A DNA stretch of 64,000 nt from contig NZ_JAOAMU010000001.1 in the NCBI RefSeq assembly GCF_025154075.1, forward strand, positions 1,271,608 through 1,335,607, given 5' to 3'. Positions within the stretch are counted from its first letter, which is position 1. The number at the start of each line of letters is the position of its first letter. This document shows, one piece after another, positions 1 to 64,000 of the stretch. The DNA is from Chryseobacterium herbae (GTDB lineage: Bacteria; Bacteroidota; Bacteroidia; Flavobacteriales; Weeksellaceae). Under the pieces are notes generated by a model that was not told the origin of the DNA, did no database searches, and saw only the letters and a list, made by a program, of their open reading frames with translations. Position numbers and translations under genes: made by a program.

Positions 1-561
1 CGGAATTTTAGAGTCAAATACATTCGGGAACCTCAAAGCGTCTTCCAAACTGCCCTGAAACACAATTTTAGCGTAGAAAAATCCGGTTTGCTCAAAAATC
101 TGATTCACCACATCGGTGTCCAAATAAGTAGTTCCGTTCAACTTAATATCGAATCCATAAAATTCGTTATAAGGTGCGTATTCAATACCTTTTTGTACTT
201 TGATAGCCTCTTTTACGGGTTCTACTTCTGTATGTTTGTAGCCACCTCCGAACAGTTCACCGTAGATCACTACCGTTTCCAATTCCGGGTGATTGGTTTT
301 CACTTTTTGGAACAAATCAATTACATTTTTTCTGTAACGTTCTAAAATTTGGTGTGCGTTGTAGAATTTTTCATCCTTTTCAATAAAGGCGGTTCTCTTC
401 GCGATCTTAATTTCCTTTCCATCGGTAAAGAAAGAGAAATTAGCCCCGTGAACCTTTTCCTGCACGATGAAAATCTCATCCCCAAAACCCTGCAACCTGA
501 TCTGATCGATCACGCGGGTTTGGTAAGCATTTTCTATAGAGTTATATGTTTTGAAAATCAT
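1..561 (-). CDS. Rnl2-type RNA ligase, partial (C-terminus outside window)
   Basis: ATP-dependent RNA ligase of the T4 Rnl2 family, which seals 3'-OH/5'-phosphate RNA ends through a covalent lysyl-AMP. Only the first 187 codons are present; the frame is open to the window edge. The nucleotidyltransferase motif I reads EKVHGANFSF, with Lys36 as predicted AMP acceptor and Gly39 completing KxxG. A motif III-like VIYGELFGGGY lies near residues 98-108 and a motif IIIa-like FYGFDI near 133-138. Motifs IV and V would lie beyond base 1. The ATG at 561 is the first start and follows a promoter (676-709). It is downstream of a cREC gene and an RNase H-like gene, a setting typical of RNA repair. The sequence shows the ligase motifs; the substrate, probably cleaved tRNA, is inferred from the neighbouring tRNA array. 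Confidence 0.85.
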   Translation of the reverse strand, partial: MIFKTYNSIENAYQTRVIDQIRLQGFGDEIFIVQEKVHGANFSFFTDGKEIKIAKRTAFIEKDEKFYNAHQILERYRKNVIDLFQKVKTNHPELETVVIYGELFGGGYKHTEVEPVKEAIKVQKGIEYAPYNEFYGFDIKLNGTTYLDTDVVNQIFEQTGFFYAKIVFQGSLEDALRFPNVFDSKIP

Positions 562-675
562 TTTTTTAGTTTTTAGTTTTTTTATAGTTTTCCAAAAGGC
601 TTAGAACATTTTCCGGCCTTTAGATCAATCATCTTCAGATTCTTCCTTTCCATCATCTTTGATATGATGATTCTG

Positions 676-709
676 CAAAGTAAAAAAGTAATTACGCAAT
701 CTTTTTGCG
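676..709 (-). promoter_or_regulatory. Promoter and shared 17-bp motif before the RNA ligase
   Basis: On the minus strand a -7 box TTACTTTG (676-683, 7 of 8 to TAnnTTTG) lies 13 nt after a TTG (697-699). That TTG sits inside the motif at 693-709, which on the plus strand reads TACGCAATCTTTTTGCG. The same motif with one base changed, and the same 13-nt spacing, precedes the SDR gene at 19930-19963. The spacing is shorter than the usual 17-20 nt, so an activator or alternative sigma factor may act here. Promoter function is inferred. Confidence 0.55.
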
Positions 710-727
710 CTGATCTAAAAATGTTGA

Positions 728-1099
728 TTATAGTTGTTTAAAATTTTCCAAAAGGCTTAGAATATTCTTCTTGCCCACCGGATTCATGGAATGACAATAG
801 AATTTTGGGAGATCCAAATAGTTATCCATACAATATTCTACCAGCCATTTGGCACAATCGTAGCCTGTTTTTTCAGTGTACTCGTCAGCATTGGGCTTCA
901 GATAATGTACATCTGCCAGGTCATGGTCAAAAGAAATGAGTTCCGGAAGTCCTTTTTCCATAATTCTGTTAACAAACTGCTCGTAATTTCGAACAATATG
1001 CCAGTCTTTTTTGAGGAAAATATCCTGTTTGGTATAATGAAACGCCTCAATCGGGTATCTTATATCATCCAGAAATAATAATCTTTTGGTGATTTCCAT
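728..1099 (-). CDS. Cyclic-phosphate processing receiver (cREC) domain protein
   Basis: 123-aa single-domain protein resembling the receiver-like cREC family found with RNA repair ligases. It keeps the acidic pair of a receiver fold (Asp11, Asp12 in FLDDIRYP), a second acidic cluster SFDHDL (Asp58, His59, Asp60), then a CHSMNP segment (His103, Ser104) and Lys110. The family is predicted to act on 2',3'-cyclic phosphate ends left by endoribonucleases; I know of no direct assay for this member. The gene starts 47 nt after the YkuK-like gene and is 166 nt upstream of the ligase. The three genes together could heal and seal broken RNA. An ordinary response-regulator receiver is unlikely because output domain and spacing differ. 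Confidence 0.7.
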   Translation of the reverse strand: MEITKRLLFLDDIRYPIEAFHYTKQDIFLKKDWHIVRNYEQFVNRIMEKGLPELISFDHDLADVHYLKPNADEYTEKTGYDCAKWLVEYCMDNYLDLPKFYCHSMNPVGKKNILSLLENFKQL

Positions 1100-1146
1100 C
1101 CTGTTATTTTTTAAGCCCGAAAGCCTTTGAATACAATCTTTATTTA

Positions 1147-1632
1147 TTAAACCATCATATCAGCACAATTGGTACTTGCGAATGCGTAAGGTTTTGCTTT
1201 AAACACATAGCCCATTCCCAGAATATAGCCCATAGCATCTTTCAATGCTGCATTTGACTTAAAATCAGGGTCGGTATTAATGTCTGCGTGTACCTCCATT
1301 TCCACACCATAAGCATCCAGAACGGCACAGATAGCGTAAGCAATTTCTACGGATCTGTTGACCTCGTTCAGCATTCGTTCTTTGATACTGATCTTCTGTA
1401 TTTCTCTTTCTTTTCTGATAAAGGTAAACGCTCCTTTTCCCTCACGGACAAATACTACTGCTGTAGCATAATTGATCGCTTCGCCGTACACGTGGGAATC
1501 TGAGCCCACACATACTTTCAGGCGGTGACCGTTAGCCTGTTCGCGGATGATGGCTTCTTCTACCAGCTGTGTGATAGGTTTTTGGAAAAAATTTCCTTTC
1601 ATATTCTGCCATACTTCTTGTTGCGTTTCCAT
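1147..1632 (-). CDS. Predicted RNase H-like nuclease, YkuK/DUF458 family
   Basis: 161-aa protein of the DUF458/YkuK family, which has a predicted RNase H fold. The N-terminal strand carries CVGSDSHVYG with Asp45 as probable metal ligand. Later acidic positions include Glu90 in MLNEVNRS and Asp117/Asp121 in HADINTDPDF, fitting a metal-dependent nuclease. Length matches the family. It is the first protein gene after the tRNA array, 120 nt beyond the last tRNA, and no promoter or terminator is evident between them, so it is probably read from the array promoter. Trimming of cleaved or surplus tRNA is a reasonable guess, but its activity is not established. Confidence 0.75.
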   Translation of the reverse strand: METQQEVWQNMKGNFFQKPITQLVEEAIIREQANGHRLKVCVGSDSHVYGEAINYATAVVFVREGKGAFTFIRKEREIQKISIKERMLNEVNRSVEIAYAICAVLDAYGVEMEVHADINTDPDFKSNAALKDAMGYILGMGYVFKAKPYAFASTNCADMMV

Positions 1633-1752
1633 TTTTTTACATGTTTTAAATTCTGTTTTATATTAATTTATCAATTGTGAATTGTCAATCCGTTTTACGG
1701 TCAATTTTATAAAATTCACCATTGACAATTCACTATTGACCTTCATTTTTTG

Positions 1753-1823
1753 CACTCCGAACCGGACTCGAACCGATACCATCAGTTTTGGAGACTGAGA
1801 TGCTGCCATTACACTATCAGAGT
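1753..1823 (-). tRNA. tRNA-like gene, anticodon CCA (Trp)
   Basis: Cloverleaf with acceptor ACTCTGA/TCGGAGT, T arm ATCGG-TTCGAGT-CCGGT and anticodon loop CTCCAAA on a perfect 5-bp stem. The D arm is weak (GTGT/GCAT). The discriminator is G and CCA is not encoded. It is the last gene of the array. The D-arm text AATGGCAGCAT is nearly shared with the abnormal gene at 2412-2482, suggesting common descent. Trp is the one array specificity absent from leader 2, although leader 1 has two Trp codons. Confidence 0.8.
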
Positions 1824-1889
1824 TTTTTTATAATTGATGGATGATGATTGATAATTGATACTATCTTGTCATCATCATTTATGTTTTGG

Positions 1890-1962
1890 TGGAACAGACA
1901 GGAATCGAACCTGTACCTCTAGTTTTTCAGACTAGCGTGCACACCTTGTACACCACTCTTCC
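1890..1962 (-). tRNA. tRNA-Phe-like, anticodon GAA
   Basis: Acceptor GGAAGAG/CTGTTCC with one G-G mismatch at pair 5, D stem GTGT/GCAC, anticodon loop CTGAAAA on CTAGT/ACTAG, T arm ACAGG-TTCGATT-CCTGT. The discriminator A is followed by an encoded CCA (1887-1889), unlike the other array members. Confidence 0.85.
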
Positions 1963-2065
1963 TTGGTTATTAATAATGAGTAATTGGTAATGAGCAATGA
2001 GTCATCCCGACATAGTCCTATTGGCATTTATCATTCATCAATCATCTCTCATCATTCATGTTTTG

Positions 2066-2139
2066 TACAGAAAAAGGGATTCGAACCCTCAATATCTTGA
2101 TCCTAAATCAAGCGCGTCTGCCAGTTCCGCCATTTCTGC
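2066..2139 (-). tRNA. tRNA-Leu-like, anticodon TAG, without long variable arm
   Basis: Acceptor GCAGAAA/TTTCTGT, anticodon loop TTTAGGA on CTTGA/TCAAG, T arm GAGGG-TTCGAAT-CCCTT. The variable loop is only about 5 nt (ATATT), whereas bacterial tRNA-Leu is normally type II with a long variable arm. Charging by LeuRS is therefore uncertain. Confidence 0.75.
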
Positions 2140-2331
2140 AGGTTTTATTAATAGTGAGTAATAGGTAATCAGTAATTTTAAAAATTGACTTATTGACCAT
2201 TCACAATTGATTACTCATTGCTATTACTCATTACTTATAAAATTGTGAATGATCGGATCAATTTTATCTCCTCGATCTGAACTTTCATGGTATTATTTAT
2301 TCACAATTGATTTTTGACCATTCACATTTTG

Positions 2332-2403
2332 TACTCCATAAGGGAATCGAACCCTTATCATCTGCTCGAAAGGCAGGCGTCCTAGCCGTTAGACGAATGG
2401 AGC
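2332..2403 (-). tRNA. tRNA-Glu-like, anticodon TTC
   Basis: Acceptor GCTCCAT/ATGGAGT, Glu-like D arm (TCGTCTAACGGCTAGGACG), anticodon loop CTTTCGA on a 4-bp stem plus a C-A mismatch, T arm AAGGG-TTCGATT-CCCTT, discriminator A. No encoded CCA. Confidence 0.85.
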
Positions 2404-2411
2404 GTTTTAAA

Positions 2412-2482
2412 CCAACTGACCAGGAATCGAACCTGAACAACAAGAGTACTTTTCCTGCATGCTGCCATTACATTACCAGCGG
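2412..2482 (-). tRNA. Degenerate tRNA-like gene, apparent anticodon AGT (Thr?)
   Basis: Overall cloverleaf length and the T loop TTCGATT are kept. The acceptor CCGCTGG/TCAGTTG has a mismatch and wobbles. The anticodon loop on stem CAGGA/TCTTG reads AAAGTAC, so position 33 is A instead of the near-universal U. The anticodon would be AGT. It could be a decaying gene or a tRNA mimic that is not used in translation. Confidence 0.5.
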
Positions 2483-2488
2483 TTTTTG

Positions 2489-2572
2489 TGGAAGCGGTAG
2501 GATTCGAACCTACTCAGCAATAAAGCAACAGATTTACAGTCTGCCCCGGCTCTCCAACTCCGGCGAGCTTCC
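2489..2572 (-). tRNA. tRNA-Tyr, anticodon GTA
   Basis: 84-nt type II tRNA: acceptor GGAAGCT/CGCTTCC (mismatch at pair 7), anticodon loop CTGTAAA on GCAGA/TCTGT, long variable arm as expected for bacterial Tyr, T arm GTAGG-TTCGAAT-CCTAC, discriminator A. It directly follows repeat copy A (2641-2720). Confidence 0.9.
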
Positions 2573-2640
2573 AGTATGATGAGTAATAGGTAATTAGTAA
2601 TGAGCAATTTCTAACTTCTAATCTCTAACCTCTCTTTGAA

Positions 2641-2720
2641 GAAAAACAAAGCCTGTCTTAATTTTTTGTTTGATATAAGAACTTCTGCGCCTGACAAACT
2701 TTTATTTTTTCTTCTGAACT
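2641..2720 (-). repeat. Array repeat, copy A
   Basis: About 80 bp. A central block of 43 bp (AAACAAAGCCTGTCTTAATT onward, plus-strand reading) is identical to copy B at 2812-2891. On the minus strand GTTTGTC and GACAGGC could form a 7-bp stem with G-U pairs. The stretch 2573-2954 holds copies A and B and AT-rich spacer, with no gene that I can see. Function unknown; see copy C at 3130-3209. Confidence 0.7.
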
Positions 2721-2811
2721 AACTAAATTTTATAAATGATAAGTGATATGTAATCTTACAACTCCCTCTAATTTCTAATTTCTAACTTCTAACCTCTAAT
2801 TTCTATTTGGA

Positions 2812-2891
2812 AAAAAACAAAGCCTGTCTTAATTTTTTGTTTGATATAAGAACTTCTTCGCTCGACAAACTTTTACTTTTTCTCCGGAACT
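2812..2891 (-). repeat. Array repeat, copy B
   Basis: Near-identical to copy A, differing mainly around GAACTTCTTCGCTCGAC and in the flank. It lies between the decayed tRNA (2955-3039) and copy A. On the minus strand an uninterrupted frame would give KSLSSEEVLISNKKLRQALF with no good start codon, so a structured RNA or decayed sequence is equally possible. Confidence 0.7.
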
Positions 2892-2954
2892 AATCTCATT
2901 TTAGTTATTTGAGATGGTTATGGGATTGTTCATAACCATTTTATTTTTTTATTG

Positions 2955-3039
2955 AATTCACGAATGTTTCTCATTTTAAACCCACTCAGCTTACGCAACG
3001 GTTTTGTAGACCGCCCCGACTCTTCCACTACGGCGAACC
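2955..3039 (-). pseudogene. Decayed type II tRNA, anticodon loop CTACAAA
   Basis: The 5' half matches the Tyr gene closely: a GCCG...GGAAGAGTCGGGGC D arm and an anticodon stem CGGT/ACCG with loop CTACAAA, which gives anticodon ACA (Cys codon TGT). The 3' half has lost the T loop: GTGGG is followed by TTTAAAA and no complementary strand or matching acceptor. It is probably a duplicated Tyr-type unit whose 3' end has eroded. The right boundary follows GGTTCG; the left boundary is approximate. Confidence 0.6.
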
Positions 3040-3129
3040 ATCAGATGTGATTATAAATGATAATTGATAGTTGATAGTGAATTTTCACACCACTTTTAAT
3101 TTCTAACATCTAACTTCTCAATAAAAAAA

Positions 3130-3209
3130 GAAAAAGGCTGTCGGTATTTTCCATATTTGGCGTAAAGATCTTCTGCTCTTGACCCACCTTATTTCTTCTC
3201 TTTTGAAAC
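3130..3209 (-). repeat. Array repeat, copy C (diverged)
   Basis: Diverged relative of copies A and B, aligned through GGCTGTC...TTT...AAAGATCTTCTGC...TGACCCACCTT (plus-strand reading). It precedes the decayed tRNA in transcription order, just as copy A precedes tRNA-Tyr. This suggests that a repeat-plus-type-II-tRNA unit was duplicated. Confidence 0.5.
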
Positions 3210-3229
3210 AATTAACATTTAGTTATCTG

Positions 3230-3301
3230 CGATTCCGGAAAGATTCGAACTTTCAACTTCCGGTTTAACAGACCGGCGCTCTACCATTGAGCTACGAAAT
3301 C
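3230..3301 (-). tRNA. tRNA-Asn, anticodon GTT
   Basis: Canonical: acceptor GATTTCG/CGGAATC, D arm GCTC/GAGC, anticodon loop CTGTTAA on CCGGT/ACCGG, T arm GAAAG-TTCGAAT-CTTTC, discriminator G. No encoded CCA. Confidence 0.92.
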
Positions 3302-3412
3302 ATTTTTTTATGTGAATTGTGAATGGCAAATTATCAATCCGCTTTGTTGTCAATTTTCAAATTCACTTGCGAAGCAAAATTCACAATTGACCATTCACTT
3401 TTTCATCTTTTG
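3302..3412. repeat. Spacer inverted repeat between Asn and Ile tRNAs
   Basis: The spacer contains GTGAATGGCAAATTATCAAT near its start and CACAATTGACCATTCAC near 3382-3398, joined by AATTCACTTGCGAAGCAAAA. The outer arms are complementary and could fold into a hairpin. The same arrangement fills the next spacer (3487-3601), so these are homologous repeats, possibly processing sites. Confidence 0.6.
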
Positions 3413-3486
3413 TAATTCCGGAAGGACTCGAACCTTCAACCTTCGGCGTATCAGACCGACACTCTAACCACTTGAGCTACGAAATT
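3413..3486 (-). tRNA. tRNA-Ile, anticodon GAT
   Basis: Canonical: acceptor AATTTCG/CGGAATT, D stem GCTC/GAGT, anticodon loop CTGATAC on TCGGT/GCCGA, T arm GAAGG-TTCGAGT-CCTTC, discriminator A. No encoded CCA. Confidence 0.92.
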
Positions 3487-3601
3487 GTTTTTTATTTGTG
3501 AATGGTCAATTGTCAATTCGTTGTACTGTCAATTTTTTTTAAATTCACTTGCGAAGCAAAATTCATAATTGACCATTCACTTTTGCCTTTGGCAAAACTT
3601 G
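3487..3601. repeat. Spacer inverted repeat between Ile and Pro tRNAs
   Basis: Homologous to the spacer at 3302-3412: GTGAATGGTCAATTGTCAAT (3497 on) is complementary to ATAATTGACCATTCAC (3569-3584), with the same central CACTTGCGAAGCAAAA. Related fragments occur at 1670-1740, 2190-2215, 2300-2327 and 4081-4150. Confidence 0.6.
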
Positions 3602-3673
3602 TCTGGAAAGCAAGATTCGAACTTGCGACCTCCCGCGTCCAAGACGGGTAAACAACCACCGTTATCTTTCCAG
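3602..3673 (-). tRNA. tRNA-Pro-like, anticodon TGG, weak D arm
   Basis: Perfect acceptor CTGGAAA/TTTCCAG, anticodon loop CTTGGAC on CCCGT/GCGGG, T arm GCAAG-TTCGAAT-CTTGC, discriminator A. The D arm is poor: TAACGGTGGTTGTTTA gives only about 3 pairs. Confidence 0.82.
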
Positions 3674-3742
3674 TTTTTAAGGTTCTGCTTCCAATTTCTT
3701 TTCCGGGAGACAGCCGGGATTAAAATTTTCCATGAACCTTTG

Positions 3743-3814
3743 CGGTCTATGCGGGAATCGAACCCGCAGTGCCCAAGAGACAGTCGGGCAGGTTAGCCTT
3801 TACCTCAATAGACC
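3743..3814 (-). tRNA. tRNA-Asp-like, anticodon GTC
   Basis: Acceptor GGTCTAT/ATAGACC perfect, D stem AGGT/ACCT, anticodon loop CTGTCTC on CCCGA/TTGGG, extended by outer TG/CA pairs, T arm GCGGG-TTCGATT-CCCGC, discriminator G. Bases 37-38 of the loop are TC instead of the usual purine at 37, which is unusual. Confidence 0.82.
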
Positions 3815-3820
3815 TTTTTG

Positions 3821-3894
3821 TAATTCTGAGAGGAATCGAACCTCTAACCTTCGGTTTAGAAAACCAACGCTCTATCCGGTTGAGCTACAGAATC
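3821..3894 (-). tRNA. tRNA-Arg, anticodon TCT
   Basis: Acceptor GATTCTG/CAGAATT, D stem GCTC/GAGC, anticodon loop TTTCTAA on TTGGT/ACCGA, T arm GAGG-type with TTCGATT loop, discriminator A. It reads AGA/AGG; leader 2 carries an AGG codon close to its end. Confidence 0.9.
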
Positions 3895-3996
3895 AATAAT
3901 TGATGAATGATGCTTGATGAATGATAATTATTTGTCAAACGATGACTCTTATTTTTCATCTTCTAACTTCTAATTTCTAGTCTCTAACATCTATCG

Positions 3997-4070
3997 TAAT
4001 CCCAGAAGGAATTGAACCTTCAACCCCCGGTTTAAAAGACCGGTGCTCTGACCAATTGAGCTATGAGATT
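3997..4070 (-). tRNA. tRNA-Lys, anticodon TTT
   Basis: Acceptor AATCTCA/TGGGATT, D stem GCTC/GAGC, anticodon loop CTTTTAA on CCGGT/ACCGG, T arm GAAGG-TTCAATT-CCTTC (the T loop has A in place of G at position 57), discriminator A. tRNA-Lys is a common target of anticodon nucleases such as PrrC. Confidence 0.9.
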
Positions 4071-4165
4071 GTTTTTTACTGTGAATGGTCAATTGTCAAT
4101 TCGCTTAACCTGTCAATTTTAAATTTCCAATTCACCATTGACCATTCACATTTACTTTTACTTTT

Positions 4166-4238
4166 GGGTATCTTCGGGGATCGAACCCTGTTCTCCGGTT
4201 CCACAGACCGGCGCTTTACCAAATAAGCTAAAGAAACC
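4166..4238 (-). tRNA. tRNA-His-like, anticodon GTG, first gene of the array
   Basis: Acceptor GGTTTCT/AGATACC with a T-T mismatch, D stem GCTT/AAGC with one extra base before it, anticodon loop CTGTGGA on CCGGT/ACCGG, discriminator C as is typical for His. The T stem CAGGG/CCCGA has two mismatches. It starts 2 nt after the T-run of the attenuator terminator at 4241-4269. Confidence 0.8.
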
Positions 4239-4240
4239 AT

Positions 4241-4269
4241 AAAAAAAGCACCTCTTTTCGGGAGGTGCT
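4241..4269 (-). terminator. Attenuator terminator of leader 2
   Basis: On the minus strand AGCACCTC-(7 nt)-GAGGTGCT forms an 8-bp GC-rich stem followed by a run of six T residues, a textbook intrinsic terminator. It lies between leader ORF 2 and the first tRNA. Its 5' arm with upstream TATATAC (4263-4276) is also complementary to the last codons of leader 2 (4307-4319, AGGTGCTTATATA), so terminator and antiterminator are mutually exclusive. Confidence 0.85.
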
Positions 4270-4301
4270 GTATATATTTTGACGTGTCAGATCACTGAGA
4301 C

Positions 4302-4418
4302 CTACGTATATAAGCACCTTTTATCAATAAATTCACTATTCAGAATACATGTATATCCTTTCGGATCCTGTCCGTCTAGTCCTGAATACTGATTAGATAT
4401 GTTATGTAATTGTTTCAT
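4302..4418 (-). CDS. Leader peptide 2 of the tRNA array attenuator (38 aa)
   Basis: Short ORF starting MKQLHNISNQ and ending FIDKRCLYT before TAG. It holds 16 different amino acids (all but Ala, Val, Trp and an internal Met). These include 12 of the 13 readable array specificities (His, Lys, Arg, Asp, Pro, Ile, Asn, Tyr, Thr, Glu, Leu, Phe) plus Cys. The segment AGGTGCTTATATA in codons Arg34-Tyr37 can pair with the 5' arm of the terminator at 4241-4269. A ribosome that reaches the stop codon would cover this segment and allow termination. One stalled earlier for lack of a charged tRNA would leave it free to block the terminator. The regulatory role is inferred from this layout. The peptide itself probably has no function. 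Confidence 0.75.
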   Translation of the reverse strand: MKQLHNISNQYSGLDGQDPKGYTCILNSEFIDKRCLYT

Positions 4419-4480
4419 TATATTCTTGTTATTTAAAAAGTTTTGAATCCTGAAAACCTGTTGCTTTCAATTTTCGGTTG

Positions 4481-4512
4481 CAAAGTAAGTATGAAATTTT
4501 TTAATCTGCAAA
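4481..4512 (-). promoter_or_regulatory. Possible promoter of leader 2
   Basis: On the minus strand TTTG (4509-4512), 20 nt, then TTACTTTG (4481-4488, one mismatch to TAnnTTTG). The start codon of leader 2 would be about 60 nt downstream. The stretch 4419-4739 otherwise shows only short ORFs without clear coding character, for example a 20-codon Asn/Lys-rich ORF beginning at about 4711. Confidence 0.45.
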
Positions 4513-4739
4513 TTTATTTTTCGTTTAAATATTTGATAATCAATAAGTTAAATTCAATTTTCAGCATATAGAATAACCGTCCACAATATCCTGCGGATCT
4601 CTTAAATACCTAAATGACTGTCTCTCATCGGGTTACTTATCACTCTTATTTATCGTATTAAATTGTCATTGTTAATTAAAAAATTTTTGTTTTTACGGTT
4701 ATTTTTTTTCATTCTAAATAATTTATGGCCTAAAACACA

Positions 4740-4772
4740 AGAAACGCCTCGAGTTATCGAGGCGTTTCTGTG
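4740..4772 (-). terminator. Strong terminator of leader 1
   Basis: A 13-bp perfect inverted repeat, AGAAACGCCTCGA-GTTA-TCGAGGCGTTTCT on the plus strand, extended by CACA/TGTG with one bulge. On the minus strand it is followed by TTGTGTTTT. It comes 25 nt after the stop of leader ORF 1. The 5' arm (CACA...CGCCTC, 4759-4772) can pair alternatively with leader codons 31-34 (GAGGCG and TGTG, 4824-4836), giving about 10 pairs around an internal loop. Being symmetrical, it may also act on the plus strand. Confidence 0.75.
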
Positions 4773-4797
4773 GTATTTTGTTTAAATTCTTACGGGT

Positions 4798-4926
4798 TTA
4801 TTGTAAATAATTTTCAAAGCAAGCACATTTCGCCTCATTCCATATCATCCATTCGTATCCGAATAATCCTTTTATTGAAGGGCTATCGCATAGATTTACA
4901 TTGATATGTGCTCTTTGTAGTGTCAT
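4798..4926 (-). CDS. Leader peptide 1 containing all 20 amino acids (42 aa)
   Basis: Short ORF beginning MTLQRAHINV and ending ENYLQ before TAA. In 42 codons it uses all 20 amino acids, including Trp twice, Cys three times, Met internally and His once, and about 29 different sense codons. This is what a sensor for depletion of any charged tRNA would look like. A well-formed promoter starts transcription just upstream of this ATG, which rules out the longer in-frame start at 4989. A strong terminator follows. Segment GAGGCG-AAA-TGTG (codons Glu31-Cys34) could form an antiterminator. The attenuation role is inferred; the peptide is not similar to any family I recognise. Confidence 0.72.
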   Translation of the reverse strand: MTLQRAHINVNLCDSPSIKGLFGYEWMIWNEAKCACFENYLQ

Positions 4927-4938
4927 AATTTTATGGCG

Positions 4939-4967
4939 CAAAGATAGGAAAAATTGTTTTTCAGCAA
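4939..4967 (-). promoter_or_regulatory. Promoter of leader 1 / tRNA array operon
   Basis: Perfect Bacteroidota-type promoter on the minus strand: TTG (4965-4967), 18 nt, TATCTTTG (4939-4946). Transcription should start about 5 nt downstream, leaving a very short untranslated leader before the ATG at 4926. Confidence 0.8.
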
Positions 4968-5028
4968 TGAAAATAATGCTTTTGCTCACCGAGCAGGGGA
5001 ATATTTTAAGTGGAAAAACTATTTAGGC

Positions 5029-5205
5029 GGTGGCTTCGAGTTCCTCAGCCACCTTGTATTTGTCGATGTAAGAAATTTCTTCTTATCTTTTAATGCTTGA
5101 ATTTCTAAATCTTTAAATTTTAAAATAACTGCCTCATTCATAAAGAAAGTATTTCATTAAAACTAAGGCTACAGTTCTAGGTGGCTGAGGCAACTCGAAG
5201 CCACC
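5029..5205. repeat. Short inverted-repeat element (MITE- or REP-like)
   Basis: Two opposed copies of an imperfect palindrome: GGTGGCTTCGAGTTCCTCAG continuing to CCACC (5029-5053), and GGTGGCTGAGGCAACTCGAA continuing to CCACC (5180-5205). Each copy folds on itself through GGTGGCT/AGCCACC and the two copies pair with each other. The 125 bp between is AT-rich and codes for nothing. It lies between the end of the bpX operon and the leader promoter, so it may be a small mobile element or a terminator for the operon. Confidence 0.6.
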
Positions 5206-5239
5206 TGCCATTTTTTAAATCTTTAAAATCTTTAATTTT

Positions 5240-6259
5240 TCAATTCCTCAACATCTTATTCCTCCCCGTCTTAAACCTCGAAATATCCTTCAAGATCACA
5301 CTGTCATCAGGGTTAAAATATTTCAGTTCATTAATGATCTCAGAACGTGTACCTACCTTTTCTGCAATAATTTCATAGGCGATACTCCGTGTTACAGGCT
5401 GTAGTTTATGATCTTTTTTAAACTCATGTTTCATGGCTTCAAGGTAGGTCGTCTTTTTATAGGACGGTGTTTTCTGATAAAGCTTCTGGATTTCCTTTTC
5501 CAGTTTTCCGATATCAAAAACATTGGCGAAATAGTTATTCAGACAGTTGAAGGCGTCTTTATCTTCCTCCCAGCCTTTCAGCAGAATTTCCTGGGCTTCT
5601 TCTGGCTGCTCCATCTTTTTGCTGTATACCAAAGAGGCTTTTACCATCTGATTATTGCCTGTATAATCATCTGCAACCATCTGATAATAGATGTGGGCAT
5701 TTTTTATATCATTAATTTCCCGGTAAAGATCCCCTACTTTTTCTTTCTGTTGCAATTCTTTGTACAGGTCAATTGCTTTTTTGTACTGTTTTGCCTTTTC
5801 AAAGCATGAGGCAGCTTCTGATTTATTGTTTAATTTTTTCAGATACACCGCTGCCGCTTCATTGTAGAAACCGCCGTCTTCCAGTGTTTTCGCCCCGCGG
5901 AAATTGTCCTGAAGGAGATTCATATATACTTTAGCCGCTTTTTTGTAATCGTTTTCTGCGATATATTTTTCAGCAAGTTCTTCATATTTACTTCGGATCC
6001 TGTCAAATAAAGAGGCTTCGAGGTAGAAATTTCCACCCCCTGAACCCCGTCTGCCGGAATTATTTCTATTCTGTTCCTTATCTTTTAGCGCAGTGATTAC
6101 TATCATGATAATAAAAGCTACCACAAGGAAAATAGCCAACGTTCCTACAACACTCCAAAAGCTTTCGTGAAACAGCTGTGCTCCTATCCCAATGATTTTA
6201 AACACCGCCAGGATCATAAATGCGAGCAGGAATTTGTCTATAAATTTCTGTTTATTCAT
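5240..6259 (-). CDS. Membrane-anchored helical-repeat protein, last gene of the MoxR/vWA/bpX operon
   Basis: 339-aa protein with two predicted membrane helices near residues 9-29 and 35-58, a short basic linker, then a long all-helical region with TPR-like repeats (AEKYIAENDYKKAAKVYMNL, LYREINDIKNAHIYYQMVAD). Such repeats usually hold partner proteins. Its ATG overlaps the end of the preceding gene by 8 nt, indicating translational coupling. I infer that it is a membrane scaffold of the ternary system. No enzymatic motif is visible. The exact family is not assigned. Confidence 0.75.
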   Translation of the reverse strand: MNKQKFIDKFLLAFMILAVFKIIGIGAQLFHESFWSVVGTLAIFLVVAFIIMIVITALKDKEQNRNNSGRRGSGGGNFYLEASLFDRIRSKYEELAEKYIAENDYKKAAKVYMNLLQDNFRGAKTLEDGGFYNEAAAVYLKKLNNKSEAASCFEKAKQYKKAIDLYKELQQKEKVGDLYREINDIKNAHIYYQMVADDYTGNNQMVKASLVYSKKMEQPEEAQEILLKGWEEDKDAFNCLNNYFANVFDIGKLEKEIQKLYQKTPSYKKTTYLEAMKHEFKKDHKLQPVTRSIAYEIIAEKVGTRSEIINELKYFNPDDSVILKDISRFKTGRNKMLRN

Positions 6260-7958
6260 CGTTGTCAGGGTTTAAAATGGTTTTGTCTTCACTGAACAGC
6301 CTGTAAAGGAGAAGGATGACACAGATCACCAGAATCCATACAAACCAGTTGTAACCGAACATTTTTATCAGTGGATAAAACAGATACACCAGCATGGACA
6401 CAAGGAATACCGACAAAATAATCTTCACCCAAAGCGGAACACTGTCTCCGCCAAGGTTTAAAGATTTTCTTTTGAAGATAAAAGAATAAATTCCTACCGC
6501 TCCAAACATAAAAATCACAAGATAGAGGATATCCGAAACTTTTGTTTTTTCAGGTGAACTGCTTTCGCCGGACTCGAGTTTTCCTATTTTTGAATCTTTA
6601 ATTGGAGACGGAGGAAGCTCCATCATATCAAGTGTTCCATACAATTTTCCAAGAGAATCTGCCATGAGCACCTGCTTTTTCTTTAAAACAAATTTTACAA
6701 CCTCGCCATTCACAGGTTTTCCCTTACTGTATTGCTTCAGGGAATCTGAAATGCGGCGTTTCATGGTCGCTTCCTGCTGAACCAGATGCTTCGTTATCTT
6801 TTTTGAGTATACGATTTTCAGGGAATCTCTGCTGTTCTTTTCTCTGCTGTTGAGTTTTTCTATGTCGTTACCAACCTCGCCAAGGTTTCTGCCGCCTGCT
6901 TTTTTATATTGTTCTCTTTCGTTTTGATCTTTTGACATCGCGGCACCGGCTGTAGAATATTCACGGGACAGTTTTTTTCTTGTCTTTCCGTAAATGGAAT
7001 CAATTTTCATGTCAATATCCGTCACGCCGGACTGGTACGCGATCATATCGGCGCGGGCTTTATCAGCACCGTTCATGATTTTACCTGATGAAACGAGAAA
7101 ATCTTCTTTCAGCGTCTTGTCTTTATCTGAAGGCATGAAAATCCTGAATAGTATCGCAATGACGACAACAGCCCAGAATATTCTACGGAAATTGCGGGTT
7201 CCAGCCGTTTCTTTTTTATCTCCGGAGCCTCCGAACAAGGTGCTCAGCCAGCTGTTTCCAAATGTAAAATTTCCAAAGCCATCACCACGGGAAGTTCCCA
7301 TAATATCCAATGGCACTCCCAGATCAACCGCTCTGTCAGGATATTTTTCTATATATTGTAAATATTTTTCAATCTCTTTTTTATTTCCGTCCATCACTTT
7401 TTTAAGGTCAAAAGGCAGGTTTTTCATCCATTCTTCTTCGTTCTTCGGTTGCTGAAGGGCGGCCAGAATTTTCTCATCATCCATCTCAACCGTAAAACTC
7501 TCGATGTATTGAGGGGTTTTCACGCCATTCGATGGTTTTCTTACTTTACCTTGTGTTATTTCTGGTTCCTGTAGCACAGAAAGCCAGTCTATTTCTTCTG
7601 ACAGTTTTACAAATCCAAATTCCGGATGCATAATCATCAATCTTGTTCCTGCAGACTGCCAGTCTTCAGGATTGATCTTTGGGTAGAATATAGTATTTTC
7701 AGGGATAAAAATTTGATCGTCTACACATTGGAAATAGGCATTCTTTCCAATTTCCTGAGGAGCTTCATGATAAAATACCAGCAGACATCCGTACAGAACA
7801 TTAGGCTGATCTGCCGGAATTGCATAGGATTTTACTTTATTGAGATCGAGTCCCAATACTTCCATTTCGTGAAGCCATACCTTCGGTGACGGGTCCTTGA
7901 TCAAAACCCCTTTCTTAGGATAGCTGTTTTTCGGAAAAGGTTTTATTCTAAGCTCCAT
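6252..7958 (-). CDS. bpX-type protein with membrane segments, ternary system component
   Basis: About 568-aa protein. The N-terminal 250 residues form a soluble domain (MELRIKPFPK...) like the bpX modules that accompany MoxR/vWA pairs. A membrane helix follows (FWAVVVIAILFRIFM), then a polar, partly coiled region, then three membrane helices toward the C-terminus ending in a short charged tail. An in-frame TTG lies 18 nt upstream, but the ATG at 7958 overlaps the preceding stop (ATGGAGCTTAG), a usual coupling arrangement, so I chose it. The role is inferred: it may anchor the ternary complex in the inner membrane. Confidence 0.7.
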   Translation of the reverse strand: MELRIKPFPKNSYPKKGVLIKDPSPKVWLHEMEVLGLDLNKVKSYAIPADQPNVLYGCLLVFYHEAPQEIGKNAYFQCVDDQIFIPENTIFYPKINPEDWQSAGTRLMIMHPEFGFVKLSEEIDWLSVLQEPEITQGKVRKPSNGVKTPQYIESFTVEMDDEKILAALQQPKNEEEWMKNLPFDLKKVMDGNKKEIEKYLQYIEKYPDRAVDLGVPLDIMGTSRGDGFGNFTFGNSWLSTLFGGSGDKKETAGTRNFRRIFWAVVVIAILFRIFMPSDKDKTLKEDFLVSSGKIMNGADKARADMIAYQSGVTDIDMKIDSIYGKTRKKLSREYSTAGAAMSKDQNEREQYKKAGGRNLGEVGNDIEKLNSREKNSRDSLKIVYSKKITKHLVQQEATMKRRISDSLKQYSKGKPVNGEVVKFVLKKKQVLMADSLGKLYGTLDMMELPPSPIKDSKIGKLESGESSSPEKTKVSDILYLVIFMFGAVGIYSFIFKRKSLNLGGDSVPLWVKIILSVFLVSMLVYLFYPLIKMFGYNWFVWILVICVILLLYRLFSEDKTILNPDNDE

Positions 7959-10329
7959 AATCCAGGATTTGATCAATAAATGATGTTAAATACTGGGAAT
8001 ACATTTCGTCCAGGGTTTTTACTTTCAAAAGCGTCTGCTTCGGAAGATAATATTCTGAACCTCCATACTCTGTATTTGTGGACAATGCAAGAAAACCATA
8101 CTCCGTGGAGGGAATATAAAATGTGGGAATTCCTGTATTGCTACTATTAAAAGTAAGCATTCCACGGGCATCTGTAATGATTTCACTGCCGTCCTGAAAT
8201 GTAAATTTATTTTTGTTCTGCTCAGCAAGAATCTTCACCGTAAATCTGTTTTTGTAAAGGTTTAGTGAATTATCATACAATCTGCACAGTTCATTTCCTG
8301 AGATCACCAGATTATTATTTTCATTGATTCCCATCCGGTTGAAATTGCTAATGATCTTCATTCCACTTCGGTTCAGCTTCGCCACTTCCGTTTCAGCTTT
8401 TGCAATATTTTTATCTATTTCACGGTCATCATTAAAAACGGATTCTACAGATAAATTCCCCTCTAAACTGATTTTATAAAGAGAAGAATTCGTAGGCTGG
8501 TGCAGATAAAAATTCCTGCTGAAATAGGTCAGATGATAGGAACTCTGAATATTCAATCCCGTAACGTTGAATTCAGAATATTCTTTTGTGTTCAGATTCA
8601 GTTTGGAAATGAGTTTTTTATCCGGCTGATACTGGCAAAGGATAAACTGTTGCTGCTTATTTTTCGCCAGGGCAAACTGTCCTCTCGGTTTTACGGAAAT
8701 ATCTTCGATCAGGACTTCGCATCCATGATACGTTTTGTAATAATCGTAGGAGCTGCGGTCATAATAATTATCAGAAAGATACGTTTTCAGCAGCTGTTTT
8801 TTTGAACTTAAAATATAAAATTCGCCTTCGTATAAAAACTGCGCAATTTTATTGGAAGGTGTCGGAAACAGGATCGGATAATTTTGTGGAAGATCCGTTT
8901 TCTTGCCATTAATGGAAGTCGCTTTCAGTTTACGCTGTGGCGGATTAGCCCATAATTCCTGTAGCGGAAGTTTTATCTTTTGGATGTGTTTCCGGGCTCC
9001 TTTATGATGCTTATAAAAATTCAGTTCGCCATCTGAGGAAGTCGTAATCAGGAATTTCAGGCGGTCCCTGTTTTCGTGGATCACTTTCCGAACTTTTTCA
9101 TCGGCAAGATTTTCCTGATGGGTAATGAAGAACACTTCAAGGTCTTTTTCCCGATGATCTTCATTAAAAAATTTCGCCAGCGCTTCCGAAACTTCCAGAA
9201 TAGGACTTACCTGATTCAGGTTTTCAATAACGTCTTCCGTTTTATCAAGAGACACCGGTAATCCGGCCTGTCCTAATGCAAAAACCTTACATTCAGAATG
9301 GGCTTTCGGATGTCTGATCACTGCAATAGCCGATGCAAACGCTAATACTTTTGGGGTTCCCCAGTTTCTCAGGGAAGTATCAATTAAAATGGCTCTTTCA
9401 AATATATTTTCTTCCGGCGGAATCTCTCTCTGGATGTACAGGGCTTCATTATTTGCGACACGGTTCATGAACACCTCATCTTCATTGGCAAATTCGGAAA
9501 GCAGCATTCTGTGGAGGTCGCCTTTATTCGCCATATCAGAAATTCCCCCGATGGGTTGTTCCCCGGGAGATAAATGACGCATGGGAATTCTCAGTCCGCT
9601 CCAGATTCTTTTGATCAGACTTCCTACCTGAAAAGTTTTCGGCTCTTCGATGAGTTGCTGGATAAAATCTTTATCGGTTTCTACGGTAGTTTCTTCCTCT
9701 ACAACTTCATCGTCCAGCTCAGGTTCATCGATGTGATCGCGCATAGCATCAATGATAGACTGTACGGTAGGAAATTTTTCATTCAATAAATCAAGGGCGC
9801 TTAAATCTCTGTTGATGGCGGATGGTCCTGCATATTTTTTCTCCGCACTTGCCGCCAGCATGTAGGGCCTTTTATAGTAGATTGTCAGAATCATTTCTGC
9901 TTTGCCGGGAGCTATCCTATTGTGGGCATCCTGAAAAAGGGTCTGAAACAGAACGATCCTGTTCTGTCCATGTTTGTAAACTCTGTTTAATGACTTCAGC
10001 TTTTCAAGAAACTCGATACTCTTCTCTGCGGTGAAGTCGAAATTTCCAATGCTGTGAAAATTAGCCGTATGTTTCAGAGGACCTGCAAAATCGGTGTAAC
10101 CGTCCTGCATCGCGTACAAAACCATCAGCAATGCCCCGAAAGGAGGCCATCCCTGTGGCTGTAGCTCTTTCAGTATCTCCATCACATAAGGTCTGTAGGC
10201 TATTGCCCCAACACCCGGAATCGAGATGAGATTATGATCATGGTACCCGGAATCTCCGGCGATATCCTCGTCGGTTTCCCACTCCCAAAAGTAGTTTTCG
10301 TATGACTGGAAATATTCGTTTAAATCCAT
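7948..10329 (-). CDS. vWA domain fused to beta-propeller-like region
   Basis: 793-aa protein of the MoxR-vWA-beta-propeller ternary type. The first 220 residues are an unrecognised N-terminal domain. A vWA domain lies near residues 300-460: the expected MIDAS DxSxS is altered to DTSLR in AILIDTSLRNWG, so metal binding may be weakened. The C-terminal 300 residues contain repeated short strands such as YEGEFYILSSKKQLLKTYL and QFALAKNKQQQFILCQY, consistent with a beta-propeller. MoxR ATPases commonly remodel vWA partners. Start ATG overlaps the previous gene by 10 nt. Confidence 0.78.
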   Translation of the reverse strand: MDLNEYFQSYENYFWEWETDEDIAGDSGYHDHNLISIPGVGAIAYRPYVMEILKELQPQGWPPFGALLMVLYAMQDGYTDFAGPLKHTANFHSIGNFDFTAEKSIEFLEKLKSLNRVYKHGQNRIVLFQTLFQDAHNRIAPGKAEMILTIYYKRPYMLAASAEKKYAGPSAINRDLSALDLLNEKFPTVQSIIDAMRDHIDEPELDDEVVEEETTVETDKDFIQQLIEEPKTFQVGSLIKRIWSGLRIPMRHLSPGEQPIGGISDMANKGDLHRMLLSEFANEDEVFMNRVANNEALYIQREIPPEENIFERAILIDTSLRNWGTPKVLAFASAIAVIRHPKAHSECKVFALGQAGLPVSLDKTEDVIENLNQVSPILEVSEALAKFFNEDHREKDLEVFFITHQENLADEKVRKVIHENRDRLKFLITTSSDGELNFYKHHKGARKHIQKIKLPLQELWANPPQRKLKATSINGKKTDLPQNYPILFPTPSNKIAQFLYEGEFYILSSKKQLLKTYLSDNYYDRSSYDYYKTYHGCEVLIEDISVKPRGQFALAKNKQQQFILCQYQPDKKLISKLNLNTKEYSEFNVTGLNIQSSYHLTYFSRNFYLHQPTNSSLYKISLEGNLSVESVFNDDREIDKNIAKAETEVAKLNRSGMKIISNFNRMGINENNNLVISGNELCRLYDNSLNLYKNRFTVKILAEQNKNKFTFQDGSEIITDARGMLTFNSSNTGIPTFYIPSTEYGFLALSTNTEYGGSEYYLPKQTLLKVKTLDEMYSQYLTSFIDQILDYGA

Positions 10330-11063
10330 TCTTTTGTTTTTTCAGTAAGGCGGAATGAGCTTACGGACAGCTTTCGGAAATCCTCTTTTTTCACAGGAAG
10401 ATAAGTTCCGTCTTCGTTCCATAACAGCCATTTGTCCGACGCTTTGTTATATTGCTGCTGCAGGAGTGAACTCAAATTTTTAAATTCAAAATCAAAACCT
10501 GAAGGCAAAAGGTGACCATCTCTGGTCCAATATGTTTTTCCCGGCAGGCTCAACAGCGGTGTTCCGAGAAACAGGGCTTTATCATCAATCACCGTCCATT
10601 CTATCTTTTCCAGTTTGAAATTCGGCTGTGCAGGAATACTATCTTTAATTTCTGTTATTGAGCTTAATAGTGCTACAGCAGGATGTTCTTCATTTCCCGG
10701 TTTCAATCTCACTTCCACTTTTTCACTGATCCCAAAATAATTATTATTGGAAGCAGGAAAAGCAAGACGCAATGCTTTATCTATCGGAGACCAGAGCAAA
10801 GCTGTTCTCATTTTTTTGCTGGGTACCAGTGCTTCTTTTTTGAATAAAAGTCCGTCACGCAGTTCGTACAGCATAAAATTAGGCAGCTGCTGGATATCTG
10901 CGGAGATAGCCTGCTCTTCGGTGAAGCCTTTCAACCAAACCGTGTCGTCATCTACTGCAATCTGCACATTTTTCCAATCCCTGATGCTGCCCAGAAAATC
11001 TTCATCGGCCCGGGGAAGTTCTGCCCAGAATTCTTTTACACCGTTTGAAGGATCTTCTGCCAT
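10320..11063 (-). CDS. bpX-family component of the ternary system
   Basis: 247-aa soluble protein starting MAEDPSNGVKEFWAELPRAD. It lies between and overlaps both the MoxR ATPase gene (28 nt) and the vWA gene (10 nt). Strand-rich segments with repeated Trp (VWLKGF, ALLWSP, WLLWNEDG) fit the bpX modules described with such operons. I cannot assign the exact bpX subfamily by eye. No catalytic motif or signal peptide is visible. It is probably an adaptor between the ATPase and the vWA protein. Confidence 0.65.
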   Translation of the reverse strand: MAEDPSNGVKEFWAELPRADEDFLGSIRDWKNVQIAVDDDTVWLKGFTEEQAISADIQQLPNFMLYELRDGLLFKKEALVPSKKMRTALLWSPIDKALRLAFPASNNNYFGISEKVEVRLKPGNEEHPAVALLSSITEIKDSIPAQPNFKLEKIEWTVIDDKALFLGTPLLSLPGKTYWTRDGHLLPSGFDFEFKNLSSLLQQQYNKASDKWLLWNEDGTYLPVKKEDFRKLSVSSFRLTEKTKEWI

Positions 11064-12169
11064 AAGCTTTCAATTTCTTGCTGAATATATTGCTTTTGCT
11101 CCGGATTTCTGATCCAGTCGCAACGGGTCTGCAGGTATCTCAATTTATCTTTGATTACATTTTGTTCTTCAAAACTCAACGTTCCGCTGTTCCATTTTTC
11201 CACAAGGATCTTTACGTCCTTCATCACTTCCTCCGGATTAGGAGTTTTGTTCTGCATCGCTTGTGGATGGGATTTCGGGTTGTCATCTTTTTCAATGGTT
11301 CTGTTGATGATTCCTTCTAGAATTTCGATCTGTTCTTCCGTGTCCCAGATATGTTTCAGTACCCAAAGGTCGGAAAGAACGGCTTCATTTCTTCCGCAGA
11401 TCAGGGCACTGGCCGCGATCAGGTTCTGAAGTTTTACCGCTCTACGGTCGGAAATAGCAATTCCCGTATTTCTTAAGCTGATGATGGTATTTAAATAGAC
11501 TTCGTAGATAGGTCTCAAATCCACTGCTTTACACAGATTCTGAAGTTCTCTGATTTCGTTTGCAAGAATTTCAGGAATATCGGTTTCCGTTTCGTTCTCT
11601 AGCTTTCTTCCAGCCAGAAGTACCTGTTGAAGAAGCTCAGGATTTACATAATCTACATTAATTCTCACCAGAAAACGGTCAAATAATGCGTTTAGAGATT
11701 CATCTTCGGGAAGAACATTACTGGCCCCTACGAACATAAGCGTAGGCAAATGTTTTGTTTCTTTTCCTCTTTTGAAAATTTTCTCGTTCAGAGCCATTAG
11801 CAGTGAATTCAGGATGGCAGAATTCGCATTGAAAATCTCATCCAGGAAAACCAGTGAAGCTTCCGGCATCATGCCTTCGGTATTGGTAAGAAGTTCACCC
11901 TCTTTTAATTTTCTGATATCAAACGGTCCGAAAATTTCGTTCGGTTCTGTGAAACGGGTCAGCAGATATTCAAAGTTTTTGCCGTCTTTCACTGTTTTGG
12001 ACAGCGTTCTTACAATCGCAGATTTTGCGGTTCCTGGAGGCCCATACAGAAATGCGTTTTCTTTAGCCAGAAGACATATTCCCAACAGGTCGACGACATC
12101 ATTTTTTCCTACGAAGGTGTCTTTTACGTAGTTGAGAACGGTATTGAGTTTTGTAATATTTTGAGTCAT
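11036..12169 (-). CDS. MoxR-family AAA+ ATPase
   Basis: 377-aa AAA+ ATPase. Walker A is GPPGTAKSAIVR (residues about 40-51), Walker B is LVFLDEIFNA (about 106-115), sensor 1 region is FVGASN and an arginine-finger candidate is LFDRFLVR. The order matches MoxR/RavA proteins, which act as hexameric chaperones on vWA proteins. It is the first gene of the tightly overlapping block; a 133-bp gap separates it from the upstream 215-aa gene. I infer that it drives the ternary system, proposed from comparative genomics to act in NTP-dependent conflict or stress responses. Confidence 0.92.
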   Translation of the reverse strand: MTQNITKLNTVLNYVKDTFVGKNDVVDLLGICLLAKENAFLYGPPGTAKSAIVRTLSKTVKDGKNFEYLLTRFTEPNEIFGPFDIRKLKEGELLTNTEGMMPEASLVFLDEIFNANSAILNSLLMALNEKIFKRGKETKHLPTLMFVGASNVLPEDESLNALFDRFLVRINVDYVNPELLQQVLLAGRKLENETETDIPEILANEIRELQNLCKAVDLRPIYEVYLNTIISLRNTGIAISDRRAVKLQNLIAASALICGRNEAVLSDLWVLKHIWDTEEQIEILEGIINRTIEKDDNPKSHPQAMQNKTPNPEEVMKDVKILVEKWNSGTLSFEEQNVIKDKLRYLQTRCDWIRNPEQKQYIQQEIESLWQKILQTV

Positions 12170-12302
12170 TAGTATTTATTTAATGAAAAATCTTAATCAT
12201 AAAAAATATATAAATTCACTTTTGATCAGTGAGAAAGCAAGATCGATATTAAAAGTAAACGAGAGTTTCGGAAAAAAGGTATGTATTCAAGTTGAAACGT
12301 GA

Positions 12303-12950
12303 TTAATCTCCATTGGCAACAATCTTCAAATCCCGCCAGTACATCTCCTTATGCAGCCCAAATTCTGCCATCAGCAATCTGTTGATATAAGGAATTTCAG
12401 CAAGTGCATACGCTTTCTTTTCAACAATTCTTTCGAGATACAATTTCCGGTACACCTTATCCTGAAGCTCTTTTTCCCAGTTTATTTTCTCTACATTCAG
12501 CGGATATCCTATTCCTGAATAATGAAATTGTGTGAGAATATCTTCCAGAATCTTCACGAGTGGGTCATAAGGATCCGCAGTCTGCAACACGGAAGCAATC
12601 TGTGGTAAAAACCTCAGGCATAAATCTGCAGACAGAATTGAAGAAACATCAGAAGTTATTTTCATCTTCGGGATCAGTTTATCCAGATCTTTAGATGTAT
12701 TTTCCCGGATCAGATAGAGCTGAGCACTGTGATACAAAACTTTAGCTCCCCAAACTGCAGCTTCTTTATTACAATTCACATCAGTAGCTAAAAATTCCAG
12801 TCTCTCTTTTTCGAACTCTGCTTCAAAATAGTCTCCGGCTTCCAGTTCTTCTTTTTTAGAAATTTCCTGCAGATTTGAAAAAACGGTAATGGATCCGCTG
12901 TTTCGCAGCAGAAAAATAGTGTCTAGAAATGGGGACTTGGTTTCCATCAT
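12303..12950 (-). CDS. Uncharacterized protein linked to the ternary system
   Basis: 215-aa mostly helical protein with no signal peptide or catalytic motif that I recognise. It begins MMETKSPFLDTIF; the second ATG may be the true start. The short variant segments ATDVNCNKEAAVWGAKVLYHS and DLCLRFLPQIASVL suggest a helical bundle. It lies 133 bp before the MoxR gene in the same direction and is likely functionally tied to that operon, but could have its own promoter. Confidence 0.6.
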   Translation of the reverse strand: MMETKSPFLDTIFLLRNSGSITVFSNLQEISKKEELEAGDYFEAEFEKERLEFLATDVNCNKEAAVWGAKVLYHSAQLYLIRENTSKDLDKLIPKMKITSDVSSILSADLCLRFLPQIASVLQTADPYDPLVKILEDILTQFHYSGIGYPLNVEKINWEKELQDKVYRKLYLERIVEKKAYALAEIPYINRLLMAEFGLHKEMYWRDLKIVANGD

Positions 12951-13118
12951 CTAACAAAAATAAAACTATTTCGCAGAGAATAAAATTTTTATGTGAATGA
13001 TTGACAGTTAAATAATATTTGGGATAAATTATTTATAAATATGTTGATTCAATTAATGGTGAAAGTCATTTTTCTGCTTTTTTTGGCTCTCGCGGATTGA
13101 GCAAATAGTGCAGATGAT

Positions 13119-13175
13119 TTTTAGTTTCGGGTTTGGGGACGCGTCTTCGACGCGGCCCCAAACCCGAAACTAAAA
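13119..13175. terminator. Very long hairpin, probable bidirectional terminator
   Basis: TTTTAGTTTCGGGTTTGGGG, then CGCGTC-TTC-GACGCG, then the exact complement of the first arm, with one A-G mismatch. The stem has about 26 bp. It lies 18 nt after the stop of the VOC gene (minus strand). A hairpin this long is more than a terminator needs and may be a mobile palindrome. Confidence 0.65.
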
Positions 13176-13193
13176 TGTTCTTCCAGATCAAAA

Positions 13194-13583
13194 TCACTCT
13201 GTTATTTCAATGATGTTGTTTTCAGGATCTAAAATGACACTTTCATAATAGCCATCACCTGTTGTACGCGGTTCTCCGGCGATTGTATAGCCGTCCTTTC
13301 TTAAAGTTTCAGTGAGCTCGTCTACTTTTTCTTTACTTCCCGTTGAGAATGCAAGGTGAATGATCCCGTATTGCTGGGAATCGTATGTATTTCCGCTTTC
13401 CCGGATATCAGGTCGGGTCATGATTTCGAGGCGACAGCCGTTATCAAAACTTAAAAAATAGGACTGAAAATGTTTTACGGGATTATGGTATTTCTCATTG
13501 GAAACGGCTCCAAAATATTTCTGATAAAATTCTCTGACCTTTTCCAGATCTTTTACCCAAAAAGCGATATGTTCAATTTTCAT
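13194..13583 (-). CDS. VOC-superfamily (glyoxalase/bleomycin-resistance-like) protein
   Basis: 129-aa single-domain VOC protein. Metal-ligand positions are visible: His5 in MKIEHIAFWV, Glu in CRLEIM, His in IIHLAFS and Glu in NIIEITE. This is close to lactoylglutathione-lyase-like proteins, which use a metal to act on small molecules. The substrate cannot be told from sequence. It stands alone between the bpX operon and the deoD gene and is not obviously part of the RNA island. Confidence 0.85.
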   Translation of the reverse strand: MKIEHIAFWVKDLEKVREFYQKYFGAVSNEKYHNPVKHFQSYFLSFDNGCRLEIMTRPDIRESGNTYDSQQYGIIHLAFSTGSKEKVDELTETLRKDGYTIAGEPRTTGDGYYESVILDPENNIIEITE

Positions 13584-13718
13584 GATGGTTTATCTTTTAA
13601 CTTTTGCTAAAATAAGAAGGAGATCCTGCCCATACTTCTTCTGTATTATTCTATTTTGAAACTGTATTGGCATTAATAAATGGTGTGCTAGTTTTCTCTG
13701 TTGATTATTATTGATTAA

Positions 13719-13747
13719 ATCTCATCGGTTTTGGAAACCGATGAGGT
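13719..13747. terminator. Hairpin upstream of deoD
   Basis: CTCATCGGTTT-TGG-AAACCGATGAG, an 11-bp perfect stem with AAT/GTT flanks. It lies in the 334-bp gap between the VOC gene and deoD, which otherwise holds only the deoD promoter. The direction of any termination is unclear. Confidence 0.5.
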
Positions 13748-13865
13748 TTGTTTGGAGCATTAAATTATTGATTCTTTTTTACAATACGGTCAGGTCTTTG
13801 ATCTACTACCCCATCAGATGATAGGAATTCCTGATTAAAAAACTTAGTCTATTGAGATACAAACC

Positions 13866-13899
13866 TTTGGATATTTCAATCTAAAAGTTGTTATCTTTG
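13866..13899 (+). promoter_or_regulatory. deoD promoter
   Basis: TTTG (13866-13869), 22 nt, then a perfect -7 box TATCTTTG (13892-13899). Transcription would start near 13904, which places the true start codon at 13918 and excludes the upstream in-frame start. Confidence 0.7.
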
Positions 13900-13917
13900 T
13901 CCCTTCAAAATAACATT

Positions 13918-14628
13918 ATGAGTATTCACATCAGTGCAAAAAAAGGAGAAATTGCTAAAGTAGTATTGCAGCCGGGGGATCCACTTCGTGCACAATATAT
14001 TGCTGAAAATTATTTGGAAAATGCTAAACTGGTAAGCAAAACAAGAGGAATCTTTTATTATACAGGTCTTTACAAAGGAAAAGAGATCACTGTAGGCGCC
14101 AGTGGAATGGGCTTTCCGAGCATCGGAATCTATTCTTTTGAATTATTTACGGAGTATGAAGTAGATACCATCATCAGAATCGGAACGTGCGGAGCTTATA
14201 CGACAGACCTTAAACTTTTTGATATTTTAAATATTGAAAATGCAGCCAGCGAAAGTACGTATGCAAAATATGCATGGGAAATTGAACATGATATTCTTCC
14301 TCACCAGGGAAATATTTTCGGAACGATCAATGAAACGGCTCAGGAGCTTTCTTTAGCGACCAAAGCGATCAATGTACACAGCAGTGATATTTTCTACAGA
14401 AAAGATCCTAATGTTCCTGCCATTGCTACGAAATACAACTGTCCTGCAGTAGAAATGGAAGCTTTCGGATTATTCGCGAATGCACAGCATTTAGGAAAAA
14501 ATGCAGCAACGATTCTTACGGTAACCGATATTATTCCTACCCACGAAAAAATTTCTGCTGACGAAAGAGAAAAAGCCCTTAAACCTATGATGGAACTGGC
14601 TTTGGAATCTGCGATAAAAAGTCTTTAA
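13918..14628 (+). CDS. deoD: Purine-nucleoside phosphorylase
   Basis: 236-aa hexameric-type purine nucleoside phosphorylase, which converts purine (deoxy)nucleosides and phosphate to base and (deoxy)ribose-1-phosphate in salvage. Visible family motifs are VVLQPGDPLRAQYIAENYLE near the N-terminus (phosphate site), SGMGFPSIGIYSFEL, IRIGTCGAYT (phosphate/ribose site), VEMEAFGLF (purine/ribose site with conserved Glu) and TVTDIIPTHE. Length matches DeoD. The start at 13918 is set by the promoter at 13892-13899. It is the only plus-strand gene within the island and is probably core chromosome. Confidence 0.95.
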   Translation: MSIHISAKKGEIAKVVLQPGDPLRAQYIAENYLENAKLVSKTRGIFYYTGLYKGKEITVGASGMGFPSIGIYSFELFTEYEVDTIIRIGTCGAYTTDLKLFDILNIENAASESTYAKYAWEIEHDILPHQGNIFGTINETAQELSLATKAINVHSSDIFYRKDPNVPAIATKYNCPAVEMEAFGLFANAQHLGKNAATILTVTDIIPTHEKISADEREKALKPMMELALESAIKSL

Positions 14629-14667
14629 CAGAAAAGAAAGTTAAGCTGCGGTTTTGCAGTTTCACCA

Positions 14668-14708
14668 TAAAAAAAGAGCTTTACTTCATCAGTAGAGCTC
14701 TTTTTTAT
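14668..14708. terminator. Bidirectional terminator between deoD and tatD
   Basis: AAAAAAGAGCTTTACT-(TCATC)-AGTAGAGCTCTTTTTT, a stem of about 16 bp with A-run and T-run on the two sides, serving deoD (plus) and the tRNA/TatD operon (minus), whose last stop codon overlaps it. Confidence 0.85.
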
Positions 14709-15490
14709 AGTTTGAAAAAATTCCTGGCGGTTTCCGTGGTTTCCTCTGCGACTTCAGAAATACTCATCTTCTTCCAGTGAGCGATCGTCTGTGCTACATA
14801 AGGAAGGAAAGACGGTTCGTTCCGTCGGTTCTGCATTCGCGGCATATTTTTCGGAAGCATAAACGGGGCGTCGGTTTCTATCATTATCCGGTCCAGCGGA
14901 GTGTATTTGATTACCTCTTCCAGCTGTTTAAATCTTTTGTCATCACTTATCGCTCCCGTAAATCCTAAATAAAATCCTTTATCAAGATAGATTTTAGCTT
15001 CTCCAAGCGTTCCCGTGAAACAATGAACAACCGCTTCCGGTAATCGGGAAAGGTATTCATCTGTAATTTCATTAAATCTTTTAAAAGCTGATCTTTCATG
15101 CAAGAAAAGGGGTTTTTCAACCTCAACGGCTAATTCCAGCTGGGCTCTGTAGCATTTTTCCTGAATGGGTCTGGGTGAGAAATCCCGGTCAAAGTCCAGT
15201 CCGCATTCTCCTACGGAAATCACATGATCTAATTTCAAAAGATTTCTAAGTTCCCGGATGCTTTCCTGGTTAAAAGATTTGGCATCGTGGGGATGAATTC
15301 CTGCTGTAGAAAATAAAATCTCAGGATATTCTTCTGCAATTTCAGCAGATTCTTTGCTTCCGCGTACGCTTGTTCCAGTGAGGATCATTTGCTCTACCCC
15401 ATTATCCAGGGCGCGGTTGATAATTTCTTCGTGTTCATTATAGAACTGTTTATTGGTCAGGTTTATGCCAATATCAATGTATGTATTCAT
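14705..15490 (-). CDS. TatD-family metal-dependent nuclease
   Basis: 261-aa TatD-type hydrolase of the amidohydrolase superfamily; relatives are 3'-5' exonucleases on DNA and RNA. Motifs: GIHPHDAK (about 64-71), GECGLDF, LHERSA, VHCFTGT and ETDAPFM with the catalytic Asp. The first metal motif, normally DTHxH, is changed to DIGINL, so one metal site may be lost. It is the last gene of the minus-strand operon that carries four tRNA-like genes, overlaps the preceding gene by 17 nt and ends in a terminator. RNA trimming in repair is plausible. Confidence 0.9.
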   Translation of the reverse strand: MNTYIDIGINLTNKQFYNEHEEIINRALDNGVEQMILTGTSVRGSKESAEIAEEYPEILFSTAGIHPHDAKSFNQESIRELRNLLKLDHVISVGECGLDFDRDFSPRPIQEKCYRAQLELAVEVEKPLFLHERSAFKRFNEITDEYLSRLPEAVVHCFTGTLGEAKIYLDKGFYLGFTGAISDDKRFKQLEEVIKYTPLDRIMIETDAPFMLPKNMPRMQNRRNEPSFLPYVAQTIAHWKKMSISEVAEETTETARNFFKL

Positions 15491-15806
15491 TTGTTTTTGT
15501 TTTGTCTTTGTTTATAAAAAATCTTAGAATGTTGGGTCCTTTCAAAACATTTTTGAATTCTTTTTCAGAATAAAATCCTCTGAAATCCGAACGCTTTACT
15601 CCGTTGAATTCTTTCGTTATTTTCACCCAGATTATTTTGTGTCTGGCCTTTCTGGCTTTTTTAAATGTAAAAGTTTCGCTTAGCTCATCCTTGATGACTT
15701 CTTTTGCTGTCCTTCGCCATTTTTTATTGCCATATTTTCTAAGTTCCTGAGAGATTTTCCCGTCTTCTCCGGCTCTGAAACTTCCTTTATTATACGTATT
15801 CCTCAT
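15474..15806 (-). CDS. Small basic protein of unknown function
   Basis: 110-aa strongly basic protein (YGNKKWRRTAKEVIKDE, FKKARKARHKIIWVKI) with no recognised domain or signal peptide. The charge suggests nucleic-acid binding. It begins 20 nt after a tRNA-like gene (15827-15896) and overlaps the tatD start by 17 nt, so it is co-transcribed with both. I see no motif that names it. Confidence 0.65.
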   Translation of the reverse strand: MRNTYNKGSFRAGEDGKISQELRKYGNKKWRRTAKEVIKDELSETFTFKKARKARHKIIWVKITKEFNGVKRSDFRGFYSEKEFKNVLKGPNILRFFINKDKTKTNEYIH

Positions 15807-15826
15807 CTTTTATTCACATTAAAAAG

Positions 15827-15896
15827 GGAAGCAAGCAGGATTCGAACCCGCGTATCACATTAGCAGTGTGCGTTTTTCCGTTAAACTATTGCTTCC
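15827..15896 (-). tRNA. tRNA-like gene, anticodon GCT (Ser) on a type I body
   Basis: Acceptor GAAGCAA/TTGCTTC plus an outer G-C pair, D arm GTTT...AAAC, anticodon loop CTGCTAA on a 4-bp stem CACA/TGTG, 4-nt variable loop, T arm GCGGG-TTCGAAT-CCTGC. Normal tRNA-Ser has a long variable arm that SerRS recognises; it is missing here. Shares the D-arm form TAGTTTAAC with the genes at 15952 and 18385. Confidence 0.75.
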
Positions 15897-15951
15897 GTTT
15901 ATTTGAAAATTTAAGAGTTTAGTATTTCTTTTATTGTTTTAGTTTTAAAAT

Positions 15952-16021
15952 AGAAACAGACAGGGCCCGAACCTGCAACCTTCCGTTGAAGGGAATGTTT
16001 TTCCAGTTAAACTACTGTTTC
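15952..16021 (-). tRNA. tRNA-like gene, anticodon TCA (reads UGA)
   Basis: Perfect acceptor GAAACAG/CTGTTTC, D arm GTTT...AAAC, T arm GCAGG-TTCGGGC-CCTGT. The anticodon arm is TTCC-CTTCAAC-GGAA, giving U33 and anticodon TCA at 15987-15989, which would pair with the UGA stop codon. It begins 5 nt after the stop codon of the 638-aa repeat protein. Candidate opal suppressor or non-coding tRNA mimic; not a Sec tRNA, because it lacks the long arms. Confidence 0.65.
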
Positions 16022-16026
16022 TTTAT

Positions 16027-17943
16027 TTATGCTTCCACTTCCAACAGGCTGAAATATTCTGATGCTGTCAGCGCTCTGGGAAAGCCACGTGGCGTAATTT
16101 CCCTTTCCAGTTCACAGATCAGAAGATCTCCTTGTCTTTTCAGACATTTGATGTGTGGAATAATGTTTTCATGTATTCTGAAAGTAGATGCGATGGCGGT
16201 AAGTGCATTTCCTTTATACTCCTGTTCTATCCAAAGCCAGTGTTCCTTTTCTGTGGAAGGACACCAGCATTTTACGGCGTAAGAATACTGATCTGTTTCA
16301 CGCCACGTATAAATTCCTAATTTTTTATTTTCAATTTTATACACCTCATAACGGTTGATTCTTCTGATCTGGGTTTTATTTCCGTTTTGATCGTATTCGT
16401 TGTAATTCAGTTCTGCTTCTTCTTCATTGATTTTTTCCGCTTCCAGACGATTCATCAGATTTCCTACTCCAATATAATTAAAACAGAAGAGACGCAGATT
16501 TCTGTCCGTGGATTCAAAGAATTCCTCAAACTTTATCGTTTCCACCGCATTCCAGAGTTTTTCTATTTTTTCCAGAATTTTAGTGAAAAACGGTGTTTCA
16601 AACCTCGTCCACTGGCGTTCATATTCTCTCGTCATAAAGTTCTGAAAACTGCTGTGACGCAATTTCAGGATGGAAACCAGTTTCCGGATGGTGTAATTCT
16701 GCTGATGCACCACATAGTTGAAAGACGCTCCGGAAAGGATCAGTTTATCTTTGGAAAGATACATTCTGTCATTGATTTTAAAATAAATATTTTTAGCCAG
16801 ATGTTCAAAATGATCGTCTTTCTGATACAGATAAAAATTAATTTCCTTTAACGCCGGAAGACCTGGCCTACTCTGTCTCTCGTCACCGAAAAAATTAATA
16901 TACTCCAGAGACTTAAAATTCACATTGAATGCATTAATCAGTCTTCCATTGATTCTCTTAAGATGGTCAAATTCTACAGAAGTATCCAGATCCAGATCTC
17001 CGACTTCCTGAAGCCTGGGAGCCATCGTATGGAGTGTCTTATAGGTTCCTTTCACCTTTTCAAGAGCGGTAAAATGACAGTTTTCCCCCTGATTCTGAAT
17101 ATTTCCGTTCACATTTTTCAATAATGGACATCTTATGCCTGAATGATAGTTGACAGAAATGCTGCCTGAAGTTTCCAACATCGGAAAATTAGCATAACAC
17201 ATCATTCCCATCATGATATTCCCTTTGATCTCCTGAAGCACCGGAAAAGAAGCTTTTGTTTTATCAAACCTTAAATGTCCGGTTACTTTTTTTAGTTTAG
17301 GAAAATTATAGAAAATCTCATTTGCCACTCTGTTCCGGTATTCCATATTGATCTGCCCCTGAAGAAATTCAAGGCTAGGAAAAGATATATTTTTACCATA
17401 AACATTAATCCTTCCACGAATTTCATAGTGCGGAATAATAATATCGTCTCCGAAAATATCAGCATTGAAAATACCTTCTTTCGGAAGAAATTCCACTTCG
17501 TACTGATGATTGATGGGGATTACGATTCTCGCCTCTACCAGCTTTTTACCCCGTGCAATGACATTGGCTTTTTTAAGGGAAATTGTTCCTCCCACCGTGG
17601 CCAGATTTTTAAAATCAAAATCAATGATGCATTTGAAATGACCTTTTACCGTTTCCAGCCTGGTGATTTCTGCCGGGCAGTGAAGCGTAAAATTTTCGTC
17701 TACCGTCCTAAGATTAGGAAGAGAGCAGTTTGCGGCATCTACAGACAGAGATCCATTGACCCTTGTCAGGTTCGGAAGATGACATCCTTCTCCACGTAGC
17801 AGTAGGTTTCCGTTCAGTTCTTCAATGTCCCATGTGATATTTTTAGCATATATTTCTACGGTCACTTGGTCATCAAAAGCCGTCTCCGGAAGGTCTTCCG
17901 CGGAGAATACTTTATATCTTGTAATGGGATCAGTCGTATGCAT
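16027..17943 (-). CDS. Large repeat (beta-solenoid/LRR-like) protein
   Basis: 638-aa protein. Residues about 20-380 consist of repeats of roughly 20-22 residues with patterns such as LPNLTRVNGSLSVDA, FPKLKKVTGHLRFDK and FPVLQEIKGNIMMGM, resembling leucine-rich or solenoid repeats that bind proteins or RNA. A different C-terminal region (about 400-638) is charged and Trp-rich (WTRFETPFF, VKCWCPSTEKEHWLWIEQEY) and resembles a PcfJ-like segment, though I cannot confirm this. It overlaps the preceding gene by 14 nt and is followed after 5 nt by a tRNA-like gene. No signal peptide. Confidence 0.7.
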   Translation of the reverse strand: MHTTDPITRYKVFSAEDLPETAFDDQVTVEIYAKNITWDIEELNGNLLLRGEGCHLPNLTRVNGSLSVDAANCSLPNLRTVDENFTLHCPAEITRLETVKGHFKCIIDFDFKNLATVGGTISLKKANVIARGKKLVEARIVIPINHQYEVEFLPKEGIFNADIFGDDIIIPHYEIRGRINVYGKNISFPSLEFLQGQINMEYRNRVANEIFYNFPKLKKVTGHLRFDKTKASFPVLQEIKGNIMMGMMCYANFPMLETSGSISVNYHSGIRCPLLKNVNGNIQNQGENCHFTALEKVKGTYKTLHTMAPRLQEVGDLDLDTSVEFDHLKRINGRLINAFNVNFKSLEYINFFGDERQSRPGLPALKEINFYLYQKDDHFEHLAKNIYFKINDRMYLSKDKLILSGASFNYVVHQQNYTIRKLVSILKLRHSSFQNFMTREYERQWTRFETPFFTKILEKIEKLWNAVETIKFEEFFESTDRNLRLFCFNYIGVGNLMNRLEAEKINEEEAELNYNEYDQNGNKTQIRRINRYEVYKIENKKLGIYTWRETDQYSYAVKCWCPSTEKEHWLWIEQEYKGNALTAIASTFRIHENIIPHIKCLKRQGDLLICELEREITPRGFPRALTASEYFSLLEVEA

Positions 17944-18355
17944 TTTCTGTCAGTTGGGTTATGGGATTGTATTCCTGCTGGATGTATTTCACAAAATAGT
18001 CACTTTCTATGCGAAGGATTTTGTGTTCACCGTGAAAAATAAAGCTATCTCCATAGATTCTAAAGGTTTCCGTACTGCCATCTTTTTCAAGGATCTTATA
18101 TCCGGGTGCTTTCAGGGTATGCTGGTTGCTTGTCTTTTCCAGACAGTATTCTTTATAGGTTTTGGTGTGTTCTTCTAAGTTGTTGATTTTTTCTCTTGCC
18201 TCTGAGCTTTTTCTTAGGAAAGGTTTAATGTCAGATGATTCGGGAATATTCACGTTTTCTACAAAATGAAGGGTACTTTCCTGTGCGACAGGAACAACTG
18301 TTATTTCGTCAACAGGACCGTTTTCTCTAAAAAATTCAAATATCTTTTTCAACAT
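17930..18355 (-). CDS. Unknown 141-aa protein upstream of the repeat protein
   Basis: Acidic N-terminal half with a probable helical segment (SSEAREKINNLEEHTKTYKEYC) and a strand-rich C-terminal half (FRIYGDSFIFHGEHKILRIE). No family recognised. It starts 29 nt after a tRNA-like gene and overlaps the repeat-protein gene by 14 nt, implying coupled expression and perhaps a complex of the two. Confidence 0.65.
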   Translation of the reverse strand: MLKKIFEFFRENGPVDEITVVPVAQESTLHFVENVNIPESSDIKPFLRKSSEAREKINNLEEHTKTYKEYCLEKTSNQHTLKAPGYKILEKDGSTETFRIYGDSFIFHGEHKILRIESDYFVKYIQQEYNPITQLTENAYD

Positions 18356-18384
18356 GGCTTTTATTTTTTGGTTGTAAAAAAACG

Positions 18385-18457
18385 GAAAGAAAATCGGATT
18401 CGAACCGATAATTCGCTTCTTAGAAGCTGGTTTTCTCCGGGTTAAACTATTTCTTTC
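18385..18457 (-). tRNA. Abnormal tRNA-like gene, position 34-36 TAA
   Basis: Acceptor AAAGAAA/TTTCTTT plus outer G-C, D arm GTTT...AAAC, T arm ATCGG-TTCGAAT-CCGAT. By alignment with its two relatives the anticodon loop is TCTAAGA, with C at 33 and TAA at 34-36 (Leu). The arm can instead collapse into GCTTC-TAA-GAAGC, a 5-bp stem with a 3-nt loop, which would hide the anticodon. Perhaps not a working tRNA. Confidence 0.55.
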
Positions 18458-18471
18458 TTTATTATTCTCTG

Positions 18472-18541
18472 TGAAACGGCAGGATTCGAACCTGCGCCTC
18501 TGGCTTGCCGAACCTGCGCTCTTCCATTGAGCTAACGTTTC
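18472..18541 (-). tRNA. tRNA-Ala-like gene, anticodon GGC with C33
   Basis: D arm TA-GCTC-AATGGAA-GAGC and T arm GCAGG-TTCGAAT-CCTGC are canonical. The acceptor pairs over 6 bp (GAAACG/CGTTTC). The anticodon loop TCGGCAA gives GGC but has C instead of U at position 33, and the stem CAGGT/GCCAG has an A-A mismatch. It begins 5 nt after the stop codon of the SDR gene. Confidence 0.65.
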
Positions 18542-18546
18542 TCCTT

Positions 18547-19911
18547 TTACCAGGCATTTATTTTATAATTTTTCAGCAGTACTCCGCTGTAATAATTTCC
18601 TTTTATACCTTCAATGACCGGATGCAAAATTCGCGCAGCTCCGTCTACAGAATCCAGTGGCGGAATATATCCCTGCTCAAACTGTTTCTTTCGGAGACTT
18701 TCTTTCGCACCTGTAGAAATCCATCCTACATCTACAGCACTCATATAAATCTGATCGTTTTCAAATTCTTTTGCTGAGGTAAGCGTCATCATATTCAGGG
18801 CCGCCTTTGTCATATTCGTATGCGGATGAAATACCGTTTTATTATCGTAACTGAAAATACCTTCCGAAGAGGTTACATTGATGATAAATTTCTCATGAAA
18901 TGCTGAGTTTTTCATCAAAGGTTTCAGTTCTTTGATCAGAAAATAAGGCGCCATATGATTGATCAGATTTACCTCTACCAGTTCGTACATAGAAACTTCT
19001 TCCAGCGTAGAATTCCAACTCGTTTTTTCCCTGTTATCCACGGGCTGTCCGAAACGGGTAAGTGCCACCGGAGTTTCGTCGTTCTGCGCATATTCAAGTT
19101 TTGCAATTTCACTTGAAATTTCCGTCTGATTGGGGAAAAGATTCTGAATATTTTTAAATTCAACACACTTTTCTTTCTCACGATTGATGATCGGAAGATA
19201 ATATTCATCAGGATATTTTATGGTTTGAGCTGCATTGTTGATCAGGATATCCAGTGTATCAAAACGGGTTTTATAAAAATCTATAAAATCCTGTATCGCC
19301 TTCAGATTTCTCAAATCCAGTCCGTACACCCAAAGTCTTTCTTTCCATTCTTCATAGTCTGCTTCCTGCTGCATCATTTCCAGCGCCAATGCGGGAAAAC
19401 GCGTTGTCAAAACCAAATTGGCCCCATTTCTCAACAGTTTCAGTGCGGTGGCCCATCCTACTTTTACTCTTCCTCCCGTCAGGATAACATTTCTTCCTTT
19501 GAGGTCTGCCATTTCAAAACGTTTTTCATAGTTTTCTGCGGCACATTTCGGACAAAGTCTTGTGTAAAAAGAATGAGCATACTGATAGCTCTGGTTACAG
19601 CAGTAGCAGTTTTTTGGGATCTGAAGCGGAGTGAGTTTTGTTTCCTCTTTTTCTTCATCATAGAAAGCTGAAGCACCTGCCAATGCCTTTTGCATCAGGG
19701 CAGCATCAGAACTCACTGCGAGATCATGAGATTTCATCATGGAATAATTTTCATGACGGCTCTGCTTTTTCGCGTTCTTATGAATTTTCGTTATTAATCC
19801 TGAAAATGTTTTATTGTCAGGATTGAGGAATGGATCGTCTTTCAAGGCATTCAGTACCTTGAGACATGTTTCCCATTCATTTTGCGAAAATTTTTGATCT
19901 GAAAAATCCAT
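18547..19911 (-). CDS. SDR-family protein with N-terminal zinc-ribbon extension
   Basis: 454-aa protein. Residues 1-90 are an unknown helical region. CYCCNQSYQY...LCPKCAAEN (about 101-127) is a four-cysteine zinc ribbon. From about 135 on it is a Rossmann short-chain dehydrogenase: TGGRVKVGWATALKLLRNGA replaces the usual TGxxxGxG, and LINNAAQ matches NNAG. The usual YxxxK is not clear; HPHTNMTKAALN aligns there, with His replacing Tyr, so catalysis is uncertain. It is followed after 5 nt by a tRNA-like gene and preceded by the shared-motif promoter (19930-19963). A role in RNA modification or binding is speculation. Confidence 0.78.
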   Translation of the reverse strand: MDFSDQKFSQNEWETCLKVLNALKDDPFLNPDNKTFSGLITKIHKNAKKQSRHENYSMMKSHDLAVSSDAALMQKALAGASAFYDEEKEETKLTPLQIPKNCYCCNQSYQYAHSFYTRLCPKCAAENYEKRFEMADLKGRNVILTGGRVKVGWATALKLLRNGANLVLTTRFPALALEMMQQEADYEEWKERLWVYGLDLRNLKAIQDFIDFYKTRFDTLDILINNAAQTIKYPDEYYLPIINREKEKCVEFKNIQNLFPNQTEISSEIAKLEYAQNDETPVALTRFGQPVDNREKTSWNSTLEEVSMYELVEVNLINHMAPYFLIKELKPLMKNSAFHEKFIINVTSSEGIFSYDNKTVFHPHTNMTKAALNMMTLTSAKEFENDQIYMSAVDVGWISTGAKESLRKKQFEQGYIPPLDSVDGAARILHPVIEGIKGNYYSGVLLKNYKINAW

Positions 19912-19929
19912 AACTTCAGTTTATATGGG

Positions 19930-19963
19930 CAAAATTATCTGCGTAGTACGCAATCTTTTTACG
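19930..19963 (-). promoter_or_regulatory. Promoter with the shared 17-bp motif before the SDR gene
   Basis: On the minus strand a perfect -7 box TAATTTTG (19930-19937) lies 13 nt from TTG (19951-19953). The TTG is within the motif TACGCAATCTTTTTACG (19947-19963, plus-strand reading), which differs from the one at 693-709 at a single base. Adjacent GCGTA/TACGC repeats (19941-19950) could be an operator. Confidence 0.6.
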
Positions 19964-19980
19964 TACTTAAATTTTATACG

Positions 19981-20631
19981 TTATTCGTTGATAAATTTTT
20001 CAAGAAAACCGATCAACTGTTTCCCGCCGTGGCTCCACCGGATTCCGTAGCCTTCTTTTTCCCTGATCTCGAAAACAAGTTCATGTTTGTAATGATAGAA
20101 AACATTCCACCAGGTTCTGTTGTCCAGAATATAGCTGATCTTTTCCATGACTTTTTCCTGTTTCTGCAGATTATTTCCTTTGATTTCACCCCAGAATTGA
20201 TCATCCATTCTTCCGATATGCTTTTCACAGGCTCTCTGTGCAATGGTAATTTCACTGTTAAAAGGTTTCCTGCAGGCTTCGAGCAACATTTCTTTTAATG
20301 GCGGAACAGCATTTTCATCGCGGATGCTGGCAGAAGTCAGACGCTGGCCCAAAATATTCAGCCAGTGTTCAAACTGAATATTTTCAAGTCGCGATGCCTT
20401 GACCTCATCAGAGTCATGACCTTGGAATATATCGATGAACAATTCAAAGCTTTTCTTTCGGTCTGGTTTTATTTCTTCATTAAAATACGGAAGCTCGAAT
20501 TCCAGTATATTATCCTGAAATTTTCTGATATTGTTTTCCATAGCCTGCAGGTGTTCTGCTGCAAGAATAGCCTGGTGTTTTTCTTTCCAGAGGTTTGAAA
20601 TAAACGGAATGCAGGATATAAATAATTTCAT
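19981..20631 (-). CDS. Unknown protein of the tRNA/RNA-repair-type operon
   Basis: 216-aa helical protein rich in aromatic and charged residues (WWNVFYHYKHELVFEIREKEGYGIRW). No signal peptide, domain or catalytic motif recognised. It begins 2 nt after the DUF434/DUF5616-like gene and lies before the SDR gene, from which it is separated by the shared-motif promoter. Confidence 0.6.
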   Translation of the reverse strand: MKLFISCIPFISNLWKEKHQAILAAEHLQAMENNIRKFQDNILEFELPYFNEEIKPDRKKSFELFIDIFQGHDSDEVKASRLENIQFEHWLNILGQRLTSASIRDENAVPPLKEMLLEACRKPFNSEITIAQRACEKHIGRMDDQFWGEIKGNNLQKQEKVMEKISYILDNRTWWNVFYHYKHELVFEIREKEGYGIRWSHGGKQLIGFLEKFINE

Positions 20632-20633
20632 TT

Positions 20634-21347
20634 TTAAACCGTTTTGACAAGATTAACATCCAGTTTTTCTTCTGCGATCAGATGTGCGATCAGATTGAAC
20701 CATTTTTGACAGTGATCCAGAATCCATGCGTCTGAAGACACTGCAATTTCTGAATTTTCTGCTAAAAACTTATCGGGATTGAACTCCAGTTCTGCTTCCC
20801 AGTTCAGTTTATTTTCTTCTGCAAAATCAAGGACGATTTGTTTAATTCGTCCACTGTTGGAAACCGGTCTATCGAAAATCCAGACCAGCTTCTGTACCTC
20901 AGCTTTTTGAAAAAATGCAGCAACAAGTTCAACCGCTCTCTGGGTTTGGTTGACTCTTTTATACGTTCCGTGAACCCCTGAAAGATCCCTTAAACATCCA
21001 TCTGTACCTTCAAAAACATAAGCCCCGGACAGTAAACTTTCCATTAAAATCAATACATTAAAACCATCCAGATAAAGGATTTTATTTTTCAGATCCGAGA
21101 CATCCAGCTGTTTATTTTTTCTATGTTTTATCTGCTGTTCAGATGCTGAAGCTCCTCGCAATGCCTGAATCTGACGTGTTTTCAGCTTATAACGGTTTCC
21201 CACGAGTTCTGAAGAAGCTTTCTCTGCGTAATCTCTGCTCAATAAATACATCATGTCCTGAACCGCCATTTTCAGCTTATCAATTTGTTTTTGTGAACCG
21301 AAAATCACATCATCGCCCGTATTTTTCCCGCGGTTTCTGTTATGCAT
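20634..21347 (-). CDS. DUF434/DUF5616-like protein, predicted nuclease-type fold
   Basis: 238-aa protein matching the two-part COG2454 architecture. An N-terminal helical DUF434 region has YLLSRDYAEKASSELVGNRY...TRQIQALRGA. A C-terminal DUF5616-like region has ILYLDGFNVLI, an acidic strand start as in PIN/NYN nucleases, then DLSGVHGTYKRV, LVWIFDRPVSNSGR and SSDAWILDHC. The family is uncharacterised and better known from archaea; RNA processing is predicted only. The first ATG is at 21347, since the longer frame begins with TTG. It heads the operon; a -7-like TATTTTTG lies directly upstream. Confidence 0.72.
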   Translation of the reverse strand: MHNRNRGKNTGDDVIFGSQKQIDKLKMAVQDMMYLLSRDYAEKASSELVGNRYKLKTRQIQALRGASASEQQIKHRKNKQLDVSDLKNKILYLDGFNVLILMESLLSGAYVFEGTDGCLRDLSGVHGTYKRVNQTQRAVELVAAFFQKAEVQKLVWIFDRPVSNSGRIKQIVLDFAEENKLNWEAELEFNPDKFLAENSEIAVSSDAWILDHCQKWFNLIAHLIAEEKLDVNLVKTV

Positions 21348-21496
21348 ACTCAAAAATAGTTTTTTAAACGGATATAATTACAGGAATCTGTTTCTGTTCC
21401 TCTCTTATCTATTAATTTATCAACATCTGAAAGGTGGAGTTATACATTTTACAACAAAAGAGATATTTCATACAACGTTTTGATTTTCATAAGGAA

Positions 21497-21504
21497 TATG
21501 TTTG
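21497..21504 (+). promoter_or_regulatory. -7 box of the lipoprotein gene
   Basis: TATGTTTG matches TAnnTTTG exactly, 21 nt before the ATG at 21526. This rules out the in-frame TTG at 21502. A CGTTTTG upstream is the only -33 candidate and its spacing is short. Confidence 0.6.
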
Positions 21505-21525
21505 CAGAGAATAAAAATATCGATT

Positions 21526-22377
21526 ATGAATACCTTGAAAAAATTATGTTACCTCTTGACAGCAATACTTTTCTCTGCTGCGTTTGTATCATGTTCTGAT
21601 AACGACGACATGGTTATGGAACAGATCACTCCCTCACAGATGCTTTCTTCTACTCCCTGGGAAACCACGGCTGCAAGAGACAAGAACGGTCAGCCTGTTA
21701 ATCTTACTGATGCGAGCGTAAACGGATTTGTGGGTTTTGCTTACTTTAAGGCCGATGGAAATTTCGTGATTTACGGTCTGAATGATGTTTTAAGATCCAG
21801 AGGAACTTGGTCTGTAGATCCGCTAGGAAAAACCAGAATCATCACGGCATTGAACCCAGACGGAACGACCATCTTTACCCGTTCTGTGGATATTCTGGTG
21901 CTGAACAGCAATGAATTCACGTACAGAATTCACACCAATCCAAGTGATCCTTCCGTTTATTACGATATTGTCCATACCAAAACGGCTCACGCTGAACCTG
22001 CTAATGGCCAGCTTACTTTGGCTTTTACCCCGTGGGAAACTACAGGCGCTAAAAACAGCAGCGGAAATCCGGTAGCTTTAACGGATCCTAATGTCTCGGG
22101 TTTTGTTGGATATTCTTATTTTAAAGCGAACGGTACTTTTACCATTTACGGACTGAATAATGTACTGAGATCCCAGGGAACATGGTCTATTTCTCCGGAC
22201 GGCAAGAAGAGAACAATCACCGCTCTGGACGCGAACGGCAATGTACTCTTCACAAGAACCGTTGATATTCTTACGCTGAACAGTTCTGAATTTACCTACA
22301 GAATCACTCCTGATGCAGGAAATCCTTCTGTCTACTACGATATCATCCATACCAAAGTAGATCATAAGGAACCTTAG
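21526..22377 (+). CDS. Lipoprotein with two tandem DUF4822-like domains
   Basis: 283-aa exported lipoprotein: lipobox AAFVSC with lipidated Cys near residue 23. The mature part is two near-identical domains of about 120 residues. Both start TPWETT, share FVGFAYFKA/FVGYSYFKA, IYGLNDVLRSRGTW/IYGLNNVLRSQGTW and VDIL.LNS.EFTYRI, and end YYDI.HTK. This is an internal duplication of a DUF4822-type beta-rich domain. Function unknown; probably on the cell surface or in the periplasm. A strong terminator follows. Confidence 0.8.
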   Translation: MNTLKKLCYLLTAILFSAAFVSCSDNDDMVMEQITPSQMLSSTPWETTAARDKNGQPVNLTDASVNGFVGFAYFKADGNFVIYGLNDVLRSRGTWSVDPLGKTRIITALNPDGTTIFTRSVDILVLNSNEFTYRIHTNPSDPSVYYDIVHTKTAHAEPANGQLTLAFTPWETTGAKNSSGNPVALTDPNVSGFVGYSYFKANGTFTIYGLNNVLRSQGTWSISPDGKKRTITALDANGNVLFTRTVDILTLNSSEFTYRITPDAGNPSVYYDIIHTKVDHKEP

Positions 22378-22406
22378 ATATTTTTTAAGTTAGTTGAATG
22401 GATGGA

Positions 22407-22441
22407 ATTCCGGCGGCCCTTCGGGCCGCCGGAATCTTTTT
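22407..22441 (+). terminator. Terminator after the lipoprotein gene
   Basis: ATTCCGGCGGCCC-TTC-GGGCCGCCGGAAT, a 13-bp perfect GC-rich stem followed by CTTTTTAAT. Confidence 0.9.
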
Positions 22442-22497
22442 AATAGGTTTATGAGCGTATCTCGCTCAATAAAATCATTGAAACAGGATTCTTTTTC

Positions 22498-23577
22498 TTA
22501 CATCGAGTCTTGCCACCATTTCTTCCATTTCACTTCTCCCAGCTGATTCAGGTTTACTTTTTCTCCGATCATAGGATGCGTAACAGGTACATTATTGTCT
22601 TCCGCATATTGGGAGACCAGTTCTAAAGGCTCGAACCATGGATGTTGGGCCAGTTTGAATTTTGAGTTATGAACAGGAATAAAGTTTTTGGCTTTCAGTT
22701 CCTGTACTTCCTGAATAATCTGTTCGGGTAAGCTGTGGATGTACGGCCATTTTTCATTGTATTGCCCGCATTCCATTACGGCAAGGTCAAAGGGTCCGTA
22801 CTTCTCTCCTATCTCTGTAAAATGATTTCCGTATCCGCTGTCGCCACCCAGAAACAGTTTTTTGGTCGGAGTCTGCAGCACAAAGGAAGTCCAAAGTGAG
22901 ATATTTCTGTTCAGGAGTCTTCCGGAAAAATGTCTTGCGGGAGTCAGTGTAATATTGAAACCATCTACCAGGTCAATGCTTTCCCACCAGTTTTTTTCAA
23001 TTATTTTTTCTGCTTCCCATCCCCAATATTCAAAATGTTGTCCGGTTCCCAAACCGCAAATAACAAGACCTACTTTATCTTTCAGCGCCTGAACGGTTGA
23101 ATAATCCAAATGATCCCAATGATCATGGGAAATAAGAAGTACATCAATCTCAGGCATATCTTCCGGTTTGTAATGATCTGATCCCGAAAATGCTTTGATA
23201 GAACCGGGCATTGGAGAAGCATTCCCACTGAATACAGGATCTACCAGAAACTTTTTGCCATCAACCTGAATAAAATAAGAGCTGTGCCCGAACCATACGA
23301 GAACATTGTCTTCGGGTTGCAGGTTAGTCAGATCTGTGGTTACAAACGGAATTGGTGATTTTGGAGTTACATTTTCTATTTTACATAGGGTCTGCAGGAG
23401 TAATTTGGTCATGCTTTCCCCTTCCAGCAATGCCGGTGTAGGAAGGATATTTTGAAATTTTCCATTGGTATAATTGGGCAGTGTACTGAAATAGGTTTTT
23501 CTTTGTTCATTGGGAAACTGTCCCATTTGTTTCTTTAAATTCATTCCGTTGTTGTTTTTGTTCTGAACCTTCACCAT
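22498..23577 (-). CDS. MBL-fold metallo-hydrolase (UlaG/NAPE-PLD-like)
   Basis: 359-aa metallo-beta-lactamase-fold protein. The metal motif SHDHWDHLD (HxHxDH) lies near residue 150, followed by ARHFSGR, GGDSGYG and VHNSKFKL. The DNVLVWFGHSSYFIQVDGKKFLVDPV start of the domain is typical of the UlaG-like branch that includes N-acyl-phosphatidylethanolamine phospholipase D. No signal peptide. The substrate cannot be deduced. The gene stands alone. Confidence 0.88.
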   Translation of the reverse strand: MVKVQNKNNNGMNLKKQMGQFPNEQRKTYFSTLPNYTNGKFQNILPTPALLEGESMTKLLLQTLCKIENVTPKSPIPFVTTDLTNLQPEDNVLVWFGHSSYFIQVDGKKFLVDPVFSGNASPMPGSIKAFSGSDHYKPEDMPEIDVLLISHDHWDHLDYSTVQALKDKVGLVICGLGTGQHFEYWGWEAEKIIEKNWWESIDLVDGFNITLTPARHFSGRLLNRNISLWTSFVLQTPTKKLFLGGDSGYGNHFTEIGEKYGPFDLAVMECGQYNEKWPYIHSLPEQIIQEVQELKAKNFIPVHNSKFKLAQHPWFEPLELVSQYAEDNNVPVTHPMIGEKVNLNQLGEVKWKKWWQDSM

Positions 23578-23811
23578 TAAGGATTAAATCAGAATACTAA
23601 ATATAAGAATTAGATTCTTTACTTAAACAGATCAACGAATAAAGGAGCTCGTTTACTTTATTTTTCCGGATGAAACATAGATTTTATGCATAGGTTTATA
23701 CTACAGAAACATTAACTGATTGTCTTTCCTTATTAATTTTTTATTTATTTTCTCTGATTGATGTAACAAACATCCACTAATAAGTGTCTTATTGGTGAAA
23801 TATCACTTTGA

Positions 23812-25953
23812 ATGAAGATAATTATATGTTCGGCAGCTTTATTGATGTCTTCTTTAGTCTTTTCACAGGCTAAAAACGACACCATTAAACAGAAAGAAAA
23901 TCAGATTGAGGGAGTTACATTAACCGCAAGAAAACCCACTGTGGAATCTAAAGCAGATAGAACGGTTTTTAATGTATCCAACAGTTCTATCCTGGCAGGA
24001 AACACCACCTGGGACGTTTTGAGAATGACGCCTTTGGTAAGTATTGACAATAATGATGCAGTGAAAGCAGAAGGGGAATCTGTCACGGTTTACATTAACG
24101 ACAGAAAATCTGTGTTTACCGGTAAGGAATTAAAGGAATATCTGAAAACTATTCCTGCGGATAACCTGATGAAAATTGAAGTGATCACGAGTCCGTCATC
24201 CCGTTATGAAACGGCAGGATCGGTCATTAATATTGTTCTTAAAAGAAGGGACGATGAAGGAATGAAAGGCAGTGTGACTTTTAATAACAGACAAAATGCC
24301 AAAAACTCTCAGTATACGAATATTAACCTCAATTATCACAAGAAAAATTTCACACAGACGTTGATCGGAAGTTATAGCGACAATACCTATTTTCAGAGAA
24401 ACACCAGTGTGAATAGTTTATATAAAGATAATGATGTTACGAATATTACGAATGAAACCCTGGGAAGGGGCAAAAGCCCATCGATGTCTTCTACTTCCGA
24501 ATATGAGTTGAATGACAAAAATAATATAGGCGTTATTCTGGAATATTATCAAAGTAAAAACGCTTCCAGTTCTGATGCCGATTTCCTCAGAACCAGGGAT
24601 AATCATAAGCCTGAATCTTATCATCAGGATCAGGATGTAACGGGGCGCTACCGCACATTGGGGACGAATGTTTTTTATAAATACTATGATAAGGAGAAAA
24701 ATAGAATTCTGGATGTCAACTTAGGATCCAATTACAATTCTCAGGAGAATCTCAATGAATTTTTAAAAACATACAGCGATAATTCAAAAGTAAATCAGCT
24801 GGGAATCAATTCTCATGAACAAACCAGAAACTATTACATCAAAGTAGATTATACCCAGCCTCTAGGAAAAGGAGGAAGCTTTGAAGTGGGTGGAAAAATG
24901 GATTTCAATAATAATGTGATCCCCAATACCCTTTCAGGAAACAATGCAGATAATCTCCGTACGAATGATGTTTTTCATTACGAAGATAATATCAATTCCC
25001 TATATGCTAACTACAGCAAGACGTTCTTCGAGAAACTGGAAACAAGAGTCGGGGTCCGCTACGAACATATTGATTTTAAAATGAGAGAAGACGTGTCTGG
25101 GAAAAACAGAAAAGATTCCTATAGCACTTTGCTTCCCAATTTATTATTGAAATATTCTTTTTCAGAAAAATATGATCTGACCCTGACGTACAACCGCAAT
25201 CTCTGGCGTCCGTGGTATTCGGAATTCAATCCTTTTCTTGTTCCTACCAACGACGGAACATTCTCCCGTGGAAACATGGATCTGGAACCGAACCCAAGTC
25301 ACAGAGTTTATATGAAGCTGGGAATACTTAAAAAGTACTTCATTTCCGCAAGGTATATGTATACAGATAAAGATTACTGGACTACTTTAGCAGTGGAAGA
25401 GGGCAAAACAGTCACCTTACCTGACAACCTAAATGGAAAGGTTCAGAAATATTATCTTTTTGCAAATACCAACCAAACCTTTCTGAAAAACAAGCTAAAC
25501 GTAAATGTGGGTGTAGGATGGTATTATATTGATAACCATGACTTCAATTTGGTTAATGATCTGAAAGGGAAAAATTATATTAGTTATTTAGGGGCATCAG
25601 CCAATTTATCCTACACAAACCTGTTTAACAAAAACATTAATCTAAGTGTCTGGGCAGAGCTTTCTAACCAGAATAACGGAAATTCATACGCCAATAAAAC
25701 GAATATTTTCCACAACATCTCTGCCACCAAAATCTTCCCGAAAACACAGATGGAGGTCAGCCTTCAGCTGATGAATATTTTCAGCAGACCTATTTTCGAC
25801 AATACCACTTTTAGTCAGGATGGTACTAACAGATCTTCTATGCGATCGGACTGGTACGGATTTTCACTTTCATTCGTGAAACGCTTCGGAAACCAAAAAG
25901 TAAAAGGAAACACAAAAACCGATGTTGAAAAAAACAGCGGCGGAGGAAAATAA
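23812..25953 (+). CDS. TonB-dependent receptor-like outer membrane protein
   Basis: 713-aa outer-membrane protein with a signal peptide (SAALLMSSLVFSQA). It has a plug-like region (residues about 30-150: NQIEGVTLTARKP, WDVLRMTPLVSID, VYINDRKSVFTGKELKEYLKTIPADNLMKIEVITSPSSRYETAG). A long beta-barrel rich in aromatic alternation fills the rest, like the OMP_b-brl_3 family. The N-terminal CarboxypepD-like domain usual in Bacteroidota receptors is missing and no TonB box is obvious. Ligand unknown. The start ATG is only a few bases after a TCACTTTG element, suggesting a very short leader. Confidence 0.85.
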   Translation: MKIIICSAALLMSSLVFSQAKNDTIKQKENQIEGVTLTARKPTVESKADRTVFNVSNSSILAGNTTWDVLRMTPLVSIDNNDAVKAEGESVTVYINDRKSVFTGKELKEYLKTIPADNLMKIEVITSPSSRYETAGSVINIVLKRRDDEGMKGSVTFNNRQNAKNSQYTNINLNYHKKNFTQTLIGSYSDNTYFQRNTSVNSLYKDNDVTNITNETLGRGKSPSMSSTSEYELNDKNNIGVILEYYQSKNASSSDADFLRTRDNHKPESYHQDQDVTGRYRTLGTNVFYKYYDKEKNRILDVNLGSNYNSQENLNEFLKTYSDNSKVNQLGINSHEQTRNYYIKVDYTQPLGKGGSFEVGGKMDFNNNVIPNTLSGNNADNLRTNDVFHYEDNINSLYANYSKTFFEKLETRVGVRYEHIDFKMREDVSGKNRKDSYSTLLPNLLLKYSFSEKYDLTLTYNRNLWRPWYSEFNPFLVPTNDGTFSRGNMDLEPNPSHRVYMKLGILKKYFISARYMYTDKDYWTTLAVEEGKTVTLPDNLNGKVQKYYLFANTNQTFLKNKLNVNVGVGWYYIDNHDFNLVNDLKGKNYISYLGASANLSYTNLFNKNINLSVWAELSNQNNGNSYANKTNIFHNISATKIFPKTQMEVSLQLMNIFSRPIFDNTTFSQDGTNRSSMRSDWYGFSLSFVKRFGNQKVKGNTKTDVEKNSGGGK

Positions 25954-26201
25954 ATAATGATTTGACCTTGATCAGTCCTAAAAATAGAGTTCAGAATTCA
26001 TCAGGCAAAAAAATAAATTAAACAGTAGAAATCTTAGGGTTTTTACTGTTTTTGTTTTTAGGCTGTAAGGAAATTTATTTCCATCCTATTCAAGCAAAAA
26101 GCTATTATCTGATCCATTGGACCACATTTTTTTAATCATTCTGGATGAGAGTAAAAAAAGCGGAAGTGGGTAGCTTTACATCAAATTAAAAAGCTTTTCA
26201 G

Positions 26202-27695
26202 ATGGAAAAAAACAATCTAACAAACAGAACGGGTGCTCCAGTCTCAGATAATCAGAATATTTTAACAGCCGGAAAACGCGGTCCTGCCTTACTTCAGGAT
26301 ATATGGTTTCTGGAAAAAATGGCTCACTTTGACCGTGAAGTGATTCCGGAGCGCAGAATGCATGCCAAGGGCTCGGGAGCTTACGGAGTTTTTAAAGTTA
26401 CCCACGATATCACACCATATACAAAGGCTAATTTATTTGATGAAATAGGTAAAGAAACACCGCTGTTTATCCGGTTCTCAACCGTAGCCGGGGAAAGAGG
26501 TGCAGCTGATGCGGAAAGAGACATCAGAGGTTTTGCCTTAAAATTCTACACCGAAGAAGGAAACTGGGACCTGGTAGGAAACAATACACCTGTTTTCTTC
26601 CTGCGCGATCCTTTAAAATTTCCGGATTTAAATCACGCAGTGAAAAGAGATCCCCGTACCAATATGAGAAGTGCCGATAATAACTGGGACTTCTGGACGC
26701 TTCTTCCTGAATCTCTTCATCAGGTAACCATTACCATGAGCGACCGTGGATTGCCAAAATCTTACCGCCATATGGATGGTTTCGGAAGTCATACCTACAG
26801 CTTTATCAATCATGAAAATAAACGTTTTTGGGTTAAATTTCATTTCAAAACCCAACAGGGAATAGAGAATCTCACCAATGCTGAAGCGAAACAGATCATT
26901 GCTGAAGACCGGGAAAGCCATCAGAGAGATTTATATCAAAATATAGAAGACGGCAATTTCCCTTCATGGAAAATGTATATTCAGGTGATGGAAGAAGCGG
27001 ATGCAGACACGTATCACATCAATCCGTTTGATTTAACGAAAGTATGGCCGCACGGAGATTATCCGATGATTCCCGTTGGAGAATTCACTCTTAACCAAAA
27101 TCCTTCCAATTATTTTGCTGAGGTGGAACAGGCAGCTTTCAATCCGGCTACCATCATTCCCGGAATTGGTTTTTCACCTGATAAAATGCTGCAGGGCCGT
27201 TTGTTTTCCTACGGCGATACCCAGCGTTATCGTTTAAGCGTCAATCATCACCAGATTCCTGTGAATGCTCCGAAATGCCCATATATGGCTTACCATCGTG
27301 ACGGAGCGATGCGAACTGATGGTAATTACGGAAGCAAGATCGCTTATGAGCCTAACAGTTTTAGTCAATGGCAGGAGCAGCCGGCTTATGAGGAACCTCC
27401 TTTGCCTATTTCCGGATATGCCGGACACTGGGATCACCGTGAAGATGATGATTATTTTTCCCAACCCGGAAATCTTTTCAGGCTGATGTCTGATGAACAG
27501 AAAGAACTCTTATTTAACAACACTGCAGATGCTGTGGGAGGTGCTCAGCAGTTTATCCAGATACGTCATATCAGAAATTGCTATAAAGCCGATCCACACT
27601 ATGGAAAAGGCGTTGCAAAAGCTATTCATTTATCATGGGAAACCGTTTGTGATTATGAAGGCTATGATATGAAAAAAATGACTGATACAGAATAG
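26202..27695 (+). CDS. katA: Catalase (monofunctional heme type)
   Basis: 497-aa small-subunit heme catalase, 2 H2O2 to 2 H2O and O2. The catalytic His lies in [14 protein letters not shown] near residue 55, Asn in [23 protein letters not shown] and the heme-ligand Tyr in [13 protein letters not shown] near 340. N-terminus [19 protein letters not shown] matches the family start. No signal peptide, so cytoplasmic. It stands directly before the cbb3 oxidase gene; both fit oxygen stress or microaerobic life. Confidence 0.97.
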
Positions 27696-27780
27696 AGACA
27701 GATCCCTGTTTCTTTATCCTTTTCCCCTGACTTATCTGCTTTACACTTATTAACTGTCCATCAAATACTGATATTATACA

Positions 27781-30048
27781 ATGGAGATACAAAAATTTAG
27801 TTATGATAATAATATCGTGCGTGCTTTCCTGTACGCTACTGTGGTGTTTGGTATTGCAGGATTTATATTGGGGCTTACTACCGCTCTGATGCTTTTCTAT
27901 CCTGAACTGCCGGAATTTCTCTTCGGTACGGATGATATGACGATTCAGAGTTTAAGAGAAGGGAATATTCAGGGACTTGTGAATTCGCAGGGGATATTGG
28001 GTTTTGGGAGAATCAGGATGATGCATACCAATACGGTGATCTTTGCTTTCGTCTGTAATTCTTTTTTCTGTGCGACCTATTACAGTCTTCCAAGGTTGTT
28101 AAAAGCTCCCATGTACAACGCTACCCTTTCGTGGATTAATTTCTGGTCGTGGCAGATCATGATTGTGGCCAGCTGGATCACGTTTGCTATGGGCTTCAAT
28201 ACTTCAAAAGAATATGCAGAACATGAATGGCCGCTCGATATTTTGCTCACCTTTTCATGGATTATTTTCGGAATCAATATGTTCGGAACAATCGCGAAAA
28301 GAAGGGTAAGACATTTGTACGTAGCGATATGGTTTTACATCGCCACATGGATTGGGGTGGCTTTACTGTATATTGTGAATAATCTTGAAGTTCCGCTTGA
28401 TTTCTGGAAATCCTATTCCTTATATTCAGGGGTTAAAGATGCCCTGATCCAGTGGTGGTATGGGCACAATGCCGTCGCACTTATCCTGACGACTCCTATC
28501 TTGGGAATGATGTATTATTTCCTTCCGAAAGCGGCAAACAGGCCTGTATTCTCCTATAAACTGTCTATTATTCACTTCTGGTCACTGATTTTCGTGTATC
28601 TGTGGGCGGGACCTCATCACTTACATTACACTGCTATTCCGGGATGGACACAGGCTTTAGCTACAGGTTTTTCCATTATGCTGATTGCTCCGTCATGGGG
28701 AGGAATGCTCAACGGATTGTTAACCTTAAGAGGCGCTTGGGAAAAAGTACGGGACAATCCGGTCCTGAAATTCTTTGTTGTTGCCGTCACCTGTTATGGG
28801 ATGGCTACTTTCGAAGGGCCCCTTTTAGCGACTAAAACTTTAAATAAAATCGGTCATTACACAGACTGGGTGATTGGTCACGTACATTTAGGCGCGCTCG
28901 GATGGAATGGTTTTATGGCATTTGGTATCGTGTACTATCTTGTCCCGATCATGTGGAGAACCAATTTGTGGTCTGTGAAGCTGGCCAACTGGCATTTCTG
29001 GCTGGGCACGCTGGGTGTTCTGTTCTACGTTGTACCCATGTATATTTCAGGTTTCACCCAGGGATTGATGTGGAAACAGTTTAATCCGGATGGTACTCTG
29101 ATGTATAAAAATTGGCTGGATACGGTAACCGCTGTCATTCCTTATTACAAGATGAGGTTCCTTGGAGGGACATTCTATCTTACAGGCGGATTGCTGATGG
29201 TTGTTAATATTTTTAAAACCATAAGACAGGGTTCATTCCAGAGAGAAGTTGCTGCAGAAGCTCCGGCATTAGCAAGAATACACGGGAGAAAAGCCGGAGA
29301 AGGTATTCATTTATGGATTGAGAGAAAGCCGGTTATCCTTTCGATAGGGGCATTTTTCACTTTATCAATCGGAGGTGCTGCGGAGATCATTCCCACAATG
29401 ACCATTAAGAAAAATGTTCCTACGATTTCGGCGGTTAAACCTTATTCTCCATTAGAACTCGAGGGTCGTGATCTGTATATCCGCGAAGGCTGTAATGCCT
29501 GCCATTCCCAGATGATCAGACCTTTTCGGGACGAGATCGTGAGATTTGAAGGTAAAAACGGACAGTATTCGAAAGCAGGAGAGTTTGTGTATGATCATCC
29601 TTTTCTTTGGGGCTCCAAAAGAACGGGACCGGATCTGCACAGAGAAGGAGCACGAAACCCGGATTCGTGGCACCTTAAGCATATGTATAATCCAAGATCT
29701 ACGTCTCCGGGATCAATCATGCCGCGCTTTCCATGGCTGATCACCAATAAATTAGACCGTTCTCAGATGCTCAGCAAAATGGAACTGATGAAAAAATCAT
29801 TTGACATTCCTTACAATAAAGCTCAAATTGACTCCGCCAACACTTGGGCAGACGGCCAGGCATCAGGAATTGTGAAAAGAATTTATGCAGAAGCTACGGA
29901 TATCAAAGAGCAGATAGAAAAGGAAAAAATGGTAAGGGGAAATCAGTTTGTTCCTCTGGAAAAACGGGAAATTGTCGCGATGATTGCCTATCTGCAGAGA
30001 TTGGGAACGGATATCAAGACGACGGATGTTAAAACCGCAGGAAACTAG
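27781..30048 (+). CDS. ccoNO: cbb3-type cytochrome c oxidase, fused subunits I and II
   Basis: 755-aa fusion of CcoN (12-helix heme-copper subunit, residues about 1-490) and membrane-anchored CcoO. Heme/copper ligands lie in RMMHTN, WWYGHNAV, GPHHLHYT and DWVIGHVHLG. The CcoO part has the c-heme motif CNACH at 571-575 followed by SQMIRPFRDE. It catalyses high-affinity oxygen reduction at the inner membrane. Fusion of N and O is usual in this phylum. The expected ccoQ/P/G/H/S genes do not follow: a double-glycine peptide gene comes next, so this copy is orphaned. Confidence 0.93.
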   Translation: MEIQKFSYDNNIVRAFLYATVVFGIAGFILGLTTALMLFYPELPEFLFGTDDMTIQSLREGNIQGLVNSQGILGFGRIRMMHTNTVIFAFVCNSFFCATYYSLPRLLKAPMYNATLSWINFWSWQIMIVASWITFAMGFNTSKEYAEHEWPLDILLTFSWIIFGINMFGTIAKRRVRHLYVAIWFYIATWIGVALLYIVNNLEVPLDFWKSYSLYSGVKDALIQWWYGHNAVALILTTPILGMMYYFLPKAANRPVFSYKLSIIHFWSLIFVYLWAGPHHLHYTAIPGWTQALATGFSIMLIAPSWGGMLNGLLTLRGAWEKVRDNPVLKFFVVAVTCYGMATFEGPLLATKTLNKIGHYTDWVIGHVHLGALGWNGFMAFGIVYYLVPIMWRTNLWSVKLANWHFWLGTLGVLFYVVPMYISGFTQGLMWKQFNPDGTLMYKNWLDTVTAVIPYYKMRFLGGTFYLTGGLLMVVNIFKTIRQGSFQREVAAEAPALARIHGRKAGEGIHLWIERKPVILSIGAFFTLSIGGAAEIIPTMTIKKNVPTISAVKPYSPLELEGRDLYIREGCNACHSQMIRPFRDEIVRFEGKNGQYSKAGEFVYDHPFLWGSKRTGPDLHREGARNPDSWHLKHMYNPRSTSPGSIMPRFPWLITNKLDRSQMLSKMELMKKSFDIPYNKAQIDSANTWADGQASGIVKRIYAEATDIKEQIEKEKMVRGNQFVPLEKREIVAMIAYLQRLGTDIKTTDVKTAGN

Positions 30049-30128
30049 TAGCAACTGAACACTTTCATAAAATATACATCATATTTAAATTATTCATAAA
30101 TTAGTGATTAATTAAAAACTAAAATATT

Positions 30129-30275
30129 ATGAAAAATTTAAAGAAAGTTTCAAGAGAGCATTTAAAAACGATCAAAGGAGGACTCAGATTTTGCAATGAA
30201 GAACAGTATTGCAATATAAAATTCTGCTGTGCTGACGGAGTCTGCCGACATATAGATTCCGCTTACTGCCAATAA
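30129..30275 (+). CDS. Double-glycine Cys-rich bacteriocin-like peptide (48 aa)
   Basis: Leader MKNLKKVSREHLKTIKGG ends in the Gly-Gly typical of peptides cleaved and exported by PCAT/ComA-type ABC peptidases. The 30-residue core has six cysteines. The leader is closely similar to that of the peptide at 41756-41938. A terminator follows. Such bacteriocin-like peptides are common in Chryseobacterium; their activity is not known. No exporter gene is near. Confidence 0.8.
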   Translation: MKNLKKVSREHLKTIKGGLRFCNEEQYCNIKFCCADGVCRHIDSAYCQ

Positions 30276-30327
30276 TCAGAAAATAATCTGATTTATTGTT
30301 TAAAATTCACTCATTACACCAGTATAC

Positions 30328-30356
30328 AAAGCTTCTGAGCAATCAGAGGCTTTTCT
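30328..30356 (+). terminator. Terminator after the double-glycine peptide
   Basis: AAAGCTTCTGA-GCAA-TCAGAGGCTTTT forms a 10-11-bp stem ending in T residues. Confidence 0.75.
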
Positions 30357-30528
30357 TGTACCTCATAACTTTCAGGACCACAATCTTAATTCCTTACCCG
30401 AATCTCAGGTTATTTTATAAAGAGCAGATTGATATAATTAAAGTACAATCTTAACATTTATTTTCATATTCACGGTATTGAGAAATAACTATTTTGTGTA
30501 ACTTTACAATCACTAAATTTTTAAACAC

Positions 30529-30723
30529 ATGAAAAACAAAACATTAAAATTAGCTCTGGCTTCTTTACTATTAATGAGTGCTGTTTCTTTTGCAAAAGAA
30601 ACTCATCAAAACAAAAATACCACCATCTCCAATAACGATGGATCAAAAGGGCACGGTCCAATAGGTACTACTACTCCACCGGATGACACCATCGATCCTA
30701 CAAAACCAGACAGACCTAGATAG
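30529..30723 (+). CDS. Small secreted Thr/Pro-rich protein
   Basis: 64-aa protein with a clear signal peptide (KLALASLLLMSAVSFA, cleavage about residue 22) and a short hydrophilic mature part ending TTPPDDTIDPTKPDRPR. No recognised domain. It has its own terminator (30788-30816). Similar small exported proteins are frequent in flavobacteria; function unknown. Confidence 0.65.
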   Translation: MKNKTLKLALASLLLMSAVSFAKETHQNKNTTISNNDGSKGHGPIGTTTPPDDTIDPTKPDRPR

Positions 30724-30787
30724 TATACAACAAATATGATCTTACTCCCGGCACGGCATTTCGTCCGAGCTATGTAGATATAAACAA

Positions 30788-30816
30788 ATCCAGGAAATTG
30801 ATTCCTGGATTTTTTT
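30788..30816 (+). terminator. Terminator
   Basis: ATCCAGGAA-ATTGA-TTCCTGGAT followed by TTTTTTG, a 9-bp perfect stem with T-run. It ends transcription of the small secreted protein gene before the convergent membrane protein gene. Confidence 0.88.
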
Positions 30817-30836
30817 GTTTTCAGGAAAATTTAGGT

Positions 30837-31424
30837 TTATTCATTGGGATCAAAGTCTACTGCCCACTCTACAATATCCGTGTTATGAGTAGAAAAAATA
30901 ATGACTGCACTATCGCCTACACTATAATTTTTCCGGGATAAATTTGTGGAATATTTTTCACCATCCAGATAGAAATCGAAAAATGCATAAGAAGATCCCT
31001 TTCCTTTGTACTCTATCGCTTTGATTTTTACTTTCTGAGTAACCGCGTAATTCGTCAGTTGGTATTTTTCGTGATTATTTACGGAAATGACTAATCCCAA
31101 AAAGGTAGCTCCACAAAAAATAAAAAATAAGGATAGGTAGCAGATGTTTATCATTTTAACTTTTTTCGGACCTATGGTGTTTTTGAGAATTTGATATTTA
31201 TCCTTGTCTGAAAGGGTTGAAAAACTAATATCCGCTTGGCTCGGAATCATAATCTTTGTTAGAGCAATACTTAAAAAAAGCGACCCGATGGGAATGAGAA
31301 AAAAGGCTACGAGCCCTAAAAATCTTACCCCGCTATCAGTCCACCAAACATTGAACCCGATAAATGCTCCCAATACAATAGTGAAGAGACTGAGTAAGAT
31401 ATTTTTTATGTTTTCTTTTGACAT
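30837..31424 (-). CDS. Membrane protein, DUF3592-like
   Basis: 195-aa protein with three predicted membrane helices (about 10-28, 32-52 and 95-115) and a C-terminal strand-rich domain of about 75 residues (KVKIKAIEYKGKGSSYAFFDFYLDGEKYSTN). This pattern resembles DUF3592-like proteins but assignment is tentative. It is monocistronic and lies at the edge of a low-GC accessory patch. Confidence 0.6.
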   Translation of the reverse strand: MSKENIKNILLSLFTIVLGAFIGFNVWWTDSGVRFLGLVAFFLIPIGSLFLSIALTKIMIPSQADISFSTLSDKDKYQILKNTIGPKKVKMINICYLSLFFIFCGATFLGLVISVNNHEKYQLTNYAVTQKVKIKAIEYKGKGSSYAFFDFYLDGEKYSTNLSRKNYSVGDSAVIIFSTHNTDIVEWAVDFDPNE

Positions 31425-31589
31425 AGATCGTATTTAGCGTGCAAAGATAGAATAGTCTGGGGATAATATCTCTTGTAGGTAAGGGAAGACAGAGGTTTTA
31501 TATTAAGAAAAATATAATCTGTATTCGTATCTGATTTATCACTACATGAAAATATTTTGGCAAGTGGTATCTTTGGAGAAAATTATTGC

Positions 31590-31988
31590 ATGAAAAATTT
31601 TCTTATTTTCTTAATTCTTTTATTCGCTCAGAAAGTATTTGCACAATCTGAATGGATGTCAATAACCACCTCAGTTTCAGGAAGAGAATATCAAATTAGA
31701 AATCTTGAAAAAAAAGATAATCAATTCTATGATGTATGGGTAAAGAAGATTGATCCGCCTATGAAAATCAAAGGGAAAAATGGAAAATACACTTACAAAA
31801 GCAAATATTCTATAAATAATTGGATTGTTTCGTGTGACACTAAGGAATATCAGAACATAACATTTGTCCAATACAATAGTAATGGTAAAATTTTATCTGA
31901 AGGCGGTTCTACTGAGGATACATATAAATTTATACCCGATTCAGTAGCTTACGGTGTTTACGAATATATTTGCTCTGAAAACAATTAA
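31590..31988 (+). CDS. Secreted protein, surface-adhesin E-like
   Basis: 132-aa exported protein: signal peptide MKNFLIFLILLFAQKVFAQ from the ATG at 31590 (the longer frame adds residues before it without a signal). The mature part (WMSITTSVSGREYQIRNLEKK...FYDVWVKKID, VSCDTKEYQNITFVQYNS, VYEYICSEN) has the Trp, Tyr and paired-Cys spacing of the adhesin-E-like family. AT-rich composition suggests transfer. Confidence 0.6.
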   Translation: MKNFLIFLILLFAQKVFAQSEWMSITTSVSGREYQIRNLEKKDNQFYDVWVKKIDPPMKIKGKNGKYTYKSKYSINNWIVSCDTKEYQNITFVQYNSNGKILSEGGSTEDTYKFIPDSVAYGVYEYICSENN

Positions 31989-32073
31989 CTAATCTATAAG
32001 TGAAAAATCAATAAAAAAATACTGCCAACCTACTATAACGTTACCAAATCTAAAAAATGATATTGCTGCAGCT

Positions 32074-32598
32074 ATGAAAGGTGTATTCAACAATAATAAA
32101 AATTATAATATTATATTTAGGGCTAAAAATGGTTTAGGTGAGACAGATGGAGAAACATTTATATCTCATGTAGATGAATTTGGAACCTATAAAGCTATAA
32201 TAAATTTAAATGATAATGTGTTGACAAACGCAGCACAAGAATATATACTAGTAACAATGTATCATGAAGTAGTTCATGCCTTTTTGGGCTATGAAAAATT
32301 CAGATTGGGAAATGAAGCATTTCAGGAACAATATCCCAGTGTAATTGTGGGTTCCGATTATGCAGCTGATGGAACTATGGTTAATAGATATACCTTTATA
32401 GATGAGCATCACCAAGTAGGTGCGTTTTTGACAACACTTCAAAATATCTTGTCTGCTTATAATCCCAGCCTTTCACAAGAAACAATTAAAGCTATGGCCA
32501 AGGCTGGAATAACTACAACGACTGCTGCAGAAAGAGAGCTAAATAAAAATGAAAGAGATACGACGCTTGGAAAACATAAAGGAACAAAATGTCCATAG
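32074..32598 (+). CDS. Orphan zincin-like (HExxH) domain, probably a truncated effector C-terminus
   Basis: 174 aa from the first ATG, but the frame is open and coding-like back to about 31992 (KKYCQPTITLPNLKNDIAAA). This suggests the C-terminal domain of a formerly longer protein. YHEVVHAFLG carries HExxH (residues about 65-69), with a possible third ligand in DEHHQVGAF. No signal peptide. The C-terminal tail EKNERD-like, ending GKHKGTKCP, resembles polymorphic toxin tips. AT-rich. The next gene overlaps in reading space and encodes an exported protein. Toxin activity is speculative. Confidence 0.5.
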   Translation: MKGVFNNNKNYNIIFRAKNGLGETDGETFISHVDEFGTYKAIINLNDNVLTNAAQEYILVTMYHEVVHAFLGYEKFRLGNEAFQEQYPSVIVGSDYAADGTMVNRYTFIDEHHQVGAFLTTLQNILSAYNPSLSQETIKAMAKAGITTTTAAERELNKNERDTTLGKHKGTKCP

Positions 32599-32611
32599 AA
32601 AATGTAATAAT

Positions 32612-33499
32612 ATGAAAGCAATCCTATCAATCCTACTATTCATCCCGTGCTATATCTATTCCCAGGAATTTCTTCTTTTGGACAGTTTGAAAACAAAATT
32701 TAAAGTGAATGAATATACATTGGATACTAATGAAATTTACAATATCAAAAAAGATATAAATATTTACAATGTTTTTGTTTCTAAAAATCTAATCTTGTTA
32801 ATCTCTGTACTTCCAGATTTAGGTGAAAAAATACTCCCAAGAATGGATGAAAAGGGGCAAAACTGGGAGCTTATTGACTACAATAAAATAAAAGACAACA
32901 TTGTTTCCAAGAATAAACTCCAAAATATCTTGGAGGAATGGATAATAAATAACAACCCTGACAAGAAAACGCTACAGTATAAGTTGGTGAAAAAAGAAAA
33001 TGGAAACTACTATATGTCAAAAATGTGTTTAACAGAAGTTTTCACTATAAGAAATATTAAATATCCATTAATCTCTTCCTATGGAGCAATTAATATTGGA
33101 GAACAAAAAGTGACCATAAAGGAAATGGAAAGAAGTTTTACACAACAGTTTCCAGGGAAAGATTTTATCATGGATATGAGGAATGGAATTTTAAATAGAC
33201 AATTGGATGTTTTCTATAATTTTAGAAATTATTTATCAAAAGAATATACAATCAAAGGAAATAAAGCCTATCAGTTCTGGACTTTTGACGGATGGTGGAT
33301 GCATGATGGATATGATGAACATCGCGGAATAGATCGTTTTTTATATATTCCAGATAAGGGAATTGTTGGCGGTTCTTATGATTTTTATTTCAGACTTAGA
33401 CCTAAAACCTCATCTAATGATTACTTCACTGTTTCCCCGGATACTTTATGGAATAATATGATTAATGAGAAAATAATGATTGCTAAAGAATTGAACTAA
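32612..33499 (+). CDS. Secreted protein of unknown function
   Basis: 295-aa protein with signal peptide MKAILSILLFIPCYIYSQ (start at 32612; the longer frame overlaps the preceding gene without a signal). The mature part is hydrophilic with Trp-rich segments (FWTFDGWWMHDGYDEHRG). No family recognised. It follows the HExxH gene by 13 nt, so it may be a periplasmic partner or immunity protein. AT-rich, terminated by the hairpin at 33531-33555. Confidence 0.55.
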   Translation: MKAILSILLFIPCYIYSQEFLLLDSLKTKFKVNEYTLDTNEIYNIKKDINIYNVFVSKNLILLISVLPDLGEKILPRMDEKGQNWELIDYNKIKDNIVSKNKLQNILEEWIINNNPDKKTLQYKLVKKENGNYYMSKMCLTEVFTIRNIKYPLISSYGAINIGEQKVTIKEMERSFTQQFPGKDFIMDMRNGILNRQLDVFYNFRNYLSKEYTIKGNKAYQFWTFDGWWMHDGYDEHRGIDRFLYIPDKGIVGGSYDFYFRLRPKTSSNDYFTVSPDTLWNNMINEKIMIAKELN

Positions 33500-33530
33500 A
33501 ACAAAATAGCAGTAACTAAACAATAAATTA

Positions 33531-33555
33531 AAAACCTCCAATTGGAGGTTTTTTT
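33531..33555 (+). terminator. Terminator
   Basis: AACCTCCAATTGGAGGTT perfect palindrome followed by a T-run, closing the accessory patch. Confidence 0.88.
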
Positions 33556-33711
33556 ATGCTGCTGCTTAATTTTTGTTTTAAAGAATAAAATTACCTTGTA
33601 TTTCTTTTATTCAGAGTATTTTCTTATTTAGCTAAATGATGGAGTGCTTATGTTGATTAACCTTATCATAAAGAAGCATAATTCTCATCTTGTATATATT
33701 CCAAAAAAACA

Positions 33712-33754
33712 AAAAAACCGTAAAGCTTTATTAAATAAAGAATTACGGTTTTTT
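33712..33754 (-). terminator. Terminator of tRNA-Met
   Basis: AAAACCGTAA...TTACGGTTTT with an inner CTTTA/TAAAG helix; lies 5 nt beyond the 3' end of tRNA-Met on the minus strand and may also act on the plus strand. Confidence 0.8.
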
Positions 33755-33758
33755 ATTG

Positions 33759-33832
33759 TGGTCCCACCTGGGCTCGAACCAGGGACCACCTGATTATGAG
33801 TCAGGTGCTCTAACCAACTGAGCTATAGGACC
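33759..33832 (-). tRNA. tRNA-Met, anticodon CAT
   Basis: Canonical 74-nt tRNA: acceptor GGTCCTA/TGGGACC with one mismatched pair region, D arm GCTC/GAGC, anticodon loop CTCATAA on CCTGA/TCAGG, T arm CCTGG-TTCGAGC-CCAGG, discriminator A. It could be elongator Met or Ile2 with a modified C34; sequence alone does not decide. Unlike the island tRNAs it is single, well-formed and has its own terminator. Confidence 0.92.
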
Positions 33833-33894
33833 TCAAAACTTGGTTAAATTTTGTGATTGCAAAAATAGCAAAATTTCTTTCACTACAAAACTTT

Positions 33895-34293
33895 TTATTG
33901 CTTTTCTTGACAAAGTTCTACCAATACACCATTCGTGGATTTTGGGTGCAGGAAGACAACTAATTTGTTATCAGCACCTTCTTTCGGTTCTTCAGAGATA
34001 AACTGGAATCCTTCTTTTTTTAATCTTTCAACTTCTTCCAGAATATTTTCTACACCAAAGGCCAGATGATGGATGCCTTCGCCCTTTTTATCGATAAATT
34101 TTGAGATCGGACTTTCAGGATTACTGGCTTCCAGCAGCTCAATTTTGCTTTCTCCCGTTCCGTAAAAAGAAGTGACTACCCCTTCCCTTTCCACACTTTC
34201 TTTTTTGTAGGATTCTTTTCCTAATAATTTGGTAAAAAGCTCATCAGAGACTCCTAAAGATTTTACGGCAATACCGATATGTTCTAGCTTCAT
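33895..34293 (-). CDS. mce: Methylmalonyl-CoA epimerase
   Basis: 132-aa VOC-fold enzyme that interconverts (R)- and (S)-methylmalonyl-CoA in propionate metabolism. Metal ligands: His5 in KLEHIGIAV, Glu in SKIELLE, His in GIHHLAFGV and Glu in GVLVELCQ. The paired GEGIHHLAFGVEN and HPKSTNGVLVEL motifs are characteristic of this family. Length is normal. Monocistronic. Confidence 0.93.
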   Translation of the reverse strand: MKLEHIGIAVKSLGVSDELFTKLLGKESYKKESVEREGVVTSFYGTGESKIELLEASNPESPISKFIDKKGEGIHHLAFGVENILEEVERLKKEGFQFISEEPKEGADNKLVVFLHPKSTNGVLVELCQEKQ

Positions 34294-34372
34294 AAAATAC
34301 TAATAAATATAATTAAATCGTAAATTTGATACCGGAGCTGAATTTCAAAGGTATCAATTCAAACAAAAGTAC

Positions 34373-34380
34373 TAAATTTG
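34373..34380 (+). promoter_or_regulatory. -7 box of rbfA
   Basis: TAAATTTG, a perfect TAnnTTTG match 8 nt before the ATG, so the transcript is almost leaderless. No -33 TTG at usual spacing. Confidence 0.6.
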
Positions 34381-34388
34381 CATAACTT

Positions 34389-34748
34389 ATGGAAAGTAAC
34401 AGACAAAGAAAAGTAGCACAGATCATCCAGGAAGACTTCGCAGAGCTTTTCCGCAAACAGGCTTCGGAAAGCAAGCAAAGTATATTGGTATCCGTTTCAG
34501 ACGTAAAAATATCGCCAGATCTGGGTATTGCTAAAATTTACTTAAGCATTTTCCCGCAGGAATTCCGTTCCGCGGTGATGAAGGAAATTGAGGAAAACAA
34601 AGCTCAATACAGAAATTTTATTGGCCAGAAAATGGCAAAACAGGTACGTATTATTCCGCAACTTAATTTTTATTTAGACACGGCTCTTGATGACGTTGAA
34701 AAATTGGAAAGAGAATTAAGAGGCGAAGGCGACAATCCTGTTTTATAA
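34389..34748 (+). CDS. rbfA: Ribosome-binding factor A
   Basis: 119-aa KH-like protein that binds the 30S subunit late in assembly and in cold adaptation. N-terminus MESNRQRKVAQIIQEDFAEL, the SPDLGIAKIYLSIFP strand and C-terminal RIIPQLNFYLDTALDDVEKLE match RbfA. It is followed after 4 nt by the ABC permease gene, an arrangement conserved in flavobacteria. Confidence 0.95.
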   Translation: MESNRQRKVAQIIQEDFAELFRKQASESKQSILVSVSDVKISPDLGIAKIYLSIFPQEFRSAVMKEIEENKAQYRNFIGQKMAKQVRIIPQLNFYLDTALDDVEKLERELRGEGDNPVL

Positions 34749-34752
34749 GATC

Positions 34753-35958
34753 TTGAAGAATATTGCATTTTACATAGCATCCAGATACCTTTTGGCAAAA
34801 AAAGGCAGTACCGCCGTGACATTCATTACGTGGCTTTCGGTAGGTGCCATGATGGTTGCTGTGACTGCAATGTTCGTGATCATTTCAGTATTCTCGGGAC
34901 TTGAAACCCTGAATAAAGACCTGATCTCCAATCTTCATGCAGATCTGACGCTGAAAAGTGCTTCAGGAAAAACGGTGAAAGATCTGGATAAGGTCACTTC
35001 TGTTTTAAAAAACAACAAAGCCATCAGCAGTTTTTCCCGTGTCATTGAGGAAAAAGTCTATGTCAATTATAAAGGCAAAGGTGATATCGCTTATTTAAGA
35101 GGAGTAGATTCCGCTTATATCAAGGTTAATCCTATCGATAAGGATGTATTCTACGGAACCTATCCGAGTTTCAAATACTCGAATGAAGTATTAATGGAAA
35201 CCAATCTGCACAACAGGCTGTCCATTCCAATTGACTCCACCAGTAATTATGCTACGATATTCATGCCTAAGCCCGGAACTGGTATCATTAACAAAGAAGA
35301 AGACATCTATAATAAGAGAGATTTTCTTGTGACGGGCGTTTTCCCGGGAAAGGACCAGCTGGATAGTTATATCATTGCCCCTATTGAATTGACTGAGGAA
35401 CTACTTAGTTTACCAAAGAAATCAGCGTACCAGATCGTTATTAAACTAAAGAATCCGGAAAATGCGGATGCGGTAAAGCAGAGTCTTATTAATTCACTGG
35501 GGAAAAACATTGAGATAAAAACCAAAGAAGAAGAGAATGCAGCCTTCTGGAAGATGATCAATACGGAAAAAATGTTCATCTACCTGATTTTTGCACTGGT
35601 GATCTTCATTACCACCTTTAATCTGGCCGGAGCGATCATTATTCTCCAGCTTGACAAAAAAGAACAGTCAAGATCCCTGATTTCATTAGGTTTCCCGATA
35701 AGACATTTAAGAATGACCTATTTCTACACCGGACTTCTCATTGTGATCTCAGGTGTGATTTCAGGATTAATTGTAGGAACTATACTGTGCTATTTCCAGC
35801 TTTATACCGAATTCTTCAGAGCGAATGAAATACTTCCTTTCCCTGTAAAAATTGTTGGAAAAAATTATCTTATCGTAGCATCTACTGCCTCCCTTTTCGG
35901 GATCATTATTTCATGGTTCTTTTCTAAGATCAGCAAAGACTATATTACTAAAAGTTAA
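34753..35958 (+). CDS. FtsX-like ABC transporter permease (LolC/E type)
   Basis: 401-aa inner-membrane permease. N-terminal helix (TFITWLSVGAMMVAVTAMFVIISVFSGLE), a periplasmic domain of about 220 residues, then three helices forming the FtsX-like domain (MFIYLIFALVIFITTFNLAGAIIILQLDKKEQSRSLISLGFP). This is the layout of LolC/E proteins that release lipoproteins, though other roles are possible. The start codon appears to be TTG at 34753, 4 nt after rbfA; no ATG fits better. The ATPase partner is not in this window. Confidence 0.85.
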   Translation: MKNIAFYIASRYLLAKKGSTAVTFITWLSVGAMMVAVTAMFVIISVFSGLETLNKDLISNLHADLTLKSASGKTVKDLDKVTSVLKNNKAISSFSRVIEEKVYVNYKGKGDIAYLRGVDSAYIKVNPIDKDVFYGTYPSFKYSNEVLMETNLHNRLSIPIDSTSNYATIFMPKPGTGIINKEEDIYNKRDFLVTGVFPGKDQLDSYIIAPIELTEELLSLPKKSAYQIVIKLKNPENADAVKQSLINSLGKNIEIKTKEEENAAFWKMINTEKMFIYLIFALVIFITTFNLAGAIIILQLDKKEQSRSLISLGFPIRHLRMTYFYTGLLIVISGVISGLIVGTILCYFQLYTEFFRANEILPFPVKIVGKNYLIVASTASLFGIIISWFFSKISKDYITKS

Positions 35959-36028
35959 TACACTAGATTTGAAATAAAATATACTTCATTTTCAATTTTT
36001 TGTACCTTTACGGCCCAATTTTTTTTAA

Positions 36029-37819
36029 ATGAAACGAATTTTATCCTTTTTTTTGCTGAGTTTTACAATTATTGTTGTATCAGCACAGGCACCTGTCGGT
36101 TATTATGATGCCGCTGCCGGTTTAACTCTTGCTCCTCTTAAAACCGCACTTAGAGGTATTATCAAGCAAGGTCATCAGGACAAGGGCTACAACGGCCTAT
36201 GGACCGGTTATGCAACAACAGACCGTGACTACTTTTACGAAAACGACGGAAAGATCTTAGATATCTATTCTGAAAACCCTAACGGACAGGATCCATATTC
36301 CTATACGGTAGGAACCAATCAATGCGGACAATACAATAGCGAAGGAGATTGTTACAACAGAGAACACATTGTACCCCAAAGTTTTTTCAACCAGCAAAGC
36401 CCGATGGTAGCAGATATCCACTTTATCCGCCCAACAGACGGTAAAGTAAACGGCATGAGATCTAATTTCCCTTTTGGAAAAGTAGGAACTCCTTCTTTTA
36501 CTTCCGATAACGGATCCAAACTTGGAAACTCGGTATCTCAAGGATATGGCGGAACCGTATTTGAGCCGATTGATGCTTTCAAAGGTGATGTAGCCAGAAT
36601 GATTTTTTACTTTGTAACGAGATATGAAGTTGAACTTCCAGGTTTCAGTACCGGAAATATGCTGGGTGGAAATACATATCCGGGACTTCAGACATGGGAA
36701 CTTAACCAGCTTCTGGCCTGGCATACTATGGATCCTGTATCCGCTGAAGAAGTAGCAAGAAACAATGCATCTTATACGTACCAGGGAAACAGAAATCCTT
36801 TTATTGATAACCCGGCCTATGCTAACCAAATCTGGGGAACACCGGTTGTGGACACACAGGCTCCGACAGCGGCGACTAACCTTACTGCTTCCAATCCTAC
36901 TTCCAATACCGTCTCTCTAAGCTGGACAGCTGGTACGGACAATATTGGTGTAGCACTTTATGAGGTATATGCTAACGGAGTATTGAAAACAACCGTTTCA
37001 GGAACTACAGCAACGGTTCAGGGACTGACACCTTCTACCACCTATACATTCTATGTGATTGCTAAAGATGCAGCAGGAAATCCTTCTCCTCAGAGCAATA
37101 TAGCAACGGAAACAACTTTGGCAGGACAGCCAGGAAACACAAGCTGCGGAACAGAAAACTTCGAAACGATTCCAGGATCGGCTTCAAACTATGAGACAAG
37201 AACCTGGACTAATAACAATATCTCTTGGACGGCTACTTTTGCAAGAACTGACGAAACTATTAACGGAAAAGCCATTACCATCAGAAATGGTAATCTTACA
37301 AGCTCTACCATTACAGGAGGTATTCAGAATTTAGAAATAAAAACTCAACTTAAGTACGGAAGTACGGCAGGGACCCTTAATGTATTAATAAATGATGTGC
37401 AGGTAGGTACAATCGCTTATACAGCAGATAAAACAGTATCTACATTGAACATCAATAATATTAATGTCAGTGGAAACGTAGTGATTAAAATTGTTAATCC
37501 TGTATCTGCCAGCGGAAACAGAGTCGCCTTGGATGACCTTACATGGACATGCTACAGCGTACTGGGAACTTCTGAAGTGAAAAAAGACAAATCTGAATTC
37601 TCAATTTACCCTAACCCGGTAAAAAACAATGAATTATTTGTAAAAGGTGAAAACTTAAGCAAAATTTCAAAAGTTCAGATCTATGACCTTTCCGGAAAAC
37701 TTATCGAAGTGATTGAAAACCCTTTCAAAAACTCTAATAAGATCAACCTTAAAGGACTTACCAAAGGAAATTACATCCTTAAAACAGACCGTTTCTCTAC
37801 AAAATTCATTGTAGAATAA
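36029..37819 (+). CDS. Secreted endonuclease I with FnIII and T9SS sorting domain
   Basis: 596-aa exported nuclease. Signal peptide (about 1-20), then an endonuclease I domain (about 30-270) with the beta-beta-alpha metal motif CYNREHIVPQSFF and DIHFIRPTDGKVNGMRSNFPFG. A fibronectin type III domain follows (about 275-365, APTAATNLTASNPTSNTVSLSWTAG). A DUF-type beta domain spans about 370-510 and a type A T9SS C-terminal signal starts SIYPNPVKN, ending FIVE. It should degrade extracellular DNA or RNA at the surface or in the medium after T9SS export. A terminator follows. Confidence 0.93.
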   Translation: MKRILSFFLLSFTIIVVSAQAPVGYYDAAAGLTLAPLKTALRGIIKQGHQDKGYNGLWTGYATTDRDYFYENDGKILDIYSENPNGQDPYSYTVGTNQCGQYNSEGDCYNREHIVPQSFFNQQSPMVADIHFIRPTDGKVNGMRSNFPFGKVGTPSFTSDNGSKLGNSVSQGYGGTVFEPIDAFKGDVARMIFYFVTRYEVELPGFSTGNMLGGNTYPGLQTWELNQLLAWHTMDPVSAEEVARNNASYTYQGNRNPFIDNPAYANQIWGTPVVDTQAPTAATNLTASNPTSNTVSLSWTAGTDNIGVALYEVYANGVLKTTVSGTTATVQGLTPSTTYTFYVIAKDAAGNPSPQSNIATETTLAGQPGNTSCGTENFETIPGSASNYETRTWTNNNISWTATFARTDETINGKAITIRNGNLTSSTITGGIQNLEIKTQLKYGSTAGTLNVLINDVQVGTIAYTADKTVSTLNINNINVSGNVVIKIVNPVSASGNRVALDDLTWTCYSVLGTSEVKKDKSEFSIYPNPVKNNELFVKGENLSKISKVQIYDLSGKLIEVIENPFKNSNKINLKGLTKGNYILKTDRFSTKFIVE

Positions 37820-37841
37820 ACCTTAAAAAATATTTGACTAC

Positions 37842-37868
37842 AAAGACCGATTTATTCGGTCTTTTTTT
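37842..37868 (+). terminator. Terminator of the endonuclease gene
   Basis: AAAGACCGA-TTTAT-TCGGTCTTT followed by a T-run. Confidence 0.9.
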
Positions 37869-37880
37869 TATTTTTGATGT

Positions 37881-38618
37881 ATGGATTCCAATAAAAAATT
37901 AGGATTAATAGGAAAGAATATTTCCTACTCCTTTTCCAAAAAATTCTTTGAAGACAAGTTTCAGAAGCTGATGCTTAAAGACTTTACCTACGATATTTTT
38001 GACCTGAATGAAATTGATGAAGTAGAGAATCTTCTTAACGATCCGGAACTTTTAGGATTCAATGTCACCATCCCATACAAGGAAAAGATTGTTGATTATC
38101 TTGACGGGCTCAGCGATGAGGCTGAAAAAATTGGTGCCGTGAACTGTGTTTTGATCAGAGACGGTAAAAAAACCGGTTACAATACAGATGCTTTCGGTTT
38201 TGAAAAAACACTTCTGCTCCATAAGAAAACCTATCAGGACAAAGCATTGATCCTTGGAAATGGAGGCGCTGCAAAAGCCGTAAAATATGTGATGGATAAA
38301 CATGGAATCCCATCGATCACCGTTTCAAGAAATTCTGAAATCAATTTTGAAAACCTTGACAGCGAAACGGTTCGTGATCATAAAATCATCATCCAGTGTA
38401 CTCCGGTAGGCACATTCCCGAATGTGGAAGACTGTCTGGAATTTCCTTTTGAAGGAATCACTTCGGAACACCTGATCATCGATCTGATTTATAACCCGAA
38501 CTATACTCAATTCATCATTAAAGCATCCGAAAAAGGAGCCAAAACTGTGAACGGGTATTACATGCTGGAACAGCAAGCAGAAAAAGCTTGGGAAATTTGG
38601 AATTTTCAAAAAAAATAA
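37881..38618 (+). CDS. aroE: Shikimate 5-dehydrogenase
   Basis: 245-aa NADPH-dependent reduction of 3-dehydroshikimate to shikimate in aromatic amino-acid synthesis. Motifs: NVTIPYKEKIVDYLD with catalytic Lys, GAVNCV, NTDAFGF with conserved Asp, nucleotide-binding GNGGAAKAV, and QCTPVGTFPN. Slightly shorter than E. coli AroE, normal for Bacteroidota. A TATTTTTG box (37869-37876) ends 4 nt before the ATG, suggesting a leaderless mRNA. Confidence 0.95.
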   Translation: MDSNKKLGLIGKNISYSFSKKFFEDKFQKLMLKDFTYDIFDLNEIDEVENLLNDPELLGFNVTIPYKEKIVDYLDGLSDEAEKIGAVNCVLIRDGKKTGYNTDAFGFEKTLLLHKKTYQDKALILGNGGAAKAVKYVMDKHGIPSITVSRNSEINFENLDSETVRDHKIIIQCTPVGTFPNVEDCLEFPFEGITSEHLIIDLIYNPNYTQFIIKASEKGAKTVNGYYMLEQQAEKAWEIWNFQKK

Positions 38619-38694
38619 CCTAAATTAGTACCTTAATTGGCTTTACAGCTATATATCAAAAGGATATTAACGCCACTCACATAAAAGATTTGCT

Positions 38695-40500
38695 ATGACT
38701 ACAGAAAACAATCTTTCTGAAAACGAAGAAAATAAAATTCCTAACGAAGTATCTCAGGAGGAAACGTCAGAAACGCCCGTACCTCATGGTGAAAGTGCTC
38801 ATGATGATGAAGCAGAACATATTGAAGAGGATCACACTGATGATATTTCTCTGGCTGATGCTTTGAAAGAAATGGAAAAAATCATCAATACGGCCAATGC
38901 TGGTGAAAATTTCAAAAGATTCAATCAGTTAAAAGAAAAAGCAAGTCATTACATCCACGATGAAGTGGAAGACAAAAAGCATGAGTATGCTGAAGGCGGA
39001 AATGCTCCTGAAAATTTCAGCTACGAGCACCCTTCCCAGTCTAAATTGTCTGCTCTGATCAATATTTTCAGAGAAAAACACGACACTTACCAGAGATCTC
39101 AGGATGAAGAGCAGAAGAAAAACCTTGATCACCGTCAGAATATCATAGAGAGACTTAAAAATCTTTACACCAATTCTGAGCCGGGAACCAACCTTTTCAA
39201 ATCCATCCGTGAAATTAAAGAAGAATGGTCAAAAGCGGGACAGGTAGCAAAATCTGAATTTAAGATCCTTAACAATAATTATTTCCACCACCTGAACCAA
39301 TTTTATCAGATGCTGGATCTGAATAAAGAATTCTTAGAGCAGGAATTCAGCCACAACCTTGAGAAAAGACAACACATCATTGCCCGCGCCAAAGAACTGG
39401 AAAGCGAGCCTGTGATTCAGAAGGCATTGAACGAGCTTCAGTACCTTCACAAACTCTGGAAGGAAGAAGCTGAACCGGTAGCTGAAGAATTCCGTGAAAA
39501 AACGTGGGAAGAATTCAAAGAAATTTCCAACAAAATTCACGAAAGAAAATCTGAACTTTCTGCAGCCATTGAAGGAGAACAGAATGACAATCTGGAAAAG
39601 AAAAACCAGATCATCACAGAAATCAAAAAATTATCTGAACCTTCTGAAACACCTAACCACGGTTACTGGCAGAACTCCATCAAAAGAGTGGAAGACCTTC
39701 GTACTGAGTTCCTAAAAACAGGAAGCGTTCCAAGAAAACTGTCCAACCAAAACTGGAATGATTTTAAAACAACACTCAGAGGATTCAACACAACAAAGAA
39801 CAATTACTATAAATCTCTGAAAGGTTCTCAGCAGGCCAATCTGGAAGACAAATTAAAACTGATCCAGACTGCTCAGGACAATATGAACAATGAAGAATGG
39901 GATATTGCTGTTCCGCTATTCAAAAAGCTTCAGGAAGACTGGAAAAAAATCGGGCATGTTCCAAAGAGCATGACCAATAAGATCTGGGATGAATTCCGTG
40001 ATGCCTGTAATACGTTCTTCAACAATTACAGAGAGAAAAACAATGCGTCCAACGATAACTGGAAAGAGAATTACAAGCAGAAAAAAGAAATTCTTGAAGA
40101 CCTGAAAACGGTTTCCAATGACGAAGGCAGCATAGAAAAAATTGAAGCCATAAAAACGGCCTGGAACAATATCGGGAAAGTACCGAGAGATAAAATCGCG
40201 ATCAATACCGAATTCAACAGAACGTTGAGAGAAAAGCTGAAGTTGAATAAGATCAATGAGCTTGAACTGAAAGAAGAAGGATTAACAGAAAACCAGCTTA
40301 CTGATAAAGCAAGAAAGATCAAGAGCCAGATCTCTGACCTTGAAGGCGAAATTGTAAAACTGGAAAACAACCTTGCATTCTTCAAAAACCCGTCAAAAGA
40401 AAACCCACTTCTAAGAGATACTTTCAATACCATCGACGAGAAGAAATCACATCTTGAAACTTTAAGACAAAATCTTCACAGCATCATTGCTGGAGATTAA
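38695..40500 (+). CDS. DUF349 repeat protein
   Basis: 601-aa cytoplasmic protein. The acidic N-terminal 60 residues are disordered. From residue about 130 on there are five or six DUF349 repeats of about 70 residues, each a helical hairpin with the pattern W...G.V......W..F (EEWSKAGQVAKSE, KLWKEEAEPVAEEFREKTWEEF, RTEFLKTGSVPRKLSNQNWNDF, EDWKKIGHVPKSMTNKIWDEF, TAWNNIGKVPRDKIAI). A coiled coil near 520-590 ends it. Function unknown. A hairpin terminator follows. Confidence 0.88.
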   Translation: MTTENNLSENEENKIPNEVSQEETSETPVPHGESAHDDEAEHIEEDHTDDISLADALKEMEKIINTANAGENFKRFNQLKEKASHYIHDEVEDKKHEYAEGGNAPENFSYEHPSQSKLSALINIFREKHDTYQRSQDEEQKKNLDHRQNIIERLKNLYTNSEPGTNLFKSIREIKEEWSKAGQVAKSEFKILNNNYFHHLNQFYQMLDLNKEFLEQEFSHNLEKRQHIIARAKELESEPVIQKALNELQYLHKLWKEEAEPVAEEFREKTWEEFKEISNKIHERKSELSAAIEGEQNDNLEKKNQIITEIKKLSEPSETPNHGYWQNSIKRVEDLRTEFLKTGSVPRKLSNQNWNDFKTTLRGFNTTKNNYYKSLKGSQQANLEDKLKLIQTAQDNMNNEEWDIAVPLFKKLQEDWKKIGHVPKSMTNKIWDEFRDACNTFFNNYREKNNASNDNWKENYKQKKEILEDLKTVSNDEGSIEKIEAIKTAWNNIGKVPRDKIAINTEFNRTLREKLKLNKINELELKEEGLTENQLTDKARKIKSQISDLEGEIVKLENNLAFFKNPSKENPLLRDTFNTIDEKKSHLETLRQNLHSIIAGD

Positions 40501-40518
40501 TCTATTAAACAATATCAT

Positions 40519-40552
40519 AAAGGCGAAGCAAAGAAATTTGTCTTCGCTTTTT
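40519..40552 (+). terminator. Terminator after the DUF349 gene
   Basis: AAAGGCGAAG...CTTCGCTTTTT with a 13-nt loop region and T-run. Confidence 0.75.
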
Positions 40553-40563
40553 CTTTTCACCCT

Positions 40564-41592
40564 ATGAACAACGACGAATTATATATCAAAAGATGCATTG
40601 AGCTCGCCCAAAAAGCACTGGGCAAAACCTACCCCAACCCTTTAGTTGGCAGTGTGATCGTCCATGACGGAAAGATCATCGGGGAAGGTTATCACCACAA
40701 AGCCGGCGAAAATCATGCGGAGATCAATGCCATCAATTCTGTAGAAGATAAAAGTCTGATCCCGGAATCTACGATCTACGTTTCCCTGGAACCGTGTGCG
40801 CATTACGGAAAAACACCTCCTTGTGCTTTAAAAATTAAAGAACTTGGATTCAAAAAGGTGGTTATCGGAGCGATGGATTCTCATGATAAAGTAAACGGAA
40901 AAGGAAAGAAAATCATCCAGGATGCAGGCATAGAAGCCGTTTCCGGAATACTGGAGAAAGAATGTATCCAATTAAACAAAAGATTCTTCACCTATCACGA
41001 AAAGAAAAGACCGTACATCATTCTGAAATGGGCTGAATCCGGAGACGGATTTTTAGATAAAGACTTTAAACCTACTGCCATTTCAAATTCTTTGGTGAAT
41101 CAGTTTGTACATCAGTTAAGAGCTGATGAACACGCTATTTTAGTTGGAACACAGACGGCTTTAAATGACAATCCAAGTTTAACGGTAAGAAATGCTGAAG
41201 GCGTAAATCCTGTAAGAATTCTTATTGATTTCGATTTAAAAGTTCCGGAAGACTTTAAAATGTATAATGACGAAGCCCAAACACTGATCATCAATTCTGT
41301 AAAAGAAGGAACAGAAAACAATATCAAGTTCATCAAAGTCGGAAAAGAGAATTTCCTGCCGGATCTGATGGCTGCACTTTATAAGGAACAGATACAATCC
41401 GTCATTATAGAAGGCGGAAGCTATACCCTGCTTCAATTCATTAACGCGGGTCTGTGGGATGAAGCGATTGTCATTAAAAATGAAGGATTAAAACTAGAAA
41501 ATGGAACTCAGGCTCCCAAACTGGATTTAAAACCTCATGACATCAAAGCTTTCAGAGACAATACCATTTCATTTTATCTGCCTATCATTTAG
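40564..41592 (+). CDS. ribD: Riboflavin biosynthesis deaminase/reductase
   Basis: 342-aa bifunctional enzyme. The N-terminal cytidine-deaminase-like domain has zinc motif HAEINAI and PCAHYGKTPPC. The C-terminal reductase domain (from about 150) has NADPH-binding KWAESGDGFL, GTQTALNDNPSLTVR and IIEGGSYTLLQFI. It performs two successive steps from GTP-derived pyrimidine to the ribitylaminouracil phosphate precursor. Full length; the start ATG follows the preceding terminator closely. Confidence 0.95.
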   Translation: MNNDELYIKRCIELAQKALGKTYPNPLVGSVIVHDGKIIGEGYHHKAGENHAEINAINSVEDKSLIPESTIYVSLEPCAHYGKTPPCALKIKELGFKKVVIGAMDSHDKVNGKGKKIIQDAGIEAVSGILEKECIQLNKRFFTYHEKKRPYIILKWAESGDGFLDKDFKPTAISNSLVNQFVHQLRADEHAILVGTQTALNDNPSLTVRNAEGVNPVRILIDFDLKVPEDFKMYNDEAQTLIINSVKEGTENNIKFIKVGKENFLPDLMAALYKEQIQSVIIEGGSYTLLQFINAGLWDEAIVIKNEGLKLENGTQAPKLDLKPHDIKAFRDNTISFYLPII

Positions 41593-41755
41593 ATTAGCAT
41601 CCTGTCAATTTAAAATGATTTTAATACATTTTATCTTTAGTATTTGCACAAGTCTAATTTAACATAATAAACTTCTCACAAAATCATATTTCCAGTTGAA
41701 ATTAATTAAGTAACTTAATGGTGAATTAATTAATATGAATCCAAATCATCATTAC

Positions 41756-41938
41756 ATGAAAAATCTAAAGAAAATTTCAAGAATCGGCTTAAAAAGTATT
41801 AGCGGTGGAGCATTTGTAACCTGTACGTTACCTAACGGACAATCTACAAGATGCAGAGACAAATGCCCTCAGGATTTTTGCGGTCCTACAAGTTATATGT
41901 GCTTAATTCCTATGGATCTGTGCGGCGATGGAATATAG
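41756..41938 (+). CDS. Double-glycine Cys-rich bacteriocin-like peptide (60 aa)
   Basis: Start set at 41756 (MKNLKKISRIGLKSISGG); a longer frame from 41735 lacks leader similarity. The leader ends in Gly-Gly and matches the peptide at 30129 in 9 of the first 18 positions or more. The core (AFVTCTLPNGQSTRCRDKCP...) has seven Cys. Probably exported by a PCAT-type transporter encoded elsewhere. Activity unknown. Confidence 0.75.
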   Translation: MKNLKKISRIGLKSISGGAFVTCTLPNGQSTRCRDKCPQDFCGPTSYMCLIPMDLCGDGI

Positions 41939-41966
41939 TAATTAAATATCAAATTCAAGAAAATAC

Positions 41967-41998
41967 AAGGAGCTGTCAAATAATTTGACGGCTTCTTT
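41967..41998 (+). terminator. Terminator after the double-glycine peptide
   Basis: AAGGAGCTGTCAAAT-AATTTGACGGCTTCTTT; long stem with G-U pairs and T-rich tail. Confidence 0.8.
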
Positions 41999-42030
41999 AT
42001 TGATCATAGCGAAACTTATCACACATTTTA

Positions 42031-42038
42031 TACTTTTG
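42031..42038 (+). promoter_or_regulatory. -7 box of the 306-aa lipoprotein gene
   Basis: TACTTTTG matches TAnnTTTG exactly, about 50 nt before the ATG at 42090; no -33 element at usual spacing. Confidence 0.5.
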
Positions 42039-42089
42039 CATTCAATAAGTACGTTAGTAATCCATAACGATTAATAACCTACACAAAAC

Positions 42090-43010
42090 ATGAAAGCTTT
42101 TCTAATCTCAATAACAGCCTTTATATTCTTGGTCTCCTGCAGTTCAAAGAAAAACATGGCTGGCGCCAATCAGGAAAAACCGGCTATTCAGGAGATCAAC
42201 TATATCCCCTATTATTTGGAAATTTATAAAGTTGACAGTTTAATGGTGATCCAAAAAGATGAAGAAGCTTTTCAAAAACTGGACAGTCTGTTCAAAATTT
42301 ATCCTCCCATTAACCAGGAAGCTTATTCTGAAATACTGAATTATGTATTGCTTTCCGAAAAACTGAAAAAAAATATTGCCGCCAAGCCCTATGTCGAAAG
42401 TCTCATCAAAAATTGGGGTGTTACAGTAAAAGAACTTAAGAAAGAGGACGCTTTAATTCCTATTTTAAAAAATCAGTTTTCTGAAACAGAACTCGCCTCT
42501 CTGGAACAGCAACACACTGAAAATATTGACTGGGAATACAGGAAGACCCTGAAAGAAATATCCACCATAGACCAGCACAGCAGAGGAAGACAAGAGGAAC
42601 CACAGGTAGATGAGGACAATATCAGAAAATTAATTCATCTCATCAGAACCAAAGGCTATCCGGATATTCCCACCGTTGGAAAAATATACCGTGACCAAAT
42701 TACACTGGGTATGATCTACTTCCATTTTGCCAGAGCAGAAGAGTACAAAGAATTCCGTATCTTATTACTTGAAAACATAAAAAAAGGAAAAGCAGCTCCC
42801 TTTGAAATGAAGCAGTTCATGCTTGGAAAATATAATCTTGTTTACCAGCAGAACTATTTTGAGCAAACAACCAGAGATAATGTTCATTCCAGAGGAATCA
42901 CAACTTATTATCCAAAAGATACCTTCAATATAAGACGCCGCAATATAGGACTTCCCTCCCTGGAATATGAGACCTGGAAGAACAATTTAGTGAAGCAGAA
43001 TAACAATTAA
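42090..43010 (+). CDS. Lipoprotein of unknown function
   Basis: 306-aa lipoprotein with signal AFLISITAFIFLVSCSS (lipobox VSC). The mature protein is helical and charged, without a recognised domain (EEAFQKLDSLFKIYPPINQEAYSEIL; KLIHLIRTKGYPDIPTVGKIYRDQITLGMIYFHFA). The second part resembles short uncharacterised Bacteroidota proteins seen with DUF6624-like annotation; this is tentative. It may be co-transcribed with the YigZ gene 13 nt downstream. Confidence 0.6.
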   Translation: MKAFLISITAFIFLVSCSSKKNMAGANQEKPAIQEINYIPYYLEIYKVDSLMVIQKDEEAFQKLDSLFKIYPPINQEAYSEILNYVLLSEKLKKNIAAKPYVESLIKNWGVTVKELKKEDALIPILKNQFSETELASLEQQHTENIDWEYRKTLKEISTIDQHSRGRQEEPQVDEDNIRKLIHLIRTKGYPDIPTVGKIYRDQITLGMIYFHFARAEEYKEFRILLLENIKKGKAAPFEMKQFMLGKYNLVYQQNYFEQTTRDNVHSRGITTYYPKDTFNIRRRNIGLPSLEYETWKNNLVKQNNN

Positions 43011-43023
43011 TGTAACCGAAAAA

Positions 43024-43626
43024 ATGTTTGAGTACAAAACGATAGAAAACCCCATAGAAAATACTTTAATAAAGGAAAAAGGAAGCAAGTTCATTGGATT
43101 TGCATTTCCTGTCAATAATGAAAAGGAACTGAAAAACGCACTGGAGAAAGTCAGAGCTGAACATCCAAAAGCTACCCATCATTGTTATGCTTTCAGAATG
43201 GGACTTGAAGGGGAAAACTATCGGGCCAACGATGACGGAGAACCTTCAGGAAGTGCAGGACTTCCTATTTACAATCAGCTTTTAGCACATGAAATCACGA
43301 ATGTTCTGGTTATTTCCGTGCGTTACTACGGCGGAACAAAACTCGGCGTTTCCGGGTTGGTAAAAGCCTATAAAGAATGTGCAAAGATCACCCTGGAGGA
43401 AGCGAATATCATCATCAGAGAACTTGAAGCGGAAGTTGAAATCCAGTTCAACTTCAATCAGCAGAATACCATATTTACGCTGCTTTCTAAATTTGATGCG
43501 AAGGTTTTGAATTTCGATGCCAATGAAAACTGCATTTTAACCGCGTCTTTAAAATTAGCCCAAAAAGAAAGCATCTCAGATAAATTATCCGAGATGCAGT
43601 ATGTTTCATTTGAATTTAAAGATTAA
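43024..43626 (+). CDS. YigZ/IMPACT-family protein
   Basis: 200-aa protein of the UPF0029/YigZ family. It has the signature GEPSGSAGLPI preceded by RANDD and HHCYAFRMG, then RYYGGTKLGVSGLVKAYKE, and a C-terminal ferredoxin-like DUF1949-type domain. Eukaryotic relatives (IMPACT) regulate translation through GCN2; the bacterial role is uncertain. It ends 4 nt inside the convergent peptidase gene. Confidence 0.92.
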   Translation: MFEYKTIENPIENTLIKEKGSKFIGFAFPVNNEKELKNALEKVRAEHPKATHHCYAFRMGLEGENYRANDDGEPSGSAGLPIYNQLLAHEITNVLVISVRYYGGTKLGVSGLVKAYKECAKITLEEANIIIRELEAEVEIQFNFNQQNTIFTLLSKFDAKVLNFDANENCILTASLKLAQKESISDKLSEMQYVSFEFKD

Positions 43627-44333
43627 TTTCTTCTTCCCCCAAGCAGTAAAGATCCCCAGTAAAGAAGCTGCGCCAGCGATCCGATGGCCGCTACCACATA
43701 GGTTCTTGCCGCCCATTTCAAACTGTCCTGTACGCCTACAAATTCTTCCTGAGTCACAGTGCCTGTATCTTTAAGCCATTTCATCGCTCTGTTACTCGCA
43801 TCGTATTCAACCGGAAGCGTTACAAAAGCAAAAAGTGTCGTCATGGCAAACATGGCTACACCAATCGCCAGAACGGCTGTATTTCCATTCGGATCTTCAA
43901 TTGACCTTGTAGCCGCCATGATCCCGATACCTGCAAGCAATACAAACTGCATCAGATTAGACGTTATATTGACAACAGGAACCAGCTTTGAGCGTAGATT
44001 CAGCATTGAATATCCTACCGCATGTTGCACGGCATGACCGCATTCATGAGCTGCTACCGCAGCCGCAGCCGCATTTCTCTGCATATAGACTCCTTCAGAA
44101 AGATTGACTGTTTTATCTGCCGGATTATAGTGGTCCGTCAGCTGACCGGGAACTGAAATTACCTGTACATCATTGATCCCATTATCTCTAAGCATTTTTT
44201 CTGCCACTTCTTTTCCCGATAGACCATTTCTGAGATGTACATTGGAATAATATTCAAATTTCGACTTCAACCTTGATGAAACCCACCAGCTCACCAGCAT
44301 TGAAATACCGATAATGATATAATAACCCGTCAT
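43623..44333 (-). CDS. Zinc metallopeptidase, YugP-like membrane protein
   Basis: 236-aa integral membrane protein of the Zn_peptidase_2 family. Helix 1 spans about 3-20. The zinc motif AAHECGHAVQH (HExxH) is near residue 90 with DHYNPADKTVNLSEGVY before it. Further helices are LMQFVLLAGIGIMAA and AVLAIGVAMFAMTTLFAFV, and EYDASNRA carries the third ligand. Probably a membrane protein quality-control protease. Monocistronic and convergent with the YigZ gene. Confidence 0.9.
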   Translation of the reverse strand: MTGYYIIIGISMLVSWWVSSRLKSKFEYYSNVHLRNGLSGKEVAEKMLRDNGINDVQVISVPGQLTDHYNPADKTVNLSEGVYMQRNAAAAAVAAHECGHAVQHAVGYSMLNLRSKLVPVVNITSNLMQFVLLAGIGIMAATRSIEDPNGNTAVLAIGVAMFAMTTLFAFVTLPVEYDASNRAMKWLKDTGTVTQEEFVGVQDSLKWAARTYVVAAIGSLAQLLYWGSLLLGGRRN

Positions 44334-44408
44334 TTTATATAGATTTTTGTGTTTAAATTTTAACCATAATGATGTAAAAACTGTGCCAAAGTATTACATT
44401 TTATTATT

Positions 44409-44416
44409 TATATTTG
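44409..44416 (+). promoter_or_regulatory. -7 box of the acetyltransferase gene
   Basis: TATATTTG, perfect match; transcription would start near 44421, so the start codon is the ATG at 44438, not an upstream in-frame codon at 44414. Confidence 0.65.
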
Positions 44417-44437
44417 TCCTCTAATTACCCTCTAATT

Positions 44438-45571
44438 ATGTCAGAAGTTTCAGTTATTGAAGTAAAAAATCAAAGCGAATTAAAACAATTCGTAAGGTTT
44501 CCAATGGATCTTTATAAAAACAATCCCTATTATGTTCCTTCTTTTATCAAAGACGAATTTAAAATCTGGGACGCCAAAGAAAATCCGGCTTTAAATTATT
44601 CAAAATCCAAACAGTTTCTGGCTTTAAAAGACAATAAAGTGGTTGGAAGAATCGCTGTGATCATCAATCATAAAGAGGAAAAGGAACTGGGCATTAAAAA
44701 AGTCCGTTTCGGATGGATCGATTTTATTGATGATAAAGAAGTTTCTAAAGCTCTGATTCAAAAAGCGATAGATTACGCTAAAGAACATCATATAGATAAG
44801 ATAGAAGGACCAATGGGCTTCACCAATCTCGATAAGGCAGGAATGCTGACGATGGGGTTCGAAAAGCTGGCCACCATGATCGGTATCTATAATCATGAAT
44901 ACTATCCTAAACATCTGGAAGATCTCGGATTGACCAAAGAAAAAGAATGGGTAGAATATGAAATGAACTTTCCCAAAATTCTCCCTGAAAAAGTAGAAAA
45001 ATTCAGTGGTCTTATCGCACAGAAATACAAACTTAAGGTTCTAAATTTCAAGTCGAAACAGGAGATTCTGCCTTTTGTAGAACCTATGTTTAAGCTTCTT
45101 GATGAAACCTATAAACACCTTTCTACCTACACCCCTATTTCAGATGAGCAGATCCAGACCTACAGAGAAAAGTATTTCCCGTTTATAGACAAGAACTACG
45201 TTATCTGTGTCGTAGATGAGAATAACGAACTGGTTTCATTTGCCATTACCATGCCTTCTTATTCAAAGGCTTTACAGAAATCTAAAGGAAAACTATTTCC
45301 TTTTGGATGGTGGCACTTTTTACAAGCTGGAAAGAAAAACGACCGTGCGAATTTTTATCTGATCGGAATTCATCCTGAATACCAAAGACGTGGCGTTACA
45401 GCCATCATATTCAAAGAAATTTTCGTACGATTTACCAGTATGGGAATCGATTTTGCCGAAACCAATCCGGAACTGGAAGAAAATAAAAGCGTTCAGGTTC
45501 TGTGGCAGGACTACAATCCGGTGAACCATAAGAGAAGAAGAACCTACTCGTTAATGATAAGTAATGAGTAA
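44438..45571 (+). CDS. GNAT-family N-acetyltransferase-like protein
   Basis: 377-aa two-lobed protein. The N-terminal half (YKNNPYYVPSFIKDEFKIWD, VGRIAVIINHKEEKE, GPMGFTNLDKAGMLTMGFE) and C-terminal half (VSFAITMPSYSKALQ, FYLIGIHPEYQRRGVTAIIFKEIF) look like degenerate and complete GNAT lobes. The acetyl-CoA loop is EYQRRGV. Substrate unknown. Cytoplasmic. The start is set by the promoter at 44409-44416. Confidence 0.78.
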   Translation: MSEVSVIEVKNQSELKQFVRFPMDLYKNNPYYVPSFIKDEFKIWDAKENPALNYSKSKQFLALKDNKVVGRIAVIINHKEEKELGIKKVRFGWIDFIDDKEVSKALIQKAIDYAKEHHIDKIEGPMGFTNLDKAGMLTMGFEKLATMIGIYNHEYYPKHLEDLGLTKEKEWVEYEMNFPKILPEKVEKFSGLIAQKYKLKVLNFKSKQEILPFVEPMFKLLDETYKHLSTYTPISDEQIQTYREKYFPFIDKNYVICVVDENNELVSFAITMPSYSKALQKSKGKLFPFGWWHFLQAGKKNDRANFYLIGIHPEYQRRGVTAIIFKEIFVRFTSMGIDFAETNPELEENKSVQVLWQDYNPVNHKRRRTYSLMISNE

Positions 45572-45697
45572 TAAGCAATGAGTAATCGTTGATGAGTTAT
45601 TAGTGACTTATTTCAAATCTGAAACTAATAACTCGTATTTTTCTCCTCGTAACACGAATCCCGTGCCTCGCAACCCATAACACGCATCCCCCACCCC

Positions 45698-45874
45698 ATG
45701 AAACCACACCTGATTGTTTTTGCCGTTCTAATCTCAGCATTTATCGCCTACAACTTCTTTTTCCGGATCGAGGATGATAGATTGAACACCATAGTTAACA
45801 TAATCCTAGCCAGTATTCTCTTCGGATATATATCTTTCATGGCCTATTCTCTTCTCAAAAAAATGAAGAAATAA
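45698..45874 (+). CDS. Small two-helix membrane protein (58 aa)
   Basis: Begins MKPHLIVFAVLISAFIAYNFFF and ends MAYSLLKKMKK; two hydrophobic helices (about 5-22 and 32-51) joined by an acidic loop. It lies between the acetyltransferase gene and the nuo operon. The preceding spacer is repeated filler (AATGAGTAAT-type words). No family recognised; coding is supported by hydrophobic pattern and a clean start and stop only. Confidence 0.5.
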   Translation: MKPHLIVFAVLISAFIAYNFFFRIEDDRLNTIVNIILASILFGYISFMAYSLLKKMKK

Positions 45875-45964
45875 GCGCTATTTTTATTGATTCTAAATTA
45901 CCGGTTTTCCCTATTTTAAACCCACTTTTAGGCTTATTAATTTCATGCTTTCTTGTTTATTCGC

Positions 45965-45972
45965 TAAATTTG
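45965..45972 (+). promoter_or_regulatory. -7 box of the nuo operon
   Basis: TAAATTTG, perfect TAnnTTTG match 23 nt before the nuoA ATG; TTG candidates upstream are at non-standard spacing. Confidence 0.6.
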
Positions 45973-45995
45973 CAAATTGAGATAATAATGCAAAA

Positions 45996-46367
45996 ATGAA
46001 TTTACCTGAAAGTTATATTCCAATCCTTCTTCAAGCAGGTGTAGCAGTGGCATTTGTAGCCGTTTCTTTGCTTGGAGCCCATTTTCTGGGACCGAAACAG
46101 AAGAAAGGAAATTCTGTGAAAAACCAAAGCTGGGAATGTGGAGTTCCTGTAGAAGGAAATGCGAGAACACCGTTTTCCATTAAATACTTCCTGACTGCGG
46201 TATTGTTCGTACTATTCGATATTGAAATCGTATTTTTTTACCCGTATGCGGTTAACTTCAGAGAATTCGGCGTAGAAGGATTCCTGGCCGTACTTACCTT
46301 CGTCGCGATCTTCTTCATGGCGTTTTTCTATGTTTGGAAACGCGGTGCATTAGATTGGGATAAATAA
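45996..46367 (+). CDS. nuoA: NADH-quinone oxidoreductase subunit A
   Basis: 123-aa membrane subunit of complex I. Three helices; the loop WECGVPVEGNARTPFSIKYFLTAVLFVLFDIEIVFFYPYA carries the conserved Cys and the DIE motif near the quinone pathway. First gene of the nuo operon, full length. Confidence 0.96.
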   Translation: MNLPESYIPILLQAGVAVAFVAVSLLGAHFLGPKQKKGNSVKNQSWECGVPVEGNARTPFSIKYFLTAVLFVLFDIEIVFFYPYAVNFREFGVEGFLAVLTFVAIFFMAFFYVWKRGALDWDK

Positions 46368-46446
46368 AAGCTAAATTATGAATTTTGAATGATGGATTTT
46401 GAATCTAAAATCCAAAATTTATAATTCAAAATCTAAAATTAAAGAA

Positions 46447-47007
46447 ATGTCAGATAAAAAACCAGTAATAAAAACAGATGCACCTGCTCCCGAAGGATTT
46501 GAAGGAGAAGGGTTTTTCGCAACAAAACTGAGCAGTGTGATCGGGATGGCCAGGAAGTTTTCTCTTTGGCCTTTACCATTTGCAACCTCTTGTTGTGGTA
46601 TCGAATTTATGGCTACCCTGAACCCTACATATGATGCTTCAAGATTTGGTATGGAAAGAAACTCTTTCTCTCCAAGACAGGCAGATATGCTGATGGTTTG
46701 TGGAACGATATCTAAAAAATTAGGACCTGTCCTAAAAGAAGTTTACACTCAGATGGCTGAGCCGAAATGGGTGGTGGCTGTTGGTGCTTGTGCATCCAGC
46801 GGTGGTATTTTTGACACGTACTCTGTATTACAGGGAATCGATAAAATTATTCCGGTAGACGTTTACGTTCCGGGATGTCCTCCAAGACCGGAGCAGATCA
46901 TTGAAGGTGTAATGCAGGTTCAGGCTCTTTGCGAAAGCGAAAGCATCAGAAGAAGAGATATGCCTGAATACCAGAAATTACTAGATTCTTACAACATAAG
47001 CAACTAA
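46447..47007 (+). CDS. nuoB: NADH-quinone oxidoreductase subunit B
   Basis: 186-aa peripheral subunit that holds cluster N2. Cysteines lie in ATSCCGIEF, VGACASSGG and PGCPPRPE. The ATG at 46447 gives the usual N-terminus; the frame extends upstream through AT-rich repeated spacer that is not coding. NuoB hands electrons to quinone at the junction with NuoD and NuoH. Confidence 0.96.
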   Translation: MSDKKPVIKTDAPAPEGFEGEGFFATKLSSVIGMARKFSLWPLPFATSCCGIEFMATLNPTYDASRFGMERNSFSPRQADMLMVCGTISKKLGPVLKEVYTQMAEPKWVVAVGACASSGGIFDTYSVLQGIDKIIPVDVYVPGCPPRPEQIIEGVMQVQALCESESIRRRDMPEYQKLLDSYNISN

Positions 47008-47012
47008 GGGAA

Positions 47013-47507
47013 ATGACAAACGAATTTGTACTAGAAGCCATTACAAGAGAATTTCCGGATTCTGTGATTTCAAGTTCAGAACCTTATGGAATGCTGACGA
47101 TTGAAGTGAAGAAGGAGGACATCAAAAAAATCATTCATTATTTAAGAGACTCATCACTGGAATTTAATTTCCTTACTGATATCTGCGGTATTCATTACCC
47201 TGAGTTTCCTGAAAAGGAGATCGGTGTCATCTATCACCTGCATAATATGATGGCTAATTTCAGATTACGTCTGAAGATCTTTATGTCCAGAGAAAATATT
47301 GAGGTGGATTCTCTTGTAGAATTATTTGCCGGAGCGAACTGGATGGAAAGAGAAACTTTTGATTTTTACGGAATTAAATTTAAAGGACATCCTGATCTGA
47401 GAGCAATCCTGAATATGGAAGATCTGGGATACCATCCTATGTTGAAGGAATACCGTCTGGAAGATGGAACAAGAACAGATAAGGACGATAATATGTTCGG
47501 AAGATAA
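47013..47507 (+). CDS. nuoC: NADH-quinone oxidoreductase subunit C
   Basis: 164-aa 30-kDa subunit: FLTDICGIHYPE, VIYHLHNM, WMERETFDFYGIKFKGHPDLRAILNMEDLGYHPMLKEY, the conserved C-terminal signature. NuoC is separate from NuoD, unlike the fused form in enterobacteria. Starts 5 nt after nuoB. Confidence 0.96.
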   Translation: MTNEFVLEAITREFPDSVISSSEPYGMLTIEVKKEDIKKIIHYLRDSSLEFNFLTDICGIHYPEFPEKEIGVIYHLHNMMANFRLRLKIFMSRENIEVDSLVELFAGANWMERETFDFYGIKFKGHPDLRAILNMEDLGYHPMLKEYRLEDGTRTDKDDNMFGR

Positions 47508-47567
47508 AAAGCGAATGGCCAATGGCAGCTAGCCAATAGCCTGAAGCAAATAGCTAAAGCAATCATT

Positions 47568-48791
47568 ATGAAAGATAACTCATTATCTAATATACTTAAC
47601 CAGTACGAAAGTAAGGAGCAGATTGACGGGCAGCTGTATACCCTCAATTTAGGACCTACCCACCCTGCTACCCACGGGATCTTCCAGAATATCTTAACGA
47701 TGGACGGAGAAAGAATCCTTCACGCAGAGCAAACGGTAGGATACATCCACAGAGCGTTTGAGAAAATTTCCGAAAGAAGAAATTATGCTCAGATCACTAC
47801 CCTTACCGACCGTATGAATTACTGTTCAGCGCCTATCAATAATCTTGGTTGGCACATGACAGTAGAAAAGCTGATCGGCATAGAAGTTCCAAAGCGTGTA
47901 GATTATATGCGTGTTATTTTAATGGAACTAGCCAGAATCGGTGATCACCTGATCTGTAACGGGGTAACCGGAATGGATGCAGGAGCGATTACAGGTCTTA
48001 CTTATATGTTCATCGAAAGAGAGCGTATTTATGACATGTACGAGCAGATCTGCGGAGCGAGAATGACGACGAATATGGGAAGAATCGGAGGATTTGAAAG
48101 AGATTTCACCCCGAAATTCCATGAGTTATTACAGGATTTCTTAAAAACTTTCCCGGCGAGATTCAAAGAATTCGGAACTTTACTGGAAAGAAACAGAATC
48201 TTTATGGACAGAACCATTGGTGCAGGAGCAATCTCTGCCGAAAGAGCATTAAGCTATGGTTTTACAGGTCCGAACTTACGTGCAGCAGGAGTGGATTATG
48301 ATGTAAGAGTTGCACAGCCTTATTCTTCTTACGAGGATTTCGACTTTATCATTCCTGTAGGAACTGCAGGTGATACGTACGACCGTTTCATGGTTCGTCA
48401 GCAGGAAATCTGGGAATCATTGAAAATCATCACACAAGCATACGAAAATCTCCCTGAAGGACCATTCCACGCGGATGTTCCGGATTTCTATCTTCCTGAA
48501 AAGGCCGATGTTTACAAGAAAATGGAAGCTTTGATCTACCATTTCAAAATCGTTATGGGAGAAACTGAAGTACCTAAAGGAGAAGTTTACCATGCCGTAG
48601 AAGGTGGAAACGGAGAATTAGGATTCTATTTGGTGAGCGACGGAGGAAGAACCCCTTACAGACTTCACTTCAGAAGACCATGTTTCATCTACTATCAGGC
48701 ATATCCTGAAATGATCACAGGTTCTGTAATTTCAGACGCGATCGTGACGATGTGTAGTATGAATATTATTGCGGGAGAATTAGACGCATAA
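47568..48791 (+). CDS. nuoD: NADH-quinone oxidoreductase subunit D
   Basis: 407-aa 49-kDa subunit related to the NiFe-hydrogenase large subunit. LGPTHPATHG contains the quinone-site His, with GYIHRAFEK, RMNYCSAP and the C-terminal YYQAYPEMITGSVISDAIVTMCSMNIIAGELD. The 60-bp gap to nuoC contains repeated words (CCAATGGC, CCAATAGC). Confidence 0.97.
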   Translation: MKDNSLSNILNQYESKEQIDGQLYTLNLGPTHPATHGIFQNILTMDGERILHAEQTVGYIHRAFEKISERRNYAQITTLTDRMNYCSAPINNLGWHMTVEKLIGIEVPKRVDYMRVILMELARIGDHLICNGVTGMDAGAITGLTYMFIERERIYDMYEQICGARMTTNMGRIGGFERDFTPKFHELLQDFLKTFPARFKEFGTLLERNRIFMDRTIGAGAISAERALSYGFTGPNLRAAGVDYDVRVAQPYSSYEDFDFIIPVGTAGDTYDRFMVRQQEIWESLKIITQAYENLPEGPFHADVPDFYLPEKADVYKKMEALIYHFKIVMGETEVPKGEVYHAVEGGNGELGFYLVSDGGRTPYRLHFRRPCFIYYQAYPEMITGSVISDAIVTMCSMNIIAGELDA

Positions 48792-48899
48792 AAAAATTAT
48801 AGATTTTGGATTATGAATTTTAGATTAATCCAAACTAATATATAAATTGAAATTTTTTAGAATTCAAAATCTAAAATTCAAAATTTAAAATTTAAAAAA

Positions 48900-49409
48900 G
48901 TGAGCGAAACAATAGCTTTTAAACCGGAAAGTTTAGAACAGGTACACAAAATTATCGCAAGATATCCTGAGGGAAGACAAAAGTCTGCTCTTCTTCCTGT
49001 ACTTCACTTAGCACAGAAAGAATTCGGAGGATGGTTAGACGTTCCTGTAATGGATTATGTTGCTGAATTATTAAGTATTAAGCCAATTGAAGTATATGAA
49101 GTAGCTACTTTTTATACCATGTTCAATATGAAGCCGGTTGGTAAATATGTTTTGGAAGTATGCAGAACCGGACCTTGTATGGTTTGCGGAAGCGAAAAAA
49201 TCCTTGACCATATCAGAACCAAACTGAACATTAAGGACGGAGAAACTACCGAAGACGGCATGTTTACTCTAAAGCCTGCTGAATGTCTTGGAGCCTGCGG
49301 ATACGCACCAATGCTTCAGCTGGGTAAATTCTTTCACGAAAATTTAACGATAGAAAAAGTAGACGAAATCCTTGATCTTTGCAGACAGGGACAGGTTGCT
49401 TTGGACTAA
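48900..49409 (+). CDS. nuoE: NADH-quinone oxidoreductase subunit E
   Basis: 169-aa 24-kDa [2Fe-2S] subunit. Cysteine motifs CRTGPCMVCG and ECLGACGYAPML; YEVATFYTMFNMKPVGKY is typical. The start is GTG at 48900, preceded by A-rich repeated spacer without an ATG in frame at a suitable place. It binds NuoF in the NADH module. Confidence 0.95.
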   Translation: MSETIAFKPESLEQVHKIIARYPEGRQKSALLPVLHLAQKEFGGWLDVPVMDYVAELLSIKPIEVYEVATFYTMFNMKPVGKYVLEVCRTGPCMVCGSEKILDHIRTKLNIKDGETTEDGMFTLKPAECLGACGYAPMLQLGKFFHENLTIEKVDEILDLCRQGQVALD

Positions 49410-49514
49410 TAAAGATTTTGAATCCTGAATTGTGGATTTTAAAATCAGTTAATTTTTAAAATAATTATAAAAAGCTAGAAGCCATAAGCCTACAGCTAAA
49501 AGCATAACAAAACA

Positions 49515-50873
49515 ATGAGTAAAAAACTTTTACTTAAAGACGCACATATAGAAGGCATTCGCTACTTTGAAACTTACCGTAAACAGGGAGGTTACACGGC
49601 TGCTGAAAAAGCCTTGAAAATGACACCTGACGAAATTCTTGAAGAAGTTAAAACTTCAGGACTTCGTGGACGTGGTGGAGCTGGATTCCCGACAGGAATG
49701 AAATGGAGCTTTCTGGCAAAACCGGAAGGCGTACCAAGACACCTGGTCGTGAATGCCGATGAATCTGAGCCCGGAACTTTCAAGGACAGATATCTAATGG
49801 AATTCCTTCCTCATTTATTGATTGAGGGAATGTTGATCTCATCTTTTGTTTTAGGTTCAAATGTTTCTTATATCTACATCCGTGGAGAATATTCATGGAT
49901 TCCGGATATTTTGGAAGAAGCCATTGAAGAAGCTAAGGCGGCAGGATTTTTAGGTAAAAACATCTTAGGAACTGGTTTCGATTGTGAAATTTATGTTCAA
50001 AGAGGTGGTGGAGCTTATATCTGTGGTGAAGAAACGGCATTGCTTGAATCTCTTGAAGGAAAAAGAGGAAATCCAAGACTAAAACCGCCATTCCCGGCTG
50101 TAAAAGGACTTTGGGAAAGACCAACGGTAGTAAATAACGTTGAATCTATCGCAGCCATTGTTCCTATCATTGATATAACAGGAGCTGAATACGCTAAAAT
50201 CGGGGTTGGAAGATCTACAGGAACGAAATTGATTTCGGCTTGTGGAAATATCAACAAACCTGGAGTTTACGAAATCGACATGACCATTACGGTTGAAGAA
50301 TTCATCTACTCTGATGAATACTGCGGCGGGATTAAAGACGGAAAAAAATTAAAAGCTTGTATCCCTGGAGGAAGCTCAGTTCCGATTGTTCCTGCTAATT
50401 TATTACTGAGAACTGTAAACGGAGAACCGAGATACATGAACTATGAATCATTGGCAGACGGTGGTTTTGCTACCGGAACCATGATGGGTTCAGGTGGTTT
50501 CATTGTTTTGGATGAAGACCAGTGTATCGTAGAACATACCATGACTTTAGCGAGATTTTATCATCATGAAAGCTGTGGACAATGTACCCCTTGCCGTGAA
50601 GGAACGGGATGGATGCATAAGATCTTAAAAAAGATAGAAAAAGGAGAAGGAAAAATGGAAGACATCGACCTTCTTTGGGATATACAGAGAAAAATTGAAG
50701 GAAATACCATCTGTCCATTAGGTGATGCAGCGGCCTGGCCGGTTGCAGCAGCGATCCGTCACTTTAGAGACGAGTTCGAATGGCATGTGAAAAACCCTGA
50801 ATTATCTCAGACACAAAATTATGGATTGGCACATTATGCAGATCCAATTCCTGCTGTTGAAAAAAATGCTTAG
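49515..50873 (+). CDS. nuoF: NADH-quinone oxidoreductase subunit F
   Basis: 452-aa flavoprotein that oxidises NADH. NADH/FMN-binding segments are GRGGAGFPTGMKW, GGGAYICGEETALLESLEG and NVESIA; the 4Fe-4S motif is ESCGQCTPCREGTGW with a distal Cys in TICPLGDAAAW. Full length. The exported-protein gene follows 1 nt after the stop codon. Confidence 0.97.
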   Translation: MSKKLLLKDAHIEGIRYFETYRKQGGYTAAEKALKMTPDEILEEVKTSGLRGRGGAGFPTGMKWSFLAKPEGVPRHLVVNADESEPGTFKDRYLMEFLPHLLIEGMLISSFVLGSNVSYIYIRGEYSWIPDILEEAIEEAKAAGFLGKNILGTGFDCEIYVQRGGGAYICGEETALLESLEGKRGNPRLKPPFPAVKGLWERPTVVNNVESIAAIVPIIDITGAEYAKIGVGRSTGTKLISACGNINKPGVYEIDMTITVEEFIYSDEYCGGIKDGKKLKACIPGGSSVPIVPANLLLRTVNGEPRYMNYESLADGGFATGTMMGSGGFIVLDEDQCIVEHTMTLARFYHHESCGQCTPCREGTGWMHKILKKIEKGEGKMEDIDLLWDIQRKIEGNTICPLGDAAAWPVAAAIRHFRDEFEWHVKNPELSQTQNYGLAHYADPIPAVEKNA

Positions 50874-50874
50874 A

Positions 50875-51801
50875 ATGAAAAAGTTATTGGTAGTTGGCTT
50901 AATGATGTCGAATTTTGTATTTGCACAGGTAGCTAAAAATAAAAATGATACTTTATCTTATAAAGAGTCTGCTGGTTATATACCTCTTAAATTGAAGGAG
51001 GTTAAAGTAGAAACCACATCTTATAAAGCTGAAAAAAAGGAAAAACCTTTACCATTAAGCAAAAAAGGTCAGGTGTTTGTTTTTTACGGTTGGAACAGAG
51101 GAGCTTTCAGCAATTCTGATATCCATTTCACAGGAAACGGTTATGATTTTCAGTTGAATAATGTACAGGCAAGAGATAAACCTACCAAGTTCGGAATCGT
51201 TTATATCGATCCAAGCTGGTTTACCGTAACACAGTATAACTTCAGACTGGGGTATTTTATAAAAGATAACCTGGCTATAGTTTTAGGGATCGATCATATG
51301 AAGTATGTGATGAAACAAGACCAGACGGTTGATTTTTCAGGAACCATTTCAGATCCAAAATATGCAGGAATGGTACAGAATGGACAGGTGAATTTAGCAG
51401 ATACCGAGTTCCTAACTTTCGAGCATACAGACGGATTGAATTATGAAAACTTAGGTCTTGAGAAATACAAAAATCTTATTCATAAGAAAAATATAGATTT
51501 AGTATGGTCTTATGGAGCAGGAATCGGGGTGATGTTTCCAAAAAGTAATATCAAGCTTTTCGGAAACGAAAGAAGCGACCGTTTTCACGTTGCAGGTATG
51601 GGAACCGACCTTAGAACCAGCCTTAACATGGTTTTCTGGAAAAACTGGATGATCAGAGCAGAGGCTAAAGCCGGATATATCAATATGTGGGATATTAAAA
51701 CTACATTGAATAACAAGCCGGATAAAGCACGTCAGGATTTTGTTTTCGGGCAGGTCCTTGCAGGAGTCGGGTATACATTTAACACGAAGAAGTATAATTA
51801 A
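50875..51801 (+). CDS. Exported (outer-membrane barrel-like) protein inside the nuo operon
   Basis: 308-aa protein with signal peptide MKKLLVVGLMMSNFVFAQ, cleaved before VAKNKND. The mature part has a Lys-rich linker, then strands with alternating aromatics (FVFYGWNRGAFSNSDIHF, FRLGYFIKDNLAIVLGIDHMKYV, SYGAGIGVMFP, LAGVGYTFNTKKYN) that fit an 8-12-strand outer-membrane barrel. The ATG at 50875 lies 1 nt past the nuoF stop. No complex I family matches, so it is a guest gene in the operon; its role is unknown. Confidence 0.75.
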   Translation: MKKLLVVGLMMSNFVFAQVAKNKNDTLSYKESAGYIPLKLKEVKVETTSYKAEKKEKPLPLSKKGQVFVFYGWNRGAFSNSDIHFTGNGYDFQLNNVQARDKPTKFGIVYIDPSWFTVTQYNFRLGYFIKDNLAIVLGIDHMKYVMKQDQTVDFSGTISDPKYAGMVQNGQVNLADTEFLTFEHTDGLNYENLGLEKYKNLIHKKNIDLVWSYGAGIGVMFPKSNIKLFGNERSDRFHVAGMGTDLRTSLNMVFWKNWMIRAEAKAGYINMWDIKTTLNNKPDKARQDFVFGQVLAGVGYTFNTKKYN

Positions 51802-51844
51802 AATATAGCTTAACGCCTTAAAAGCATAAGCGAAAGCATAGAAT

Positions 51845-52843
51845 ATGAGCGAAGAGGTTAAAAAATTCAAAATAACTATAGACGGACAGACTGCTGAAGT
51901 TTTGCCTGGGACTTCTATTTTGGAAGCTGCCAGACAAATTGGTGGAAAATCTGTACCTCCTGCAATGTGCTATTACAGCAAATTGGAAACCAGTGGAGGG
52001 AGATGTAGAACTTGCTTAGTCGAAGTTTCGAAAGGATCTGAAGCAGATCCGCGTCCTATGCCTAAATTAGTTGCTAGTTGCAGAACTAACGTAATGGACG
52101 GTATGGAAGTGAAAAATCTTTCTTCTGAAAAAGCTCAGGAAGGTAGAAAAGCCGTTACCGAATTCTTATTGGTGAATCACCCTCTGGACTGCCCTGTGTG
52201 CGACCAGGCCGGTGAATGTCACCTTCAGGATCTTGGCTACGAGCACGGAAACCTTGAAACCAGAACTGAATTTGAAAGAAATACTTACGAAGCAGACGAT
52301 CTTGGTCCGAATATCAAGTTGAATATGAACCGTTGTATTCTTTGTGCAAGATGCGTACTGACCGCTAATCAGCTTACCGATTCAAGAGATCACGGAATTC
52401 TTTTCAGAGGAGATCACGCTGAAATTTCTACCTATTTAAATAAAGCTTTGGATAATGACTTCATCGGAAACATCATTGATGTTTGTCCTGTAGGAGCATT
52501 AACAGACAGAACTTCCCGTTTTGCAAGCAGAGTTTGGTTCACAAAACCGATGAATGCTTCTTGTAAATGCGGTAAATGTTCAGGAAAAGCCGTAGTTTGG
52601 ATGAAAGGTGACGAAATTGTAAGAGTTACCGCCAGAAAAGACCAGTGGGGTGAAGTAGAAGAATTTATCTGCGATACCTGTCGTTTCGAAAGAAAAGAAC
52701 TTTCCGACTGGAATATTGAAGGTCCCAGACATATCGACAGACACTCGGTAATTTCATTGAACCACTACGAAAAACCTAAGGATGAGCTAAGAGTATTAGA
52801 CAATCCTATGGCGAAAGAAATCAGTGAAAAAGACGAAAAATAA
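51845..52843 (+). CDS. nuoG: NADH-quinone oxidoreductase subunit G, short form
   Basis: 332-aa iron-sulfur part of NuoG. [2Fe-2S] cysteines in PAMCYYSKLETSGGRCRTCLVEV, His/Cys ligands in HPLDCPVCDQAGECHLQD, [4Fe-4S] in CILCARCVLTANQ with CPVGALTD, then CKCGKC and CDTCR. The C-terminal molybdopterin-type domain (about 400-500 residues in most bacteria) is missing. The stop is clean and the next gene is nuoH, so this is the short flavobacterial form and not a frameshift. Confidence 0.92.
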   Translation: MSEEVKKFKITIDGQTAEVLPGTSILEAARQIGGKSVPPAMCYYSKLETSGGRCRTCLVEVSKGSEADPRPMPKLVASCRTNVMDGMEVKNLSSEKAQEGRKAVTEFLLVNHPLDCPVCDQAGECHLQDLGYEHGNLETRTEFERNTYEADDLGPNIKLNMNRCILCARCVLTANQLTDSRDHGILFRGDHAEISTYLNKALDNDFIGNIIDVCPVGALTDRTSRFASRVWFTKPMNASCKCGKCSGKAVVWMKGDEIVRVTARKDQWGEVEEFICDTCRFERKELSDWNIEGPRHIDRHSVISLNHYEKPKDELRVLDNPMAKEISEKDEK

Positions 52844-52938
52844 TTAATAAGACATCAGATCTCAGACAACAGACGTCAGACCGTAGATTTTAAATCTGAT
52901 ATCTGGCATCTGACATCTAGTATCTAAATAAATAAAAA

Positions 52939-54003
52939 ATGGATTTACTAACATTTAAACTTATACTTGTACTAGCACTTTTCCTGCTGTCTCTTACGAT
53001 AGCCGCCTACTCTACCTGGGCAGAAAGAAAAGTTGCCTCTATCATGCAGGATAGAATTGGTCCTAACAGAGCCGGACCTTTCGGATTGCTGCAGCCACTG
53101 GCCGACGGTGGAAAGTTTTTCTTTAAAGAAGACTTTACTCCTGCCAATGCTGAAAAGTTTCTTTTCGTATTGGGACCGGCATTGGTTATGTTTATTTCAT
53201 TGATCACAGGAGCAGTTATTCCTTGGGGTAAAAGTTTAAATATTGGAGGTACTTCTTTTGATTTACAGGTTGCCAACATCGACGTTGGGGTACTTTTCAT
53301 CATTGGAATGGCCTCAATTGGTGTATACGGAATCATGATCGGAGGTTGGGCTTCCAATAACAAATATTCATTATTAGGTGCTATCCGTGCTTCTTCGCAG
53401 ATGATCTCTTACGAATTGGCGATGGGATTAGCATTGCTTTCTATCATTATGATGACGGGAAGTTTAGATTTAAAAGAAATTACAGAAAGTCAGACAGGCG
53501 GGAAATTATGGGGAGTTATTCCTTGGGTTTCCGGTATGAACTGGAATATTTTCTACCAGCCGATAGCGTTCCTTGTCTTCTTCGTAGCTGCTTTGGCAGA
53601 AACCAACAGACACCCTTTCGATTTACCGGAATGTGAATCTGAATTGGTAACAGGATATTCTACGGAATATTCTTCGATGAAATTAGGATTGTATATGTTC
53701 GGTGAATATGTGAACATGTTTATCTCCAATGCTTTCATGGTCGTTCTTTTCTTCGGTGGTTACAACTATCCGGGAATTGAATGGGTCACTCAGAACTGGG
53801 GTGAAAACGCTGCAGGAATTTTGAGCGTTGTAGCATTTTTAACGAAAACGGTAATCGGAATTCTGATCTTTATGTGGATCAGATGGACGCTTCCAAGATT
53901 TAGATATGACCAATTGATGCACTTAGGATGGAAAACGCTTATCCCAATGGCATTAGTAAACCTATTGATTACAGGTGCTGTAATTTTAGCATTTGCCAAC
54001 TAG
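52939..54003 (+). CDS. nuoH: NADH-quinone oxidoreductase subunit H
   Basis: 354-aa membrane subunit forming the quinone chamber. Conserved AERKVASIMQDRIGPNRAGPFGLLQPLADG, ALAETNRHPFDLPECESELVTGYSTEYSSMKLGLYMFGEY and WIRWTLPRFRYDQLM. About eight helices. The 95-bp gap before it contains CATCTGACATCTAG-type repeated words. Confidence 0.97.
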   Translation: MDLLTFKLILVLALFLLSLTIAAYSTWAERKVASIMQDRIGPNRAGPFGLLQPLADGGKFFFKEDFTPANAEKFLFVLGPALVMFISLITGAVIPWGKSLNIGGTSFDLQVANIDVGVLFIIGMASIGVYGIMIGGWASNNKYSLLGAIRASSQMISYELAMGLALLSIIMMTGSLDLKEITESQTGGKLWGVIPWVSGMNWNIFYQPIAFLVFFVAALAETNRHPFDLPECESELVTGYSTEYSSMKLGLYMFGEYVNMFISNAFMVVLFFGGYNYPGIEWVTQNWGENAAGILSVVAFLTKTVIGILIFMWIRWTLPRFRYDQLMHLGWKTLIPMALVNLLITGAVILAFAN

Positions 54004-54114
54004 AATAATTTGAAAATGAGATGATGTGATGATGTGATAATATGGTGATGCGGGAAATAAAACCCACTTCCATCTTCTAACATCTAACGTCTAACATCTA
54101 ACATCTATAATTAA

Positions 54115-54672
54115 ATGAAACTTACAAACAGATCAAAAGTTGTTTCCAACAAAGAAATGACCCTTGCTGAAAAAATCTACCTTCCTGCTATTTTTACCGG
54201 GATGGGGATTACCTTTAAGCATGCTGTAAGAACCGTGATAAAAGGTGCTCCGGCAGTATATTCATATCCGGAAGTACAGAAACCCAGAACTACTATCTGG
54301 AGAGGTCAGCACGTTCTGAAAAGAGACGAAGAAGGCAGAGAAAGATGTACAGCCTGTGGACTTTGTGCCGTAGCCTGTCCTGCAGAAGCCATCACCATGA
54401 CGGCTTCAGAGAGAACGAAGGAGGAAAAAGGTCTTTACAGAGAAGAAAAATATGCATCAGTATACGAAATCAATATGCTGAGATGTATTTTCTGCGGGAT
54501 GTGTGAAGAAGCCTGTCCTAAATCTGCGATCTATCTTACAGACAGATTGGTAGATGTAGAAACCAACAGAGGATCTTTCATCTATGGAAAAGACAAATTG
54601 GTTGAAAAAATAAATGAAAGGATTGACATTACGACAAGACAATCCGAGAAACAAAAAAATGCGGTAAAATAA
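54115..54672 (+). CDS. nuoI: NADH-quinone oxidoreductase subunit I
   Basis: 185-aa subunit with two [4Fe-4S] clusters (N6a/N6b): CTACGLCAVACPAEA and CIFCGMCEEACPKSA. It passes electrons from NuoG to NuoB. The stop codon overlaps the nuoJ start by 1 nt. Confidence 0.96.
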   Translation: MKLTNRSKVVSNKEMTLAEKIYLPAIFTGMGITFKHAVRTVIKGAPAVYSYPEVQKPRTTIWRGQHVLKRDEEGRERCTACGLCAVACPAEAITMTASERTKEEKGLYREEKYASVYEINMLRCIFCGMCEEACPKSAIYLTDRLVDVETNRGSFIYGKDKLVEKINERIDITTRQSEKQKNAVK

Positions 54673-55169
54673 TGGATCAGTTTTTATTTTTCTTGGTGGC
54701 GTTTTTAGCAGTAGCTAGTGCAGTGTATTTTGTATTTGCAAGAAATCCGCTCTATGCTATTTTGTCATTAATTGTTACGATGTTTTCAATTGCGGGAATG
54801 TACATTCTTCTGAATGCCCAGTTCCTGGCAATCATTCAGATTATAGTGTACGCAGGAGCCATCATGGTATTATTCCTTTATATCCTGATGATGCTTAACC
54901 TTAATAAACAAGACGAAAGTAAAAAGAACAATACTTTAAAGTTTGTTGGAGTTTTTACAGCCGGTCTTTTATTAATTGGAGTTTTAGGCGTATTCAGAGG
55001 CGTTCAGGACAATCACATTGTTGTTGAAAATGTAGACAAGGGTGTAGGTCTTACGAAAAATCTGGGCAGACTTTTGTTTAATCAATATGTTTTACCGTTT
55101 GAGCTTGCATCCATCCTTATTTTGGCAGGTATTGTAGGTGCGGTATTAATCGGTAAAAAAGATTTATAA
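54672..55169 (+). CDS. nuoJ: NADH-quinone oxidoreductase subunit J
   Basis: 165-aa membrane subunit with five helices. Helix 3 holds QIIVYAGAIMVLFLYILMMLN, typical for NuoJ, and participates in the proton path. Coupled to nuoI by 1-nt overlap. Confidence 0.94.
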   Translation: MDQFLFFLVAFLAVASAVYFVFARNPLYAILSLIVTMFSIAGMYILLNAQFLAIIQIIVYAGAIMVLFLYILMMLNLNKQDESKKNNTLKFVGVFTAGLLLIGVLGVFRGVQDNHIVVENVDKGVGLTKNLGRLLFNQYVLPFELASILILAGIVGAVLIGKKDL

Positions 55170-55173
55170 AATT

Positions 55174-55503
55174 ATGGGAGAAGTAAATACATTTATACAA
55201 AGCGTCCCTCTTAACTATTTCATCATGCTTTCTTCAGTATTGTTCTGTCTGGGAGTATTGGGAGTATTGTTGAGAAAAAACGCTATTGTTATTTTGGGCT
55301 GTGTAGAGCTTATGCTGAATTCTGTAAACCTTTTATTGGCTGCTTTTTCAGCATATAAAGGAAACGGAGACGGACAGCTTTTAGTTTTCTTCATTATGGT
55401 GGTGGCCGCCGCTGAAGTTGCGGTAGGTCTGGCAATTATTGCTATGCTATATAGAAATACCCGTTCTGTGGATGTAAGTATATTTAATAAATTAAGAGGA
55501 TAA
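55174..55503 (+). CDS. nuoK: NADH-quinone oxidoreductase subunit K
   Basis: 109-aa three-helix subunit: GVLGVLLRKNAIVILGCVELMLNSVNLLLAAF contains the conserved membrane Glu of helix 2 and VVAAAEVAVGLAI the one of helix 3. Starts 4 nt after nuoJ. Confidence 0.95.
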   Translation: MGEVNTFIQSVPLNYFIMLSSVLFCLGVLGVLLRKNAIVILGCVELMLNSVNLLLAAFSAYKGNGDGQLLVFFIMVVAAAEVAVGLAIIAMLYRNTRSVDVSIFNKLRG

Positions 55504-55506
55504 GGA

Positions 55507-57420
55507 ATGGAAAATTTAGTATATGCAATAGTACTTTTACCACTATTAGGGTTTCTTATTAACGGTTTATTCGGGAAAAATCTTCCAAAAATATTTGTAG
55601 GCTCTCTGGCTACAGCAATGGTTTTCGGGTCATTCTGTATCGCGGTAAGTCTTTTCTTGAAATTTGATTCTGAAAGTCAGCCTGTCATTGTAAAAGCTTT
55701 TGAGTGGTTTACAGTAAACGGGGTTCAGATCAATTTCGGATTCCAGATTGATCAGCTTTCATTAATGATGGTGATGATCATCACAGGTATCGGATCCCTG
55801 ATCCATTTATATTCTATCGGATATATGAGCCACGACAAAGGTTTCTATAAGTTTTTTACTTATCTGAATCTTTTCATCTTCTCGATGCTGCTTTTAGTAA
55901 TGGGAAGCAACTACCTGATCCTGTTCATCGGATGGGAAGGTGTAGGTCTTTGTTCTTACCTGTTGATCGGGTTCTGGTATACCAATGAAGAATACGGTAA
56001 AGCGGCAAGAAAAGCGTTCATCATGAACAGAATTGGTGACCTTGCCTTACTGATCGGGATCTTCATGATTGCTTCTCAGACCAATGCGGTGGATTTCCTT
56101 ACCGTAGCACAGAACTCTTCAAAATTTGAATTAGATGGAACCGTAATTATCTTTATTACAGCCAGTTTATTTATCGGAGCTACCGGTAAATCTGCTCAGG
56201 TTCCTTTATATACATGGTTACCGGATGCGATGGCCGGTCCTACTCCAGTATCAGCGTTGATCCACGCGGCAACGATGGTAACGGCAGGTATCTATTTAGT
56301 GGTAAGATCAAACTTCTTATTTACTTTGGCACCTACGGTTCAGGGAGGAATTTTATTCATCGGATTTTTAACAGCTGCTTTGGCAGGATTCTATGCACTT
56401 CGTCAGAACGACATCAAAAAAGTATTGGCCTACTCTACCGTTTCACAGCTTGGATTTATGTTCATAGCTTTAGGATTGGGAGCTTATACTACAGCGATGT
56501 TCCACGTAATGACGCACGCATTCTTCAAAGCACTATTATTCCTGGGAGCAGGTTCTGTAATCCACGCCATGAGCAACGAGCAGGATATGCGTTTTATGGG
56601 AGGTCTGAAAAAATACATTCCTATCACCCACGCTACTTTCCTTATCGGGACACTGGCGATCTCAGGTTTCCCTTTATTATCAGGGATGATCTCAAAAGAC
56701 GAAATTTTAGTAGCAGCATTCGCTAAAAACCCAATGTACTGGGTGATCTTATTTGTTTTAGCGGCAATAACTGCAACCTATATGTTCAGACTGTACTATC
56801 TGACGTTCCATGGAGAATTCAGAGGTACGGAAGATCAAAAACATCACTTACACGAAAGCCCGTCTAATATGACCCTTCCGTTGATCGTTCTGGCTATCCT
56901 TTCTGTGCTTGGAGGTTTTATTAATCTTCCTCACTTCATTGGACACGGTCATTATGCTAAATTAATGGAATGGCTGAAGCCTGTTCTTACCGAGCAAAGC
57001 TACAACCAGATGGAAGCTACTCTTTCGGGAGTTCCGTTTGGAACTGAAATGATCTTATTAGGTGCTACAGTGCTGATGTTCTTCTCCGTATGGTTTATCG
57101 TAAAAAATACCTACGTGAAAAAGAAAAAAATGGCTCTGGCAGAAGAAAGCTATACCGGATGGGAGAAACTTTCTGCTAAGAAATTATATATAGACGAACT
57201 TTACAATGCATTGATTGTAAAAACTGTTGAAGGATTAGGACGCGGAGGAAAGATGTTTGATAAAGGGATCTTAGACCGTTTTGTAGACTTTGTAGGCGAA
57301 GGCGCTGAAGACAGCGGAAAAGCGATGAAGCGTATCCAAAACGGAAATGTAGAGACTTATATTCTTATCATGTCTTTAGCAGTGGGAATTATACTGATTG
57401 TTAACTTTATATTACAATAA
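55507..57420 (+). CDS. nuoL: NADH-quinone oxidoreductase subunit L
   Basis: 637-aa antiporter-like subunit with the long lateral helix at the C-terminus. Proton_antipo core: FIGWEGVGLCSYLLIGFW (conserved Glu), WLPDAMAGPTPVSALIHAATMVTAGIYL (conserved Lys/His region), LAYSTVSQLGFMF. Stop overlaps nuoM start. Confidence 0.96.
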   Translation: MENLVYAIVLLPLLGFLINGLFGKNLPKIFVGSLATAMVFGSFCIAVSLFLKFDSESQPVIVKAFEWFTVNGVQINFGFQIDQLSLMMVMIITGIGSLIHLYSIGYMSHDKGFYKFFTYLNLFIFSMLLLVMGSNYLILFIGWEGVGLCSYLLIGFWYTNEEYGKAARKAFIMNRIGDLALLIGIFMIASQTNAVDFLTVAQNSSKFELDGTVIIFITASLFIGATGKSAQVPLYTWLPDAMAGPTPVSALIHAATMVTAGIYLVVRSNFLFTLAPTVQGGILFIGFLTAALAGFYALRQNDIKKVLAYSTVSQLGFMFIALGLGAYTTAMFHVMTHAFFKALLFLGAGSVIHAMSNEQDMRFMGGLKKYIPITHATFLIGTLAISGFPLLSGMISKDEILVAAFAKNPMYWVILFVLAAITATYMFRLYYLTFHGEFRGTEDQKHHLHESPSNMTLPLIVLAILSVLGGFINLPHFIGHGHYAKLMEWLKPVLTEQSYNQMEATLSGVPFGTEMILLGATVLMFFSVWFIVKNTYVKKKKMALAEESYTGWEKLSAKKLYIDELYNALIVKTVEGLGRGGKMFDKGILDRFVDFVGEGAEDSGKAMKRIQNGNVETYILIMSLAVGIILIVNFILQ

Positions 57421-58913
57421 TGTCTGGTTTATTATTAACATTATTACTATTACCTCTAGTAGGTTCGGGATTAGTTTTTGCATGGAAAAATAAATCCAGC
57501 AAATATTTGGCGCTAGGAATAGCTTTGATCCAAATGCTTATTACATTCTACATCGCAGCGGATTTTGATTTTAATCCAACGGTGGACAGTGTACTGCAGC
57601 ACGAGATCAACTACCCTTGGTCACAATTTATTAAAAGCTCACTTCATTTCGGGATTGACGGAATGAGTCTGCTGCTTTTACTGTTGACCAATATCTTAAC
57701 GCCGATCATTATTTTATCTTCGTTTAACGAAAATTTAAACTACAGAAATACATTCTACGGTCTGATTCTGCTGATGCAGTTCGGTCTTGTTGGCGTGTTC
57801 ACTTCTTTAGACGGGCTGTTGTTCTACATTTTCTGGGAAGTAACCTTGATTCCGATCTGGTTCATTGCCGGACTTTGGGGCCAGGAAAATAAAAGATTCG
57901 AATTCACAACGAAATTCTTCGTTTATACATTCGTTGGGTCGTTATTTATGTTAGCCGGATTGATCTATGTGTACAACCACTCTGCATCATTCGCGTTAAC
58001 AGATTTATACAATGCTCAGCTTAAGGAAACACAGCAGACGGTGGTATTCTGGTTTATTTTCTTTGCATTTGCAGTGAAATTACCGGTATTTCCTTTCCAT
58101 ACGTGGCAGCCGGACACCTATACCTACTCTCCTACTCAGGGATCCATGCTTTTATCAGGGATCATGCTGAAAATGGCGGTCTATGGGGTTATCCGTTATC
58201 TTCTTCCGATCACTCCGCTTCCTATTGCAGGAATTTCAGGACAGATCGTTATCATTCTGGCTATTGTAGGAATTGTTCACGGTGCACTCATCGCGATCAT
58301 TCAGACCGATATGAAGAGAATCATTGCGTATTCTTCTTTCTCTCACGTAGGATTAATGGTAGCAGGGATTTTCTCTTCCGCAGTGATCACTTTAAGAGGA
58401 ACATTCAATATTGAAGGAGCTGAAGGGGCGTTGGTACAGACTTTTGCTCACGGTATCAACGTAGTGGGATTATTCTACTGCTGTGATATTTTATACAAGA
58501 GATTTAAATCAAGAGACATCAGACAAATGGGAGGTTTAGCGAAAGTGGCTCCTAAATTTGCCGTATTGTTCCTGATCATTATATTAGGTTCAATGGGAGT
58601 TCCATTAACCAATGGATTCATCGGAGAATTTATTTTGCTGAAATCGGTATATGATTTCAACGGACTGGCAGCAGTGATTGCAGGTCTTACTGTAATTCTT
58701 TGCGCGGTTTACCTGTTGAGATTCTACGGAAAAGCAATGTTCGGTGAAGGAGACGAAGCCGTTCTAAGTACAGCTAAAGATTTATCCGCTGTTGAATTTT
58801 CTGTATTGGCAAGTTTAGCAGTTTTCGTGATCCTGTTGGGGATTTTCCCACAGCCGGTGATCGATATGGTGAGCAGTTCGCTGAAGTTTATCTACACAGC
58901 AATGGCTAATTAG
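57420..58913 (+). CDS. nuoM: NADH-quinone oxidoreductase subunit M
   Basis: 497-aa antiporter-like subunit: FYIFWEVTLIPIWFIAGLWG with the key Glu, FPFHTWQPDTYTYSPTQGSMLLSGIMLKMAVYG, RIIAYSSFSHVGLM. Full length; begins within the nuoL stop codon. Confidence 0.96.
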   Translation: MSGLLLTLLLLPLVGSGLVFAWKNKSSKYLALGIALIQMLITFYIAADFDFNPTVDSVLQHEINYPWSQFIKSSLHFGIDGMSLLLLLLTNILTPIIILSSFNENLNYRNTFYGLILLMQFGLVGVFTSLDGLLFYIFWEVTLIPIWFIAGLWGQENKRFEFTTKFFVYTFVGSLFMLAGLIYVYNHSASFALTDLYNAQLKETQQTVVFWFIFFAFAVKLPVFPFHTWQPDTYTYSPTQGSMLLSGIMLKMAVYGVIRYLLPITPLPIAGISGQIVIILAIVGIVHGALIAIIQTDMKRIIAYSSFSHVGLMVAGIFSSAVITLRGTFNIEGAEGALVQTFAHGINVVGLFYCCDILYKRFKSRDIRQMGGLAKVAPKFAVLFLIIILGSMGVPLTNGFIGEFILLKSVYDFNGLAAVIAGLTVILCAVYLLRFYGKAMFGEGDEAVLSTAKDLSAVEFSVLASLAVFVILLGIFPQPVIDMVSSSLKFIYTAMAN

Positions 58914-59012
58914 AAGATTAAAAGATTTAAAAATTAAAAAATTAAGAGATTAGGAAATGAGGAATCAGAAATTGTGTCTCAGCTCTCATGTCTCACATCT
59001 CAAATCTATATT

Positions 59013-60398
59013 ATGAGTGTTTTAATTATTGTTTTCCTAACGGCAGTTATTGCGTTATTTTCAGGAGTTTTTGAACAAGGAAAATTCGCAAGATACATTG
59101 GGATTTTAGGATTGATCATCGCATTATATGTAAGCTTCTTACCTGAATGTGCTTTCTTTGAAAAGTACAGACACATGTATGAGTATACTGCTAATACGGC
59201 GTTATTCACCAAAATTTCTATTGTAACAACCTTATTGTTATTCTTCCTGGGAGGTTTTGCGTTCAGCAATCACAGAAGCCACCAGTCGGAATTATATGCA
59301 CTGATGCTTTTTGCATTATGCGGAGGGATCGTCCTTTTCGGATTCCAGAATCTGGTTACTCTTTTCTTAGGAGTAGAAATTCTTTCCATTCCGTTATATG
59401 TAATGGCCGGTGCCAACAAAACTGATTTAAGATCAAACGAAGCTTCGATCAAATATTTCTTAATGGGTGCATTCGCTACAGGTTTCTTACTGTTTGGGAT
59501 CGCATTTATCTACGGAAGTACCGGAAGCTTTGACTTGTATAAAATACAGGATTTCGGAGTTAAAAATCCGCAGGACGGTATGTTCATTTTAGGTGTTCTG
59601 CTTATTCTTTGTGCTCTGGCATTCAAGGTAGCACTAGCGCCTTTCCACATGTGGAGCCCGGATGTATATGCAGGTTCGCCTTCACTTATCACAGCATTCA
59701 TGGCGAGTGTGGTAAAGATCTCAGGATTCTTTGCTTTATTCAGACTGATGACCATCGGATTTGGAGGAGTTACTGAACATTGGATTAATGTCTTCGGAGT
59801 ATTCTTAATTATTACATTACTGTTAGCGAACGTTATGGGTCTTGCCCAAACCAACGCCAAGAGAATGTTAGCTTACTCTTCCGTATCACACGCAGGATAC
59901 ATCGGATTGGTTTTCTTTGGAATGACAAGCCTTTCTACTTATAATCTGGCATTTTATTTATTCGCTTACGCATTATCTACAGTAGGGGTTTTTATGTGCT
60001 TGATTTATGTAGAGAAATTAAAGAGAGAAACTTCTTTCGGAGCTTTCAAAGGATTGGCTAAAACCGAACCTTTACTGGCTACAGTAGCAGCGATCTCAAT
60101 GCTTTCAATGGCGGGAGTTCCATTAACTGCAGGTTTCATGGGGAAATTTGCTTTATTCTCCCAGGCAATGAATTCTAAACACGGAGTTTTCTTAGTATTG
60201 GTAGCCGTACTGGGTTCTGCAGTATCTATTGCTTATTATCTGAGACTGATTATTTCAATGTTCTTCTTTAAAGATTCTACATTTAAATCTTCAGAAAAAG
60301 TAACCCTTACCTATAATATCGTAGCCATATTTATTATCGCATCTATTATTGCATTGGGTGTTTTCCCTGACCTGTTCGCAAGACAGTTCGGATTGTAA
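59013..60398 (+). CDS. nuoN: NADH-quinone oxidoreductase subunit N
   Basis: 461-aa antiporter-like subunit, last gene of the operon: LFLGVEILSIPLYVMAGA, FHMWSPDVYAGSPSLITAFMASVVKISGFFALFR, RMLAYSSVSHAGYIGLV. The ATG at 59013 is chosen because the upstream in-frame extension is repeated spacer (CTCATGTCTCACATCTC). A terminator follows at 60421. Confidence 0.96.
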   Translation: MSVLIIVFLTAVIALFSGVFEQGKFARYIGILGLIIALYVSFLPECAFFEKYRHMYEYTANTALFTKISIVTTLLLFFLGGFAFSNHRSHQSELYALMLFALCGGIVLFGFQNLVTLFLGVEILSIPLYVMAGANKTDLRSNEASIKYFLMGAFATGFLLFGIAFIYGSTGSFDLYKIQDFGVKNPQDGMFILGVLLILCALAFKVALAPFHMWSPDVYAGSPSLITAFMASVVKISGFFALFRLMTIGFGGVTEHWINVFGVFLIITLLLANVMGLAQTNAKRMLAYSSVSHAGYIGLVFFGMTSLSTYNLAFYLFAYALSTVGVFMCLIYVEKLKRETSFGAFKGLAKTEPLLATVAAISMLSMAGVPLTAGFMGKFALFSQAMNSKHGVFLVLVAVLGSAVSIAYYLRLIISMFFFKDSTFKSSEKVTLTYNIVAIFIIASIIALGVFPDLFARQFGL

Positions 60399-60420
60399 AA
60401 TTCCAATATAAAAATATACG

Positions 60421-60450
60421 AAGCACAACTTTTCAGTTGTGCTTTTTTTG
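60421..60450 (+). terminator. Terminator of the nuo operon
   Basis: AAGCACAACT-TTTC-AGTTGTGCTT followed by a T-run. Confidence 0.92.
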
Positions 60451-60571
60451 TCACAGATCATGGAGAGAACTTATAAATAAAACTTTTATCAACATAAGAT
60501 GATTCCGAAATACAGAATTATTATTTTAAATCTCCCTGAAAACAGTTAAATTTGAATACCTATTAATCACC

Positions 60572-60823
60572 ATGAAAAAAATCCTTATCACCATATTCAC
60601 TGCTCTGGCCATTGCTGCTCTGGTTTTTTATGTCAGCAAAGACAGAACAGATCTGAAGAATTACAGTATGCTTATCGCAGCTTTAGCCGTTATATTCACA
60701 GTTCCGCTTATGAAATTTCTATTTCCGGTGACCAAAAAATTAAAGATCGGAACATCGGAATTTTATCCAAATCTTTTTCACAAATCTGTAGAATTTTTCA
60801 AAAAGAAAAGCGGCAACAGATAA
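60572..60823 (+). CDS. Small two-helix membrane protein
   Basis: 83-aa protein: helix 1 at about 3-20 (ILITIFTALAIAALVFYVS), helix 2 at about 33-52 (MLIAALAVIFTVPLMKFLF), then a basic C-terminal tail. No family recognised. It stands upstream of the GAF-domain gene and may be expressed separately. Confidence 0.6.
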   Translation: MKKILITIFTALAIAALVFYVSKDRTDLKNYSMLIAALAVIFTVPLMKFLFPVTKKLKIGTSEFYPNLFHKSVEFFKKKSGNR

Positions 60824-60950
60824 TGTTTTATCTATTTCTGTCTATTGTTTAAGAAAAACAAACAAAATACTTACAAAAGATCATTTTCACCAATCCGAAG
60901 CCCATTCGGAAGTTGTGTTTTTTTCATAACTTTACTTTAAATTTCAGCTC

Positions 60951-63272
60951 TTGGCCAATCTTTACAAAAAAGACGCTCCATTTCAGGTTCTTATATCATT
61001 CAAAAAATACTTGGATGTGCTTGAATATATACGCTACAATGACCGTTTGGAGTACAGGGTCAATTATGCTGAATCTTTAATTGAAAAGACAAAAAAATTT
61101 CCTGAGCTAAGGGACGGATTCCTGGACGAAGCACTTCTCGAAAAACATGAAGACCTCATCACGCTGCTGCTTGCAGACCTCTTTCCTACCGGTCTTACAC
61201 GCAATGAGATCAAGGCGGCCAGTTTTCCGCTTTCCAAAACCACTTTCAACTATACCGAAAGGTTTAAAGATATCCTTAAAGACGCCGGAAAGGACTTTGA
61301 AATAGAACTGAGGAATATCGGGGACGATGAATTTTATGTCTTCTGCTGCTGCCTCATTCTTCAGAGTTATTTCAAAAGAGATATCAAAAGTACCATGCCT
61401 CTTTATTATGATATTCCCAACAGACTGGGAATCATGAAACATTATAAAATTACGGTCAATTCAGATTTCACAGAGATTTATCCTACCGAAGAGGCCAAAA
61501 TCCCGACGGATGATGTGCTGGATATGCTATTGGAAAATCTGGATGATTTCAAGCTGTGGAAAAAATATTTCCCATCAAAATCATGGGTTCTGAAAGGTTT
61601 CACCATCATTTCTCTGGTAGATTGTACATCGGAGGTCGCCTTGTCTGATCTTAAATCGAGTATGATAGAAATTGATCCGGAAGATCTGAGCCCGGATGAA
61701 AATCTGGTTGAAATTTTTAAGTCTTATTTTGATGTCGCGGAACTCAATTTCGGATTGATGCTGTTCGATAAAAAAGACCAGAAACTGGGCAGATTGCCGA
61801 TTTACGAAAATGTGTTCACCCATCACGTTCTGGATTTCTGGATCAATGCATTTGATGAAGAAACGCGAAAGAATACATTCACTAATTTAAACCACAACTC
61901 CAAACCGATTGTCATTTCCAATGTCAGCAATCTGGATGATGAAATCAAATCACTTCCCTCTTTCAGCATTTTAAGGGATAACAATATCAACAGCTTTATG
62001 GTGATTCCCATCATGAAGGATAATGAATTGTTGGCTATCATGGAATTCACCTCTCCGCAAGCCAATAGTTTCAACGGATTAAAGCTAAAAAAAATGGAGT
62101 TTTTCACCGATATGATTCTGTTCTCCCTGAACAGGTTCAGTTTTGAGAAAAACTATCAGATAGAAGCGATTATCCAGCGTGAATACACTTCTATCCACGA
62201 CAGTGTGGTATGGAAATTCAGGAATGAGGCTGAGAAATATTTCAATGCTTCGCTCGGAAAGAAAATGTACACGCTGAAGCAAATTTCTTTTAAAAATCTG
62301 ACACCATTATTTGGATTTTCTGACATCCGTTCTTCTTCTGAAAAACGTTTCAATCTGATGTTGGAAGACCTCAACCAGCAGCTGGAGAGCCTTCATGATA
62401 TTTTCACGATGATCAATTCTGATTCGGAGAAGTATCTTTTGGCACTGGATGTTTTCGAGAATGAGCTGAACAACGAAATCAAAGCTGATACGGAACAACG
62501 CTTTCAAAGATTTTTAAGAGAAGAGGTTCACCTTTATCTGCAGGGAAAACTGGAACTGAAAACAGATGCAGAAATTAAGAATAAGATCAAAGATTATTTT
62601 GTGCAGATTTTCACTCAAACTGATCTGTTTTATGCCAACAGAAAAAGTCTGGATGACTCAATTACCCTGGTGAACAGAAAGCTTGCTGATATGCTGGATG
62701 AAGGTCAGGTAAAGGCGCAGCAGATCTTTCCACATTATTTTGAACGGTTTAAATCTGACGGTGTGGAGCATAATCTGTATATCGGACACAATATTGCCCC
62801 GGAACTTACTTATACCTCAAAAGAAGTCCATAAATTAAGATACTGGCAGCTGAAGACCATCTGCAATATGGAACGCGAATTCCACAACTTCAAGAGAGAT
62901 CTTCCGATCCAGCTGGATATTGCGTCACTTATTTTTGTTTATAATGAAAAAATAGACATCCGTTTCAGAATGGATGAAAAACGTTTTGATGTAGACGGTG
63001 CTTATAATTCTTATTACGAAATTGTAAAAAAACGTCTGGACAAAGCTCATGTAAAAGATTCATCGGAAAGAATTACCTGTCCGGGAAAGATTACCATCGT
63101 GTATTTTGGTATGGAAAACCAGAAAGAATATCTGGACTACATCAACAAACTTCAGAAAAAAGGTATTCTGCAAAATGATGTAGAGTTTCTGAAGGTGGAA
63201 GATCTTCAGGGAATCACAGGATTATTAGCATTGAGAATTTCTCTGGATAATTCATCAGTAAATATTGAATAA
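60951..63272 (+). CDS. Large GAF-domain protein
   Basis: 773-aa cytoplasmic protein. A helical N-terminal region (1-200) is followed by a GAF-like domain (about 300-400: PIVISNVSNLDDEIKSLPSFSILRDNNINSFMVIPIMKDNELLAIMEFTS) and a long helical region to about 620. No kinase, cyclase or HD-type output domain is visible. GAF domains bind small ligands, so a sensory role is likely but undefined. The first start that leaves the conserved N-terminus intact is a TTG at 60951. Confidence 0.75.
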   Translation: MANLYKKDAPFQVLISFKKYLDVLEYIRYNDRLEYRVNYAESLIEKTKKFPELRDGFLDEALLEKHEDLITLLLADLFPTGLTRNEIKAASFPLSKTTFNYTERFKDILKDAGKDFEIELRNIGDDEFYVFCCCLILQSYFKRDIKSTMPLYYDIPNRLGIMKHYKITVNSDFTEIYPTEEAKIPTDDVLDMLLENLDDFKLWKKYFPSKSWVLKGFTIISLVDCTSEVALSDLKSSMIEIDPEDLSPDENLVEIFKSYFDVAELNFGLMLFDKKDQKLGRLPIYENVFTHHVLDFWINAFDEETRKNTFTNLNHNSKPIVISNVSNLDDEIKSLPSFSILRDNNINSFMVIPIMKDNELLAIMEFTSPQANSFNGLKLKKMEFFTDMILFSLNRFSFEKNYQIEAIIQREYTSIHDSVVWKFRNEAEKYFNASLGKKMYTLKQISFKNLTPLFGFSDIRSSSEKRFNLMLEDLNQQLESLHDIFTMINSDSEKYLLALDVFENELNNEIKADTEQRFQRFLREEVHLYLQGKLELKTDAEIKNKIKDYFVQIFTQTDLFYANRKSLDDSITLVNRKLADMLDEGQVKAQQIFPHYFERFKSDGVEHNLYIGHNIAPELTYTSKEVHKLRYWQLKTICNMEREFHNFKRDLPIQLDIASLIFVYNEKIDIRFRMDEKRFDVDGAYNSYYEIVKKRLDKAHVKDSSERITCPGKITIVYFGMENQKEYLDYINKLQKKGILQNDVEFLKVEDLQGITGLLALRISLDNSSVNIE

Positions 63273-63338
63273 AAATCAATAAAACCGGCTTAAGAACTTC
63301 CCTCATCCAGCCTCCATCTTCCCTTCTCAAATTTCACA

Positions 63339-64000
63339 TCAGTCTATAAAGTAAGAATTCTGCTTTTTAAGCTCACCCTGTGGTATTCCGGCCTGCTCGA
63401 AAATAGAATATTCAATGGTTCTGCACATGCTGTTCAGGGCAAGGTCATTTTCCTCTTCTCCAAACGGCTCGCCAATCTCCTGAATAATGGCATCGAGTGC
63501 AATGAAAGTATAACTGATCAACAGAACGATCAGCGGCATCATCCATCCCAATGAATCCACCAATCCGAAAGGCAGCCAGAAACAGTACAGATAAACCGTA
63601 CGGTGAAGCAGCACGCTATAAGCAAAAGGCAATGGGGTATTGAAAATCCTCTCGCAACCTCCGGAAATATTGGAAAACTGATTCAACTGGTGATCCATGG
63701 AAGTCATGACGATGGTGTCTATATTTCCCTTCCGTTGCTGCTCATTCAGCCAGTCTGCAATAAATCCGAGAATAATGCTTGGAATAAATTTCTTGTCCTT
63801 CACCTGTGCTGCCTGTTCCGGAGAAAGAAGTCTTGTCAGATGTTCCATCCCCGATTTCTCTCTTAGCTGATAATTTAAAGACCAACAGAATGCAGATATT
63901 AATTTGATGATTTTTTCTTTCTCTTCTTTTCCAGTAACAGAAGGATCATTCACCAGTGAAAGAATCTGTCGCGTAAAAGATCTGGTTTCTATCACGAGCG
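63339..64000 (-). CDS. Bestrophin-family anion channel, partial
   Basis: The last 219 or so residues of a bestrophin/UPF0187-type membrane protein; the N-terminus lies beyond the window. Visible parts are SAFCWSLNYQLR, a domain with LNEQQRKGNIDT and MDHQLNQFSNISGGCERIFNTPLPFAYSVLLHRTVYLYCFWLPFGLVD, and PLIVLLISYTFIALDAIIQEIGEPFGEEENDLAL, which is the family's conserved C-terminal signature. It should form a chloride or general anion channel. The GTG at 63995 is probably not the true start because the frame stays open. Confidence 0.88.
   Translation of the reverse strand, partial: LVIETRSFTRQILSLVNDPSVTGKEEKEKIIKLISAFCWSLNYQLREKSGMEHLTRLLSPEQAAQVKDKKFIPSIILGFIADWLNEQQRKGNIDTIVMTSMDHQLNQFSNISGGCERIFNTPLPFAYSVLLHRTVYLYCFWLPFGLVDSLGWMMPLIVLLISYTFIALDAIIQEIGEPFGEEENDLALNSMCRTIEYSIFEQAGIPQGELKKQNSYFID

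Follow-up and report, generated by a model that had tools for sequence, protein, structure and literature searches.

Two predicted tandem attenuators with leader peptides of near-complete amino-acid coverage ahead of a tRNA array and RNA-repair genes in Chryseobacterium

What controls an array of spare tRNAs that stands directly ahead of RNA-repair genes? The question is raised by a locus of Chryseobacterium herbae in the 64,000-nt stretch of DNA analysed here (the window), where the array is preceded by two short ORFs, each with a terminator-like hairpin behind it. Attenuators of amino-acid operons (trp, his and ilv type) respond to ribosomes that stall in a leader ORF at codons of one or a few amino acids. 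The leader studied here is like them in having a leader ORF, an antiterminator segment in or near that ORF, an intrinsic terminator and a predicted stall-dependent choice between the two folds. It is unlike them in having no run of a single amino acid, in sampling nearly all amino acids, in consisting of tandem units, and in its output of tRNAs and RNA-repair proteins. An earlier, sequence-only reading had proposed that any tRNA shortage would prevent termination at this locus and switch the array on; the conservation of the leader, its amino-acid coverage, the joint change of its pairing arms and the spare character of the tRNAs all support that proposal. From sequence comparison, we consider it likely that the leader consists of two tandem ribosome-mediated transcription attenuators that sense a shortage of almost any aminoacyl-tRNA and control both the spare tRNAs and the RNA-repair operon.

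The proposed mechanism would work as follows. When all tRNAs are charged, the ribosome would reach the end of the ORF, where it would cover or sit between the pairing segments, and the terminator would form. If any cognate tRNA were depleted, whether cleaved or uncharged, the ribosome would halt early and leave the ORF arm free. The free arm would then capture the 5′ arm of the terminator while the latter is being transcribed, giving read-through into the array and the repair genes. As a ribosome could stall at any of the early codons, almost the entire tRNA pool would be monitored by a single leader.

Layout of the locus and its predicted output

All features lie on the minus strand, in the order P1, ORF1, T1, K1, H2, P2, ORF2, T2, tRNA array and RNA-repair genes. 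P1 is a predicted Bacteroidota-type -7 box (TATCTTTG, 4939..4946) with an upstream TTG at 4967-4965, and P2 is a second predicted promoter ahead of ORF2 (TTTG ... TTACTTTG, 4480..4512). We take both to be putative Bacteroidota-type promoters, judged by the consensus of that phylum. A sigma-70 promoter scan of the window reported neither box, so that the "consensus promoter" of the sequence-only reading holds as a Bacteroidota-type box but is absent from the sigma-70 output.

ORF1 (4798..4926) encodes a 42-codon leader peptide that contains all 20 amino acids, as had been claimed, and has sampled the whole set by codon 26. Codons 30-32 carry antiterminator arm 1 (TGAGGCG, 4831..4837), complementary to the 5′ arm of T1, a predicted intrinsic terminator-like hairpin of 13 bp (-21.1 kcal/mol) with a T-rich tail at 4740..4769. 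Between the two units lie the K1 hairpin (4609..4632; stem GAUGA/UCAUU, 7-nt loop GAGACAG) and, 3′ of it, the H2 hairpin (4579..4599). ORF2 (4302..4418) encodes a 38-codon leader peptide, and its end holds antiterminator arm 2 (AGGTGCTTATATA, 4307..4319), which can pair with TATATA-C-AGCACCT at 4276-4263. T2 (4247..4269), predicted to be an intrinsic terminator-like hairpin of 8 bp (-12.1 kcal/mol) with a T-rich tail, lies just before tRNA-His; its T-run stops about 2 nt ahead of that tRNA. The array (1752..4238) comprises 12 tRNAs called by ARAGORN, for His, Lys, Arg, Asp, Pro, Ile, Asn, Tyr, Glu, Leu, Phe and Trp. The layout proposed by the sequence-only reading (promoter, two ORFs, two terminators, array and repair genes) therefore stands, with some of its counts revised: ORF2 has 17 different amino acids rather than 16, and the array 12 called tRNAs rather than 13, a Gln-like stretch at 2482-2412 not being called as a tRNA by ARAGORN. 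An Rfam search of window positions 1600-5300 returned only tRNA at gathering score, and no known leader or T-box; Phe_leader reached 29.2 bits against a gathering score of 55 (E 0.05).

The tRNAs of the array are indeed spare, as had been suggested. The genome of the window has 70 tRNA matches, and each of the 12 array isoacceptors is duplicated by a diverged housekeeping copy elsewhere in the genome (best identity 60-73%). The 7-nt anticodon loop, read from the printed arms, differs from that of the housekeeping partner in 9 of the 12. This recalls phage tRNAs with altered anticodon loops that are described as predicted to be insensitive to anticodon nucleases (PMC10264068). Unlike those, the array is chromosomal and predicted to be inducible.

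Pfam matches identify the three genes behind the array as those named earlier: an RNase H-like protein (PF04308, RNaseH_like; 1147..1632), a cREC cyclic-phosphate-processing receiver domain protein (PF20274, cREC_REC; 728..1099) and an Rnl2-family RNA ligase (RNA_ligase; 1..561), which is cut by the window end and has 338 aa in the genome. The ligase barely passed the Rnl2 equivalog model (198.4 against a cut-off of 197.15). Beyond the window, the same strand encodes an RNase Z-like protein, for which the best NCBIfam models were below cut-off, a metallophosphoesterase and two RNase T-type exonucleases. The locus thus combines an Rnl2 ligase with end-processing enzymes, as looked for in an RNA-repair operon; an association of cREC domains with RNA ligases has been described for both cellular and phage genomes (PMC7824862). 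PF04308 alone was rejected as a marker of the system, since four distant homologues (L194-L197) had no tRNAs in the sequence examined. In other lineages, the 78 proteins encoded behind the arrays of 45 loci found by the K1/H2 pattern described below (at most three per locus) include 21 Band_7 proteins, six Rnl2-type RNA ligases, six RNase T-type exonucleases and three RNase H-like proteins. Judged by its genes, the output (diverged spare tRNAs, Rnl2, cREC, RNase Z-like protein and exonucleases) appears to fit tRNA damage better than amino-acid starvation; the trigger may be attack by anticodon nucleases.

Leader ORFs: conservation and amino-acid coverage

The sequence-only reading had suggested aligning the region across the genus. 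Of 173 genomes of the genus, 168 contain DNA matching the 801-bp leader; this count includes the genome of the window and also G075, where the match is weak (E 3e-4). The RNase H-like gene was not seen in four of the five genomes without a leader match (G004, G042, G107 and G152), nor in G075 and G085, two genomes with weak or partial leader matches. We extracted 130 leaders: 122 of the 168 matches within the genus, plus 8 that belong to other genera in the same family. One leader alignment leaves out L062, L067, L068 and L076. TATCTTTG is present in 122 and TTACTTTG in all of the 125 aligned leaders, and the blastn match starts at a P1 base in 11 of 17 loci among the matches listed. Both ORFs are open in all 130 leaders (by ORF finder, with L069 ORF2 read by hand), so that a conserved short ORF stands between promoter box and terminator, the promoters being sequence boxes only.

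dN/dS is 0.61 for ORF1 (105 unique sequences of 42 codons) and 0.50 for ORF2 (62 unique sequences of 41 codons), and third codon positions are just slightly freer than the others. Conservation of this kind within the family would also be expected if the ORFs encoded functional small peptides and the hairpins were ordinary terminators of two small genes ahead of the array. We regard that explanation as very improbable: the peptides fall into 24 ORF1 and 35 ORF2 clusters, across which architecture, arm position and amino-acid coverage persist.

Coverage is broadest in the family of the window. Among the 130 leaders, all 20 amino acids occur in ORF1 in 80 cases, one is missing in 47 and two are missing in 3, unlike the single-amino-acid regulatory codons of amino-acid operons. 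In 65 of the 130 leaders, whose ORF1s are mutually related, the complete set is reached within the first 30 codons of ORF1, whereas none of 12,223 30-residue windows from 28 long proteins of the window is complete. Likewise, the window has 48 further ATG ORFs of 38-46 codons, of which none contains 20 amino acids and one contains 19. ORF2 carries 16-20 different amino acids, and the union of the two ORFs comprises 20 in 125 leaders and 19 in 5. Trp is found in ORF2 for 9 of the 10 leaders that lack it in ORF1. Over 97 unique sequences, the first 30 codons of ORF1 contain on average 19.24 different amino acids, against 18.40±0.07 after column shuffling; this fall under shuffling indicates that loss at one site tends to be compensated elsewhere. 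ORF2 coverage was not above that of column-shuffled controls (18.84 against 18.80; 57 unique sequences, 41 codons).

The same order of elements, with mostly unrelated peptides, is found in Tenacibaculum, Kordia, Aquimarina, Flavobacterium and two further families. An RNA model of K1 and H2, built from 36 sequences, matches at least 11 of 395 genomes of the class and at least 14 of 247 genomes of the phylum, its filters losing weak matches. All phylum matches and eight class matches come from the same taxonomic order; the remaining three class matches are in families f20, f35 and f36, the last of which we judged false by eye. L239 (E 0.008), with coding-like sequence and no tRNAs, was judged a false positive by eye. 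When named genomes were searched with a DNA pattern for K1/H2, 77 loci emerged, from Flavobacterium (among them L291, in the type strain F. reichenbachii DSM 21791), Tenacibaculum, Aquimarina, Kordia, Hanstruepera and others; the set overlaps genomes already examined (G321, G377, G384 and G495). Two of these loci, L259 and L309 (Chloroflexota; MAG; no tRNAs, no K2), were left out of the leader counts, which use 75 loci, and kept in the K2 counts, which use 62. There are tRNAs downstream in 57 of the 62 loci with at least 1.5 kb of downstream sequence. Judged by these matches, the system belongs to the Flavobacteriales and some relatives, a wider range than previously stated.

Broad coverage recurs in these lineages. 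At the 75 loci, where the peptides are mostly unrelated to those of the genus of the window, an automatic finder called ORF1 in 69 and ORF2 in 65. These ORFs contain on average 17.9 and 17.5 different amino acids, respectively, against 15.2±0.18 and 15.7±0.19 in protein windows of the same length. The union of both ORFs comprises 19-20 amino acids in 50 of 60 pairs and 17-18 in the other 10. The Kordia and Aquimarina ORF1s contain 18-20 (10 loci examined), and the excess is weaker in six Flavobacterium, f20 and f35 representatives, which have 15-18 amino acids per ORF (202 against 185.7±5.2 over 12 ORFs). Hence, the "whole amino-acid set" of the sequence-only reading is nearly exact for the family of the window but not elsewhere, where 42 of 60 ORF pairs contain no Trp at all. 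Counting by cluster removes much of the effect of shared descent, and shows that the ORFs vary and yet keep broad coverage, which the earlier reading had named as a prediction: the 24 ORF1 clusters contain a mean of 18.19 different residues against 15.47±0.31 in ordinary protein stretches, and the 35 ORF2 clusters 17.66 against 15.73±0.26. L266, for which a 63-aa ORF1 had been picked wrongly, was removed from the cluster test and kept in the 75-locus and own-composition counts. By eye, His-Ile near codon 7 is common to many ORF1s, and some ORF1 clusters may for this reason be distant homologues.

These numbers also bear on whether the leader is a general translation-stress sensor, induced by any agent that stops ribosomes, in which a broad amino-acid set merely avoids dependence on a single tRNA. 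Two described systems lend it some weight. The Anabaena spare tRNA operon is reported to be induced by ribosome-targeting antibiotics (PMC10272220), and the E. coli toiL uORF is reported to respond to at least five classes of antibiotic, with stalls at different positions proposed (PMC12121999). Moreover, the codons ATA and CTA, infrequent in the long ORFs of the window, are enriched in the leader ORFs. However, a plain stall sensor needs no broad set, and coverage exceeds not only that of ordinary proteins but also, for ORF1, that of draws from the ORFs' own composition (17.92 against 16.16±0.17; 19.49 against 16.83±0.13). Spare tRNAs and an RNA ligase would also seem a poor answer to most antibiotics, although the Anabaena array is described as aiding survival under antibiotics (PMC10272220). 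We therefore consider a general stress sensor doubtful, and favour a sensor of aminoacyl-tRNA shortage.

Pairing of ORF segments with the terminators

The attenuator model predicts that a segment of each ORF pairs with the 5′ arm of the terminator behind it. For ORF1 and T1, 120 of 129 leaders have codon 30 or 31 as the start of the best such pairing, L081 having no T1 that we could find. The commonest arm pair is TGAGGCG/CGCCTCG, in 80 leaders, and in TGAAGCG/CGCTTCG both sides are changed relative to it. Other lineages have GGATGY/GCGTCC (GGATGC/GCGTCC) or CGGACG/CGTCCG for ORF1/T1, and their ORF2/T2 arms are AGGTGC/GCACCT, GGAGAT/ATCTCC or GGGAGA/TCTCCC. Thus, ORF arm and terminator arm change together, which is the covariation that the sequence-only reading had looked to as support. 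Such joint change is a further argument against functional small peptides followed by ordinary terminators.

Pairing exceeds that of codon-shuffled controls when summed over loci. For 14 loci, the summed score is 245.5 against 186.4±8.8 for ORF1, and 233.5 against 180.1±8.9 for ORF2; for 75 loci, the pairing score is 17.06 against 13.43±0.30 and 16.19 against 12.82±0.30, respectively. The excess belongs to the sum and not to every single locus: taken one by one, just 7% of leaders for ORF1 and 33% for ORF2 scored above all 30 of their codon shuffles, and pairing was not significant at most single distant loci.

To model stalling, we placed a ribosome at successive codons and folded only the RNA downstream of it, reporting every third position. 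In the window, while the 3′ arm of the terminator has not yet emerged, the 5′ arm finds an upstream partner if the ribosome is stalled no later than about codon 26 in ORF1 or about codon 29 in ORF2; later stalls gave no such pairing. Once the terminator is complete, the terminator fold is found at every stall position reported. Because the antiterminators of the window are less stable than its complete terminator hairpins, antitermination could only be kinetic; the antiterminator beats the complete terminator only in ORF2 of L062 and L067, at some positions. In ORF1 of L067 and L069, the 5′ arm also pairs with upstream RNA at late ribosome positions, which blurs the switch, and in L069 ORF2 the pairing is weak. 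Additionally, the ORF1 arm of the window begins 12 codons before the stop codon, so that a ribosome at the stop codon leaves it uncovered. The strength of T1 and T2 relative to the antiterminators and the uncovered ORF1 arm are weaknesses of the attenuator model.

K1, its complement in the array, and what the system may sense

The K1 loop, GAGACAG, is identical in 130 of 130 leaders (125 aligned and 5 others); the motif played no part in locating these leaders, for which leader similarity or gene neighbourhood was used. In 33 diverse sequences, 79.9% of cells of the K1 stem are paired, whereas slid controls did not exceed 44.4%. The covariation score of the stem exceeds that of all 500 shuffles; neither the count of pairs altered on both sides (3) nor that of further pair types rose above the shuffles in these 33 sequences. 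For H2, four of the five predicted pairs have a sequence with both sides changed among 36 sequences. The middle block was considered as a third leader peptide (MRDSHLG) and rejected, as in L069 its start and frame are gone and the RNA motif is kept.

The K1 loop is complementary at 7 of 7 positions to a CUGUCUC loop in the array. This loop sits in the anticodon arm of an array tRNA-Asp (in the window at 3772..3788, with U37) or in a small tRNA-Asp-like RNA in a spacer, K2 (3679..3741), which has an outer stem AAGGTTC/GAACCTT and an inner hairpin with the CUGUCUC loop. Of the 62 loci selected by the K1/H2 pattern, independently of this hairpin, 54 have the CUGUCUC hairpin downstream and none has it upstream; 60 permuted heptamers gave a mean of 0.4 loci and a maximum of 14. 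U37 is found in 89 of 93 array tRNA-Asp, and a purine at this position in 660 of 680 other array tRNAs. Complementarity of the K1 loop to the array CUGUCUC loop and the anticodon loop of U37 tRNA-Asp is, on this comparison of sequences, new here. As neither loop varies, no compensatory change between them was seen, and we infer their pairing from complementarity. Such pairing may let the product exert feedback, take part in processing, or serve to verify the anticodon loop.

An alternative is that the circuit centres on K1 and K2: a U37 tRNA-Asp-like loop would kiss K1 and control read-through or processing, and the ORFs would just modulate the outcome. The invariant K1 loop with its full complement in K2, the consistently downstream position of the K2 hairpin and the prevalence of U37 are what such a circuit would predict. 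We nonetheless consider it unlikely. K1 is flanked by the two attenuators rather than substituting for them, the invariant loops offer no compensatory change, and three Flavobacterium loci (L276, L277 and L306) keep K1 with no tRNAs and no K2 in the sequence examined, the search pattern itself requiring the K1 loop. At one locus (L236/L245), the element is present without tRNAs and the K1 loop is changed. We conclude that the proposed attenuator mechanism as such is of a known kind, that its predicted input, sensed by two tandem attenuators, would be new, and that the RNA partners K1 and K2 lie outside the attenuator model.

Several described systems share parts of this design. Among titles and abstract openings of the matches listed in the open-licence literature, none describes an attenuator that samples the full amino-acid set. 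The leader of Salmonella mgtCBR is described as containing a pair of short ORFs that act as tandem attenuators, which, unlike here, control a protein operon (PMC3641672). The toiL uORF resembles the present leader in that one short ORF is proposed to answer stalls at different positions, and differs in that it is reported to act on translation and Rho-dependent termination of a toxin-antitoxin transcript (PMC12121999). In the Anabaena trn operon, a tRNA array likewise stands beside the housekeeping set and the RNA ligase gene rtcB is described as being under the same regulator; that regulator is the repressor protein TrcR (PMC10272220), whereas here control appears to lie in the leader RNA. 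The RtcR-controlled operon also comprises RNA repair genes, which are described as induced by tRNA damage through a CARF-domain activator that binds tRNA halves (PMC7790460); here, the predicted sensor is translation of the leader.

Taking all elements together, we tentatively suggest that Flavobacteriia may carry a self-contained response to tRNA damage, in which a stall detector reading almost all of the genetic code would switch on nuclease-resistant replacement tRNAs and a repair operon, and would be tuned by a kissing hairpin that checks the anticodon loop of a dedicated U37 tRNA-Asp-like RNA encoded in that operon. If the attenuator reading is true, a leader that keeps a near-complete amino-acid set despite turnover of its peptides would be a sensor of the whole charged-tRNA pool. 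It would also show how a bacterium notices loss of tRNAs, as caused by toxins or in phage defence, without a dedicated protein sensor. The finding bears on the purpose of spare tRNA arrays and on the way in which such arrays are turned on.

Loops of the leader hairpin and the array small RNA

The 7-nt loops of K1, the leader hairpin (window 4609-4632), and K2, the tRNA-Asp-like mini RNA encoded in an array spacer (window 3679-3741), are fully complementary to one another, and the D and T arms of a tRNA are not recognisable in K2. By eye, variants of a single sequence, GTGAATGGTCAATTGTGAATTTTGCTTCGCAAGTGAATT, recur in several of the inter-tRNA spacers of the array (window 3330-4150).

Other copies of the element

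A Flavobacterium-group genome carries a copy of the two-leader element with no tRNAs within 10 kb (L236/L245), and the K1 loop of this copy is altered to GTAACAG. In the genome G377 the system is present twice (L242 and L244), with leader peptides and arrays that differ between the copies.

Other tRNAs and neighbouring genes

Among array isoacceptors other than tRNA-Asp, only tRNA-Glu (ttc) frequently has a pyrimidine at position 37 of the anticodon loop; across many loci, U37 was found in 18 of 37 array copies of tRNA-Glu. ARAGORN labelled as SeC a tRNA with anticodon TCA that adjoins a Ser tRNA (window 15951-16022). The neighbours of the array (window 5240-12950) include a MoxR-like AAA ATPase of 377 aa, identified by eye, and large adjoining genes, which together perhaps constitute a MoxR-vWA ternary system.
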